Position numbers and translations under genes: made by a program. A model generated the notes under the pieces. The model saw nothing but the letters and a program-made list of their open reading frames with translations, was not told the DNA's origin and did no database searches. A stretch of 64,000 nt of DNA from Lunularia cruciata (taxonomy: Eukaryota > Streptophyta > Marchantiopsida > Lunulariales > Lunulariaceae). The DNA lies in contig OX419758.1 of the NCBI GenBank assembly GCA_948567375.1, positions 46,949,473-47,013,472 of the forward strand. The letters are read 5' to 3'. Shown here piece after piece: positions 1-64,000 of the stretch (the first letter of the stretch is position 1; every line of letters starts with the position of its first letter).

Positions 1-342
1 ACACTTGATGTTTCTATAGGCAGCACTATCTTGAGAGTGCACGAGGTTTTACCATCTGGAGTCCTTATGTTAGAAGGACATGATGGTGTTGTTTGGAAGG
101 ATCATGTGTGCAATTGTGCGCCATACCACCTTCCAAACATTGATGGTACTATGGACCCAAGCTTAGCACTTGTACGTGCAGGCTTGAGGTGTATGTTATG
201 TGGCTCTTCTGGTGGAGCTGCTACTATATTAGTGTGTGATAGCTGTTCGAGAGGATGGCATATGGCATGTATGACTCCTCCCCTCACGGTGGTTCCTCAG
301 GGATAATGGTTATGTCCTAGATGTACTTGACCTATAGCTAGT
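1..342 (+). pseudogene. Ty3/gypsy integrase C-terminal tail with PHD finger
   Basis: Reads as the end of a gypsy integrase followed by a zinc finger of the PHD class, which usually binds histone H3 tails. After a tail containing RVHEVLPSGVLMLEG comes the finger: CMLC, then CDSC, then H-x2-C in GWHMACMTPPL, then WLCPRC, giving the C4-H-C3 ligand order. The frame is broken by one TAA at about 304-306, where the homologous copy near 44.4 kb has a CAA glutamine codon, so a C-to-T change explains it. The paralogous copy at 44,146-44,456 lies directly downstream of a gypsy integrase, which places this finger at the integrase C-terminus. The element's 5' part lies left of the window. Domain identity is secure; histone binding is inferred. 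Confidence 0.8.
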
Positions 343-497
343 TCATTCTTTATATGGTATAGATTGCAGACAGGCAACTAACGATGGGGCTCCATAGCAC
401 CCAGCTTCCTGATCTTTGCCCATTAGAGGGTATACCATATACTTAGAGTAGATGGTTATCTGGAGTTAGAGGGACCTAACCGCCAGCTAGGGAGGCA

Positions 498-606
498 ATT
501 GTGGCACTTTAGAGTCTATGTATAACTTATGTGTGAGTTGTGCTTCTATAGTGTATGATGTTGACAACGATGTATGTTGTGTAGCGATGTATATACGCAC
601 GACAGC
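498..606 (+). repeat. Copy of the LTR 3' end placed just upstream of the LTR
   Basis: About 106 bp starting attgtggcactttagag is repeated with few changes at 1055-1160, the right end of the LTR that starts at 607. The same arrangement recurs near 44,628-44,733 and 45,172-45,263, so it belongs to the family. Confidence 0.75.
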
Positions 607-1161
607 TGTCACGCCATTTGTAGTTCCACATCTAGATGCTTGGACACTGGAGTTCCATTGATAGTAATTAGAGTTATTTCATCAATTTCTCAGAGACTAC
701 TTTCCGACGGTTAGATTTTGTGTTTGGGGTACTGACTTCACGGTGGGGCCCACTGTCACTTTGCACTGTTCACACCGTCAAGTGTGCCGTCAGCGGGACC
801 TTTAGGGTTTTAGTGCTAGCTCAAGTCCAGGAGGTATATTTTTGAAGTGAGCTCCAGAGAGCTCACTTCTCTGATGTTGAGCCTTCGAGTTCCTGGCTAT
901 GGTGGACAGAGGCCGGCGAGCGTCAATTGGATTCTCTATGCTTGAGTGGATGTGGCTTGACTGTAATCAGTGCCCAGTTGTTGGCAGTTTATAGAGTGAC
1001 AGATCAAGTACGGATCTGAGTTGAGTTGAGTTGAGAGTGGTAAGCAATCTGATTATTGTGGCACTTTAGAGTCTATGTATGACTTATGTGTGAGTTGTGC
1101 TTCTATAGTGTATGATGTTGACAACGATGTATGTTGTGTAGCGATGAATATACGCACGACA
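607..1161 (+). repeat. 3' LTR of the PHD-gypsy element
   Basis: Starts TGTCACG and ends GCACGACA, so the termini are inverted (TGTC/GACA) in the TG...CA style of LTRs. The interior matches 23,088-23,530 and 44,735-45,263, the ends of the large gypsy element. It includes a short TTGAG repeat at about 1,017-1,036. CpG sites are kept here and mostly lost in the other copies, so this copy is younger or less exposed to deamination. Confidence 0.65.
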
Positions 1162-1812
1162 CAATGTTGCTCCATCAAGGAAGATTGTAAACCTCTAGTC
1201 CAATCTGACAATAGTGAAGCAAATGGTGGAAAACCCTCTTGTGCTTGTGGGGATAGACTATCTCTCGTCTACCGCAATAACACCTGGAGAGAAAAGGATC
1301 CTCCCTCCACCTCGGTCACATAAGTCTCCAAAACTGGCCTATCAGCAACCACAAAACAAGAGGAAAGTAGGGGTGCCGAGAGAGCCCAACTACCCAAAAA
1401 CGCTATAGGTGTCATCTCCTCCATAGAAAGCAAGCCAACCCCACCACATGAGCTTGGTAGAGCCGTTTTTCTACATGCCAAATCCCCTGTCACACACTCA
1501 AAAGTCCTTGGTCCAATAATATCACCGAAGACTCTCATAATCCTCCTATCAAATGCTCTCAGACGTGCTAGGAAGGATGGTGAGGGGGGAACTGCATGGA
1601 CGAGGTAGGATGGTCGACGAGCAATACTGGAAGAGAGTATACCAAATGCAACCTGCGGATCTCCTAGTAATGGAAGGTCATCCACATGGAGAACATCCTC
1701 TACAAGGGCAGCGTCCAAGAAGCGTGTGACAAAATCCTGCGATGCTACTGGCACTCCAAGAACACAAAGTCCATCTGTGGATGTGATACACCCCTCTGGA
1801 AGCTCAAGGTGT
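1160..1812 (-). pseudogene. R2-like retrotransposon fragment, RT C-terminal part
   Basis: Matches about 48,680-49,330 of the full-length R2-like copy on the same strand. The protein frame includes FVTRFLDAALVEDVLHVDD and FLGSWALSAPLL. The right edge (1,812) is a sharp loss of similarity, as expected of a 5'-truncated insertion. The left edge stops where the gypsy LTR ends, so the gypsy element probably inserted into this R2-like copy and the 3' half should lie left of the window. It carries no endonuclease region. Confidence 0.8.
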
Positions 1813-2106
1813 TACTCAACCACCTTACTTTTGTTACTCAGCCAGATTCCCTGGTTTTGTTTGATCATTTGATCAACTCGCTTTGGGGTTTTGAATTGTG
1901 TGCTACCGTGCTATGAAGATCGTCAGAGTTGCATGTTTCGATCATGAACTACAGTAACGATAGCACGAGTGCTTTGAACTTGAGGATCTTTACTTCACTA
2001 TTCGTGCAGTTTGAAAGCTTAGACGATGCGTTGAGCGCTTTGAACTATAGCATATGCACTCTTATGGAATTTTTATTTTTTTTATCATTGGTTTATGGAC
2101 TTAATT

Positions 2107-2896
2107 TTGTTTGATCATTGCCTATTTTCTTGTGCAAACATTCGTCTTTGGGACATTGCCAAAATATCAAACACATGGTGGTATCTCAAGAGCTTGCTTT
2201 GATGCTGCTATGGGCATTATAGTAGGGTTGCAGGTAAGTAAAATATTGTGAAGTTTTGTAGAAAGATGTCACTCGAGTATTTGATAATTTGAATGAGTAC
2301 GAGTATTCTATGGAAACCCACTTATCGGATGACCTTTGAACTTCTCGTATCATGCCTGACTCTAGGATAGACAAATGAAGCTTTGCATTACGTATTCTCT
2401 GCTCGCTGCATGATTTCGTTGAAATGACAGAGTGGCAAGTCGTATATTGCCGTTCTGAACCTTATATAACGTAGAGAAGCCTCGAATGGAGTTACTTCAA
2501 AGATGTACCTTGTTTTTCATAGCCGTTGGTACTTGATACTTGGTGGATGTAGACAAGTTGAAAGGGGAGTATGGATAATATGGTTAAATGCCATGTGCGA
2601 CTTTGTATGACATGTCATATTCTATTCTAGAGAAGATCTAATATCTGATAATATTTTCTAATTCTAACTTCTTCATTGATTTCATCCGGTTACAGGTCAA
2701 GGAAACTGATTACAACACTAAAGATGGTTCATGCATATGCGACCATAGCCAAATAACCGATCTTGTGGATGCACACGTCAAAGGCTTCGAGACATGTTGG
2801 GATAAGAAGTGTCACTATTTATTTATAATGTTGGTACTTGAGAAGCGTACGGTTGATTTTTGTTGTCAATTTAGGAGAAATTTTGTTGAACAGTGA
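2107..2896 (+). CDS. Possible two-exon 3' part of a gene of unknown function
   Basis: Two open stretches are joined by good splice signals. Exon A ends at 2,233 in CAG|GTAAGT; its open frame contains FVFGTLPKYQTHGGISRACF. Exon B starts at 2,696 after a TTACAG acceptor and stays open for 66 codons to a TGA at 2,896. Both ends are phase 0. The exon B peptide is cysteine-rich (CICDH, CWDKKC, DFCC). No acceptor AG is visible shortly upstream of exon A, so the gene's start is missing, broken or spliced unusually. I do not recognise the family. It could be a pseudogene left of the dehydrogenase gene, or chance. Confidence 0.3.
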
Positions 2897-3039
2897 GAAA
2901 CAGTGAGCTGGTTTTGAGTACAGGAGTCTCTTTCCCGAATATCTGTTGTTTGAATTGCTCTACATTTGCCATGCTTAAGGGATTTCAGTCCGAGAATTTG
3001 GGTTTAGTTTAGTTTGAGTCAATTTCCATTATAGTTTCC

Positions 3040-4830
3040 CGATCATTTATTCTCCTCTCTTTCTTTCTCAAGAGAGGGGGTTAAGATAGTAAAGAGATTT
3101 AGATCTTCAATCTCTTAATATTGAGATGGTTTTTCTCTTAATATTGGTTTTCATTTCTTCTTAATATTGAAATACCTTCATTTTCTCTTAATATCGAAAT
3201 GGTTTCATTTTTTCCTTAGTTTTTCATTTTCTCTTAATTTTGATTTCAGTTTCTCTTAATTTTTTATTTCATTTCTGCTTAATCTTTTCTTTCATTTTTT
3301 CTTAATTTTAATTTCATTTTCTCTTAATTTTGATTTCAGTTTCTCTTAATTTTTTATTTCATTTTCGCTTAATCTTTTCTTTCATTTTTTCTTACTTTTA
3401 ATTTCTTTCTCTTAATTTTGATTTCAGTTTCTCTTAATTTTTTATTTAATTTTTTCTTAATTTTAATTTCTCTCTCTTAATTTTGATTTCAATTTCTCTT
3501 AATCTTTTATTTCATTTCTGCTTAATCTTTTCTTTCATTTTTTCTTAATTTTAGTTTCTTTTTCTTAATTTTGATTTCAGTTTCTTTTAATCTTTTATTT
3601 AATTTTCTCTTTATCTTGGCTTCATTTTCTCTTCATCGTTAATCTTTTATTTCATTTTTGCTTAATCTTTTCTTTCATTTTTTCTTAATTTTAATTTCTT
3701 TTTCTTAATTTTGATTTCAGTTTCTCTTAATCTTTTATTTAATTTTCTCTTAATCTTTCATTTAATTTTCTCTTTATCTTGGCTTCATTTTCTCTTTATC
3801 GTTTACTTCATTTTCTCTTAATTTTGGTTTCATTTTCTCTTTATCGTTTACTTCATTTTCTCTTCATTTTCTCTTTATCGTTTACTTCATTTTCTCTTAA
3901 TTTTGGCTTCATTTTCTCTTCATCGTCGTTAATCTTTTATTTCATTTTTGCTTAATCTTTTCTTTCATTTTTTCTAAATTTTAATTTCTTTTTCAATTTT
4001 GGCTTCATTTTCTCTTAATCGTTTACTTCATTTTCTCTTAATTTTGGCTTCATTTTCTCTTCACCGTCGTTAATTTTTTATTTCATTTTTGCTTAATCTT
4101 TTCTTTCATTTTTTCTTAATTTTAATTTCTTTTTCAATTTTGGCTTCATTTTCTCTTAATCGTTTACTTCATTTTCTCTTAATTTTGGCTTCATTTTCTC
4201 TTCATCGTCGTTAATCTTTTATTTCATTTTTGCTTCATTTTCTCTTAATTTTGGCTTCATTTTCTCTTCATCGTCGTTAATCTTTTATTTCATTTTTGCT
4301 TAATCTTTTCTTTCATTTTTTCTTAATTTTAATTTCTTTTTCTTAATTTTGATTTCAGTTTCTCTTAATCTTTTATTTAATTTTCTCTTTATCTTGGCTT
4401 CATTTTCTCTTTATCGTTTACTTCATTTTCTCTTAATTTTGGCTTCATTTTCTCTTTTATTTAATTTTCTCTTTATCTTGGCTTCATTTTCTCTTAATTT
4501 TGGCTTCATTTTCTCTTCATCGTTTACTTCATTTTCTCTTTAATGTTGAGAAGGCTTCATTTTCTCGGTTTCATTTTCTCTTCATCTTTTACTTTATTTT
4601 CTCTTAATGTTGAGAAGATTTCATTTTCTCTTAATGTCGAGGAGACTTCATTTTCTCTTCATCTTTTATTTCATTTTCTCTTCAGAAAATGAAGCCTTCT
4701 CTATATTGAGAGAAAATGAGAAGACTTCATTTTCTCTTTTTATTTCATTCTCTCTTAATTTTTTATTTCATTTTCTCTTCATCTTAATTTCAGTTCAAAT
4801 ATTTTCTTCATTTTCCTTAATATTGAGATG
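3040..4830. repeat. T-rich minisatellite of TTTCATTTTCTCTTAATTTT-type units
   Basis: Nearly 1.8 kb of degenerate tandem units of roughly 17-25 nt built from cattttctcttaa, tttggcttcat and cgtttacttc words, with higher-order repeats of about 100-150 bp containing tcatcgtcgttaatc. The plus strand is almost all pyrimidine plus A. Open frames here (for example 4,349-4,543) are low-complexity artefacts. One stretch at about 4,683-4,726 has units in reverse orientation. It lies downstream of the dehydrogenase gene's stop codon. Confidence 0.9.
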
Positions 4831-5042
4831 TACAGAGCGCTAGATAGTGATTGGAATTAATCATTCATATGTCAAAATTTTGGAGGAGGGAAGTGTAGAA
4901 TGTATTGCACAAATTGACACTATAGAGTAATAAAAATTCCACTAAGCGAAAATTCCAAATACGCGGAGGCATTATACTTATGAATAGCTTAGATACAGGT
5001 GTCACCTCCTATTATTTTGAAACTCATCATATGACTAACGAA

Positions 5043-8000
5043 TTACTTTGCCTTCTGCTCCATACTCTCAGTGTATAATCCTGTATCTCTTGTTTTGTCG
5101 ATGATTGTTTTGCTTAGCGGAGGCTTCCCATCCCTGGGCAAAAACAGCATTCTGTAATTCCAATCTAATATCTCTGGTGTCAGAATACGATATGGAAGAA
5201 AAGCGTAATACCAGAATGGCGCAGCCACATATCGTTTTCTCCTCTCCGCACCCGATACAATGGATTTAGCACATTCTGTGACACTGAGTACTGGGGCTGG
5301 ACCTACATGTTCCTGAGCAAGGGTCAAAACACAATTAGTGTCATTCTCCTAAGGAAAATCGGAGAGATAGTCTTGAAGCTCTCTTCTCCTCGTGCACGCA
5401 GTGAGGACGCGTGCACGAGGATGAATGAAGCCAAGTTAGTACGCGACCTAGTAAGGAAATTTGTCACGGAACAACTGACATTTGATTTTTCTGAAAGTGT
5501 AACATCTTCGCATCAGAACTACATAATATTTGCACTCGTACCTACATAGTGTTCCAGTCGAATTAATACTCGTAGGCAATACAAAGATGGTATGCGGATG
5601 TAACAAGCGTTTTGCCAAAACATGTTGTTCAAGGTTTTCTTCATCCAAACTTACATCACGCTGATTTTGTTTCAAGCTTGCATCAGCATCGTCTGCGATG
5701 AACTTTCCTCGTGTCAATTCACTTTCAACCCAGCCTGGTGTAGCAATGGTGATTCCTACGGCAGAACCAACTTCCACTCGCAGAGTTTCGAAGAATTGGA
5801 AGGTAGCTGCCTTCCCAGCCTGCAAGTAATTGAGTTCAATCTCAGCAAACTTCACACCAGCTTCAAATCCTAAATTCCGCTGTACACGTAAAACTACCAG
5901 CCAGTAACCAAACTTCACGTATTCACTATACACGTAAAGACAACTAGGCTCCCTTACACGATTCTACATTGCATATTATCATTATGATTATGCTATTATC
6001 ATACTTGGCTATTGTATTGTTGGAACACCTAATGTTCCAATATAAATCTCAAAAATGGATTGGGACAGGAACAGGAATTATCAAGAGGAGAAAGATTGAA
6101 CAAGCAGATATGATCTCACATTTGCATCTGGACAGGAACCGTCCCCACAAAGATGAAGACGAAAGGGAGACCGTCTTCTTTGGATCGGAAAAGTTTAATG
6201 AGAATATAAGGCAATGGTACTCGGGTACATGCTGCTTCCAGAGTAGATAAAGTGAACAGAGATGATTTCGGCGTAAATATTTGAAATTCAAGCCCCTCAA
6301 AATTCTGGATCCATAGATTTTCCACCCAAGCTAAATAAAGAGAGGAACAACACATACGCGCAGGAGGTATGCACCAACTCCGTAGGCTAAGAAACTAGTA
6401 TGTTTAGTGGAATAGAACTCGTCCTTTATACAAGAACACAACTGCACTGAAAGCATGTGACCAAAATAGAGTTGTACAAAGGTTAAGTTGTTCACATTGT
6501 ACAAAGTTTGCCGCGGATACGGTAGCCACGATGCCACAGACCCAATAACAACAATTCTGCCTTTACTTCGACGAAGGTAAGGGAGTGCATAGTGCGTGGG
6601 ATGCACACATCCCCAGAACAAGCTGTCCTGTTGGGTAGGATATCATCATACAAGCGATAGGACACGAGCTAACCGTTAGTGACAATTCAAAGGCGTTAGT
6701 ACACGGCCTAAAGACCATATTTTACTTAAGAAGCTTACAAATAAGATTTACATACTACATTAGATGAATTGATGAACCAAATACTCGACGCAGAGAAGAT
6801 GCTTCACATGCGAGCAGTAGAACAGCCGTCTTAACAGTATTCCAAAAGCTCAGCAACAAGACACGATCTGTCCTCCTGAGACACGATCTGTCCTCCTGAG
6901 TCTAACTCCTCCTAGGTAAATAACAAATGACGGGTGAACGGCCACTTACGATGACAACCGGCCAGCCCTTAGTATCCTGTGCCTCCTCAAACAAGAAACT
7001 ATTCGCCACTCCAGCATTTAAGACCAAATGATCCACTGAAAGCACCAACAAAACATCAACTTTCTTACAGAGTCATGTCGGAACTTCCCTGTTACCAGTT
7101 CATCACAGTTCATTACATGATGAAGATGAAACTTCTTCCGAAACGGAAAAAGTTTCGTAGAGTCTTGAGACATCTTCATCACCAATTCACAATGATCTTT
7201 CACAGTTAGAACTGGCAAAAGAAGGCTAGAATGGTGGAAGAGAAACTGGATGTACGTTCAGGACACGGTTACATTTACATCGAAGATTGTTTGATCAAAT
7301 CAGATTGCTTTTAGTTTTAGTTTTACTTGGTTCATGAGAGGTGCCTATCTCAAGTTCCATATACAGGAGCTACTTACATCCTCCAAAGCGATTCACCGCC
7401 GCATCGATAAGACTGTGGCATTCCTCTTGCTGCGTCACATCCGCTGTGACTACAAAAGTTTCAGCTGCACCAAGGGACTTTGCACGTTCCGCAACTTCAT
7501 TTAACAAGCCCTCACGTCTCGCGGAAAGGACCAATTTGGCTCCTCGCTTCGCATACTGATACGCTAGGTGCTACTCAACAGGAAACGAGAAACAACATCA
7601 GAGAATGGCACCATGAACTGAATCCCGAGGTTTCATGCATGGTCTTACTCGATTACGGACACCCTCAGGAAGACATACAGCTGATGAAGCTTCGCTTAAT
7701 TTCATTGCAACTTTTATGTCATTTTAGAAGATCATTCCACTCCAAACAGAACCTAGCTGCATCTAGAAAAAGACAACTGTAATGCCCTGCACAATCCGTG
7801 TTGTAGTTTAATTCCACTAAACTTGGTGCTGAACTTGATAACTTTTACGTCCTGCAGCATACACAGTCCATCACTGCACTGGAGTCAAGGCATGAATTCG
7901 TGTAGCAGGATCCTCTATTTGTATACGTCGTCAATTCAAAATTATGTATTGTATTACAGGTAAGAAGTGAAGATCTCACCTCACCGATCCCGGACGACGC

Positions 8001-8162
8001 TCCGGTGATGACGACAACCTTACCACGCAATTGTTCTTTCTTGAACATATGAACAGCCCAGTCAATGATTTTCACAATTGCAATAAGAGGCCATGTCACT
8101 ATCAGCACAATCGTAAGCGCGGGCGGTAACACAAGGTCCAAAACAGTGTGTATCAACTCCAT
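5043..8162 (-). CDS. Steroleosin-like 11-beta-hydroxysteroid dehydrogenase-type SDR, six exons
   Basis: An NAD(P)-dependent short-chain dehydrogenase of the plant HSD/steroleosin group, which act on sterol-like substrates at lipid droplets or the ER. Exons: 8162-7980, 7570-7378, 7035-6950, 6627-6496, 5819-5655, 5312-5043; every junction is GT/AG and frames join cleanly. An N-terminal hydrophobic anchor with prolines (MELIHTVLDLVLPPALTIV) precedes GKVVVITGASSGIGE (nucleotide binding). LDHLVLNAG follows, then the catalytic Ser in VIGSVASW, YNAGKAA (Y-x3-K) and TPGWVESELTRGK. The start at 8162 is chosen because MELI aligns with family starts; an in-frame ATG at 8228 would add 22 residues. All catalytic residues are present, so the gene looks functional. 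Introns are 320-680 bp. Substrate is not determinable. Confidence 0.88.
6861..6900. repeat. 20-bp perfect tandem duplication in an intron of the SDR gene
   Basis: acacgatctgtcctcctgag occurs twice head to tail inside intron 3. No coding effect. Confidence 0.9.
7090..7222. repeat. Imperfect foldback in intron 2 of the SDR gene
   Basis: The inner stem GAAACTTCTTCCG / CGGAAAAAGTTTC (one mismatch, AAA loop) sits inside outer complementary blocks GATGAAGATG / CATCTTCATC and CCAGTTC / GAACTGG. The outer blocks are separated by unequal spacers. It could be a decayed foldback mobile element or a structured intronic RNA. Confidence 0.5.
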
Positions 8163-8251
8163 GATAGTAAGTGGTACAGTGAAGGAAGTGTATGAATCGG
8201 GTAAAATACTATTCAGAGCAACATTCAAGTGTGTAGAGTCTCGACTCGACC

Positions 8252-8266
8252 AGGCCTTTATTTACC
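8252..8266 (-). promoter_or_regulatory. Possible TATA-like element of the SDR gene
   Basis: On the minus strand GGTAAATAAAGGCC lies about 90-100 bp upstream of the chosen start codon (about 30 bp upstream of the alternative ATG). Position and composition suit a TATA-type element, but nothing else confirms it. A second candidate, tatataag, lies near 8,420 on the plus strand. Confidence 0.25.
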
Positions 8267-9320
8267 TCCGCGAGTTTGATGAAAGATGCCCGCAAATCTA
8301 TGCATACTGACGCGTGTACATTCGGAGCCGGCAAACTATGAGCACCCACTTCCTGCGTAGTGACACATGATTGTAATGACAATCACTATGGTGACGATAG
8401 ATTAACATGCACCAGCCATATATAAGCACGAGTCTTTTACGTCCAAATGTCTAGATAAAGAAAAAATATAAGTGAGTGGCATTTACAGAAGCACACATGT
8501 GGCTTCCTCAAGTAGTACGAGGACTTCTTCTTTGTTGTTGATATATCTCATGAGTATGCATTTCGATTTCTAATTCAGGAGAAAAATATAATAAATTTAT
8601 ACTTTTCTACTTTAGTTCAGCTTAGTTCAGTTCAGCTTACTTAAGTTCACACAAGTACATATAGTTCAGCTTACTCAAGCCACAATAAAAGAAACCGTCA
8701 TCGTTTGGAAAATCCTTGAGTGTAATCTCAACGTATTCAAGGGAGTCATTGACATAATTTAGAGAAAGAAACAAGTAGTTTAGTTTTTCAATCATGAAAT
8801 AAAAAAAAAGATATATAAAAAGCTTGAAAGTGATTGTAAGTTACTCTACTCTACTCACGAATGAATTTGTAGAAATGATCCCCGTCAACCTCAATCCAGG
8901 CTAATCCAAACTATATGGATAAAGATGGAAGTTAGACAATTAGATTTGAACATCGGGATGGTTAGTTTATATCATTTGGCATTTGAAATTGGAATTGGAT
9001 TACTTTCCATGATAAATCAAACTGAGATATATTTAGGATAACAGACTATTTCAGTAAAATTATTTCATTAGACAAAGAAATAATCTCTGGTAGCATATAG
9101 AACTGGAAATTATGAAGGTAGAAAAGAACATAAAACATCTATAAAGGTTAAATAAATAAATTATTATGTTGGATAATAGTTTTAATTTAATATGCTAAAT
9201 TTTTTGCATCGGTGAACATCTCAAGGTAGTATACTAAATATTAATCTAAAAAATAATCTTATTACATGTTTTATAGATATAAAGATTTGAAAAATATTAA
9301 ATATAATGAATATTACATAG

Positions 9321-9352
<32 letters not shown>

Positions 9353-10298
9353 TTAATCTTAATATTTATTCTTATTCGTATTGTTAAATTGAACCACTGT
9401 TTTGTTAAGAAAAAAACACCTTGTTTTAATTTTAATGATACCCGCAGACAGGCCCAGTGTGATTTTTGTGATTTCCTGCCGGACATAATCGCTGTATGGG
9501 TTGTTTTAGTAAAGGGCGGATAGATTTAACAGTAACCTAATTCTTATCAACTTAGAATCAAACTAGAATTTTTCCTAAAATTAAATTGTTTTATGTTTCC
9601 GATCTTAGTATGTACAAGAAAGTCAAATGATATTTATCTTAGCACTAGAGTATATTGATAAACTTAGTAATAACTTTTGCTCTTAATTTCCAAAATTAGT
9701 CTTACGAGCATTTTTCTATTTCAATCTGAAATGGATCAACAATAATTCAAATTTCAGTTTCTAAACATGATCTTTTTTAATACATTAAATATAATTTTTT
9801 TTATGTATAAAGCATCAAATAACTAGTGCATTGACCATTTTACCCATGACAATGATGCACAATCACGGCAATGATGCACATAATGAACAACTATTTCTCA
9901 TTTATTGGACCAAGTGCCCTTCCATTTATAAGGAATCTTCGTACTAAATTCTTCACCTTAGAAATGTCAAGCATTATACTTTCTATTTAATATTCCAAAA
10001 GCATAGATTGTATCTATGGACATGAATTTTCACTTCAGCTTATTCAATAAAATCTCTAGCTAAAATAGTTTGTAATTTTTAAAATAGTAAAGATTCTCAT
10101 ATGTTTGACATAGGCCTTATTTCAAGATTTATGCTTGTTTATAATCATCTTCACACTTTGTTTTATCTTGCTTTTGTAACCCACTCCATGTACCTCTTTG
10201 GAACTTGAAATAATGTTTGCAATTTCTCTAATTGTTATGACTTGTTCTATGTCTTCATACTCTTTCTCTATATTTGCCTCTAATGCACATCAAGAATA

Positions 10299-10332
10299 AT
10301 CTCAAGAATTATGCGAACATAATTCTTGAGAT
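10299..10332. repeat. Perfect 15-bp inverted repeat
   Basis: Arms 10,299-10,313 (ATCTCAAGAATTATG) and 10,318-10,332 are exact reverse complements around a cgaa loop. Confidence 0.85.
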
Positions 10333-10955
10333 CTAGAAGTAACTTGGTGTACTTTGGAGTCAGGTCAAGTATAGATTTAGGTTCATAGGAAGGTAATATA
10401 TAAAGAAGTTTTTTTTGGAATTAAGATATTTCTTCTTTTGTAGCAAGGCATACTATCACTCTCTCTCACTTTGAATTCTAAAATTTTACCTTGAAATGAA
10501 AAGAAAATGGCAATAAGGATGATAAATTTTTATTTTAAAAAATTAATTCTAAAAGTAAGATATATAATACACAACCTCTTATATAAAAGAAATACCTATT
10601 CTCATTCTTTCTACCTAAGGATCACAACCAAAGAGCTATATTAGTAGAGTAAAATCTCTCTTGATTAGTACTCTATATAACTTCAAGAACAATCCACCAA
10701 TTAGCTCATGAGTATTGAAAATGGAAATATAAGCTCAAAGACTCCAAGAGTTAAAAAGGTATAAAACATAATGCAAGTCACAAATCTAAAACAAAATAAT
10801 AGTCATAAATCTAGGGAATTAAGGATAATACAAGGAAAACCATACAAATACACATATGTAAGCACTTGTCTTAAAACTAACATGAGTATAACTGTGAGAA
10901 AGAAATCTCAATAATGATTAAAATACCCTTAGTAACAAGATCGATCATGCAAGAC

Positions 10956-11149
10956 AAATCAAACAAATTCTTGTCATCTTTTAGATTTATCAAAGTAATA
11001 AGTAGATCTTTAGAAAGAGAACTCAATTCACTCGTAATGTCATTCCTAAAATAAATCAAACAAATTCTTGTCATCTTTTAGATTTATCAAAGTAATAAGT
11101 AGATCTTTAGAAAGAGAACTCAATTCACTTGTAATGTAATTCCTAAAAT
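10956..11149. repeat. 97-bp tandem duplication
   Basis: 10,956-11,052 and 11,053-11,149 are almost identical (aaatcaaacaaattcttg...), differing at a few positions. It ends 34 bp before the chromovirus LTR. Confidence 0.9.
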
Positions 11150-11183
11150 AGACCTTTGTGTCATCTTTATCATATACCAAGGT

Positions 11184-11583
11184 TGTAAAAGACCAAGCCC
11201 AAGGAGAGAAATAGGAGAATGGAAACTCACAATGGGACACTTGAATGTGTGAAAACTCTGAATGCCTAGCATGAGTTTTAGCTTTGGTATTTATAGGTAG
11301 CATACAAGGCCCTTGAGAAGCTTCTCAAGAAGCTTCCTTGAGTCGCTTTCTTAGAGTGCAAGCTAAGTTAACCAAGAAGCTTCCTTCTAGAAGCCGCCTA
11401 CTTGGCATGCAAGCTAAGCTAGTTGGAAGCTTCTAGAAGCTACCTGCTTGGGATGCAAGTTAAGCTAGTTGTGAAGCTACCTAAAAAGCTTACTAGATGC
11501 TTCTGAAATATTTTGGGCTAATTTTGCTTATTCTCTACTTCATTAGCCTTACTAACTATATCACTAAACTCCATACTGTTACA
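11184..11583 (-). repeat. 3' LTR of the chromovirus
   Basis: 400 bp, starting TGTAAAAGACC and ending CTGTTACA in plus orientation. It matches 16,351-16,703 throughout, including the repeated gaagcttc/aagcaagc words. Confidence 0.9.
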
Positions 11584-11599
11584 TATTCCCCCACCACTA

Positions 11600-11907
11600 G
11601 TTGGTGACGTCCTTGTCGCTATTGAAGATTCAAACTCCTGCATGGCCATTTGTGCATTCTGGAGGTGACAAAGAGGTTCCCATGTGGCATCATGAAGGGG
11701 ATACCCTTTCAAAAGGACCTAGTACTCCATATGTTGTCGGCGTCCTCGTTGAATGTGGTGACGTACAAGGATACAATCAACTTTATACTCCTCATGATCA
11801 TTGATAGGGATGAGAGGAGGAGGAGGTTGGACACAAGAGGAAAAGGAAGATGGGTTAGGAACAAAGGGTTTTAACTTGGAAATATGAAAGACGGGGTGGA
11901 TACGCAT
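11600..11907 (-). pseudogene. Chromodomain at the integrase C-terminus
   Basis: The minus strand reads VFHISKLKPF (end of the integrase C-terminal region), then a chromodomain-like stretch with ILVRHHIQRGRRQHMEY and GYPLHDATWEPLCHL. The last part matches the chromodomain signature W-x2-[YP]-x4-TWEP-x2-L. Chromodomains direct chromovirus integration to heterochromatin marks. The frame is interrupted by a TAG. Confidence 0.8.
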
Positions 11908-11925
11908 ATGACAAAGTAAGGCAAG

Positions 11926-12887
11926 TCAATAAGCAACAAGAGAGATGATTTGGGTGACATCAAAGGGTCCTATCCAATTAGAGGCACGTTTACAAACTTG
12001 GGTATCAAGTGGGAGGGGTAGGTTACTAGAGGATAGTATGACTTTATCATCGACTTCAAAGGTGAGATCACAACGATGATGGTCCGCATATTGTTTTTGA
12101 TGATTTTGGGCAACAAGGAGGTGAGATTTGGCATGTTGGAGAGATTGGGAGATGATGGTCATGAAGGTTGAAGTATGAGGGACCCGAGATGGGAGAAGAG
12201 CAAGAAGAGAATCTGGAACAAGCGGATCTTGGCCAAAATTGAGAAAGAAAGGAGAAATTCTGGTACTTGCCTATTTGGAATTGTTGTAGGCATATTCTGT
12301 AGCTGCAAGACATTCATCTTAATTGGTATGGTGGACATTGACGAAGGCACACAACATATCTTCTAAGGTAAAATTTGCAAGTTTGGTTTATTTATTAGTT
12401 TGAGGATGATAGACCATGGACAAAGCAAGCTTGGTGCTAAGTATCTAGAAGAGTGCTTGCCAAAACTTCCCAGTGAACTGAGGATCACAATTTGAGATGA
12501 GTACACGAGACATCCCATGATTTTTGAAGACATTATCTAAGGTTGGAGCATCCACCCTATTAAAGGTTGGTGCCAAGTGGATTTGCTTACTAAGCTTATC
12601 CACAAACACCATGATTGTTGTGTGTCTTTGTTTTGTTTTGGATAAGGATGTGATGAGATCTAAACTCATATGTTCTCATCAAGCAAATGGAATGGAGAAT
12701 GGTTGAAGGAGTCCACTTGGCTTTTGGTTTCTGGCCTTATTATGTTGGCGGCGTTCACACAATCAGAAAAACTCTCAAACATCTTGTTTATGTTGGCCCA
12801 CCACCATTGGTGTTGGAGGGTACTCAAAGTCTTGTCCACACTCATGTGACCAACTATTGGTAAATCATGGGCTTCTTGAAGACGCAC
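11926..12887 (-). pseudogene. Chromovirus integrase remnant
   Basis: Contains the decayed zinc-binding N-terminus (HDLPIVGHMSVDKTL), the catalytic core (VFVDKLSKQIHLAP and SNCDPQFTGKFW) and the C-terminal segment QKQYADHHRCDLTFEVDDKV. Several stops and frameshifts. Confidence 0.8.
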
Positions 12888-12965
12888 AAGTTGGAGATCA
12901 CCTTTGGTTGGAACATAGATCCGGTCCTCATGGAATAGAAGGCCTTCCTTGAAAGAGAAGGTGTT

Positions 12966-14750
12966 TTACTCCTTGTCACATGCTGTAAGACAACCACGTA
13001 CCATTTGGAAGAAGGGATCTTGTTGTAGTGCTGACCAAAACTCATTTTGGATTTTGGAGTCAATTGCCATTGTTGTAATTACCGTCGTGATGAGAGGAAG
13101 AGACTTCAAATCAAGCTGTCGTGATAGAGCATCAAGGATGACATGGAATTGACTTAGTTTGTACTCAAGTTTGAAGTCAAACAATTGGAGTTGCTCCTCC
13201 CATCAATGATGTTGACTCTTCATATATTCCAAGTATAAGGTCTGCAACAATGGTTTGTGATCCGTTCGCATGATCACTTGTTTCTCCAAGAGATAATGCC
13301 TCCATTCCTTGGTGGCATATACCATTGCAAGTTGTTCCTGATCTCAAGCAAAGTAATTTATTTCAGCTATATGTAGTCAATGGGACACAAAGGCAATGAG
13401 ATGTAGTCCATCTGGGAATTCTTGTTGCAACATTGCTCCAATTGCAAAGTTAGAAGCATCAAAATCAACCACACAAGGTAGTTGAGTATCATATGGTTGA
13501 AGGATGAAGACACCATATGTTTCAACTTTTGGAATGCTTGTTCATGCTTGGTGGTCCATTGGAAGCTCAAGTTCTTCTCCAAGTGGTCAATCAATGATGC
13601 AGCCACATGAGCATAATAATGGATGAATTGTCGGTAAAAACTGGTTAATCCATTAAATACCCATACTTTTGTAGCATCCTTTGGAGTAGGCTAATCAGTA
13701 ATGGCCTTGATTTTCTCCTCTTCCATCTTGATTGCTTCCGATGAGATCTTGTGACCCAAGAAGGTGACTTCTTTTTGCCAAAAGGCACACTTCAACTTCT
13801 TGCAATAAAATTTTCATTATCGTAGTCGTCTTAGGACTTCTCGCACATGGTTCATGTGTTTTGCCTCTGTCCTGCTATAGATTAAGATATCATCCAAGAA
13901 TACCACCATGTACTGATCCAATAGTCCATCTAACACCCAATGCATCTGATCCATGAAGACTGTTGGAGCATTAATGAGCCCAAAAGGTAGAACTCTCTAC
14001 TCAAAATGCCCATACTTTGTGCAAAAGACAATCTTTTGCACATCCTCCCTATCAATGTGGATTTGCTAATAGCCACTACGGAGATCCAACTTGGAAAAGT
14101 ATCATGCTCTACTTAGTTGATCAAGAAAGCATCAAACCGAGGTAAGGGATATGCATACATTTTTCACTATTTGCTTATTAAGCTCACGGTAATCAATACG
14201 GAAACAAAGTCCTCCATCCTTCTTTGGAACAAGTATTGGTGATCCACAAGGAGAAGTACTATGTTGTATGAAGTCCTTCTCTAACAACTCCGTAAGTGTT
14301 GTTTGCACTTCCTCCAACTCCTTTGGTGAGAGCCGATAGATTGGTCTACTCACTAGAGTAATCCTTGGCATCTTGAAGGACATACCACGATTGGAGGGTA
14401 ATCCCTTTGGCAGATCATTCAAAAACACGTCCACAAACTCTTGAACTATCTGATCAACCATTGCTTGATGAGGCTCTTGGCCCTTCTCAGATTGTCCTTG
14501 TGCAATTGGCTTGATCCACACCGCAAAAACATACTTATCTTCCTCCAAAGCTTGCTCTATGGCTGCTTCACTAACAAACTTCCCATCTAAGGACTCATCT
14601 TTCTTCAAAGCTTGCTCCATGGCTACTTTCTTGGTAAACTTCACATCTTGGGACTCATCTCCCTTCAAGGTTTGCTCTATGGCTACCTTCTTGACAAACT
14701 TCCTATCCTTGGACTGACTATTTTTAGGTGTCTTACTTAGAGGTGCCAAA
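12966..14750 (-). pseudogene. Chromovirus reverse transcriptase and RNase H remnant
   Basis: Contains RPIYRLSPKELEEVQ, GSPILVPKKDGG, FRIDYRELNKQ, KLDLRSGY, LPFGLINAPTVF and the catalytic FLDDILIYS near 13,890. These are followed by FLGHKISSEAIKMEEEKI, the connection region and RNase H pieces down to about 13,000. Stops such as the one in 14,130 break the frame. About 200 codons (14,132-14,749) are still open, carrying imperfect repeats of FVKKVAIEQ/FTKKVAMEQ type ahead of the RT. Confidence 0.85.
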
Positions 14751-14899
14751 CAACCTAATCGGAAATTCTTACCTTGGTGATGTACTTGAATTTTTCATCG
14801 GGTCCAATCACATTGAACCTTATGACAATGAAGCCAAAGTAGTCCTAGAATAACATCATAGTGTAGAGCTACCACTACAAACCTCATACACTCCAAATA

Positions 14900-16130
14900 C
14901 TCCTTCCAATCTTAAAGGTAACAAGATGTAAGGTACGGAATGCAAAACTCTTTCTACCATCCGCCATCATTAATCTACTTCCAATTATTGGCTTGATAGG
15001 AATACCTAATTCCTTTGCTACTTGAATAGACATGCAATTCTTTGAACTTCCAAAATTAACCAAAATCCTACACCCCTAATTAGATATTATACCTTGCAAG
15101 TGAAGCAAACTTGCATAGGTTGAGCCTTCAATCCTATTGGAATTAATCAAGCTCCCAATAGGTGGCTTGAAATCTCCTATTAGGATTCCTTGTTTCCTTG
15201 ATCATTCCCGCTCTACAAACTCCATCTGGGCAACTTGTCGAAGTCACTCATTCTTGAGTGGACATGTAGTGATGCAATGTCCCAATTGGTGACAATAAAA
15301 ACAACCACTATTTTGTTGCAATTTCTCTTTATCTATAGTGCCAAGTGGTCTCCAAATGGCATCAATCTCCATTGGTGCCGACTCCTCCATCCATGTGTAG
15401 TGTATTGGTAGGTTCTGTGGAGGTCAAGGTTGAGACCAAGTTGTTACAACTAAGTAATCCAAATGTTTGGCCAACTACATGGCTTCCTCCAAGTGTTGTG
15501 GCTCTCGCGTGGTCACCTCTAATTTGGTTCTTGACTTCAAGCCCCTCACAAATTCATCCAAAGCTTCACCTTCCAGTATATTTGGAATTTGCATGATGGT
15601 GTTTTGGAATTGCGTGATGTAACTTCTTACATAGCCAATTTGTCTCAACTCTACCAACCTATCCCGTGTAGCTTGTGTGGCATTTATAGCTTGGAATCAA
15701 CTAATTATTGCACCCTTGAATTCTGCCCATATCAAGATTGGTGCAACAATTTGTCGTTCAGCTTGCTCCACTTGGAATCTCCACCATAGCTTTGCTACTC
15801 CATCCAATTGGCTAGAAGCCAAGAGAATCTGTTTTCATCTATCTTGAAGATTAGTGGCTTCAACATAACATTCACAGTCAAACATAAAATTCTCCACGGT
15901 GCTTGGAAGATTCTTGCCTTCAAATACCTTGGATTTTGGAAATCAAATGCGATCTTCTCTATCTCAAACTAGCGCTCTCTCTATATGTTCTCGTTGTTGC
16001 TGGTCCATTCATCTAACATTTGAGTAAGGTGCTTGATTTGTTGATGCATTGTAAGGATAACATCCAGTATTGCTGCCATAACTACTACTCTATCCCACTA
16101 TTCCCAATTTATCTAATTGATTAACACATA
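14900..16130 (-). pseudogene. Chromovirus gag and protease remnant
   Basis: Gag is recognised by a CCHC knuckle, CFYCHQLGHCITTC, near 15,260-15,300 and by upstream Gag-like text (YITQFQNTIMQIPNILEGEA) near 15,560-15,620. The protease follows, with its active-site region reading LVNFGSSKNCMSI (usual D-S-G with D changed to N). Confidence 0.75.
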
Positions 16131-16337
16131 GATGCAACACATCCACCGTTCTCCATAAGTTACGAACGGAAGTATCAAGGGTTCCTCAAACAAGGTGATC
16201 ATATGTAGAAAATCCTACTCAAAGCATGGGATGATGAATTGTGTGAAATGATGCTTGGGTAATATCTGGACATGAAAATCCCAATGGTTTGGCGGAAGCT
16301 GATTTGGTGGTCCATAAATTCCATCCATCTCATTCTT

Positions 16338-16350
16338 GCTCTGATGCCAA
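16338..16350 (-). other. Primer-binding site for initiator Met tRNA
   Basis: TTGGCATCAGAGC lies directly inside the 5' LTR, one base different from the usual TGGTATCAGAGC plant primer site. Confidence 0.85.
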
Positions 16351-16703
16351 TGTAAAATACCAAGACCGAGGAGAGAAATAGGAGAATGGAACCTCACATT
16401 GGGACACTTGAATGAGAGAAAACTCCGAATGCCTAGCATGAGCTTTGGCTCTTTTATTTATAGGGATCATACAAGGCTCTTGGGAAGCTTCTCAAGAAGC
16501 TTCCTTCTAGAAGTTGCTTACTTGGCATGCAAGCTAAGCTAGTTGGAACCTTCAAGAAGTTACTTACTTGAAGTGCAAGCTAAGTTAGCCGGGAAGCTTC
16601 CCACAAAGCTTCCTAGATACTTATGGAATATTCTAGGCTAATTTATCTTATTTGCTACTTTGCTAGCCCTATTAGCTTTGTCGCTTAACTCTATATTGTT
16701 ACA
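16351..16703 (-). repeat. 5' LTR of the chromovirus
   Basis: 353 bp, starting TGTAAAATACC and ending ATTGTTACA in plus orientation. It is shorter than the partner LTR by internal deletions. Confidence 0.9.
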
Positions 16704-17560
16704 GATGTGAATGCAAACAGCTCTATAAACAACAACATAGGTTTTCATAGACAAATCATGTATTCCTACACTTCAATCAAAAAAGAAAGATGCATGCGGT
16801 AGACCTCCAAATCTCCCAAGCTGATTTCAATACATCTATCAAAATGAATAAGGTCACATCAAACTCATACCATTTACAAATGAGCCCGATAAAATGGTAA
16901 TGTTTGTGAGGAAGTATAGAGATCTAATAACATCAAACTTTGTTTTCAATTAGCTACTAAATCATGATTATCATAAAGATAATCATGATTTAGTAATTGG
17001 TAATGAGTTGTTATGATTTGCTTGGTTTTGTTGTGCATTAGATCCTCAATGATATAAAACATGCCTAATGCTTATTTTTTTCTTATCCAATCAACTAATA
17101 TTAGAAAGTACAATGGCAACTTCAAAGAATAGCAAATTCAAAGTGATTGTCAAGAGAAAAACATCCACAAACTAAAGAGCCTCAGAGGTGCACAAAAAGA
17201 ATACACATGTTGGATGTAGAAGTCAAACCAAGGTAAACACCACACACTTGAGAAGATCATCAAGAATAGTATCAAGAATAAGGAGATGGAGTAATGGGTT
17301 TTCTTGTGGGAGATGGCTTTGCTCCAAAAGAATCCCTAAAATCTATGGGATTTAGATCAGTTTGCAACATGTATTGGGTTTGCTCAAAACTATGGATTTG
17401 CTTGTGCTCTAAATTGGGTTTGCTTACATACAATGATAGAGAGAATTTTTGCACACAACATTCAAACATTCAATAATTTCATGAATTCAAATCATTTAAG
17501 AAAAGGACTCATTTTCAAATTATTGAACAAGGAATTTGCATAGGAACGGAAAATGCAAAA
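16704..17560. other. AT-rich stretch without a recognisable gene
   Basis: Nothing coding is supported. It contains a perfect 17-bp inverted repeat (16,956-16,972 with 16,978-16,994, ACTAAATCATGATTATC, 5-nt loop). Confidence 0.6.
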
Positions 17561-17569
17561 AGATTCACA

Positions 17570-17775
17570 TGGGGAGATGGGTATTCTAACCTAGGTCAAA
17601 CTTTTAAGCCCAATGCATTGAGGTTGGCATCTCAAATCTCTTCAATGGTAGCTTGCACTTGCATCTTGTCAACCTTATTTAATATATGTGTCATATTGTC
17701 TTCCCTTTGGTGAAACCATATCAACCAAGGACCCTTGTTACTATCTTCCATGTTGGGAGAGTTCTAACATCTCTC
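17570..17775 (-). pseudogene. Small gag-like remnant
   Basis: The minus strand is open for about 45 codons containing MEDSNKGPWLIWFHQRED and ILNKVDKMQVQATIEEI. The style resembles the N-terminus of a retroelement Gag, but no diagnostic motif is present. The pyrimidine-rich tract next to it would be its upstream leader. Confidence 0.3.
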
Positions 17776-17879
17776 ATAATTAGGAATATAAGCCTTTATT
17801 CCTACATCCTACACTCTTTGTGATTTCTTGTCACTGCCTAGCTCTCTCTACAAGTTGTGACTCATTTTTCAAATATGGA

Positions 17880-18610
17880 AGGACTATCTTTGCACTCCAA
17901 ACTGATCTCCTTCTCCTCTTGCTAAATTTGATACTTTGCCTTGTGTCCAATTTTCAAAATCTCTATCCCTTCTTGATTTTCTCAATTTGATATCTCAATC
18001 TTGCTTAATTTGATATCTCAATCTCTTGGCTCTCTCACAAAATTTCAAAATCTTGAACTCTCAATGCTCTCTTGAATTTCTTTTGAATTTCTTTGCCTTT
18101 GTTCTCTCTCCAAATTTCTCCCAAATTTCTCCCAAATTTTCTCCATACTCTCCCAAATTTCAAAACTTGACACTCTACCTTTTCACTCTTCCCAAGTTTT
18201 TAGTACTCTCTTTGCCCTTTGTCTCCCTCTCCCTAAATTTCCCTTCATTGTCGATCTCTCTCTTCCACCAAATTTCCTTACCTATTTGCCTCTCTTTTCC
18301 CTTATTACCTTCCTTCTCTGCCCTCAATTTTCCTTCCTTGTCTATTTCTTCCCCAAATTTCCATATCTCTCTCTCCCTCTAATAGTTTCAAAAATTAGTG
18401 CAGCACTACCCTTTTGTTCCTCTCCTCTTTGTTTTCAATATTTTTCCCTCTTTCCTCCTCCATTGTTTCCAAAATCCTTGTTCCTCTCCCTTCCTTTTTG
18501 TAAATCCTCTTAGTATTCCTTTACCTACTATTTTGAAAATCTTTCAAATTGCCCTCAACCTCTCAGCCTTGCTAACCAATCCTCAAATTGTAAACTTCCC
18601 TTGTAATTGA
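17880..18610. repeat. Pyrimidine-rich tract
   Basis: Built of ctctctccaaatttctccc-like words; open frames here are low-complexity. Reversed, it resembles the purine-rich tract at 61.0-61.7 kb. Confidence 0.7.
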
Positions 18611-21600
18611 CTTGCCTTTTGCCTTTGTCTAAACTCTCTTCCTCTTGATTGAACCCTTACTTATAAATGTAAAATTTGAAACTTGAAACAACACTCTTTC
18701 TTGCAAGAAGACTCTTTGATTGATTCTTGACTCTCTATTGGGCCTCTCTTCAATTTGTACATATGAAGCTCCAATTGCACAATATGGTGTAGCAAGTAAA
18801 AGCAAGTTGCACTGCACCTTTGTACTTTGCAATGGAGATCATGTGAAATACATTCTTTCCTCAAATGAAATTAATCCTCTACCACACAAATTTGTTTTTC
18901 CCTACATTTATCCATATCTATAAGATGCCTTGCAAATAATATTAAATCATAACCTGAGTTACAACTACATATTTACATTTCTAGCTCACTAACTGCAATT
19001 TGAATTAATTTTGAGTACAAGCTATTGAGCAAACCCATCTCCAAGTTTGCAACCCATTAATAAACAATTTAAGCCATAATCAAACAAGTAACTTCAATGT
19101 ACATAAAGAGCAACCTTATTTATTGACAAGCAAACCTATTTTACAACCATGAGTAGACCCATTTATCACAATATCTTATTTGAAGCTAAAACAAGCAGAA
19201 CATTTATCAAACAAGAAGACCCAAATATTCTCACAAGCAAAGTCATTCCTTTACAAGTGATCCCTTCAATTTTGTGAGCAGATCCATTCAAATTGGATAA
19301 CAAACCATATGGCTTAGTTAGAAAACATTTTAGTTCCATGAGGGGACCCTTGCAACAATTGAGTGAACCCATATACATGAAATAAATTTGATACATTTAA
19401 GAATTTTATTAAAAGAATAACTTTAAAAACATTTGATACATTTAAGATTTTATTGAACAAAACTGTATTGTATTGAGGTGGAGAGGATGTATCATATAAA
19501 TATCCATCTCGGAAGCTGCTTGTTTATTGAAAGGATGTTTTGTATAAACATCCACCCAGATCCCAATGGAAAGCCAAGCAAATTTCTACTATTGATTTCC
19601 TAATCTCTTCTCTTACATTGTGAGCACTTGCTCCACACGTTTCTTATTCAAAATCTACTTCCTTTGTTTGCAATTGCTCTCGATCCTCCCACATATTACA
19701 TTTATTTATTAAAACTTTATGCAATATAGCCCAAGCATAAATATAACACAAGAGATAAGGGTTTGTTATTGTGTTTTTTAATTGGGTTTCCACTCATGCA
19801 AAGAATGTCATTGTGCTTTTTATATGCTTATATAGTGTTCATTAGGTGATCTCATTTTAGCAATACAATGGTTGAAGTCCTTCTTCTCTTGTATATGTGC
19901 TTGTTTATCAAAGGCACTAGGTTGCACATGGCACATATTCACATTGCTTGGTAAATATTGACAGCTCTCAAATGAAACATAATGCTACTCATTGATTTAG
20001 GTCTAACCAAAGCTCCAATGTTTTCAAACATGTCATATCATGACAAGATCCATGTATTCTTGTTCAATTCTGGCATTGCTTGGTAAATATTGATGGCTCA
20101 CAAATGAAACACATGCTACTCATTGATTAAGGTCTAACAAAAGCTCCAATTTTTTTAAACATGTCATGTCATGACAAAATCCAAGTATTCTTGTTCATTA
20201 ACACCATGTTGTTAGAGATGCACAAATGTGTAAAATATAATAACTTCAATCCAAAAATCAATTCAATCCATTACCTTAAGCAAGGTACAAAATTTGATAT
20301 CCATCCTGGTTGACCACACACTAAAAATTGCAAAACATTCTTCACATATGTAGTACAATCTGCTTACCTCCTACCAAGTGATAATAGCACACCTTGCTAA
20401 AACACTCACTCAAGCATAGAAGATGACAGATTGTGCTTACCTCTTACGTGGTGATAATGATGTGTCCTCCTCAACCACACACTCAAGCATAGAAAATATC
20501 AATCACAAATTCAATGCATTCAAAGAACTTACTACAAAGTGTATAATGTCAATGCAATATGATTACCTCTTGCAAACTATATGATTCTCCACTTGTCATC
20601 ACATATCACCTACCCACTAATTGAGTAAGTGCAATTTTGGCTAAATTAAACTTTCTTGTCAATAATAGGCCTTTGTGACAACAAGAAGAAAGTCCCATCC
20701 ACTAAAACCACACAAGCCAAGAATCCTTTCCTCAAAAACATGGTTAAAATTCTTGCTCTCTCCTCATGTTATTGCATCTCTTGCCTCAATGTAGACAAGA
20801 CAATAGTGATTACTCTATAGGTAAGATTGGTTTCAGGTCCTACACTAATTCTTCATAGATTCATACCTCTTGCCATAGACACTCCATTCCCATTTAGTGA
20901 AAAATGATCCAAAGCTAATGCCACTTGGAGCCATACAAATGTTTGTTTTCATATAATAGATATGATCTTATTAAAGATTTGTGCACTTTGAGAAGATCCA
21001 ATAAAGCAAGAAAATATTCTATATCTATCCTCACTAACTGTTTGAAAGCAAGAGGATCAAGTATAGAGAAATATTTATACACAAAGTCTATACTATGCAA
21101 TGTTTGAAATTTATCCTTTAAATATTGGCCTATGTGTGTGGATTCCCAGCATTTGCAAAGCCATTCTGAATCATCTATTTCCTCTTCATCACTCTAGTAT
21201 TCCAAATTTAATGAGCTCCAAGAGTTCCTTGTATCCCAAGAGCCATTGGAGAAATCTATTGGCTCATCACCATCAGTCCATTCTTTGATAAGAGTATCAT
21301 GCACTATTTGGAAATGCATTCATCTTGTATTTGGTTCCTAAGAATAGATGGGGTATCAAGGTGAGGCATACTCAAATTCTTGTTTGGTTTTGCTCAAAAT
21401 TAGTGGATTAAAACACCATGATACTAGGACCTACTACCACAAGCACCTCAATGAGATAAGCAAAGCAGGATCAAGAAACAATACAAATTGCAATTGCTAT
21501 CAAAATAGAAGGATAGGTTGATGATTTGATGGGCCAAATTATTGTTGATCAAATGAATAGACAAACAACTAAGCAAGGAATGAGAATGATATTCAAAATG

Positions 21601-21820
21601 TAACACGTTTCCAACATTTTCAAATTCACTTTAGGAAGAACTCATTAAGAAGTATAGACATGTCTTGTGATTAATCTCCTTCCCTCCCATAAAATTATAT
21701 GGGTCCTGGAAGAGGTGATCCATTACCTATTTAAAAACTATGGGCTCTTCTATAACCATTCTTGAGCATCACTCCTTTCTGCCCTGCAAAATTTTATAGA
21801 ACATCCTATAAAAAACATTT
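18611..21820. other. Unassigned, probably repeat-derived DNA
   Basis: No domain recognised on either strand. It has an imperfect 132-bp tandem duplication (19,942-20,073 and from 20,074) and weaker repeats near 20,350-20,500. Composition matches the CpG-poor transposon block around it. Confidence 0.5.
19942..20205. repeat. 132-bp tandem duplication
   Basis: Both units begin cattgcttggtaaatattga and run through aacatgtcat.tcatgac to ttcttgttca, with scattered differences. Confidence 0.85.
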
Positions 21821-21829
21821 ATGGGACCC

Positions 21830-23087
21830 AAATAAAAAGTTGAAACCTTCTTATATGTTCCAAAGTTGAAACATAACTTGTTAAGTATTGGTCAAGCAAT
21901 AGATAAAGGCATGAAAACTACCTATACCAAAGAAAGCTACTACATAAAGAAAAATAGAGCAATGGTGATGATGTGTATCTATGACTCAAAGCTCTACAAA
22001 CTTCAAATCAAAGTTACCAAGATAGGTAAGATTTCCAAGCTAAATCTATGGTTGCAAGAAATGGAAAGAGTGGGAAGATAGAAAAGAAGAAAGAGTATCA
22101 AAATTTAGATATTTAACTTTGGCAACAAAGACTTGGTCATCTTAATCTTACCTACATTAGGAAGATAGAGAGAGAAAGACTAGTAGACAATCTTAGTTTG
22201 AAATCAAAAGAGCCTAATAGTCAAAAATACTTCTATTGTGATGGATGTGCTTCATGAAAGTAGCATAGATTACCTTTTGCAAAATCTCACAAGAGTAGAG
22301 TTAAATACAAGGTTGGAGAGTTTTTACACAATGATATTTGTGGTTCTATGAGAGTTAGCTCTATAGGAAGATCAAGATATTATTTATTTTTCAAGGATAA
22401 TATTAGTGGTTTCAAATTTCTCTTTTCCTAAAAGAGAAATAAAAAATTCTCTATTCTTTCAAACAACATCACAAAAACATAAAACTTAGTGTAGAATGAA
22501 GATCAAGAAACCATGATCTGATTTGTTGTTTTTGTATTGATTGTTGGATTAGTCCATGAACTTATAATAACTTACATTCCAAAGCAAAATGGTATTTCAT
22601 AAAGAGATCATACAATATTGTTCAAGTAGCAAGAAGCATATTGCTTTCTAACAAGCTATCTAGAGAGTTGTATGTAGAAGCAATGGGAGCTGCTACACAT
22701 TTTTTGAATAGAGTTTTAGAGAAAACTCCTTACAAGCTTTGGAATAAAAAATAAAAATCAACATTTGCACATTTGAGAACTTTGGTTGCGTATTCTTTGT
22801 ATACACACCAAAGAGTTTACAAAAGCTTCTTGATCCCAAGAGACAAGAAATGTCTTTTATGGATATAGTTCAAAAAACAAAGCCTTCAAATATTGGGATC
22901 AAAAGAAGAACAAGAGGTGTGAAAGTAGAGACATCATGTTAAAAAAAACCAACTTGATCATCAATGGTTACAAATGTTGAACTTAAATGCAGATTATTTT
23001 AAAGAGAGAGACGGAGAGCAAACCAATACTAAAATGAGCATTGATGAGATAAATTTGGTGCAGAGTTTCCACAAGCTTTTAGGGAGT
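21830..23087 (+). pseudogene. Ty1/copia element, protease to integrase part
   Basis: Reads KHNLLSIGQAIDKGM (typical end of the copia protease region), then the GAG-pre-integrase region (TYIRKIERERLVDN, FYCDGCAS) and integrase pieces (FLHNDICGSMRVSS). Further integrase pieces are KMVFHKEII and FENFGCVFFVYTP. It ends in SFHKLLGS, where the gypsy element interrupts it; the RT half resumes at 45,264. Many stops. No 5' LTR was found upstream. Confidence 0.75.
23058..23087 (+). repeat. Left direct repeat flanking the large gypsy element
   Basis: The stretch ending TTTCCACAAGCTTTTAGGGA plus gt is repeated, with a few changes, just after the element's right end (45,264-45,297). Confidence 0.7.
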
Positions 23088-23530
23088 TTTCACAACATTT
23101 GCAACACCAAAGCTAATGTGTTTAGATGTTGAAATGTTAGTCTTTGCAATCATAAATATATCAATATTTGCTCAAAGTCTACTTAGTGGCAGCCCGATTT
23201 GTCTTAGAGCTACTGATCATATTGTTGGTGCTATAGTTAGAAACATTTTTTGCAGTGTCAAAGGAGTCATTGGGGTTAGAGTGTTAGGTAGAGTTCAAGG
23301 GTATACCTTTGAAGTCACTTTTGATGTTGAGCAACTCCAAAGAACTCACTTTTGATGTTGGGCCATCAAGTTCCTAGCTATGGTGGACAAAGGCTGGCAA
23401 GCATCACTTAGGGTCTCTTACCTAGAGTGGATGTGGCTTGATAATGTAATCAAAACCTATATGTTGGCAAGATTGAGTTGAGTATGATTCATTTTTAATT
23501 CAAGTTGAGTTGGAGATCAATTGATTACAT
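23088..23530 (+). repeat. 5' LTR-like end of the large gypsy element
   Basis: Collinear with 607-1,054 and 44,735-45,171 (acatttgcaacaccaaagct, the ctatggtggacaaaggctggc block, gttggcaagattgagttgag). The terminal 106 bp seen in the other copies is not found here, so this LTR is incomplete or rearranged. Confidence 0.65.
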
Positions 23531-23534
23531 AAGA

Positions 23535-24900
23535 AGTGATTTTTAATTCAATTTGCGTTGGAGGTATATCCAAGCTTGACAAATCTATGGTGTCTTTGAT
23601 CACAATTATATGATTGTTGTTTGTTTAGAATTGTGTGGATTGTGTGCAAAAGCCCTACTTGATTTGTTCTTGATTTGACAAATTTGTTGGACTTGGTGTA
23701 GAAACGCTCAAACATTTTTACTATTTAGAGTTCTATCCAAGTTTATGTGGAGGTCTAATTTAGAGGCTAATCTCAACAAATCAAGACATTGGGTGTTCAA
23801 TTATGGGGGAGAGATCAATTTAAGCACAAGGAGGCAAAATTGGAGCTAAAGGATGTGAATTGGAACCAAGGTGTAAGGTGGATTTTAGAACACATCCCCT
23901 CAAATTAGAAAATCTTCATCTTCTTAATTGTGCTCAATTTGGCATTTGGAGGAGGATTTGGAGTCAATTAATTGTAGTAGAGTTTCATTAAAGTTGATAG
24001 AAGTCTGATTTGGAGGCTGATCTTGAGAGAGGAAGTATTGAAGGATGGCCATAATTGGAGAGGCATCTAGGAGTCTTGAAGGGAATTTGTGGTCAAGTTA
24101 GTCAAGGTTAGCCAAATTTGGAGAGGGTTTGATTTGGCTCAATTTGACCCAATTTGGCATTTGGAAGTGGATTTGGTGGCCATCCAACTATAGCAAAGTT
24201 TTATCAAAGTTGGTGGAGGTCTTGGAGGCCAACTCAAGGTAGAGCTTATACAAGAGGTTGGCCAAAGTTGGAGAGATATCTTGACGTCTTGGGGGGAGTT
24301 GGTGATTGAGTTAGTCAAGGTTTGCCAAATTTTGAGAAGGTTTGACTTGGTAAGAAAAAAGGCATCATTTGGGCTAAATTTCAATGTTTTGAGGCATAAA
24401 GATATGGGCTAAAGAGGTTAAGAATGCCTAGAAGGACAAGCAAGCCAAATTTTTAGCGTGAGATTAGCCAATTTAGTTAGTAGTATTTTGGCTAAATTTG
24501 TTCATCCTTTAGGCTTATACGCTATAAGGTTTGAACCACAAATCTTTGGTTCCTAGATTGGCGCTCTAGCTAATTGGTCCATCCTCACTTGTTATCCTAT
24601 TGATTGTTAGATTGATACATATATTCATGTAGCTTTGGCTAGGAAAGAATGTTTGATCTCATCCTTGGTAATCTTGGTAACATAAATATAGATAATCATT
24701 CCTATTATGTCAAATGCCAAATGATGACAGAGTCAATCTAGTTTTGATATGTGAGATGAAGTGTTATCATATAGATTTCTTATGATTGGATCTCTTATAT
24801 TCTCTACTTCATATTTGTGCACCATGTTTGTGTGTGGTGCCTAGAATTTAGAGTGTTGGTGCTCAAATGTGCTCTAGATAATGAGATTAGAGTGATGAAT
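23535..24900 (+). other. Gypsy leader with imperfect tandem repeats
   Basis: Non-coding leader. Two units of about 200 bp (about 23,935-24,137 and 24,138-24,354) share tcaatttggcatttggag, agtttcattaaagttg and tagtcaaggttagccaaat words. Confidence 0.6.
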
Positions 24901-24902
24901 TG

Positions 24903-25570
24903 TGAGTTGGCATGTCTCTCATTCAAGATGAACCTTTGATGGCTATTATGGTAGCGCACCATGGACTAAAAAGGCAAGGAACCTCAACTCCATCATCCAA
25001 AGCTAATACTCTAAGATTGCTAACCATTGCTCACTAGAGAACTCAATGAGAGAGAGATAATAGAAAATGAAAAGATGATGAGTACCTCTTCACTCTAGTT
25101 TATATACTTATGAAATAGTTATGTACCAAAGTTACAAATTACAAGAGTAATAGTCAAATAAAGTCAAAAGTTTAAAGGAATATCTATAGTCATGTGAACA
25201 TTTTCCTAAGCATGTTGTCTTATCTTGACCCAATCACTAAGTCAAAGATTCCTTTACATAGACTATCCTTAGACTACAGAAAAATCCAAAGCAAAAAAGC
25301 TTGAGTGTCCAAGAATTCTCAACTCTTTCCTCAAAGCCAAACACCTAGGAATAATACCAAATCAATATATTAGAATCCAAAATAGTGGTGCTCATCTTTT
25401 CCATTTCCTCTAAAGTAAGGTCCTTGCTATCTTAGCTATGATTAACTTTAGCTTAACATGACTAATGTAGAAATATCCTTTATCTCTATATAAATAACAC
25501 CTCTCAAGTACTTATAATACCAAAATAAATATCACAATATCATATACATGCACAAATGGGTGTTATAGAC
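24903..25570 (+). repeat. LTR-like insertion B, copy 1
   Basis: About 670 bp collinear with 42,575-43,275 (ctcattcaagatgaacct near the start, gttatagac at the end). It lies ahead of gag, while the other copy splits the integrase, so these are two independent insertions rather than this element's own LTR pair. Confidence 0.7.
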
Positions 25571-25949
25571 TAGTTAGACTATCTATATTCTCTCCAATGA
25601 GGTAGGACGTAATAGCCTATAGACCATAAGAGTGTATGGTTTGATGGTAGGTTATAGGTTGCCCTTTCTCCTAGTGTAGTTGTCATAGTTAGAGTTACAT
25701 TAGTAGGTAGTGTTTGGTTGGTGGTGGTACTTAGTGGTTGCGGTTGCAATTTGGAGTACATCATCACGACAAAGTTCTTGATGAGTTTTAGAGGAGATCT
25801 TTCTATGATAAATAGTAGGTTTATCTATATAAATGTGTTTGGTATTAGCCTATATTGGTAGTGGCGCTTGGTATCAACCCATATCTCAAGTCCCAACAAG
25901 GGAGGAAATTGATTCTAGTTTGGAGTTTGACATTGGAGTTGATTGAGTT

Positions 25950-27120
25950 GAAATTGCACTTGGTGTGTCTGCATCATTGTTGTGAGACATGGAAACATTT
26001 ATGGGACCAACAAAGGTCCTAGGTACTACTCAAGTAAAGTGGGTACCATTGAATTGGATGACTTTGTATATGAGTTTGATAGTTAGTGTGATCTACAATA
26101 GATGAAGAACCCAACTTTGGTCACACTCTTCATGGCATGGAAGAGATAGTTCTAGCACTTGGAAGGTCCACCAATGGATGACTACCATGACTTCAAAAGA
26201 GCTCACTTGGAAGAGATTGAACATTAGAGATAATATTGGTCTCCAAATTACATCTCTATCACATTAGGCTCAATTTCTAGGGGTAGATCGGTAGTACCTA
26301 TGAGTTCTAGCTCTAGTAGCAATAGCCCTAATGGCCTTAGCAATGTATCCAATGGAGGTGCACTAGTTGGAGGTGGTGCTATTATGAGTGGATGTACCAC
26401 TACAAGAGGTGGTGCAATATCAAGGTTTAATCCCATGGTAGAGTTCTTCCAGTGCTTGAGGCAAAATTACTAAGGAGTATGGGCTAACAAGTTGAAGAGT
26501 TTGCAAGAGTTCTAGTAGAAGGCTATAGAGAGTCTATGCAAGGCATACAATTGCATGAGACATGATGTTACATTGTTGCAAGCTATCTCATTGACTTTGG
26601 CGGTGATTTTTGGTTTCATTGAGCGCATTAAGCTCAACATGGTGGAGGAGAGAGTGGTGACATCTAGGTTTGGTAAAGGGACCTCATCTATCTATCATTG
26701 TTACTTCTTCCAAAGTGTGTTGTACCATGTTGGATTTTGAAGGTAGAATGGATAACACCAATCTTATATGGAGTGAGTGGAGGGCCTAGTACACCTAGAT
26801 CCTTACTCTCACTATTTGGTCAACAACAAATAATGGGTAGTGGAATTGCTTGTTGGACTTGTGGTAGACTTCACCACAAGAGAGAGTGCTCCTAGGGTAA
26901 TAGGCATGATACCTTAGGAGCACCATAGCCAACTCAAAGATAGTATGACCATTATCATATATTTGGTCATACTAGTGATTGATGCTTGGACCTCCACCCA
27001 AAGTTACGGAGTGGTAGGGCTACTATAGTAGGTGGTAGAGGAGCTTCAAGTCATGGAGAACAAGGTGACAAGAAAGGCCCTAAAATTGGTAGGGGCCTTG
27101 TACCTACCCTTTCTTTTTTA
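25950..27120 (+). pseudogene. Gag of the large gypsy element
   Basis: Degenerate Gag: the plus strand reads IELDDFVYEFDS, then DYHDFKRAHLEEIEH, then the zinc knuckle CWTCGRLHHKREC at 26,851-26,889. A second decayed knuckle, HIFGHTSD-CLDLHP, follows near 26,950. Gag coats the genomic RNA in the virus-like particle. Stops are frequent. An open stretch at 27,126-27,353 downstream probably belongs to the Gag-protease linker. Confidence 0.7.
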
Positions 27121-27584
27121 TAGCCATGGCTCCTTGGATTGAGCCATTGGAGCAAAGATTAGCAAGCATGGCTAGAACTCAAAGCAGATCAGATTCAAGT
27201 ATTGAGACTTCCACCTCTTATTTTGGTGATAGAGATGTCTTGGACTTTATGTGCAGAGTAACAAAAGTAGATGCATTTGTTGCAATGAATAAGAGTGCAA
27301 TACATACTCCAAAGCTTAGAGGAGCATCAATGGAGTTGGACCCACAAAGATGAAAGGCTGGTAGATAAATCATACTTCCTTTGCCTTTCACACTCTTTAA
27401 GGCACTCCAAATGACATCTATGGCTCCTAAACATCTAAGTGTAGGTATGGTAGGTAGTGATGGAGTGCATGCCCAATGGGATACTAGTTAGTCACTTGTT
27501 ATTTCATAGATTGGTCTAGTATGATGTTAGAGGTAGCTTAATTGAGTATGCACTCCTCTTTGTTCTCAACTAGTGATATGTTTA

Positions 27585-27672
27585 GAGCCTAAGCTCACAT
27601 TCATGTGTTTTGTATTGTTTTTTCAGCCTTTTGACTCTTTGGGTCTTCCGGGCTTTAGAATTCATTGTTTCA
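27585..27672 (+). repeat. Orphan LINE 3' tail
   Basis: Nearly identical to 40,507-40,592, the 3' end of the LINE (agccttttgactctttgggt, then cttccgggctttа-like end). It is an extremely 5'-truncated insertion of the same LINE family. Confidence 0.75.
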
Positions 27673-27734
27673 CTTTTTACATTAGGAGTTGATCTAACTC
27701 CAATGTTTTGATTGGTTGTTACACTTTGTGAGCG

Positions 27735-28420
27735 TAGGGATGATGTGGTTTTTGCTTCTAGAGTAGAGGTAGTTGATGGTGAATCTAACTTGGTTGAGGA
27801 GCATGGGATCTATTCAGCTACCAATGGTTTATGGTAGGCAAAAATTGCTAGGCTTGAGAAGTTACCAACTAGACTTGCATTTGAACAAGCTTGGTTTACA
27901 CTTGGAGTTGTCCTATTGGACAACCAAAGTGGGATTTTCTATTTGGTAGGATCTTCAAAGATGGTCTATACACCATAGAGTGTCTTATTAGACTCTTGTG
28001 GGTAGCTCTTTGGGTTAGGAAGGCTACAGTTTTTGGTCTTGGGCTATGAAAGATTGATGTGAAGAGGTGTCTAGTTTAGATCCAAACATATCCAAAGGGT
28101 GGTTTTACACAACACATCATATATGGGGACCTCATTGTCTAAATTTAGCCCAATCATCCAATTGATAGCTCTATTGTAAGGGTTCGGGCCATTGCAATAG
28201 TAGTAGAGTCATTTGATATGCTAGTTGGTGGAGTAATATTATACTCCATGGGTTTTAGTATTGATTATTTGGAGGAGATAAGTTTGTATAGGCTAGGTTG
28301 GCAATAAAGTGAGTGATGCGTATGTTGCCTACTTTTGAGCTTTAATTATGGCAACCTTGGCTCACTATAGTCAAGGACTATGGTATTGGTTTCAACTTAC
28401 AGTGGTTTTGTTACTTGGCT
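27735..28420 (+). pseudogene. Gypsy aspartic protease and linker
   Basis: The plus strand reads VVFASRVEVVDGESNLVEE, then KLPTRLAFEQAW, then LLDSCG near 27,988 (D-S-G active site, frame broken after it). After one frameshift it reads KATVFGLGL. ESFDMLVGGVILYSMGFSID continues to LYRLGWQ at about 28,310. The protease would release the polyprotein parts. The linker leads straight into the methyltransferase. Confidence 0.7.
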
Positions 28421-29139
28421 TGGTGACTTATTGGAGGAGAACACCCATGGGAAGGATATCCAATACCTTAGGAGATCACTTAGATTTGGAGTACAGGTTG
28501 TTCCATCTACCTTAGATGTTCTAATGTGGAGTTTTGAGGAGGCATTGTAGCAACATGTAGATCAATTGGTGCAATAGGTTTGGAGTGGAGCCTTTGTACC
28601 ACCAAGAGACCAATTTAGGGATGAGCCTCTAGAGTCTATTATCTTGTCATCTTTGGATACAACACTTTTTGCTTGGCATTATCTAGTAGAAGGAGTATGC
28701 CTATTGGAATTATTTAGTGGGATTAACATTGGACTAGATGTGGTACTATAGGCAAGCATATGGGTTTAGTGGTACTTTTGTTTGAAGAGATAAGAATGCT
28801 AGGCAAGTCTCTTTACATCATGTAGAACACTTAGACTATTAATATCTTGAGTTATTAACAATATCAACAATCAAGGATTACTAAAAGGCCCCATCAATAT
28901 ACATTTCCTTACTAGGGGCACAAAATGTAGAGAGATATGGTCCCATCCATTTGGTGATTTTTGGATGGCCATGTCAAGGACATACTCATATTGGCCAAAG
29001 TCAAGGTCTATAAGATACTTCTTTTGGTGTGTTTTGGGATATGTTATATATATTATGGCATCTCTATGTTCATCAAGCCATTTCTCTAGCCTACATGTCT
29101 CTTTGATGGATGATTCTTGCACACAATGTTGTGAAGTTT

Positions 29140-30825
29140 AATTTCCAATTATAAGAACACCAGAATCCTTGCTGAATACACCTAGGTTTATTTGGATATA
29201 ATTGCTAATTTGGTTTGATTACTTCTAAACATTCATTATTCCAATAAAATATATTTTAGAAACACTACAATAGTCATAGTTCATAGATCTATTATACTTG
29301 AGATATACTTAAAGAATGTACAACATGTAATGTACATTACGAATATATGAAAGCTAATATGGTGGTCTACATATCCTCACTATCTTAAATTCACTTCCTG
29401 TTATGATGAATTGCCAAATGTGTTCTTTTTTTAACTTGAAATCTTGATTTCTCAATCAATTCAACACAATTAAGAGACTTGAACCATGAAACTCTCTCTT
29501 AAATCTCCAATCTGCAATCCACTCTCTCCATCTACAATTTTGCTTCATTCTCATAATCTATATCTCAATTTGTAATCCAATTACTAAGAAATATTTGATC
29601 ATCATAATTAAAATCTTAAATTCTATTCTATAATTCCTAATCTTAGAAGCCTAATCACCATAATTAAAACCCCTTCCATTGTAAAATCATGTAAAACTTT
29701 AGCAATTATTGTTTAGAATTCTTCATCCATAGTTGCCTTGCTTGAAAATGGCTCACTACTTGAGCCTCACTCCAAAGAAAGAAATAAAGAACCACAAACA
29801 ACCTTCCCAAAAACTCCTAGGGCAAGTTGTGCCAACTCTTTAAATACCAAGAACTAACATAAGTGGACAAGTAAAAGCCAAGTGACATGCAAGAAGGCAT
29901 ATAGATACCAAGTGATAAGCTATGGGAGAACCAAGTATGGGAAACCAACACAATGGGAAGTTGGGGAAACCAAGGTACAAGAAACGATGAAATTCAAATA
30001 GTCGTAACTTCCTTTCTAGACCTTTGTTTGCCAAAATTTTAGTACCAACAAAAAGCCCTTAAAAAGTTGCTTCCAATGAAGTAAAAGCACACACTTCTTG
30101 GACTAGTATCCATGGAGAATTAGCCCTTGCCAATTGCTTTGTGAGAAGTGATTGTGGGAAGCAATTGTGGGATCTGACTATGGGACTCCATGCAAGATTT
30201 GACTATGAAACTCTCATTGTAGGACACCTTATGGCATTTGGCCTATGAGAATCAAGTTGAAGAAGAGAAGTACCTTCAATTGGTCATAACTTCTTCTTTA
30301 GATTTCAATTTACCATGATTTTGGTGTTTGCAAATAGCTCTTGAGAGGACATTTCCAACAAAATGAAGCACTCTATGTTTGGATCAATATTTGCAAAGAA
30401 ACTAGCTTTGATATGAATTGCAGGATTCTTACCAAATGTTTTATGGAACTCTCACTATGGATCTCCTTTGGGACTCATAACTTCTCTAGAACTCTATTTG
30501 CAATAATTTTGGTGTCTACAAAAAGATCTTGAGAAGATATGTCCAACAATATAGAACATTCTTTGTTTAGACTAGTCAACCTTGTTATGAATTGCAAGAT
30601 TACTTGCCAAATGCTCTAGAAAATTTGACTATGTGTTGCACTATTAGATCTAATAGTTTAGCCCATAGTTTAGTCTATAGTAGACTAGTCCATACTAAGC
30701 CCGTAGTAAGCCTTTAGTAGATCTTAAGAGAACATTATAGAACTTGAGAGAAATTATATTGAAACATATTAGAAACTTTTTAATAAGTAAGCAACCCACT
30801 TCATTACAATGGATAGTGGCAATTA
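29140..30825. mobile_element. Unidentified insertion inside the methyltransferase
   Basis: Separates the PCQ half from the motif VIII-X half of the methyltransferase. It contains about three degenerate units of 170-200 bp between 29,995 and 30,640 (cataacttcttctttaga, tttggtgtttgcaaatagctc, aggacatttccaaca). These words are common in LTR or leader regions of plant retroelements. No coding domain. Boundaries are approximate. Confidence 0.5.
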
Positions 30826-31227
30826 CACATCATATCTATTATTAGATGGGACCTATCACGTTGTTGGATGCGGCCAAAGTTGGATCACAAGGTCATCATT
30901 TTTGTCTTTGGTGGACAAACTTCTTACCTAAAGAGGTTTTACAATGACAACATGCTTGTGAATGGATTTAATGGCTAGCCTACCTTATTTTTAATGATGT
31001 TTTGGATGGTGGTTACAAGTCTCAAGTGGTAGTGGCTGATAAGTCACATATGGTAGTGGTGAACCTTGTCAAGCAACCAAGAGCCACTTTACTCACACTC
31101 ATGAGGTTCCCAAGCTCCCATTCTTTTTGAGAGGGAGATCTTAGACTTTCTTGGGACTCATAGTTATAGCAACTAGTGGAGCTCAACACCAATGAGAGAG
31201 AGAGCAAGCAATAGGTTTCTATACCTA

Positions 31228-31230
<3 letters not shown>

Positions 31231-31267
<37 letters not shown>
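31231..31267. repeat. (ATT)n microsatellite
   Basis: About 12 units of att, inside the methyltransferase C-terminal coding region, between the ERE-AIGF and HQVLNQAIDL segments. Confidence 0.95.
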
Positions 31268-31521
31268 TTAGTAATGTCAAATGTTTTGAAGCATCAAGTG
31301 TTAAATCAAGCTATAGACCTAACTATTTGATCAGGATTGTGAGCCTTGGATTAGCTTAGAAAAATAAGATGCACTTGATAAACATCAATACTTGGACACT
31401 TGTGAGCTCTATGTCTATTGAGATGATTCAAGCACATGGGTGATGGACCAAGTAGGCATGGTATTCTTGGGACATAGCCAATGGATACTAGTGAGAGTGG
31501 TCTACTCAGTGTATATCCAAG

Positions 31522-34500
31522 TGTAACAGCCCAATAAGTATCACTTTCATGGTAATCAACAAGTAACAGTTTGTACTCATAGAGATGCAATTCAAAAATG
31601 GTCAAATATAAAGTAAAATGTAACAATTAGTGCTTCTTGGTTGTGTCTTTAATCTCTCAAGAGAAACCACATCCAAAAGAGAGAAACAAGCACTAATTGC
31701 AATCTTGTCACAAATCACAACACTCATAATCACACTTCATCCAATTCTATCCAAATCAACTTCAATTATGATTATTCAATTCTTCTGAAGAAGGCTACTT
31801 CACAAAAAAATGACTCTGACTCAAAATTGTGTTCAACACTCCACTGAAAGCACAACTTCCTCAATCAAGATTGATTTGCATCAATACAATGTTGCACTCA
31901 CAATAGCATAATACTACCAACACTACAATTCCTCTGAGATCTATCAAGGCATTGCTTTGATTGCTATCCACTCAAAATCAAACGCATAGAATGAAATCAA
32001 CACTATAAAATCCAACATCCAACTAGCTCACTGATTTTCACTTCAAATTTCTCCCAACACTCATCAACACACACCAAGGATTAATACTCAAAATTAAGTT
32101 GAAATGACAATCACTAAGTTACAACACTTTGCTTTACTCAACCTAAAAATTTTAGTACTAAATAACCAAACACTAAGAATGTCTCCTTTAAATAGGTAAA
32201 GCATTGATAGTTATTTAACTAAATACCATTTCCTAACAATCTCCAGGTCCAAAATGGCAACACACTTCTTCATATCTATCAATTCAAATCTCAAATTGGT
32301 TATGAATCCAATCCGATGTCTACTTCTTATTCTTCTAAACCCAAGGTCACTACACCCAAGGTAACTTACTTTGTATCTTGTACTTTGGGTCTATATATAA
32401 CTGCTTTTTCTTCTTCTAATTCTATCTTTTCTTCAATCTAAACTAAAATTGAGGTCATGAGTAGTTTATCTACATCTTTATTCTCTAACTCCATCTCTTC
32501 TAATGTCTCAAGTAACTCACACAAAGACACTTGCACTCCTACTTCACTTACTTTGCATCAAGTTTCCTTCTTCCTTTTACTCCAAAGCTCTTCTAACTCA
32601 CTTTTAGCTAAATCTAATATGGGATAAACATTATCTCATACTTCTAACATCTTCCTATCTACCCGATCTCTCAAACAAAGAAGATTGTTCAAGCTGACAT
32701 CCTTTGCCTTCTTCTTTCTTATCTCTTGCACTAAGAATCTCAACTTGTGCACTCTTGCTTCCTCCAATTGAACTTTAGTCACAATACGAAGCATCATTCT
32801 TACCTCCACAATCACTTCAATTTTTGTCTCTGACTGTCTCTTCTTTTCTTGCTCTCTCTCTCTCTCTGCTCGCAACTCCTCTCGATACATTTGCAACTCC
32901 ATGTCAAACTTTGCTTTCTATGCTTCCTTCTCCTTCATATATTGACCAAGTTGAGCTTCTATGCTTTTGATCAACCATCTTAATATTTCTTCTTCTTGAC
33001 TTCTTATTGTCAATTCCTGCTGCTAGGCTTGATCCTTCTCTCCTGCCTTTGACTTCAAGCTCTCAAACTCTTGCTCCATTACAACTATGATGGCTTTCAA
33101 ATGTATGACTTCAACTTGTCCTTCATTGAATTCAACCTGCAACTTCTCAATCAACGTCTTATGCTTCCTTGTTTCTTCTGATTGCCGTTCAATCTCCTCA
33201 CCGTGTTTCAAAAACTCTTTATAGATTATCATAATTCATCCTTCAAAGTACTTCATCCACCCAGAGTACTTTGGCTTCCTCCTCACCTTGGGCTAGCTTC
33301 TTCTTCAACTCCAAGATCTCTTCACTCCAATATCTTTCTTCAGCTCCGCCTTTTGCTTTTGCAATTGCAATAGCAATGGACATTAAATCTTCAACAAGTA
33401 TGTTATTCCACCAACACCCACCGCTTTGTTATTTTCTCTGTACTCAACTTCAACATGCTCTTGTTCTATGGGTGCCTTATCCCAAAGTCTTGATCTTCTC
33501 ACCTTCAAAGTTACTTCTTTTGAGCTTTCTTTATCTTCCTTAGCTTTAATCTTCTTACTCCATCCTGCAGATGCAAGCTATAAACTTCTCTTTGTCCTTG
33601 TCCCTCATTGGAATACCAACTTTGGCTCCTCTTCTTGGTGTTCGTCATCTATCTCCACCATAGGTAATTCCATATAGGGAATGTCTCCACCTTCCATATA
33701 ATCAAGACCATATAGAATTCCTGATCTTCTTCTTCAGCATCTTTTTTCTCCATCTGCTCAACTTTGGGTTCTCCATCACTCCCACTGCTAGATTCTCTAC
33801 TCTACAATGTGAGCTTTTCTTGTCTTTCTCCTCCCAAGACCTCACGCTTCTACTCAATTTCTCCTTCTAGTGATAGCATTTATTTGGGGCAATTCCACTT
33901 CTTTGTCTTTAGAATGATCACCACAACTTCCTTGTTTTGTCCCGTCCTAACAAAGTGGTCATTGCTACCTCTGACTTGCCAGATGTATTGTTGCTCTTTT
34001 GCATCCGCCTCTCTCTACAAATTTGGATGAAAGTGAAAAACCATCTTTTGTCTCTCTTAGCAAATTCAACCCAAGGTAGAAATGTGCTGCAAATAGCACA
34101 AAGTAATGAGGTAATGATTTTTCTCTCTAGTTCTAGATCATTTTCCTTGTTCATTTGTGGAAGTACTTCACCCCATTCATTGCTTCTCCTACAAACATTT
34201 GATGATAGAAAATTGCATGGTGCTTCATTAAGTAGGTGGTTCTCTTGGGCTTGAAGATTGTTGTCATTGCCCCAGCAATACTTTGTCTTATTGGGTCTTG
34301 ATAGGTATCCACCTTGTAGCCATTCTTTGTACATAGAGCATTGAAGGAATTTTGCGCTTTTGTGGTCTCTTTTATAGACTCTCCCTTCCCATAAAATTTG
34401 ACTTTGGACTCCTCACTAGCCTCTTTCCTCAAGACTAATCTCCAATCCAAATTTTTCCATCAAGATGGATTGCCTCTCTTTCTCTCTTCCTTAGGACAAT

Positions 34501-35242
34501 CCTTGCAATTACTCATAGCTATTTTACCCATGAAACCTAGAAAACTAAGTTCTAGTTCCGAGCTAAAAAGGTGATCCAAAGTCTACTCAAGACTTCAATC
34601 CTTGCTATGACATCTAGCCTCCAAACCATAGGATTCCTCATTGCAAATGGGGCACTCTTCTTCCTGCCCTCATTGGCATCATGTAATTTCTAACTCTAGG
34701 ATATTGGAAAAATATTCCCTTGCTTGGGCACAAAATCATCACTCCCTTTGGATTCTTGAAAATTAAATTCTTGGCTTGCTTCTTGATATAAATTCCCATA
34801 GAAAAACTACTCAGTAGCACAGTATACTTGTGTGAGATTTTGAGAATCCCTTGACAAAGTGTTAACCTTATAGTGTTACAATGTGCGGTCATTCCTTAGT
34901 CACTCTTCAGTTGATAATCATGCCTTTTGCATGCATTCCTCTCGTCACTATCAATTTTATCATGCTCATGACTTAGCCTTTCTCTTGATTGTATGTTCTT
35001 CAGCACCCAAAGGAAAATTGTTACTATACCTTCACATTGGGTTGATCATTTCAAGGCAAAGTTTCAATACTTCAGGTTTAACACTTGACAAGTGTGATCC
35101 AAGTTCTCCTTTCCTTAACACAAAGTAAGCGTCTTTGAGTCTGATCCCAAGACATGATTCTCCTTTTTTCTTTGCCATTATGGTTCAATTTGACTTCAAC
35201 TATACACTTCTTCTTTAAAATACAATAAAACCAAAAATACCA
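31522..35242 (-). mobile_element. Unrecognised element with a coiled-coil protein, inserted between methyltransferase and RT
   Basis: Boundaries TG (31,522, TGTAACAGCCC) and CA (35,242) are flanked by GTGAG[AC]GTGGTCTACT on both sides (31,490 and 35,244), a direct repeat of at least 17 bp. On the minus strand are open stretches at 34,450-34,151, 34,334-33,918, 33,232-33,023 and 32,902-32,636. The last two are charged, heptad-like sequence (EELRAEREREQEKKRQ), predicted coiled coil. The upstream ones contain TTYLMKHHAIFYHQMFVGEA. I do not recognise the family; a Gag-like or transposon-encoded structural protein is possible. Confidence 0.45.
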
Positions 35243-35454
35243 AGTGAGCGTGGTCTACTTGGGTTACACTCTTGGGATGCACCTAGAGGACATGAGGAGC
35301 TTGCAGCCATAGTAGGAGGAGTTTCTTGCTCTAAGGTTAGGGACTCTAGTGGTTGGAGGTATGATATTACTACTCCTAAGACCCTAGCATAGCAACCAAT
35401 CATTGCATCTTCCACTCCTACATGAATTATAGTGGATACTTGGAAGCTAGGCAT

Positions 35455-36005
35455 TGGACCTAAGCTTACAAGTGGGAAAAGAAAGAGAGTTTGGAGGTTA
35501 TTGAGGAGCTATATGAGTTGTTTTTCCTCCAATATGAAGGAATTTTGGGTGCTTTGAAAGGACTCGGTATTCAAATTTAGTTGATAAGTAATACACAATT
35601 TTCTTAATGTCTTATAAATATAGTGACATGGAGAGAAGATTGATTGAAAGCTAGAGTAGAGAGACCTTTTTGAGGTTGGTTTGGTGAAGATTTCACATGG
35701 AAAGTATGCTTCAACTATAGTGATGCCAACCAAGGTTGATATGCATGGCAACTACATAGATAGGTAGATGTGTGGAAATTACCATCCTATCAACCAACAA
35801 ACTAGGGCTAATTGGTATATTATGCCTACACCATATAAGATCTTTTATACAATTGGGTATGCAAAGGTCTTCAACTTTTGATCTTTGAGCAAGGTATCAT
35901 TAATGTCCAATCAAGGAGACAACATTTTGGGCTATTGATCCTCACAACAAGGATGTATAATATCATTGGAGTTTCTTAACTTTTGGATTAAATAATGCTC
36001 CTACC
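35455..36005 (+). pseudogene. Gypsy reverse transcriptase, N-terminal part
   Basis: Decayed RT start: LTSGKRKRVWRLLRSYMSCF, then SHGEY-like and DANQG pieces, CGNYHPINQQTR, MPTPYKIFYTIGYAKVF and AIDPHNKDV-YHWSFLTFGL, ending NNAPTK at about 36,005. A LINE then interrupts it and FIDDILVMKEHERHL resumes at 40,600. Roughly 15-17 codons between NNAPTK and FIDD are missing. Confidence 0.75.
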
Positions 36006-36418
36006 AAGTCCAAAAGTCAGGACAAGATCCAAGGAAGATTGGATTTTGCTTGGTGCTATATTGATGTTTACCATTGAATACTCTAGAGGCCATAACTCCA
36101 TGTATGTTAGCTCAAATGAGTTCATTTTTAGTTCATTTGAAAGAGGTACTCAAGAGCTTTTGATTAAGTCATCAATTTTAGATTTTGAAGTACTGTAGCC
36201 AAGGTCGTTTCAAGGCGCCCTTCCACTCAGAATAAGGTTGTGAATTTTTGGAATCTGTAGGAAAGTTTCAAATTCAAAAGTTTGTAACTTTTGATTTTCA
36301 AGTCCAAAGGAGTAGAATTTTGGTTCATGAGAAAAAGTATTTGTAGAGCTATTGGTTTTCACAGAGCCTGAGTGAACCAGAGGATACATTCTCATAGTAT
36401 CTTTTTAGAGCTTTTAGA

Positions 36419-37258
36419 ATGGAAGCTTCCAAGATGATGCAAGACATTGCTGAGATAGCTTCAAAACAACAACATCTTGTTGAAATGTATAGAAAAGCAA
36501 ATGATTTCCACAAGGAACTCAAGAGCTTTTTTGCTCCCATGTCTCAATGCATGAACACTCTTATGGCAGATTTGCAAACCGTAATAGCTGATGTCTTGAC
36601 TGTGAAAGAATCTCTGAATTTGATCACCGTAGATATCCAAGAACTCAAGAAGAGTAGCAATTTGATGTTAGACTCCACAAAGGGTATGGTGGATGCTACT
36701 GAGAAGGTTGCTTCCTTGGGAGCACAAGCCACCAACATTGCTTCACAAAATGGAGAGCTACAAGAGATGGTTAACACACAAGAGGTCAAGATGAAGTCAT
36801 ATGCTGAAGCTACTAAGGTGGCTCAAATCTCTTACTTGCAAGAGCATGAGGTTGAGAAGGAGAACCAATTTGTCAGAATGAAGAACTTGACGATTTCAGG
36901 TTTGCCAGAGACTGAGAAGGAAGACACCAAGGCCATAGTGTGTGAATTTATTGTTGATTCTTTGAGAGTCCATGATCCTCAGATTTTGCAAGCATATAGA
37001 TTGGGACAACAAGGTGCACAACCAAGAAGCATTTTGGTGAGGTTTGGCTCAAAAACTCAAAGGAATGCAGTGATGGGGAACAAAGCTATACTAAAGGGGC
37101 GGCGTATCTGGTTGGACCCTGATCTCACACCTCTCCAATGGCAAGCAAAGAAGGGAGAATTAGCAAAAGTGAAGGAGGCTCAACAAGCAGGTTTTGTTGC
37201 ATTCTTGAGAGATAATAGAGATGTGATTACTCAAAAGAAATTGTTAGCTACTACATAG
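36419..37258 (+). CDS. LINE ORF1 RNA-binding protein (intact)
   Basis: 279 codons uninterrupted from ATG to TAG. The first 150 residues are heptad-rich coiled coil (trimerisation). From about residue 165, LTISGLPETEKED, then AYRLGQ, RSILVRFGSKTQRNAV and LDPDLTPLQWQAK form the RRM-like core and C-terminal domain of L1 ORF1 proteins. These coat LINE RNA and act as nucleic-acid chaperones. It is the only uninterrupted retroelement ORF of this length between 9 and 47 kb. The ATG choice suits the coiled-coil start. Confidence 0.85.
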   Translation: MEASKMMQDIAEIASKQQHLVEMYRKANDFHKELKSFFAPMSQCMNTLMADLQTVIADVLTVKESLNLITVDIQELKKSSNLMLDSTKGMVDATEKVASLGAQATNIASQNGELQEMVNTQEVKMKSYAEATKVAQISYLQEHEVEKENQFVRMKNLTISGLPETEKEDTKAIVCEFIVDSLRVHDPQILQAYRLGQQGAQPRSILVRFGSKTQRNAVMGNKAILKGRRIWLDPDLTPLQWQAKKGELAKVKEAQQAGFVAFLRDNRDVITQKKLLATT

Positions 37259-37289
37259 CAATTCAAGACACTTAGAGTGCTATTTAGAA

Positions 37290-40200
37290 TGTTCATGGGC
37301 TCACACATACCAAGTACTCCAATGCTGAGCCTTTGTGGGATGATGCTAATCTGATCAATCTTGTGGAGACATGGGAACATGAAGGAAACACCATTCAAGA
37401 TATTGAAGGATTCACTCTTGTTGGTTCAACCTGGAACAAGCGGAGGCAACATAGAGGAAGAGGCTTTGGAGGTATTGCTACTTATGTCAGATTTGGCTTT
37501 GAAGAATCAGTCTCTTTGATAGGTCAAGATTCAAGTGGACAATACCAATGGTTGAGGATTGGAGGAGTTGCCACACCTTGCTTCATTGCTATTTGTTACT
37601 TTGCCCCATTGATAGCACCAATCTATTCAAGTGGAGTTCTCAACACCATGCAGCCTATCCACTCCTTGACGTGTTAGAGGAGTGGATAGGCTGCATGTGT
37701 TAGAGTTTCAAAGTAAAGGTGCAGTACTTGTTCTTGGTGATTTCAATGCTAGGATCCAAGCCTCTCAGATCCCTGAGTTGAGTGGCCTTGAGAATGATCC
37801 TTTCCATAGCTTGATAGACCATTCTAGTGCTTGGTCAGGCTCTTCCAAAGATCCCATGTCCTACCCCATGAGTGAGCACTTTTTGAGCTTTGGTGGCAAT
37901 TGTAGCTTGTAGCTTGAATGGCCTTTCTCAATTTCTAGAAACTTGTAAAAGCACATGCTTTGCCTCAGGTGGATCAAGCACCGTAGATTATATGCTCACT
38001 TCAACTAATGATATCCATCTTGTCTCAGATTTTTTGTTTTAGATCCTCAACCAGAATCAGACCATGCACCTCTATCTTGTACCATCCTTCTTCCTTGCCT
38101 CAATAGAACCACATTACCTATTGACCATGCCTTTAGAGGCAAACTTTGTCTAGATTTTCACAAGAGAGACTTGTACCAACAAGCTATCCAAGAGAAATTG
38201 TGTTCTATGGAGTGGAGTTCTGATTTTCAACAACGTAGTGATCAATTGGTTGAACTTCTTCAATATGCATCAACTTCTTTGTTTCCAAGAGGCTCTCACA
38301 AGAAGAGACTTGGTCTCCCTTGCAATAGGTGGTATGATGCTGATTGTAAAATGGCAAGGATCAAAGCTATAGATAGGTCTCTTGATCAGATTGCACAAAA
38401 TCAGGCCTTTGTTTCATATAGAAAGTTGGTGAAGAGCAAAAAGCGAGCATTTTTGAGACTCAAGGAAGTTGAGTTGAGCATTGAACTGACTAGCAATCCC
38501 AAGGCTTTTGGAAGAAGGTAACCATCAGATCTCCATCTCCATTGCTGGACCTGAATGAGCTTTGTGACTATATGAAGGATCTGTACTTTTTCCCTAATGC
38601 TCCAAGCATGGCACCTTGCCTTGGATCTGCTCTCACCATCTCTGAAGCTGATGTCAAGTACCAATTGAAGAAGTTGGCCAATGGTAAGGCTGAAGACCTT
38701 GATGGACTATGTGTTGAACTTCTGAAGTGGAGCGGTAGCCAACTGATTTCAGTACTCACTTCTCATTTGAATGAGGCAATCAAGTGTGGCTTTCCTGATA
38801 GATGGTGCTTCAAGAAGGTAGTTCCTATTCACAAGTCTGGCCAGAGAGATGTTGTCACCAATTACCGTACCATACTTGTTGGTAGTGTCTTTGCCAAGTT
38901 GTATGGTCAAATTTTGGAGTCTATTTTGAGCACTTGGGCTAAAAAGTACAAAATTCAAGCTAAGTGCCAAGCTGGTTTCAGATCAGGCTTTAGTACTTTG
39001 GATCATCTATTGGTACTCCATGTTTTGTGGTGGAAATCTAAGGGTGTTGGGAGAGCTCTCTATGTTGCATTTATTGATTTCAGGAAGGCCTTTGATAAGG
39101 TGTTGAGGAAATCTCTAAGTGAGGGACTCACTCAAGTGGGTGTTTCAGCTGATCTGATTGGTGCTATCTCTAGACTCTATGAGAAAGTGATTGTGAAACT
39201 TTCATTTTTGAGCTCTCAAGATGTCCTTAGCACAATGGGTGTGATTCAAGGTTTCTCTCTATCTCCAACTCTATTTGGAATCTTCATTGATGATCTGGAG
39301 ATTCTACTCATGGAAGCTGGAGCTATAGGTGTACAGGTTGGCTCTTTGATGATACATGCACACCTTTATGTAGATGATGTAGTGCTCCTCTCCACAAATC
39401 CACAGAGTTTATAGAAGTTATTGGATTCTCTTTGTTGCTTTTGCAATCAAACAAAGATGGAGGTGAACCTTGACAAGTCCAAGATGATTGTGGTGGGTTC
39501 TAAAGGTGTCACACCTTTCTTTTTCAATGGACAGCAATTGGAGAAAGTTTCTTCTTATAAGTACTTGGGCCTTGAGTTTTCTCATGACTATAGCTGGTCT
39601 ACTTGTGTGAAGATGAGAATCAATGCAGGCTTTAGAGCTTTGTATTCACTCATGAATTGCTCTAGACTTGCTCATCTTACCACATGGGAGTTGAAGAAGG
39701 TGTTGTTCAGATCTCTTGTGCAGCTGGTGGTTCTCTATGGTCCTCAGATTTGGGGTCCAGGTACTAAGAAGACATGGTGGCAAAAGGTGGAGAAAATTCA
39801 GAAATTGTTTTTGTGTGATGAACTTGGAGTGAGGACTCAAACTCCTTATGTATTGCTGCTTGCTGAAACTGGATTTTTGCCCCTTGAGGCTGAAGCTTTG
39901 TTCTTGGCTCTCACATATGCCACTAAGGTGAGGTCCATGGAGCATGAGAGACTTCCCTACCAAGCTTTTTGTGCCACTCTATCTATTGGTTGGTATACAG
40001 ATCTGATTTCATGGGCCACAAGGTGGAATATTCCTGAGCAACATTGGAGATTGGAGCCTATTGCACTTCGAGAGGTGATCAAGGAGCAGTTCTTATTACA
40101 CTTATGACAGCAACCCGGTACCAAGATGGTGTTCTATCAACAGTTTGTAAATCCTATGTTGGTGTATTGTGAGCAAGATTATCTCTTGGCTAGGATTCTA

Positions 40201-40440
40201 CTTCACTTAGACATGTTATTGCTCAATATAGAACTAGTTCTCATAGACTAGAAGTAGAACAAGGGCGTTGGCAGCAGATAGAGCACTCCATGCAACTTTG
40301 CAAATTGTGTACTATGAGCAAAGTTGAGGATGAGCACCATGTGTTTGTTTATTACCCTTGTTACATGCAGATCAGAGTTAGACATCAGATTACTTGTAGT
40401 GATTTCTCAACTCTCCTACAGGTTGAAGCTTTGGCATAAG
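37290..40440 (+). pseudogene. LINE ORF2: APE endonuclease, RT, zinc knuckle
   Basis: Endonuclease: NVHGL, LINLVETWEHEG, VLVLGDFNAR (about 37,735) and ESDHAPLS (about 38,060). RT: KVVPIHKSGQRD, AFIDFRKAFDKV, GVIQGFSLSPTLF and the catalytic LYVDDVVLLS (about 39,366-39,395). After a stop at 39,412 the frame resumes (39,421-40,107: NLDKSKMIVVGS, YKYLGLEF). The C-terminal knuckle LCKLC with EDEHHVFVYYPC follows near 40,300. Breaks occur at about 37,675 (palindrome), 37,912, 38,519, 39,412 and 40,105. Few lesions, so a relatively recent insertion. Confidence 0.85.
37647..37697. repeat. Perfect 20-bp inverted repeat in LINE ORF2
   Basis: Arms 37,647-37,666 (CATGCAGCCTATCCACTCCT) and 37,678-37,697 are exact complements with an 11-nt loop; pairing extends outward four more bases past one bulge. 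The endonuclease frame is lost here. It looks like an inverted duplication of the downstream arm. Confidence 0.9.
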
Positions 40441-40590
40441 GGAAGTATATGATAGACATTAGTTTACATCGGACCAATTTGTTACAGATTGGTCAGATGC
40501 CCTAGGCTTTGGCCTAGGCTCACATTTCATATGTTTTGTATTGTATTTCCAGCCTTTTGACTCTTTGGGTCTTCCGGGCTTTATATTTCA

Positions 40591-42570
40591 TTGTTCATTG
40601 TTCATTGATGACATTTTGGTCATGAAGGAGCATGAAAGACATTTGTTGAGTTGTTTGAGAGATTGAGATCTCAAATACTCAAATTACTTCTTGGGAAATG
40701 TAAATTCTTCCAGGAGTAGGTTGAGTATTTGGGTCACACTATCTACCTTGGTGGACTTGATGTTCAACAAACCAAGGTGAAGGCTATTACATCTATTCTT
40801 CAACCCAAAAATGTGAGAAAATTGCAAGCATCCCTTGGATTGGCAACCTTCTATCATTGATATGTTAGATTTAGTGTGATTGCCAAGGCCTTGACAAAGC
40901 TGACCAAGCTTACATAAGAGTGGTGTTGGAAAGATGTGCAAGAGAGAGCTTTCATAGAGCTTAAGGAGAGGTTGACATCTCCCCTATTCTCAAGAGAAAG
41001 ATCAAAGGACCACCATTCCAAGTTCATATTGATTAGAGTATGTTAAAGCTTGGAGCATTGCTCACCTAGCAAGATGGTGAGGAGAAGGAATTGTGGTGGA
41101 TTATGCTACTCATTCCAACAATTCAGCAGAGGTGAAGTAGAGTTCATATAAGAGAGAGTGCTTGGTAGTAGTGTGGGTAGTAATGCATTTTATTTAGCCT
41201 ATTTGGTAACCCTTCACTCTCATCACTAATCATCAACCATTGAAGTGGTTGATGGAGTCAAACAAGCTTTCAAAGAAGCTTGCATGATGAGCTCTGATTT
41301 TATAAGAGTATGATTTCATGATTATTCATAGACCTAGAATGGTGAACCATGATGCAAATGGATTGAGTAAAAACCCATGTCTTACTTAACCAATAGAATT
41401 AGACCGGAGCATGTTAGCATGGTGAGATAGATGGATAAATGGTGCAAATTTGGCATGCCTCTACCTTCTATATATGTTTTTTGAAGTTCTAATGGTATCT
41501 CTCTCAATACAAATAGGAGGAGTTGTTGAGTCATAGATCCAAAGGGCAAAAATATTAGTATAGGTCAATGAGACATTTGTGATGATATCTTAGTGATAGA
41601 TTATCTTTGCATTGGTATTGTGGGTGGCATAGTTGGTGCCAAGGAGAAAGACAATGTCCTTTAGCAAGCCATGCAATTTAGATTGGAGGATAGTAGAGTG
41701 CAAGTAGTACCACTTCCACCTCAAAGACCACAATTGGTAGGTCGTGCTCATGAGAAGCTAGGATATTTTGGCGTAAAGAGTACATATAGCTTACTCTAGA
41801 GTCACTATTGATGGTATAGGATACATATCAATATATAGTAGCTTTTTGCCAAATGTGTGGTCAAATGATCAAATACAAAATCATTTAGTGCTTCCATGCC
41901 ATAATTACACCTCTTACTTATCATAGGATTAGATTACCGCTAGAGTTTGGACTTTACCATTGATTATGAGATATCATTGGTATGTTTTGGTTATGGTGGA
42001 GCACTTCTCTAAGTGGATTGAGTTGGTGGAACTTCTTGACAAGTCCATTGAATGTACAAGTTACTCATTCTTGGATTGGGTTATTAGTCATTTTGTTCAC
42101 CAATTGAGGTTATGACTGATCAAGATATAGAGTTCTTGGGAGAGTTTTAGGTCTTGTGTAACAAGACCTTGATTTATCATTGTACTACCTCTCAAGATCA
42201 TCCTAAGGTAGATGGCTTAATAGAGAGAGTGGTTCAGATGATGAAGAAAAGATTGCATAAGTATGGGTTGTAGAGAGACCACTTTGGAGATTAGGATCTC
42301 CAATTACCTTGGTTGACCATGGGCTATCAATTTATCCAGCAAGCCTCCTTAGAATCCTTCTCTCCTTACTTTCTTCTTTATGGAAAAGATCCAAATTTAC
42401 CTATAGCTATTTATCATGATATTATTGTAATTTTGGACTTAGATGATCTGAAGGTATGGCTGAGGGTATGTTCTTAACATGCATAGACCTTTTGGAGAGT
42501 GATGACCTTTAAAAAACTTAGCCATTGCTCAACATAAGGATGCCTTACATTATGCTACTATTTGAGGAGG
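40591..42570 (+). pseudogene. Gypsy RT C-terminal part, RNase H and integrase core
   Basis: FIDDILVMKEHERHL (RT catalytic box, 40,600), then YLGHTIYLGGLDVQQTKVKA and LQASLGLATFYH. RNase H: YATHSNNSAEVK-SSYKRECL, NHQPLKWLMESNKLSKKLA and IHRPRMVNHDANGLSKNP (about 41,100-41,380). Integrase: RAHEKLGYFGVKSTYSLL (zinc-binding end), VMVEHFSKWIELVELLDKS (about 41,970) and LAIAQHKDALHYAT (about 42,520). Many stops. The integrase C-terminal domain continues beyond insertion B at 43,280. Confidence 0.8.
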
Positions 42571-42574
42571 GAAG

Positions 42575-43275
42575 TATAGACCTATGAGTTGGTCTGCCTC
42601 TCATTCAAGATGAACCTCTGATGGCTATTAAGGAAGCACACCATGGACTAAGAAGGCAAAGAACCTCAATTCCATCACACTCCTCCAAAGTTAGAATTCC
42701 AAGGCACCACCAAGACTCAAGATATTGCTCACTAGAAACTCAATGAATGAGAGATAGTTGCAAATGAAAGGATGATGAGTACCTCCTCACTCCTAGCTCA
42801 TATACTTGTGAAAAGAGTTACTAATTACTTAAGTAACTCAAGTTACTCGGCTAAAAGTCAAATAAAGTAAAAGTCTAAAGGAATATCTAAACACATGGGA
42901 ATAATCCCATGGGTAGGTGGTTTTATCCTCACCTCCCAACTAAGGCAAGGATTCCTTCACATAGGCTATCCTTTGGCTATAGAAAAATCTGCACCAACAA
43001 GACTTGTAGGCCCAAGAGTTCTCAACTCTTTCCTCAAAGTCAAATAAGTAGGAATAATACCAAGTCCATGCACTAGAAGAAAAAATAGTGATGCTTACTC
43101 TTTTCCCTTCCTCTAGAATAGGATCACCTTCACCTTAGCTAGGACAAACTCTAGCTAATCATGACTAATGTAGAAGCTTAGCTAAACTCCATAGATAATA
43201 TTTCTCCAATACTTGCAATACCAAACTTAATATTCCTATAGAGCATACATGCATCAACGTATGTTATAGACCATA
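42575..43275 (+). repeat. LTR-like insertion B, copy 2
   Basis: About 700 bp collinear with 24,903-25,570. It splits the integrase between KYRP and IHQLHIGNYVYL. TATAGACC occurs on both sides (42,564 and 43,267), which could be an 8-bp target duplication. However, copy 1 also has tatagac at its right end, so this may be part of the insertion. Confidence 0.65.
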
Positions 43276-43343
43276 AATCCATCAATTACATATAGGCAAT
43301 TATGTATACCTATGATAGATTGCACCAATGACACTTGATGTGA

Positions 43344-43399
43344 CTCTAGGCCACACTATCTTGAGAGTGCACAAGGTTTGCCTTTTGGAGTCCTTAAGT
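43344..43399 (+). repeat. 56-bp direct repeat, left copy
   Basis: Matches 44,146-44,201 at 52 of 56 positions. It ends exactly where the LTR at 43,400 starts. Confidence 0.85.
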
Positions 43400-44145
43400 T
43401 GTAATGCCAAGAGCTAGCCATATGATCTAGATGTGAAATTTGGTTTGGTAACATCTGGAATGATGTTATACATGATGGAAAAATAGATCAAATAGAAGAA
43501 TCACCAAAAGAGTACTTCTACTAATAGGGCAAAAATTGAAATAGACTTGAAAACCTTAGAACCAATAGCTAGACATATGATTTAAAGGTGAGAATTGATT
43601 TGGTAACATCTCAAAGTATTTTCACATGATGAAATAAATAGATCAGAAAGAGGTATCACCAAAAGGAGACTTCTACTAATAGAGTAGGAAGCAAAATATG
43701 CCTGAAATCTTTGAAGGCAATTTTGGAGGCCTAAACAGATGAATTAGGCCTCAAATATGTGCACATCCTCCCTCCACCCCCCTCTCATAGACAAAAGGCT
43801 ATCCTTCCCTTCCCCTTACTTTGTCTCATCTAGAGCTTTCCAATGGTACCTCACCCACGTGATTTTGAGATTCCTACAAGAAGATTCTCTAAAAGATTCC
43901 TTCCGGTCACATCTTATTTGACCAACCAGATAGGACCAAGACTGACATGTCACCCATCCAAGTAAGTAATCCAAGGGTGGAGCTTTCTAACATGTCACCT
44001 ATCTATGTACCTAATCCTATGGTGGAGCTGCTTTAGAGGAGATCCTCTTTGTCTATGTAATAAAGAGAAGGTGCTCCTTTGGAGCACTGGAGGATTGAGT
44101 GTGAAATCTATGTTTTCTCTCTTCTCTTGACCTTGGAGTATTACA
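43400..44145 (+). mobile_element. Solo LTR in the gypsy integrase
   Basis: 746 bp, TGTAATGCCAAG at the left and CTTGGAGTATTACA at the right, so the ends are inverted repeats with TG...CA. A polyadenylation-like aataaag lies near 44,060. It contains an internal tandem duplication of about 150 bp (43,410-43,555 and 43,560-43,705: agctag.catatgat, tttggtaacatct, caccaaaag.g.acttctactaatag). It interrupts the sequence seen uninterrupted at positions 12-75. Confidence 0.75.
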
Positions 44146-44201
44146 CTATAGGCCACACTATCTTGAGATTGCACAAGGTTTTCCTTTTGGAGTCCTTATG
44201 T
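44146..44201 (+). repeat. 56-bp direct repeat, right copy
   Basis: Starts exactly after the LTR's terminal TTACA and repeats the target sequence. Confidence 0.85.
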
Positions 44202-44734
44202 TGGAAGGACATGATGGTCTTATTTGGAAGGATCATGTGCACAATTGTACACACATGTCACCTCCTAAACATTAATGGCAATATGGACCCAAGCTTGGTT
44301 GTTGTACATATTGGCTTGAAGTGTATGTTGTGTGGCTCTACTAATGGAACCACTTCTATGTTGGTGTGTGATAGTTCTTTGAGAGGATTGCATTTGGTAT
44401 GCTTGACTCCTCCTCTCATGATGATTCCTCAAAAACAATGGCTATGTTGTTGATGTACTTGACCTATAGTGAGTTCATTCTTTATGTGATATAGATTTCA
44501 GACAAGCAACTAACAATGGGTCTCAATAGCACTTGGCCTCCTAATCTTGCCCACTATAGGCCATATCACATACTTAGAGTAGATGGCTATTTGGAGTTAG
44601 AGGAACCTAACCACCAACTAAGGGGCAATTATAGCACTTTGGAGTTTATTTAAGACTTTTGTATAAGTTGTGCTTCTATAGCATATGATGCTGATATTGA
44701 TATATGTTGTGTACTCATGTATACTCATGAAAAT

Positions 44735-45263
44735 TGTCATGACATTTGCAACACCAAAGCTAGTTTGCTCAAACATTGGAATGTTAGTCTAGGTAGTCAT
44801 AGTTATATCAATAGTTGTTGAGAGACTTCTTAATGGCGGCCAGATTTTGTGTTAGAGCAATAGTCATGCCATTAAAGCTACAATAAATCACACCATTTGC
44901 ATTGTCAGATGGGCAATCAGCAATGCCATTAGGGTTGGAGTGCAAGGTCAAGTCCAGGGAGTAGACCTTTGAAGTGCAGCTCTAGAGAGCTCACTTCTTG
45001 ATGTTGAGCCTTTGAGTTCTTAGCTATGATGGATAGAAGCTAGCAAGCATCACCTAGAGTACCTTACCTAGAGAAGGAGTGGCTTGATAGTGTAATCAAA
45101 GCCTATTTGTTGGCAAGATTGAGTTGAGTGTGATTATTTTTTGATTTGAGTTGGTTGGAGATTGACTAATTATTGTGGCTCTTTATAGTTTATGTATGAG
45201 TTGTGCTTCTATAGTATATAGTGCTGAAAACAATTTTTGTTTTGTAGCAATGGATATATGCAC
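44735..45263 (+). repeat. 3' LTR of the large gypsy element
   Basis: Starts TGTCATGACATTTG and ends near GCACTACC, collinear with 607-1,161. It is preceded by a copy of its own last 106 bp (44,628-44,733). The flank beyond it returns to copia coding sequence. Confidence 0.7.
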
Positions 45264-46655
45264 TACCATTGTGTTTCTCCACAAGCTTCTAGGGAGTCTA
45301 CATAGGAAGCTATGGAGAATCCACAAGTGAGACAAGCATTTGTCTACTTCAAGAAGAGAGTGAGTACAATCAAGAACATGATTTGCAAATGACCACTCAA
45401 GATGGAGAAAATTGCAAAACTGTGAGAATGAGAAGACTAACACAAAGACTCAATGAGTGGGATTATGATAAGACATCTTATTCTTGCATTATTATAGCTA
45501 AGATTGAATGAACAGATTTAGATGCAGATCTTGTTCATTTCCAAGATATAGTGCAATCACCTAAGTGGATGAAGAACATGGATAAGGAATTCAAGTCATT
45601 GAAGCAAAACAAGACTTGGAAGCTAATAGCATTGCCAAAAGAGAGAAAAGCAATCAAATGTATTTGGTTTTATGGAACCAAGTTTTATACTAAAGGCAAC
45701 ACCTCAAGGCATAAGAGTAGACTTGTAGGCAAGGGGTATTCATAGCTTGTAAGAATTGACTATGAGGAGACATTTTCTCCAATTGTCAATTTTGAGTCCA
45801 TCAAATTTGCTCTTTTTCTAGCTATAACAAAAGACATAGAGATAGTGCAATTTAACATCATGAAATTTTTTCTATTGGAGATTTTCATAAGGAAATTTAC
45901 ATGAAATAGCCGTAAGGATACAAAGAAGCTAGAAAGGACAATAGTGTTTGCAGATTGCTAAAGAGCCTTTATGGCTTGAAGCAAGCCTCAAGGAATGGAC
46001 TTTTTAGTGTGGTATGGGTTGTAACTATTACTTTTTGATCCTTGTTTTTATTATCCATTTGGGATAATCCTCACTATCTTTGTAGACAATGGATGATTTC
46101 CATGAAAGCCAAAACTCACATTACTACCATGTTACATCGATCACCTTGGTCAAGAGTTTGAAATTACACATAGAGAAGCAAGATACTATGATATTGATTT
46201 TTCTGATGACTCAGACAATAGAGTGTTGCATAACTGTTTCATATTCTAAATGTATGGTGGACCACTAGCTTGAAGCAGCCAACAATAATAATAGGTTGTT
46301 ACTGCTACCATAGAGGTTGAGTACATAATAGCATGTTTAGCTACCAAGTAAGGAATATGGTTCCATATGTTACTTAAAGAACTACAATTTGGACAAGATG
46401 GTCCAACTCCAAGGTATAGAAACAATCAAAGTGCTATTAAGCTAGTGTACAATGCAAAATTCCACAAGAGAACCAAGCACATAAAGATCCACTATCATTA
46501 TATAATAGAGTAGCAAGAGAAATAGGAGATCTATTTTACCTACACCCAACACCAATAATCAAATTGCAAATATCTGTAAGAAGCTTTATCAATAGATAAG
46601 TTTTGTAAGTTCATAAGTTTAATTGGAGTAGTACTATTTCTTCAACGAGTGAGAG
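45264..46655 (+). pseudogene. Ty1/copia element, RT and RNase H part
   Basis: Resumes the interrupted copia element with FLHKLLGSLHRKLW. RT: SPKWMKNMDKEFKSLKQNKT, WKLIALPKERKAIKC, SRHKSRLVGKGYS, YEETFSPIVNFESIKF and the decayed active box ILTIFVDNG (about 46,070). RNase H: TATIEVEYIIACLATK and the end NNQSAIKLVYNAKFHKRTKHI. Stops throughout. Confidence 0.8.
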
Positions 46656-47086
46656 TGTTGAAATTGTATTTTAGATGGTAGTACATGTGGTATATGATAG
46701 TTGAGGTTGGTATAGGTTGGTATACACTATAGAAGTTAGTGTTTTCACATAGCATCTAGCCGCAACATTAGTTAGTATTAGAGCAACTAGTGCTTGCTTA
46801 TAGGTCTTACCTTGCAGTGATATGCATTCCTCCAATTCCATCAAGATGCTAGTAATATAGTCAAGAAAGATTGAGCAAAGATGTGAGAGAAGCAGTCTGA
46901 AGCAGCAGGACACTCAGTAAGGCCAAGTGTTCCATTAATTTAGAACTTGCATACTAGCATGTATGTAATCGTGCATATTAGCATTTTGAGAATCCATTTC
47001 CTCATTTTATTTCATGTAACTAGATCTGGAATAAGAGAAAGACCAGTGATGTGAATTCAGTATATTTTAGTGTTTCTTGTGTTTCA
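46656..47086 (+). repeat. Probable 3' LTR of the copia element
   Basis: Starts TGTTGAAATTG right after the end of RNase H and ends TTTCA at 47,086. TGTTG...CA is typical of plant copia LTRs. The partner LTR was not found, so the right boundary is uncertain. Confidence 0.55.
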
Positions 47087-47702
47087 TAATTGATGCATAG
47101 ATTTGCATTCGTTTTGATATAAAAAAATGTTCTCTAATTCAAACATGTATATGATACTTAAAGTATAAATAGCAGTTGGGAAAGAAAATCAGCGAAGCAG
47201 GGCCAAGGAAATTGTAGGATATCACCCAAAAGAGAAAATATTACTAATCCAAATAATTATATGAAGCACCGAAGCACCAAGCGTAAAAAGCTGAAAAATA
47301 GTTACAAATTCGTCTAATGAACGGGATGATTATTGGAAGCATGAATCTCATCCAGCAGTTGGTTGGAAACGATCGAGCACCATATGAGCCGCCACGCCCT
47401 ATCCAACAAACACGCTGAATCATTCAGTATGTGGAATTCGAGAGCAAGTTAAACAAAAATGCTCTGTCGAGTCTAGTGATCTTCACACCTCCAGCGCTAT
47501 TCAGGTAAGGCCGCCATGGCTACTTCAAAGTTCATGCAGACCGTCCCTCTGCATAGAACGTGGAAAGAATAATCAAAATATCATTACTTCGGATGCGCGT
47601 CAAAAGCCTCACCATTCCCGGTAGTTTATCTGATAGGCATGGTTGTTACGCATAATCTTCGGCATTTACACCATACCAGAAGATCTCGTGTGGCAACCAT
47701 GC
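47087..47702. other. Non-repetitive, CpG-retaining DNA
   Basis: No coding region supported. Together with 51,473-52,330 it forms the sequence into which the R2-like copy inserted. Confidence 0.5.
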
Positions 47703-47712
47703 TTTTACAAAC
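47703..47712. repeat. Target duplication of R2-like copy 1, left
   Basis: TTTTACAAAC, repeated at 51,463-51,472. Eleven extra bases separate it from the conserved 3' end at 47,724. Confidence 0.5.
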
Positions 47713-47799
47713 AAAATGAAAGTAGGCGACCGCGTAGGAAAAATGAAGGATGGGAAGACCCCATCAAGCCGTACAAGGGAGAGACAAAAAAGGTAACAT

Positions 47800-47812
47800 G
47801 GGGCTAAGCCCC
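47800..47812 (-). other. Palindrome GGGGCTTAGCCCC at the stop codon, copy 1
   Basis: The TAG stop lies inside a 6-bp stem with one unpaired base; the same in copy 2. Confidence 0.8.
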
Positions 47813-50800
47813 AATAGAGTCTGTATGAGAAATCTGCCCTACCGCACCTAAGATATCCGAGCTATGCAAGTCGTACGGTCTACACACAACTGGAGCATCC
47901 AAAGAAACATCACCTAATGTGATTGCTCTCCTATGGATTGCACCAGCCACTGCCCTCTGTAGAGCAATGGATACACGCTGTCTAAAGTAAGCTACAAAGT
48001 ATGAGAGTGAGAGTGGTACCCCTTGACGCCTAACATGATAAGCTCTCACGCACTCCTTGACAAATGTGTCAAATGCCGTGTCCATCGCTCCATATAACTC
48101 CAAGGCTAGAGGAACAAAGAGGTGACCTTGCTGCATGCCCCTATACTTGGAGACCTTGCGACCTGCTGCTGCACTCGCCGTCCATCCAGGGGGATGGGTA
48201 ATCACTCCCTCCGAAACTGTATCTCGCGTAGGGTCCGTGACCACGACATCCGCTACTGTCACCTGATCATCTCGGACCAAGTATAAGTCTGCCCTGACAC
48301 GTGTTGTCTGCAACGCATATGAACGCTCCCTCCAAGCCAAGTATCCACTCTCTCGTGCCATAGCAAACACTATGTCTCTAATGGCATCATGGGTAGCTAT
48401 CTTCTTTCCTCCAAAAGGACACCGTGTCATGTGGACCGCCGCTGCATCTAGTGTAGAACCACACTCACAAGTGAGTAGTGAAGATGCAGATGGGTGGACC
48501 AAACCTAGGCGAAACCTCATCGCTGTAGAGAAAGTAGCCGGTGCGAGTCGGAAAGCCCTAATGCATGGTCAAGCTAGGATCCACGAGCCTGCATCCTTGC
48601 CGGAGCAAGAACGTAGACGTGCTCTAGTAGCATGAGGAATAGACGAGTCAACTAAGAGAGAATGTAGCGTATGCTCACACTGTCGCTCCATCAAGGAAGA
48701 CTGTAGACCTCTAGCCCAATCTGACAATAGTGAAGCAAACGGTGGAAAACCCTCTCGTGCTCGTGGAGATAGACTATCCCTCGTCTGCCGCAATAACACT
48801 TGGAAAGAAAAGGATCCTCCCTCCACCTCTGTCACATAAGTCTCCAAAACCGGCCTATCAGCAACCACAAAACGAGAGGCAAGTAGGGGTGCCGAGAGAG
48901 CCCAACTACCCAAAAATGCTATAGGTGCCATCTCCTCCATAGAAAGCAAGCCAACCCCACCACATGAGATCGGTAGAGCCGTTTGTCTACGTGCCAAATC
49001 CCCTGTCACACACTCAAAAGTCCCTGGTCCAATAATATCACCAAAGACTCCCATAATCCTCCTATCAAATGCTCTCAGACGTGATAGGAAGGACGGTGAG
49101 GGAGGAACTGTACGGATGAGGTAGGATGGTCGACGAGCAATACTGGAAGAGAGTATACCAAATGCCACCTGCGGATCTCCTAGTAATGGAAGGTCATCTA
49201 CATGGAGAACATCCTCTGCAAGGGCAGCGTCCAAGAAGCGTGTGACAAAATCCTCCAATCCTACTGGCACTCCAAGAACACGAAGTCCCTCTGTGGATGT
49301 GATATACCCCTCTGGAAGCTCAAGGTGTGGAGGGATACCTAAAGGGGACCATGCCCTACACTTTGACACCTTGACTCTCAAGCCTACTAGATGTAGCTCG
49401 GTAGTCAAGTAGTCAAAGGCCTGCCTAATCTGATCTACAAGGCCTACAATGTGTGTATCATCTGCCAAGGATGGAAATACACAACCTGGCATGGCCAAAG
49501 TAGTAGACAGGAGAGCTCTAAAGTGAGCCATGGCAAATAAGGGGCCCCCCAAAGGATCTCCCTAACGTGTACCAACAGCTGACTCCAAGACGGTGACTCC
49601 CTCCTATGAACCACCATGCTGGTAGTAAAGGGAAGCAGGAGAGCCATAAAAAGACCGCACAAAAGGAATGAGACTCGCCAAGGATCCACCAGCCTCCTTA
49701 AGCTCTCTAAAGATGGATGCACGTGAGACGCTATTAAAAGCGTTCTCAACATCCACCTGTAGGACGGCCCACTCCGGATGGATATCTAGGAGTGCTCTAA
49801 TGCCTAGAGATATAGCCTCACATCCTCCAGGTGTAGCTACTCCAAACTGATGTGGACTAAAGTGTTGTCGAAAGTGAGAACGATGCTGAAGGACAATGGT
49901 ACGACTGACCAAACGCAAAAAGATCTCTCCAATAGCAATCGGTCTAATGCCTCCCGTGTCCTTCTCGATCGCGAGAAGTCGACTAGCACCTAAGACCCGA
50001 CTAACAGACATAGGAATATCTCCTCTCGCTACTGCTGCAGCCACCTGAAACAACTCGGTAAAACCACTAGAAGGATCATCTGCCTGGAAGCAATCTCTAA
50101 GGTGCTCATAAACCATCCCTGACAAGCCTTCTGAGGAAAGGTGAGGGGCAGTGCACAATGCTTGTGCAAATAGCTACCTATCAAGACATAAAGGCTGCTC
50201 AGGTTGATAATCTAAGACCTCTAGTGGTAGCCCTTCTATTGCTATAGGATGCAATGAGCGTAGGGAAGAGATGGTCTCATCAGTAGGACTCGCTATAGAC
50301 AAAGGGTGTAGCGCTCGTGCTGCTCTACTAAACTCTCCCGCCTGACCCAATGTCCTACATCGCCGTAATCGAGTGGAATCTGTGGTATCCTGTGGCAATG
50401 TCTGTCTCCTAAATCGTGTAGCCCTAACAGACTCCTCTTGAAGGGCTGCCCAATCCTCCGCTCGGAATCGACGAAATCTAGCCGCCACCTCTCTATGCCC
50501 CGCACGTCCCCCTCTAGCATAACGAAGACACCATCGAGGGAGTAGGAGGAATAGGAACCACGCTAACTCGTCCAAGGGATCACGTGCCAAACGATCCAGT
50601 GGTAGACGAAAAGCCTGTCTAGCCTCATCATGGAGTGTGCGGGGTAGCCTATGGAATAGACGTGGACATGGAAAACTAGTCTCAAATATCCCCAAAATGC
50701 AACCCGCCTGAGAAGCTAACCACTCCCACGACTCGATCGGTATCCCTGGAACGATCAACGAAGGTATAGAAGAAGCGTGCGTAATCCCGAGTGTCACTGC

Positions 50801-50971
50801 TGTCGATGTGGTCGCTCGTCTCACGTGGGCATCCCAAGTGGTCCAATCATAGTCCTTGTGCATCCTTCTCACATGGGTCTTTACCCCTTGCGAGGTAAAG
50901 CGTCGGTGACATACCGGGCATGGTGTGTCCCGACCCGCTCTAGGCGACCCCACATGGGAAGGTGTAGCCAT
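47804..50971 (-). pseudogene. R2-like polyprotein: C2H2 zinc finger, RT, restriction-like endonuclease
   Basis: Starts MATPSHVGSPRAG (50,971; an upstream ATG at 51,085 is possible). One C2H2 finger, CPVCHRRFTSQGVKTHVRRMH, would bind DNA. RT pieces are SRLLAIEKDTGGIRPIAIGE, LQVDVENAFNSVSR, GDPLGGPLFAMAHF and the catalytic SLADDTHIVG (near 49,465). The C-terminal half has a cysteine-histidine cluster, CECGSTLDAAAVHMTRC. The restriction-like nuclease core follows (RADLYLVRDDQ, ADVVVTDPT, GRKVSKYRGM). Defects: TAG at 50,171-50,173, stops near 49,604 and 49,563, and a frameshift near 48,570. Domain order is that of R2-clade elements, which nick the target and prime reverse transcription there. Confidence 0.88.
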
Positions 50972-51462
50972 GGCTAGCACAAGAATAGTGATAGTAACAC
51001 ATGATACTCCTCTCCGTATCTTCCCATATCTGCAAAACCACAACCCCTCACATCCCAACTCACATAAGAAAACAATCTCTCCCAACCCTAAAATCTATAA
51101 ACTCTCATAACTTTCAATTTCCATCTCCAAAATTTTCAAATTAAATTCCCATGGAACTTAATCATGAAAACCCAGAGATTAGAAATGAAAATTCACAACC
51201 CATCACTCTCAATGTATAATGATCACTCTCAACCCTAAAAAAGCTAAAAAACTTCATAACTTTCTACTCCATTCTCCATAGTCTTCAATCTAGGTGCCAA
51301 TGGAACCGAAATTGAAAAACAAAGAGAATCGTCTATTCACTCAAAGGCTACATGCTAGAGAGCACTCAGATTTTATCAAAATTGTCTCACTTCTCTCCCT
51401 CTCCTCTCCCGTCTCCACACTCTCCCCGCAGCTCCTCCTCCAACAATCTCCTCAGAGATTGA

Positions 51463-51472
51463 TTTTACAAAC
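51463..51472. repeat. Target duplication of R2-like copy 1, right
   Basis: TTTTACAAAC, pairing with 47,703-47,712. It defines the element's 5' end at 51,462. Confidence 0.5.
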
Positions 51473-52330
51473 GATGTTCATGGGTCACAAGAGTTTAATA
51501 TGAATTCGACATTTATGACTTTCTCACCAGTGTTAGCCAGATCCTCCTCTTTGCTGACATTATGGGCCCGGTAGATGTGTCTTCACAAGTGAAGTTTCAG
51601 ACTAGTGTGTCAAGCAGTATTGAACTCGACAGAACGAATTTTTGTGTGTTTTGTGAGTTGAATGTTTTGTGCTTCCTCGGTTCTGCTTAGTTTAACAGAT
51701 CAACCCAAGGTAGAACCTGCCAATAATAATAGGCTCTGCAACTTGTCCCGAAATAACCTTTAAAATTTTGATCCGTACCATTACCTCTTGCTCAATCTTG
51801 GTAAGCTAATGTGGCGACTATTGTGTCCATTTCATTCGAGAGGTGCATGTGCTGACAAGTCAATTCAATTGGCTGTCTTAGGAAGATGATTGAGACAATC
51901 AAGTGTGGCTGCATACTTGTAACATGTTTACCAAGACCTTTGGTTACCACATTTGCTTTCCTAAGTATCTCTATTTCCTAACACGCGATATAGCATCGTA
52001 TAATCCCTTGAGTTTTATTGACTTTCACTTACCACATTTGCTTTTTTAAATATCCCTTTTTTCTAACATGGAGCTTAGATTCGCATTATCCTGGGTTTTC
52101 TCGTATAGCTTGATAGGTCTTCGTATTCCACATATTTTGCAATTCTATGTGCGGGTGTTATCCCATTCTTTGTTCCATCTTATGCGCGGGTGTTATAGCA
52201 TTTTTAGCCATTGGGGCTTTTTCTGGCCACCTCCATCCGACTGGGGGTTTTGAGATTTCGACAATATGGCTGGAAATTCTGACGTTGGTTTGTAGGGAAT
52301 ATAGAGTCTACAGGGGAAGGTATCTATCTC
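51473..52330. other. Non-repetitive DNA between the two R2-like copies
   Basis: No gene supported. Short internal repeats are present: ccacatttgctt twice (about 51,950 and 52,033) and gcgggtgttat twice (about 52,151 and 52,186). Confidence 0.5.
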
Positions 52331-52342
52331 CCTTGCTGAGGT
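52331..52342. repeat. Target duplication of R2-like copy 2, left
   Basis: CCTTGCTGAGGT, identical to 54,546-54,557. Confidence 0.85.
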
Positions 52343-54540
52343 TTTGTGTTTGGTCAGTCGTACCATTGTCCTTCAGCATCGTTCTCACTTTCGACAGCAC
52401 TTTAGTCCACATCAGTTTGGAGTAGCTACACCTGGAGGATGTGAGGCCATATCTCTAGGCATTAGAGCACTCTTAGATATCCATCCGGAGTGGGTCGTCC
52501 TACAGGTGGATGTTGAGAATGCTTTTAATAGCGTCTCACGTGCATCCATCTTTAGAGAGCTTAGGGAGTCTGTGGATCCTTGGCGAGTCTCATTCCTTTT
52601 GTGTGGTCTTTTTATGGCTCTCCTGCTTCCCTTTACTACCAGTGTGGTGGTTCATAGGAGGGAGTCACTGTCTTGGAGTCAGCTGTTGGTACACGTCAAG
52701 GAGATCCTTTGGGGGGGCCCTTATTTGCCATGGCTCACTTTAGAGCTCTCCTATCTACTACTTTGGCCATGCCAGGTTGTGTATTTCCCTCCTTGGCAGA
52801 TGAGACACACATCGTAGGCCCTGTAGATCAGATTAGGCAGGCCTTTGACTACTTGACTACCAAGCTACATCTAGTAGGTTTGAGAGTCAAGGTGTCAAAG
52901 TGTAGGGCATGGTCCCCTTTAGGTATCCCTCCACACCTTGAGCTTCCAGAGGGGTGTATCACATCCACAGATGGACTTCGTGTTCTTGGAGTGCCAGTAG
53001 GATCGGAGGATTTTGTCACACGCTTCTTGGACGTTGCCCTTGCAGAGAATGTTCTCCATGTGGATGACCTTCCATTACTAGGAGATCCGCAGGTGGCATT
53101 TGGTATACTCTCTTCTAGTATTGCTCGTCGACCATCCTACCTCATCTGTACAGTTCCTCCCTCACCGTCCTTCCTATCACGTCTGAGAGCATTTGATAGG
53201 AGGATTATGGGAGTCTTTGGTGATATTATTGGACCAGGGACTTTTGAGTGTGTGACAGGGGATTTGGCACGTAGACAGACGGCTCTACCGATCTCATGTG
53301 GTGGGGTTGGCTTGCTTTCTATGGAGGAGATGGCACCTATATAGCATTTTTTGGGTAGTTGGGCTCTCTCGGCACCCCTACTTGCCTCTCGTTTTGTGGT
53401 TGCTGATAGGCCGGTTTTGGAGACTTATGTGACAGAGGTGGAGGGAGGATCCTTTTCTCTCCAAGTGTTATTGTGGTAGACGAGAGATAGTCTATCCCCA
53501 CGAGCACGAGAGGGTTTGCCACCATTTGCTTCACTATCGTCAGATTGGACTAGAGGTCTACAGTCTTCCTTGATGGAGCGACAGTGTGAGCATACGCTAC
53601 ATTCTCTCTTAGTTGACTGGTCCATTCCTCAGGCTACTAGAGCACGTCTACGCTCTTGCTCCGGCAAGGGTGCAGGCTCGTGGATCCTAGCTAGACCATG
53701 CATTAGGGCTTTCCGACTCGCACCGGCTACTTTCTCTACAGCGATGAGGTTTTGCCTAGGTTTGGCCCACCCATCTGCATCTTCACTACTCACTTGTGAG
53801 TGTGGTTCTACACTAGATGCAGCGGCGGTCCACATGACAAGGTGTCCTTTTGGAGGACAGAGAATAGCTACCCATGATGCCATTAGAGACATAGTGTTTG
53901 CTATGGCACGAGAGAGTGGATACTTGGCTTGGAGGGAGCGTTCGTATGCGTTGCAGACGACACGTGTCAGGGCAGATTTATACTTGGTCCGAGATGATCA
54001 GGTGACAGAAGCGGATGTCGTGGTCACTGACCCTACGCGAGATACAGTTTCGGAGGGAGTGATTACCCATCCCCCTGGATGGGCGGCGAGTGCAGCAGCA
54101 GGTCGCAAGGTCTCCAAGTATAGGGGCATGCAGCGAGGTCACCTCTTTGTTCCTCTAGCCTTGGAGTTATATGGAGCGATGGACACGGCATTTGACACAT
54201 TTGTCAGGGAGTGCGCGAGAGCTTATCATGTTAGGCGTCAGGGGGTACCACTCTCACTCTCATACTTTGTAGCTTACTTTAGACAGCGTGTGTCCATTGC
54301 TCTACAGAGGGTAGTGGCTGGTGCAATCCATAGGAGAGCAATCACATTAGGTGATGTTTCTTCGGATGCTCCAGTTGTGTGTAGACCGTACGACTTGCAT
54401 AGCTCGGATATCTTAGGTGCGGTAGGGCAGATTTCTCATACAGACTCTATTGGGGCTTAGCCCCATGTTACCTTTTTTGTCTCTCCCTTGTACGGCTTGA
54501 TGGGGTCTTCCCATCCTTCATTTTTCCTACGCGGTCGCCT
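52343..54540 (+). mobile_element. 5'-truncated R2-like element (copy 2)
   Basis: Similarity to copy 1 starts abruptly at 52,343 (TTTTGTGTTTGGTCAGTC) and ends at 54,540 (GCGGTCGCCT). Five T residues then precede the second target-duplication copy. Truncation at the 5' side with a 12-bp duplication is the signature of target-primed reverse transcription. Confidence 0.92.
52344..54460 (+). pseudogene. R2-like RT and endonuclease of copy 2
   Basis: Starts inside the RT (SRTIVLQHRSHF). A 1-nt loss near 52,570 shifts the frame. It is open again at 52,673-53,344 (ESAVGTRQGDPLGG, SLADETHIVG with the second catalytic Asp changed to Glu). A local disturbance with a stop is at 53,342 and a TAG at about 53,477. 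From 53,516 to the TAG at 54,460 it is fully open for 314 codons and holds the whole endonuclease region: CECGSTLDAAAVHMTRC, RADLYLVRDD, ADVVVTDPT, GRKVSKYRGM. No zinc finger because of truncation. Confidence 0.88.
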
Positions 54541-54545
54541 TTTTT

Positions 54546-54557
54546 CCTTGCTGAGGT
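54546..54557. repeat. Target duplication of R2-like copy 2, right
   Basis: CCTTGCTGAGGT directly after the element's T-rich junction. Confidence 0.85.
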
Positions 54558-55288
54558 ACTAACATCAGATCTCCCTCTTGCTATTATATCCCTGTCTGGA
54601 GATCACCACGTGGTTTGTCTAGGTCTGGATATGGTTTGTGGATAACTTGCGATGTCAGGTTGTGTACAACTAGAAAGTGCCGGTTCATCACTTAGTGCGT
54701 TGTTATATTCCATCCCCTTCCAACTTCCCTTCCAGATATCCATGACCACCTGTTACACATTAGAGTATCAATCACGCGTTAACAAAGTAAAATTCTCGTC
54801 AATCTACGTAGTGGACCATGTTCAGTGGAGAATCACGAGGATTTCCAGTTCAGAATTAAGAGGAAAGATAAGTCGAAATGAACCGGAGTGCAGTAGTTTT
54901 ATATACGGCGGACTAACGAGTAGGTAGATGCCCATAGGAGGCAACACTCAAACTAAACATAGATACCCGCAGTGACATGGTACGTGGTCTCTGCCCAACA
55001 CATTAATCCTAGAGCTATGACAACTGGTCTTGCATCTCCTGAGCCAAGTGAACTCAAAGGAGAACCCTTCCAACTTTAAAATACATCTCATTCTCCATGA
55101 GCGCGGCTCAGTGTTACTGAATAGCAGTTCTTGCCCCACCTGCCTCGTACACTATTTACTTGACTTTACAGAGACCCAAAAATTGAGACCTGATTAAGGG
55201 ATCAATATCTTTCAATGGTCTTCTTACTCCAATACCCAAATCCTTAGAGTTAACGCGAAGCATACACCGAGCCTCAGATTTCACCTTC
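54558..55288. other. Non-repetitive DNA downstream of the CIMIP2-like gene
   Basis: No coding region with support. It may hold the 3' UTR or further exons of the minus-strand gene. Confidence 0.4.
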
Positions 55289-57468
55289 CTACCAGGACCA
55301 AGGAGTATCTTCCATACCCAGGCACCCACCAGGTTTATGTCCTGGAGGTAATAGTGTGAAATGATTGTAATGCATTTTTTGCTTCTGCTCAAACTCATTC
55401 GTCATCAAAGCTCGATTATCTGCATACATCTGGAATTCTCGCGAAGTTTTTGGATGAGCAGGTAGGGGCCGCAATGTTCGAGTGATCTTTCCATACGCTT
55501 TTCCATAAAGGTGCTGAAAAGGAGAAACAGCACTAGAGATCAGGTACCGGGGAAACAATACCAGGAATCAACGTGAGCTTACTAAACTATCAGGTAGTGT
55601 CAGGTAGGCATCCGTAGTGAACTCTCTTGATACCCGTCATTGGCAACCTGAATAGAACATCAGTTTATACAAGACCAAGAAGTCAGAGAGCAAGCGGAAG
55701 GTAGACGGGCAACTAGTTATCTCAAACCAGCTAGCACCCACCTGTTTGGCATGATAGTGACCAGTGTAGCCTTTGATATGATGGCTCGCCTCGGCTACTT
55801 CAAGACTATCATCTTTCAATTGTTCGAACTCTCGTTTAGTACATAAATGCCGGTCTTTATATGGTGGGTCTGATATGGACATGTGTGGAGGGCAGGATGT
55901 AACGGCCTGTGGTGTTGTACCTATGGATTGTCTGCACAGTTTCCAAGCAATTGATAAGCACTTGCAGTTCAACGTAGGAATTTGCAGATAGGAATCAAGG
56001 GAACAGATATGATTATGAGACGAACAATCTGCATGTGCGGAACCCTACGGACATGCGAATATTTGTGCATCTACCATATTCATGAACTTTAGTTGACAAT
56101 ATGCTATCTTCGTGATCCTAATGCGCATTATCACGACATTGTGAATACATAAGCCAGTTACTGTCTGAGACTCTCGAGTGACTGACTTGAATGTATGATA
56201 TGTTAAACGTTTGGAAGAGTAATAACTACGTAACAGCGACCGAAAAGTTGATTTGGACTTCATTGATTGTTGTCCCATTGGAGCTCGGGCTTCTGTGCTT
56301 AAAGGGAAGATGGATACACTCGGTTTTGGAGTAAGGCCTCACTTCATCTTTCGTATGTCCACAAGACCAGAACTCGCTGTCATATCTGGAGGTAAGTCTC
56401 GCTTGCTGGCAATCCATCGTATAGATTGGGGTGGTTGTTCTAACGATGCTCGAGAAAGTTGTGCGTAGAAAAAATTTCTGTCTTGTGGCCGCGATTCCAC
56501 AGTCTGAACGCCAGCATCGGAATCAGGGGTGAAGGGGGTTCCAAGACTTTGGGTGATTTGAACAATGCAAGAGTCATGTGACAATTTCGTTTACAGCTAC
56601 GGAGTTTAATTTGAAGTAGCTTCACTAGCTCCATATTTCCGAAAACTTGCAGTGATGTCCAAGAAAAGGCATTACCCCTGTTTCGCATATCTTAGAGCAA
56701 AAGTTGTGGAATACAACCTTTGCTCGAATCATCGAATTGTTACGTTCTAACAAAATTATCACACAACTTTTTCTCGAATCATCGAATTGTTACGTTGTAA
56801 CAAAGTTATCACTTTAGTGGTATCTCGGACCAGAAGCGTAAATTTGATTCGTTAGATTTGCAACGAGGCTGTTAGAGTTCCTCCGCAAATATTAGGGTAC
56901 GCTCAGACTACTACAATAAACGAGGCACACAGGAATTTCAATTGAGAGGGGATGTCGTAGAAAAAGCTTAATCTGGCGTCCTTCTAGCAGCATGGGCTAT
57001 ACAAGACATTTTGAGCATAAGGGAAAGCTGAACATTTTGAGCATTAGGGAAAGATGAGTATTTCCAAGTTTTATTTTGCAAGCAGCACCGTTTGGAGATC
57101 TTCAGAAGATTAAGACACTGATTACTCGGACCACTGATTAAAATAGCTTCACAATGAAGATAATCATGAAAGAACCAGTAAGGACCCAAAGTTTTGAGAA
57201 TTCAAGTTCCTTATCCAAACATGGAGTGGCTGATTGAAATTTCACATACCAATTCGATAGCCTTTGGGTACTCCTTTCTGCGAAGAGAGTCGGTGCATGC
57301 AGCAGCTCGTCTGGTCGAATCACCATAACTATGACCGATGAGGTGATTCCGCATCGCCGGTATGAAACCGGTGTAGCCAGGGACGGCTGGCTCCTTCCCT
57401 AATTTGGCCATGGTTTTCTGGCGGAACGTCATTGTGGCTGATTTTTCAGAACAGGGGCGTGGTTTCAA
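55289..57468 (-). CDS. CIMIP2/FAM166-like axonemal protein gene (multi-exon, partly resolved)
   Basis: Family members line the inside of ciliary doublet microtubules. Exon 1 is 57,468-57,250 (donor GTATGT) with VPGYTGFIPAMRN followed by IGHSYGDSTRRAA. A later exon ends at 55,742 (donor GTGGGT) with HHIKGYTGHYHAKQ. It joins in phase to an exon starting at 55,513 (acceptor TTTTCAG) reading HLYGKAYGKITRTL, the continuation expected after a GYTG motif. That exon reads on through NEFEQKQKMHYNHF to a TAG at 55,289-55,291. One or more middle exons are unresolved; 56,343 (donor GTGAGG) may end one with FFYAQLSRASLEQPPQSIRW. The repeated GYTG[FH] plus YG-x2-YG motifs support the family. In a plant-like genome this would act in sperm flagella. 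The gene looks undamaged. Confidence 0.6.
56722..56811. repeat. Intronic tandem repeat, about 50-bp period
   Basis: ctcgaatcatcgaattgtta occurs at 56,722 and 56,772 with matching downstream sequence. It lies inside the CIMIP2-like gene. A 26-bp tandem repeat (acattttgagcat.agggaa) is at 57,006-57,057. Confidence 0.85.
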
Positions 57469-57747
57469 TCGACTTAGTCAGAAAGTCGAGTGAATTTTTC
57501 TTTGGAGTAAGTACTTCACGAGTACCACAGGTGATTGTGTTAATTGATGGGTGAACCAAATTCACAGATGACTGTGGAGCAACCCTGCTACTGCATCGAC
57601 GATCCACCGGAAAGGACCTATTTACTTCTGAGCCAGGGAGTTTAGCCACGCCAAATGGAGCACACGGGCAACGATAGAAGGTCCAACAATAACTGACACT
57701 TAAGCGACCCGCTATGGTTCTACAACGGTCGTCAACTTCTCCTCCGG

Positions 57748-57885
57748 CCACAGGAAGGTAGTTCCGGGCGCTTCACTTTTCACAAAAATGTGCCAATTTC
57801 ATTTGAGAGAAAGACAAGCCACAGGAAGATAGTTTGGACGCTTCATTTTTCACAAAAATGTGCCAATTTCATTTGAGAGACGATA
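57748..57885. repeat. 71-bp tandem duplication upstream of the CIMIP2-like gene
   Basis: ccacaggaag.tagtt and cacaaaaatgtgccaatttc recur with a 71-bp period. Confidence 0.85.
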
Positions 57886-58404
57886 GGTAGATAAGAAGCA
57901 GGACTTTCCGGATGATCGGTGAGAATGCTCGTGCTCAAGAAATGCAGTCAGTTGAATTTCAACCGTCATACATGCAGCGAGACACTCTTACAAACCAAAT
58001 TGCCTGCAGAAGTAACAACTCGAAAGGACGCCGAAATGCAGAATTGACGTTCTGTTCTACGTGATGTTCGGAGAACCGTCAGTTTCGGCTGAAGCCACAT
58101 CACTGAAGCCAAACCTCATCAAACGATTGCTGAGCAGGGGCGGTGCAAATCTGCAAGATACATTAGATCGTGATCCTCACTCTTAGGCCACGCATGATCC
58201 CACCTACAGTTCTTCATCGCGGTCGCGTGTGGCAGCACCAGATGACGACCTTCTGAATCCTTTTCTAAACGGTACGGGAAGTGCCTGGACGAATCTTTCC
58301 CGTTACTCTGGCCGTTCTCCTGTCAGCTGAGCTTCGCCGATCATTAGTGCGTTTCAATTAGAGCTTTCACTCAATGTAGAGGCGTCGCATAAATCTTATG
58401 ATCA

Positions 58405-58525
58405 AAATTCGTTATGGTGGCGCGCGAAGATGTTCCGATATTTTCGCGCGGGTGATCACTCGTAACCGCAAGATAGTGGCTGGTCACGATTGGCGGGTCA
58501 TAAAAATTATGACGCGCCAACCCGG
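58405..58525. promoter_or_regulatory. Possible promoter region with E2F-like and palindromic sites
   Basis: Contains GGCGCGCGAA and TTTTCGCGCGG (TTTCGCGC is an E2F-type consensus). A 12-bp inverted repeat, GGCGGGTCATAA / TTATGACGCGCC, lies at 58,492-58,518 with one mismatch. It lies about 1 kb upstream of the CIMIP2-like gene (minus) and 350 bp upstream of the Harbinger transposase start (plus), so either could use it. Function is inferred. Confidence 0.3.
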
Positions 58526-58863
58526 CATACCGGTTATTCTTAATAAACCAGTTAGATCTTAGTTGCATGGGATATTCGAATTTGAAATTAGAAAGCCACG
58601 TGGTGTTGTAAACTTAGAAGTTTGTTATCAGCGAGCGAGCGAGTATAATTTGGCTTTCAACTCGGTTGAGAATTGCAAATTGTTCTTAATAAACCCATTA
58701 CATCTTAATTGCGAGCGAGTATAATCTGGCCAACTGGATTTCAAATCGGGTGAGAATTGCAAATTGTGAGAGGGTTTTCCTTTAGCAAGTTTATAGATTG
58801 CAGTGATAAATCATCGCAATGTGGTGGCCGGCTATTGCTAGCGAAAGAAATTAAGAAAGGGAT

Positions 58864-60240
58864 ATGGAAACAAACGTTCAAGAGAGAGGAAATGAACTTA
58901 ACCTCGATGACTGGGGATTTAATTACGGTGATTTCAATGAATTCCTAAAATACAATGAAACATGGAGTAAATTCAACGGAACATTTTGATGATTTTGATT
59001 TGGAGATGGAGGATGAATTGCTATTCAAATGGTGGTCTTTTGTTCATTCTCCAAGAATATCCTCAAGAGGAATTTCTACAACAAGCGTACAGATTTTGCT
59101 TATAAATTCATCCGGGATATAAATCTCACTTCATTTAGAAAGCTAGTCCATGGATGTTAAATCTTTTTTTGCTTTGTGGGATATGCTAAGAGAACATGAT
59201 GTTTTCAAAAGGAGTTGGAAGGCACAAGCTCTTGTGTGTTCGATTGGCTATCACTCTTGATCGATTTGGACACAACGGGAGTGGTGTGTGTTGCAAAGGG
59301 TACCAATCTGTTGGGAATTAGTTCCTTATCTACCACCAAGTATACAAAGAGAATCATGGACAACCATCGTAGACCTCTTGAGTGAAGAAGTATCTTGGCC
59401 TGATAGAGAAGAGAGAAATAAAATCTCAAATGTTTTTGCCGCAAAAGGGTTGAAGGGATGCACATGACTAGTGGATGGGAGTTTATTTCCCCTCGTCTAA
59501 AGATCCAAAGTGGATGGAGAAATTTATTATAGTTGCAAGGGTTTGTATTCAATCAACGGCCAAGTGATATGCAAGGATACGTGACAAATCATTTATTTCT
59601 CTAGGGGGGAGTGTTTATGTCAGGAGGTGAGTGTTCAATTTAGGCCATAGCCTATGATTTTTGGTTCATATAGTGTCTCTGTGCTATGATGTTTCTTTCT
59701 TTGAGAGAATGGAATCATGAGATTTGGTACATATGTATACTTTTGTGAGTGAGTTTTGAATGGTGTATTAATGGGAGTGAGTTTTGAATGGTGTGTTATT
59801 GCACTAATTTGGGACATATAGTATCTCTGGCCTGCAAAATTTCTTTGAGAGAAAGGAAATGCAAGATTTGGTACATATATATAATTTTGTGTGTGAGTTT
59901 TGAATGGTGTGTTATTGCCCTACAAGGATGCCCAACAATAGGATGCAGTACAAAGTTGACATGACTTGCATCAAGAAATCACCTCTCTTGCAAAGTATGA
60001 ATCAAAGAGATGATAATTCATCATTTGAGTCACACCATTATCATCTTAGCAACTCAGGTTATGTGTCAATGAGCCACTTGGTGCCTTTGTTCAAGTTTCC
60101 CTACATAGAGGATAAAATTGAGTTTAACAAATGTGTTGCAAAAACAAGAATTGTGAATCAGCATCCAAAGGCACATTAAAGGCGCATTGGCATTTTTTGA
60201 GAGAGCTAAGAATCAGAATTTCTATTTGATGAAGTAAACA
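58864..60240 (+). pseudogene. PIF/Harbinger (HARBI1-like) transposase pseudogene
   Basis: A DDE-type cut-and-paste transposase. It starts METNVQERGNELNLDDWGF (58,864), then MEDELLFKWWSFV, YKFIRDINLTSFRKLVHG and DRFGHNGSGVCCKGYQS. The core follows: WPDREERNKISNVFAAKGLK and LVDGSLFPLV (first catalytic Asp), then YYSCKGLYSINGQVIC, ending near 59,590. After a probable intron with repeated segments (about 59,620-60,000) the C-terminal part reads NSGYVSMSHLVPLFKFPY, EFNKCVAKTRIV and FLFDEVN. Third catalytic residues lie in the RIV region, which is damaged. Stops and frameshifts are few compared with the retroelements. No terminal inverted repeats were identified. Confidence 0.75.
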
Positions 60241-60555
60241 TAAAAGAGGACCTAAATAATCCAAAGCAACTAATTGATCCAAGCTTTTTGGATAGTTTTG
60301 TAACTAGAGAAAGAGAATTTAATGAGTGAGGAGTTACTTGTAGAGAGTAGACTAAAGAAGCTATGATGCAAATGTATATTGCATTCAATTGCCAATCAAA
60401 TAGGGTTTTGGATTTTATGTTATGCATAATGATGGGAATAAAGAGTGCATATTTTATCTTATGAATGTCCCATGTCCTCATGTTGGTTCATGGTTCATTG
60501 GTGTATATTGGCAGTCAATTCCAATTTTAGATTAATTTTGATTCATTAGACCTTG

Positions 60556-60690
60556 AAAATTGCTAAAAATTGCACTCAATCTTGACTTGTAATAGAGCAA
60601 AATATTTGGTTTCAATTTGCTATTGATTCACAAGGACATTGAAATTGCTAAAATTTGCACTCAATTTTGACTTGCGATAGAGCACATTCA
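60556..60690. repeat. Imperfect direct repeat, about 84-bp period
   Basis: gaaaattgctaaaaattgca and its downstream cttgacttg.gatagagca recur at about 60,556 and 60,640. Confidence 0.75.
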
Positions 60691-60699
60691 TTGCAAGGT

Positions 60700-61720
60700 G
60701 CTTTTGAAGTATCAAGGTGCTTGTGATGTATGCAAGTAAAAAAAAGGAAATAATCATTTTGCCTACAAGAAAGAAAGAGATTGAGACCAAAAGAAAGGAA
60801 TTTCTCTAAATAATATCTCATTGAATCTTCAACAAGAGAACAACATTTTTTAACCCTTAGCAAATTTACAATGGAGAAACAATCTTTGTGTACAAAAACA
60901 AGCAAAGAGAGGAAAAATTTTAATCCCAAGGTAGAGAAGAGGAAAATTAAGGAACTAGTCAAAACCACAAAAGAAGAGAGGTGAAAATCATACTATTGTA
61001 TTGAAATTCACACAAAACTCATAAAAGAGTCTAGAAATGAGATACAAATTAGGGAGACAAGGATATAATTTTGGAGTGTTCTCAAAGTGTCAAAATTTTG
61101 AATAGATTACAAGACGGATCAATTTTTGAAAGAGGAGATAATTGTTGAAGGGATTGATTTGCAAAGGGAGGAAGAGAGAGAGGAGAGAAACAAGGGTCAA
61201 CAACAAGTATGAGGGATTACCTAAAGGTCATATTTGTGAACGGTCAAAGGATTTGTGAAGGGAGAGAAAGAAGGAATGAAACTAGATAAAGATAGACAAG
61301 AGAGATCATAAAAACCTGGGGTTATAAAAAGGTCAAGTGTTTTTGGAGAAGAGAGGAGAGAAACAAGGGATTTGAAAGGAAGAGAAACCACTTGAAGAGA
61401 AGGTCAAGAGATGGAGAGAAAGGAACAAGTAGAGAAACAAGGGATAGATTAAGGAGAGAGGAGAGAAACAAGGGATTCGGAAAGGAGAGAAACCACTTGA
61501 GAGTTCAAGAGAAGGTCAAGAGATGGAGAGAACGGAACAAGTAGAGAAACAAAGGATAGAATAAGGAGAGAAATTTCAAGAGAGAAAGGAGAAGGGAGGG
61601 GCAGAAGGATTTTGAAGGAAGCAAAGAATAGAAGATTTTGAGTGCAAGAGAGAAATATGAGGTTGAAGGAAGGAGGAGAGTAAGAGATATTAGTTATGGC
61701 ACGTTTCAATTATGAAAAGG
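60700..61720. repeat. Purine-rich tract with a 105-bp tandem duplication
   Basis: Dominated by gagagaaacaaggga, gaagagaaaccacttga and gatggagagaa words. Two units at about 61,350-61,454 and 61,455-61,566 are tandem copies. Open frames on the minus strand are low-complexity. Confidence 0.75.
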
Positions 61721-62099
61721 ACTAGGATATGGAGAACATGGAGGAGTTTAAAGAAGGGGAATAATTAATTGGATTTCATACCAAAAGTGCCTACATGATC
61801 TTTATAAAGTGGCATGGTTAGACAAGCATCAAATTTAGAATTTGGTGAACAACATTCTAGGAGTGATTTCAATTTACTCAAGCTCAAATTGTGCATTGGC
61901 TTTGACTTTCCTTGCCCTAATGTAAGAGGTCTTTCTCTCTTCTTCTTTTTTGATTGTCTAATCTTTGAGTTCTTGAATTTGTATTTGATTTCCCAAATCT
62001 GCATTGTTGTTTATGATCAATCTGCCAATTCCACTCTCACCCCTAGAATGATCCCAATGCCACTCTCACCTTTGGCCTCCAAATTTAGCGCCTATTGAG

Positions 62100-63160
62100 T
62101 CCGGCCCTCAAATTCTTCCCGCTCCCAAATTTGGGTTAGTTTTAGCGATCATACTACTGCCCCCTACTTTTGTCGATCTTGCTATGAGAGATCCTCAAGC
62201 TGCCGCCTCTCTTTGGATCCTTATGCTGCAAGAGACCCCCTATTACTTCCTCCTTGGATCCCCATGCTATGGGCGCTCCCTCATTGGCCCCTCCTCATTT
62301 GATCAAGTTTACCAACATGTTGTTTGAGTTCTAGTTCTAGCAATTTATGAAGAAGTTTATGAATTGAGTTTTGAGTTTGACTTCCATAATTGTTATGAAT
62401 ATATGATTTTTGTGAATTTATTGATTTTTTTCAAAGTTCTTTGCAATTTATTTTTATTTGAGTTTTTCATGTTCCTTGCAAATTTATGTGATTTAGGAAT
62501 TGACTGATTGATTGATTGATTTTTGGCTCTAAACTTGCTTTTGTAGTATGGATTCCTATATCCATGGAGTTTGTAAGATTGTAGGGCTCCTTTACACACA
62601 CAAGATCGGTGCATCGGAGGCCTTTCACTTTTGCTCTAGGGCCAATCAGAGATGCTCTTGCATTGCAAATAGGTAGTGGAGGAAAAAGAAGATTAGGGTA
62701 CAAGATTGATTTTATGTGGTTGATGGAGTTTGCTAGAAGGTACCTAGCTAGGTAGTATAAATACATAGATTGGATGCCATTTTTCCAAATGGTCAGTTGT
62801 GTTCTCATACTAGCAAGGCATCAAAGGCAAAACATGGACAATTGGCCTTGAATGTGAAGAGTAAGGCGGAGAAGAAGAGAGAGGATTATGATTAAAGAGA
62901 GCTCATTTTTATTATAGTAGAGGTAGACTTTTCATTCTTGCAAAATCATATTTGGCACCTAGATGGGAGATTGTTCAAGCAATCATTTGTTGGACATCTA
63001 ATCACCCATCTATTTTTAGAAGGGGATTTATAAGAGAGAATGATGTTTACTATGGTACTCTTCCAAGGCCATCAAAGGAGCATTTTGTCCTTGGAGCACA
63101 TGAAGATGAGGCCAAGGAGGAAGGTAAGTGAGAATAAATGTAGAGTATTAGTGTGAAATT
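62100..63160 (+). pseudogene. Unrecognised decayed coding region, part 1
   Basis: The plus strand has alternating open stretches with protein-like character: RRPFTFALGPIRDALALQIG, YKIDFMWLMEFARRYLA and WMPFFQMVSCVLILARHQRQ. It continues with RLFILAKSYLAPRWEIVQAI, FRRGFIRENDVYYGTLP and RPSKEHFVLGAHEDEAKEE. The stops are mainly TAG. I do not recognise the family; the position and style suggest a retroelement or transposon Gag-like or accessory protein. Confidence 0.45.
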
Positions 63161-63369
63161 GTTTTAGAGTTTTGTTGTATTTCATAGTGTGTTGCTATCC
63201 ATTACCACTTAGACTTTCTTTTGTGCACATGGAATTCTTCACAATTTATGATACCATGTTGAACTATATTGGTTAGATAGTGGTTAGTAGAGTTATGTTG
63301 AGTGAGGATTTGGGTTGATATTGGACTTTCATTTGTGCATAGGTAACCTTTGTGATCTTGATGGTATAG

Positions 63370-63900
63370 ATGCCTCTTATCTCTCTAAATTTTTGTGTAG
63401 ATGACACTTTTGACAATCTAGAAACTCTCCTTGTAGATGCTACTCCTACTCTATTGGAGAGGCATGATCCTACCCTTCATGTTTCTAGCAATGACACTCC
63501 TTGCATTGACACTCTAGGGGCTCTCAGTATAGAGGAGGAGATTGTTAGGTTGCACATTGTTAGGTTAGGATGTGAGAATATGAGTCCATCTTTTGCTCGT
63601 GTTAGTCTTGCACACATAGCTCTTGGGGAGGATGAGGCACTTGCAAGGGAAAGTGACTTAGTGTAGAGAGAGCGTGTGGTTCTTGAGAGGAGTAGAGACT
63701 TAGCATCATGCAAGCTTCTTTCTACTAAAAGAGATAGTAGTATATATGAGAGAGAAGTGCAGTTTAGGATATCCTAGAGTGACTTTAAGAGTTAGATAGG
63801 CTTATATGCCAAAGACATGCCATGGTAGAGGAATATCAACATGATGAGGAGTTTTATAGGAGAGAGTGTATGTTACCCATGGATTTTTAGAGAAGGCCTA
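63370..63900 (+). pseudogene. Unrecognised decayed coding region, part 2
   Basis: Open for 98 codons from 63,370 (NDTPCIDTLGALSIEEEIV, then ARVSLAHIALGEDEALARES) and readable past a TAG at 63,664 into charged, probably coiled-coil sequence (RERVVLERSRDLAS, DSSIYEREVQF). Probably the same element as 62,100-63,160, continuing beyond the window. Confidence 0.4.
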
Positions 63901-64000
63901 GGGAGCTTTTGAGCAGTTAGCAAGTAAGGAGATTCATGCAGTAGTGCAAACTCAAACAAAAAAAGAACTAACTCTAACTATAAAGAGATATGTTCTTGTT

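Follow-up and report, generated by a model that had tools for sequence, protein, structure and literature searches.

Retrotransposons that encode cytosine DNA methyltransferases (MTases) of the DNMT3 type are known from Klebsormidium nitens, where they are Gypsy elements, and from Symbiodinium, where they are DIRS and LINE elements (de Mendoza 2018, PMC5890265), while one sentence of a 2025 survey (PMC12344493) places DNMT3s in retrotransposons of streptophytes and dinoflagellates and names Copia and DIRS. The main text of the former paper describes KnitGypsy-Dnmt3 as an intronless DNMT3-type MTase, lacking the rearrangement of DRM enzymes, within a Gypsy polyprotein; the element combines DIRS-like terminal repeats with Gypsy domains and purifying selection is reported for it. 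De novo CG methylation is shown there for retrotransposon DNMTs, SymbioDIRS being named. SymbioDIRS-Dnmt3 and SymbioLINE-Dnmt of the dinoflagellates resemble the element described here in being retroelements with a DNMT and in occurring in two domain orders, but they are tyrosine recombinase DIRS or LINE elements and according to the same paper represent independent captures. The genome of the liverwort Lunularia cruciata has been published at 565.6 Mb (PMC12885004) and Ty3/Gypsy bursts are reported to make up most of its growth (Linde 2023, PMC9985172), in an account whose text contains neither 'methyltransferase' nor 'DNMT'.

We analysed a stretch of 64,000 nucleotides of the L. cruciata genome (assembly GCA_948567375.1, contig OX419758.1, positions 46,949,473 to 47,013,472 of the forward strand), referred to below as the window. 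An earlier note made from the letters alone had described within it a gypsy element carrying its own C5 MTase, and this description holds, through homology of both MTase halves and the collinearity of the element parts. A decayed Ty3/Gypsy element occupies approximately 23.26-45.27 kb of the window on the + strand, with both ends traceable by blastn. Its parts are collinear in tblastn alignment with L011, a copy in the same genome that is better preserved (1,428-aa ORF1 and 966 aa of its ORF2), and comprise the following:

23257..23512, + strand: remnant of the left terminal repeat A1 (blastn against the A1/A2 repeat of other copies, 70-78%)
24317..25738, + strand: 5' internal region, in blocks 24317-24898 and 25568-25738 (blastn of copy L013 against the window, 73-78%)
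25848..27467, + strand: Gag region, decayed (tblastn, ORF1 52-620, 54-64%)
27673..28146, + strand: aspartic protease region, decayed (tblastn, ORF1 658-805, 50%)
28677..29097, + strand: first half of the MTase, from motif I to past the PCQ loop (tblastn, 28677-28799 and 28777-29097, at most 60%)
29123..30815, no strand: other DNA within the MTase, 1.7 kb (gap between aligned L013 blocks)
30813..31440, + strand: second half of the MTase and start of the linker (tblastn, 30813-31202 and 31321-31440)
31524..35239, no strand: second stretch of other DNA, 3.7 kb (gap between aligned blocks)
35390..35392, + strand: TAG at the position of the in-frame stop conserved in relatives, with CAACCA (CARYYA) behind it (alignment and letters)
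35610..36065, + strand: reverse transcriptase (RT), first part (tblastn, ORF2)
36067..40603, + strand: LINE-like RT stretch nested in the RT of the element, 4.5 kb (gap in the element alignment)
40636..41530, + strand: remaining RT (40,636-41,093) and RNase H (tblastn, ORF2)
41530..42583, + strand: integrase, H2C2 and DDE core (tblastn, ORF2 473-838; Pfam on better-kept copies)
44145..44459, + strand: C-terminal region with PHD finger (tblastn, ORF2 862-966; PF00628 in better-kept copies)
44628..45266, + strand: right end with split direct repeats B1 (44628-44723), A2 (44735-45160) and B2 (45172-45266) (blastn)

The old element is broken up by the three stretches listed (1.7, 3.7 and 4.5 kb) and by some shorter ones, the nested LINE-like stretch giving an RVT_1 match (5.3e-18) at 38542-39414, and its reading frame is broken many times. 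The MTase thus lies between protease and RT on the same strand as had been claimed, while the in-frame arrangement holds for relatives of the window copy and not for the window copy itself. Two further elements were seen in the window. Positions 1-1161 hold the 3' end of another copy of the MTase element, with B1, A2 and B2 and the terminal letters GCACGACA; this copy is much younger and 94.6% identical to L013. Positions 12205-14347 on the minus strand belong to a different Ty3/Gypsy pol whose RT is about 32% identical to that of the MTase-bearing family.

Motif I of the MTase, LLELFSGINIGL, is found at approximately 28,700-28,740 where the earlier note had placed it, the PCQ loop GWPCQGHT lies within 28,885-29,010 and the later parts of the domain follow at 30,813-31,440. 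The profile search that had been proposed as a check gave no MTase family for any of ten pieces of the region (Pfam; one weak zinc-finger match, E 0.49), because decay and frame breaks hide the domain in single pieces, and whole-domain tblastn was therefore used. Homology is strong in both halves, which align to the MTase of a better-kept copy over 107 aa (59.8% identity, 126 bits) and 131 aa (55.7% identity, 136 bits), whereas 100 shuffles that preserved the dinucleotides of the 3.1 kb reached 23.5 bits at most. The motifs follow the canonical order (motif I, PCQ, EN, HRxR, ERERAMGF, LGQAMD), unlike that of DRM enzymes, and assignment to the plant DRMs is rejected on this order. DNMT3A/B rank top in both sequence and fold comparison, the retroelement MTase is DNMT3-like in motif order and fold, and PCQ and EN are kept in all seven aligned MTase sequences. 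Two scans of IMG/VR found no relative, and in a viral structure library most named rows were C5 MTases from phages, from large viruses or from ranid herpesviruses, with nothing closer among them.

The host enzymes of L. cruciata are encoded elsewhere. The DNMT3-like locus (L001, in exons) is separate from the elements, its nearest named relatives being from Marchantia, Riccia and Calypogeia. Host DNMT3s of bryophytes (MpDNMT3a/b and orthologues) belong to the same catalytic family and share the motif order of the retroelement enzyme, but differ in their separate locus in Lunularia, in the PF11926 domain carried by relatives and in their position in trees. A DRM-like locus, L002, likewise stands apart from the elements; its order is rearranged, with motifs VI-X before I-V, and its candidacy as a viral-like MTase was rejected since this order is that of DRM.

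Less-decayed copies, for which a genome-wide search had been suggested, were found. A search with PF00145 across the genome of the window gave 123 scored matches out of 2,161 candidates, and from these 123 we drew a sample of 32 copies, well-kept ones first, which therefore leans to well-kept copies. Motif searches of the 565.8 Mb, each with a reversed control of 0, gave 3,659 matches to the PCQ motif of the MTase (1,824 + 1,835) and 4,693 to the YIDD motif of the RT (2,369 + 2,324) at up to three mismatches, and 1,151 + 1,144 to the MTase-RT junction at up to two; RT-motif matches thus outnumber MTase-motif matches. If all 3,659 MTase matches were full 9.9-kb copies the family would make up approximately 36 Mb, a rough guide only, since truncation may affect many copies and the search may miss aged ones such as that of the window. 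The first MTase half of the window is 79-82% identical to 39 other copies listed. The catalytic motifs are retained in most of the sampled copies (PCQ 31/32, ENV 32/32, HRLR 24/32), but only 8 of the 32 are free of in-frame stops from the MTase to the junction (residues 985-1,428), shifts by deletion not being tallied, which speaks against the explanation favoured below. The MTase was probably active when the element was active.

The better-kept copies encode Gag, zinc knuckles, a protease (motif LLDSGAQ at ORF1 762, read from the sequence) and the MTase in a single frame, which is followed by one in-frame TAG and then by RT, RNase H, integrase and PHD finger. In all 32 sampled relatives the MTase continues up to one and the same junction, where the RT frame starts, which bears out the claim that the MTase is not a separate host gene. 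The stop is TAG in each of the 32 and is followed by CARYYA in 30, and among 100 junctions listed (exact matches, one contig, read by eye) there are 97 TAG, 2 TAA and 1 TTG. The conserved TAG parts protease and MTase from RT and places the MTase in the Gag-side product, which corrects the earlier note. Tobamoviruses, among others, use UAG-CARYYA as their type I readthrough signal (PMC5382211), and the junction of this family has it with the frame open on both sides. So does a distant relative, L055, a 9.2-kb contig in which a Gag-protease-MTase frame of 1,162 aa is followed by TAG CAATCA and 1,047 aa of RT, RNase H, integrase and PHD finger. Retention of the TAG within one genome mostly reflects descent in a young family, and the weight is therefore carried by L055 and by the old copy of the window (TAG CAACCA, 35,390-35,398) alone. 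Readthrough at this junction is likely on its sequence context, and with the signal lying between MTase and RT the MTase would be expected at the level of Gag.

The ends of six elements were read. Five have the order A1 (~449 bp)-ORFs-B1 (107 bp)-A2-B2, with A1 truncated in the sixth, and all six start with TGTC, end with GACA and are flanked by 4-bp target-site duplications (GAGG, TTTA, CATA, TAGC, ACTC and TCTT), as read by eye. The left repeat is without the 107-bp B part, so these are not two complete LTRs but DIRS-like split direct repeats, together with TG...CA ends, a short target-site duplication and the Ty3/Gypsy order of protease, RT, RNase H and integrase. A DIRS element is rejected because the integrase is of the rve/H2C2 type rather than a tyrosine recombinase and because of the 4-bp duplications; the element joins DIRS-like split repeats to integrase-type insertion, which matches the description of the K. 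nitens element (PMC5890265). Both these repeats and the C-terminal PHD finger had escaped the earlier note. The repeat pairs of the five measurable elements differ by 0.5 to 2.2%, so that these insertions are fairly recent. No clear tRNA primer site was seen by eye after A1; the ATCAGAG found there could presumably pair with the acceptor stem of the initiator tRNA, but the CCA end does not fit. At the right end of L009 (G000:C6:23476127-23477540) a B1-A2-B2 unit is followed in tandem by another.

We regard it as practically certain that the family is a Ty3/Gypsy element with Gag, protease and a DNMT3-type MTase before a UAG and RT, RNase H, integrase and PHD finger after it. It belongs with KnitGypsy-Dnmt3 by its DNMT3-type canonical MTase, its polyprotein with RT, RNase H and DDE integrase and its DIRS-like repeats. 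It differs in its host lineage and in numbers, K. nitens having fewer copies than Symbiodinium (PMC5890265, main text) against thousands of motif matches in Lunularia, and, as far as the main text of that paper sets the two apart, in the position of the MTase on the Gag side of UAG-CARYYA and in the PHD-ended integrase. The terms PHD, read-through, readthrough, CARYYA and Marchantia are absent from that main text, figures and supplements aside, and in the open-access literature on such elements we came upon no description of liverwort members, of the UAG-CARYYA junction or of the PHD tail. The kind has been known since 2018; the liverwort members are apparently new, as are the presumed leaky stop and the PHD tail, provided that the K. 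nitens element is without these two.

The overall explanation we favour, with a probability of roughly 0.6, is a decayed high-copy Ty3/Gypsy element whose MTase is made at the level of Gag and methylates the element's own cDNA before integration. Most ribosomes would stop at the UAG and yield a Gag-protease-MTase product, while a minority would read through and add RT, RNase H and integrase. Cleavage by the protease would release the MTase within the particle, at nearly the quantity of Gag, and the MTase would methylate cytosines of the new cDNA prior to integration, with CG as the best guess of context from the tested dinoflagellate relative. A copy methylated in this way would enter the genome looking like host DNA. 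Self-methylation, as the earlier note proposed, is plausible; that it was the main function of the MTase we rate at a little under even odds.

Relatives comprise 48 long and 1,729 shorter sequences, and those listed (all 48 and the best 120 of the 1,729) include Marchantia polymorpha, M. paleacea, Calypogeia fissa, Sphagnum, Closterium and many metagenome proteins; among these same listed relatives no K. nitens name occurs while Closterium is present. Two layouts were observed. Protease-MTase-RT is found in the Lunularia genome, L055 and the Closterium protein P0047, and RT-RNase H-MTase-integrase in all seven proteins checked for it (P0026, P0028, P0029, P0037, P0039, P0040 and P0045), while in P0050 the MTase comes first. 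The layouts follow the MTase tree, P0050 and a poorly placed Closterium row excepted. In two trees, 23 and 19 retroelement-type MTases fall on one side of a 100/100 branch with the host DNMT3s apart. In these trees the Sphagnum MTase lies inside the liverwort elements (97/90 for its fork with Marchantia), which could reflect moss-liverwort horizontal transfer or old families.

Some database entries are peculiar. L055 is filed under a cyanobacterial ('Synechococcales') metagenome genome although the element is eukaryotic in type, and its ends overlap by 45 bp, as could arise from an extrachromosomal circle or from repeats in assembly; P0053, named Obscuribacterales, looks like a similar mis-filing. 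Past its PHD finger P0029 has an extra stretch with DPWAGTGTI and TSPWF and a weak match to D12 N6-adenine MTases (E 0.017), perhaps giving two DNA methyltransferases in one retroelement, and P0045 has letters similar to this stretch.

The layouts bear on a reading in which the target of the MTase is the host's DNA or chromatin around the integration site, or else other elements; the PHD tail would read chromatin and the element would in this way shape its landing sites. In favour of it, a PHD finger ends the integrase in both the Lunularia genome and L055, and the MTase lies between RNase H and integrase in the seven layout-2 proteins. In the clade of the Lunularia element, however, the MTase is a Gag-side product and not beside the integrase, and we consider this reading unlikely.

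Patterns of constraint and decay tell in part against the explanation that we favour and are also relevant to a second alternative. Between the Lunularia genome and L055 identity is 52% for the MTase, 26% for Gag, 43% for protease, 64% for RT and 66% for integrase, and the linker after the MTase gives no alignment; MTase dN is 0.46 and dS 2.35, the latter near saturation. Within the genome, nonsynonymous to synonymous changes relative to expectation (N/S) are 1.06 for singletons, which look neutral, and 0.61 for shared changes, which look constrained (Fisher p 0.039, or 0.10 without CpG-type sites), a weak signal of selection; shared changes include no fewer stops (13) than singletons do (10), and the linker shows no constraint. 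In the first MTase half of the window copy C-to-T changes relative to L011 affect 10/17 CG, 13/28 CHG and 11/67 CHH sites, and the other window stretches examined lean the same way, mainly to CG and CHG. This decay, seen in the one old copy examined, looks like the result of host methylation and silencing, in which case the MTase did not keep that copy from being silenced.

The MTase might instead serve counter-defence, competing with or misdirecting host de novo methylation as a decoy, its own catalysis being secondary. The thousands of copies reached by the element would suit such a role, but a pure decoy needs neither PCQ nor EN(V), which nearly all of the 32 copies and the seven aligned sequences keep, and the CG and CHG decay of the old window copy also speaks against it, so that it appears rather less probable still. 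Methylation of RNA, either the genomic RNA or the tRNA primer, has been raised for LINE-type relatives in the main text of PMC5890265; we consider it improbable here, given that DNMT3 comes first in sequence and fold and that the sequence scores of DNMT2-type chains are far lower. The broken and split window copy might suggest a chance fusion or the capture of a host gene by a single copy, but this is refuted by the 3,659 PCQ-motif matches, the same linkage in 32 of 32 sampled copies, the relatives in Marchantia, Calypogeia, Sphagnum and Closterium and the separate host DNMT3-like and DRM-like loci.

Gag-level production of an MTase that methylates the element's own cDNA thus remains our preferred reading, and from it a wider but tentative scenario may be drawn. 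A liverwort retroelement would make a de novo MTase at capsid level through a tobamovirus-type leaky stop, package it and pre-methylate its cDNA, and may by this route have multiplied into the thousands and contributed to the doubling of its host's genome; the MTase would have moved within the polyprotein, layout 2 being so far seen only in metagenome proteins, and could also have crossed between mosses and liverworts.

Plants rely on DNA methylation as a main weapon against elements of this kind, and yet here the element lineage has the enzyme itself and has retained it across deep divergence. From the position of the MTase on the Gag side, each particle would be expected to contain many molecules of it. 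The question of why retroelements carry DNMTs becomes directly testable in land plants, including relatives of the genetic model Marchantia, and the MTase element may be one of those behind a published genome expansion.
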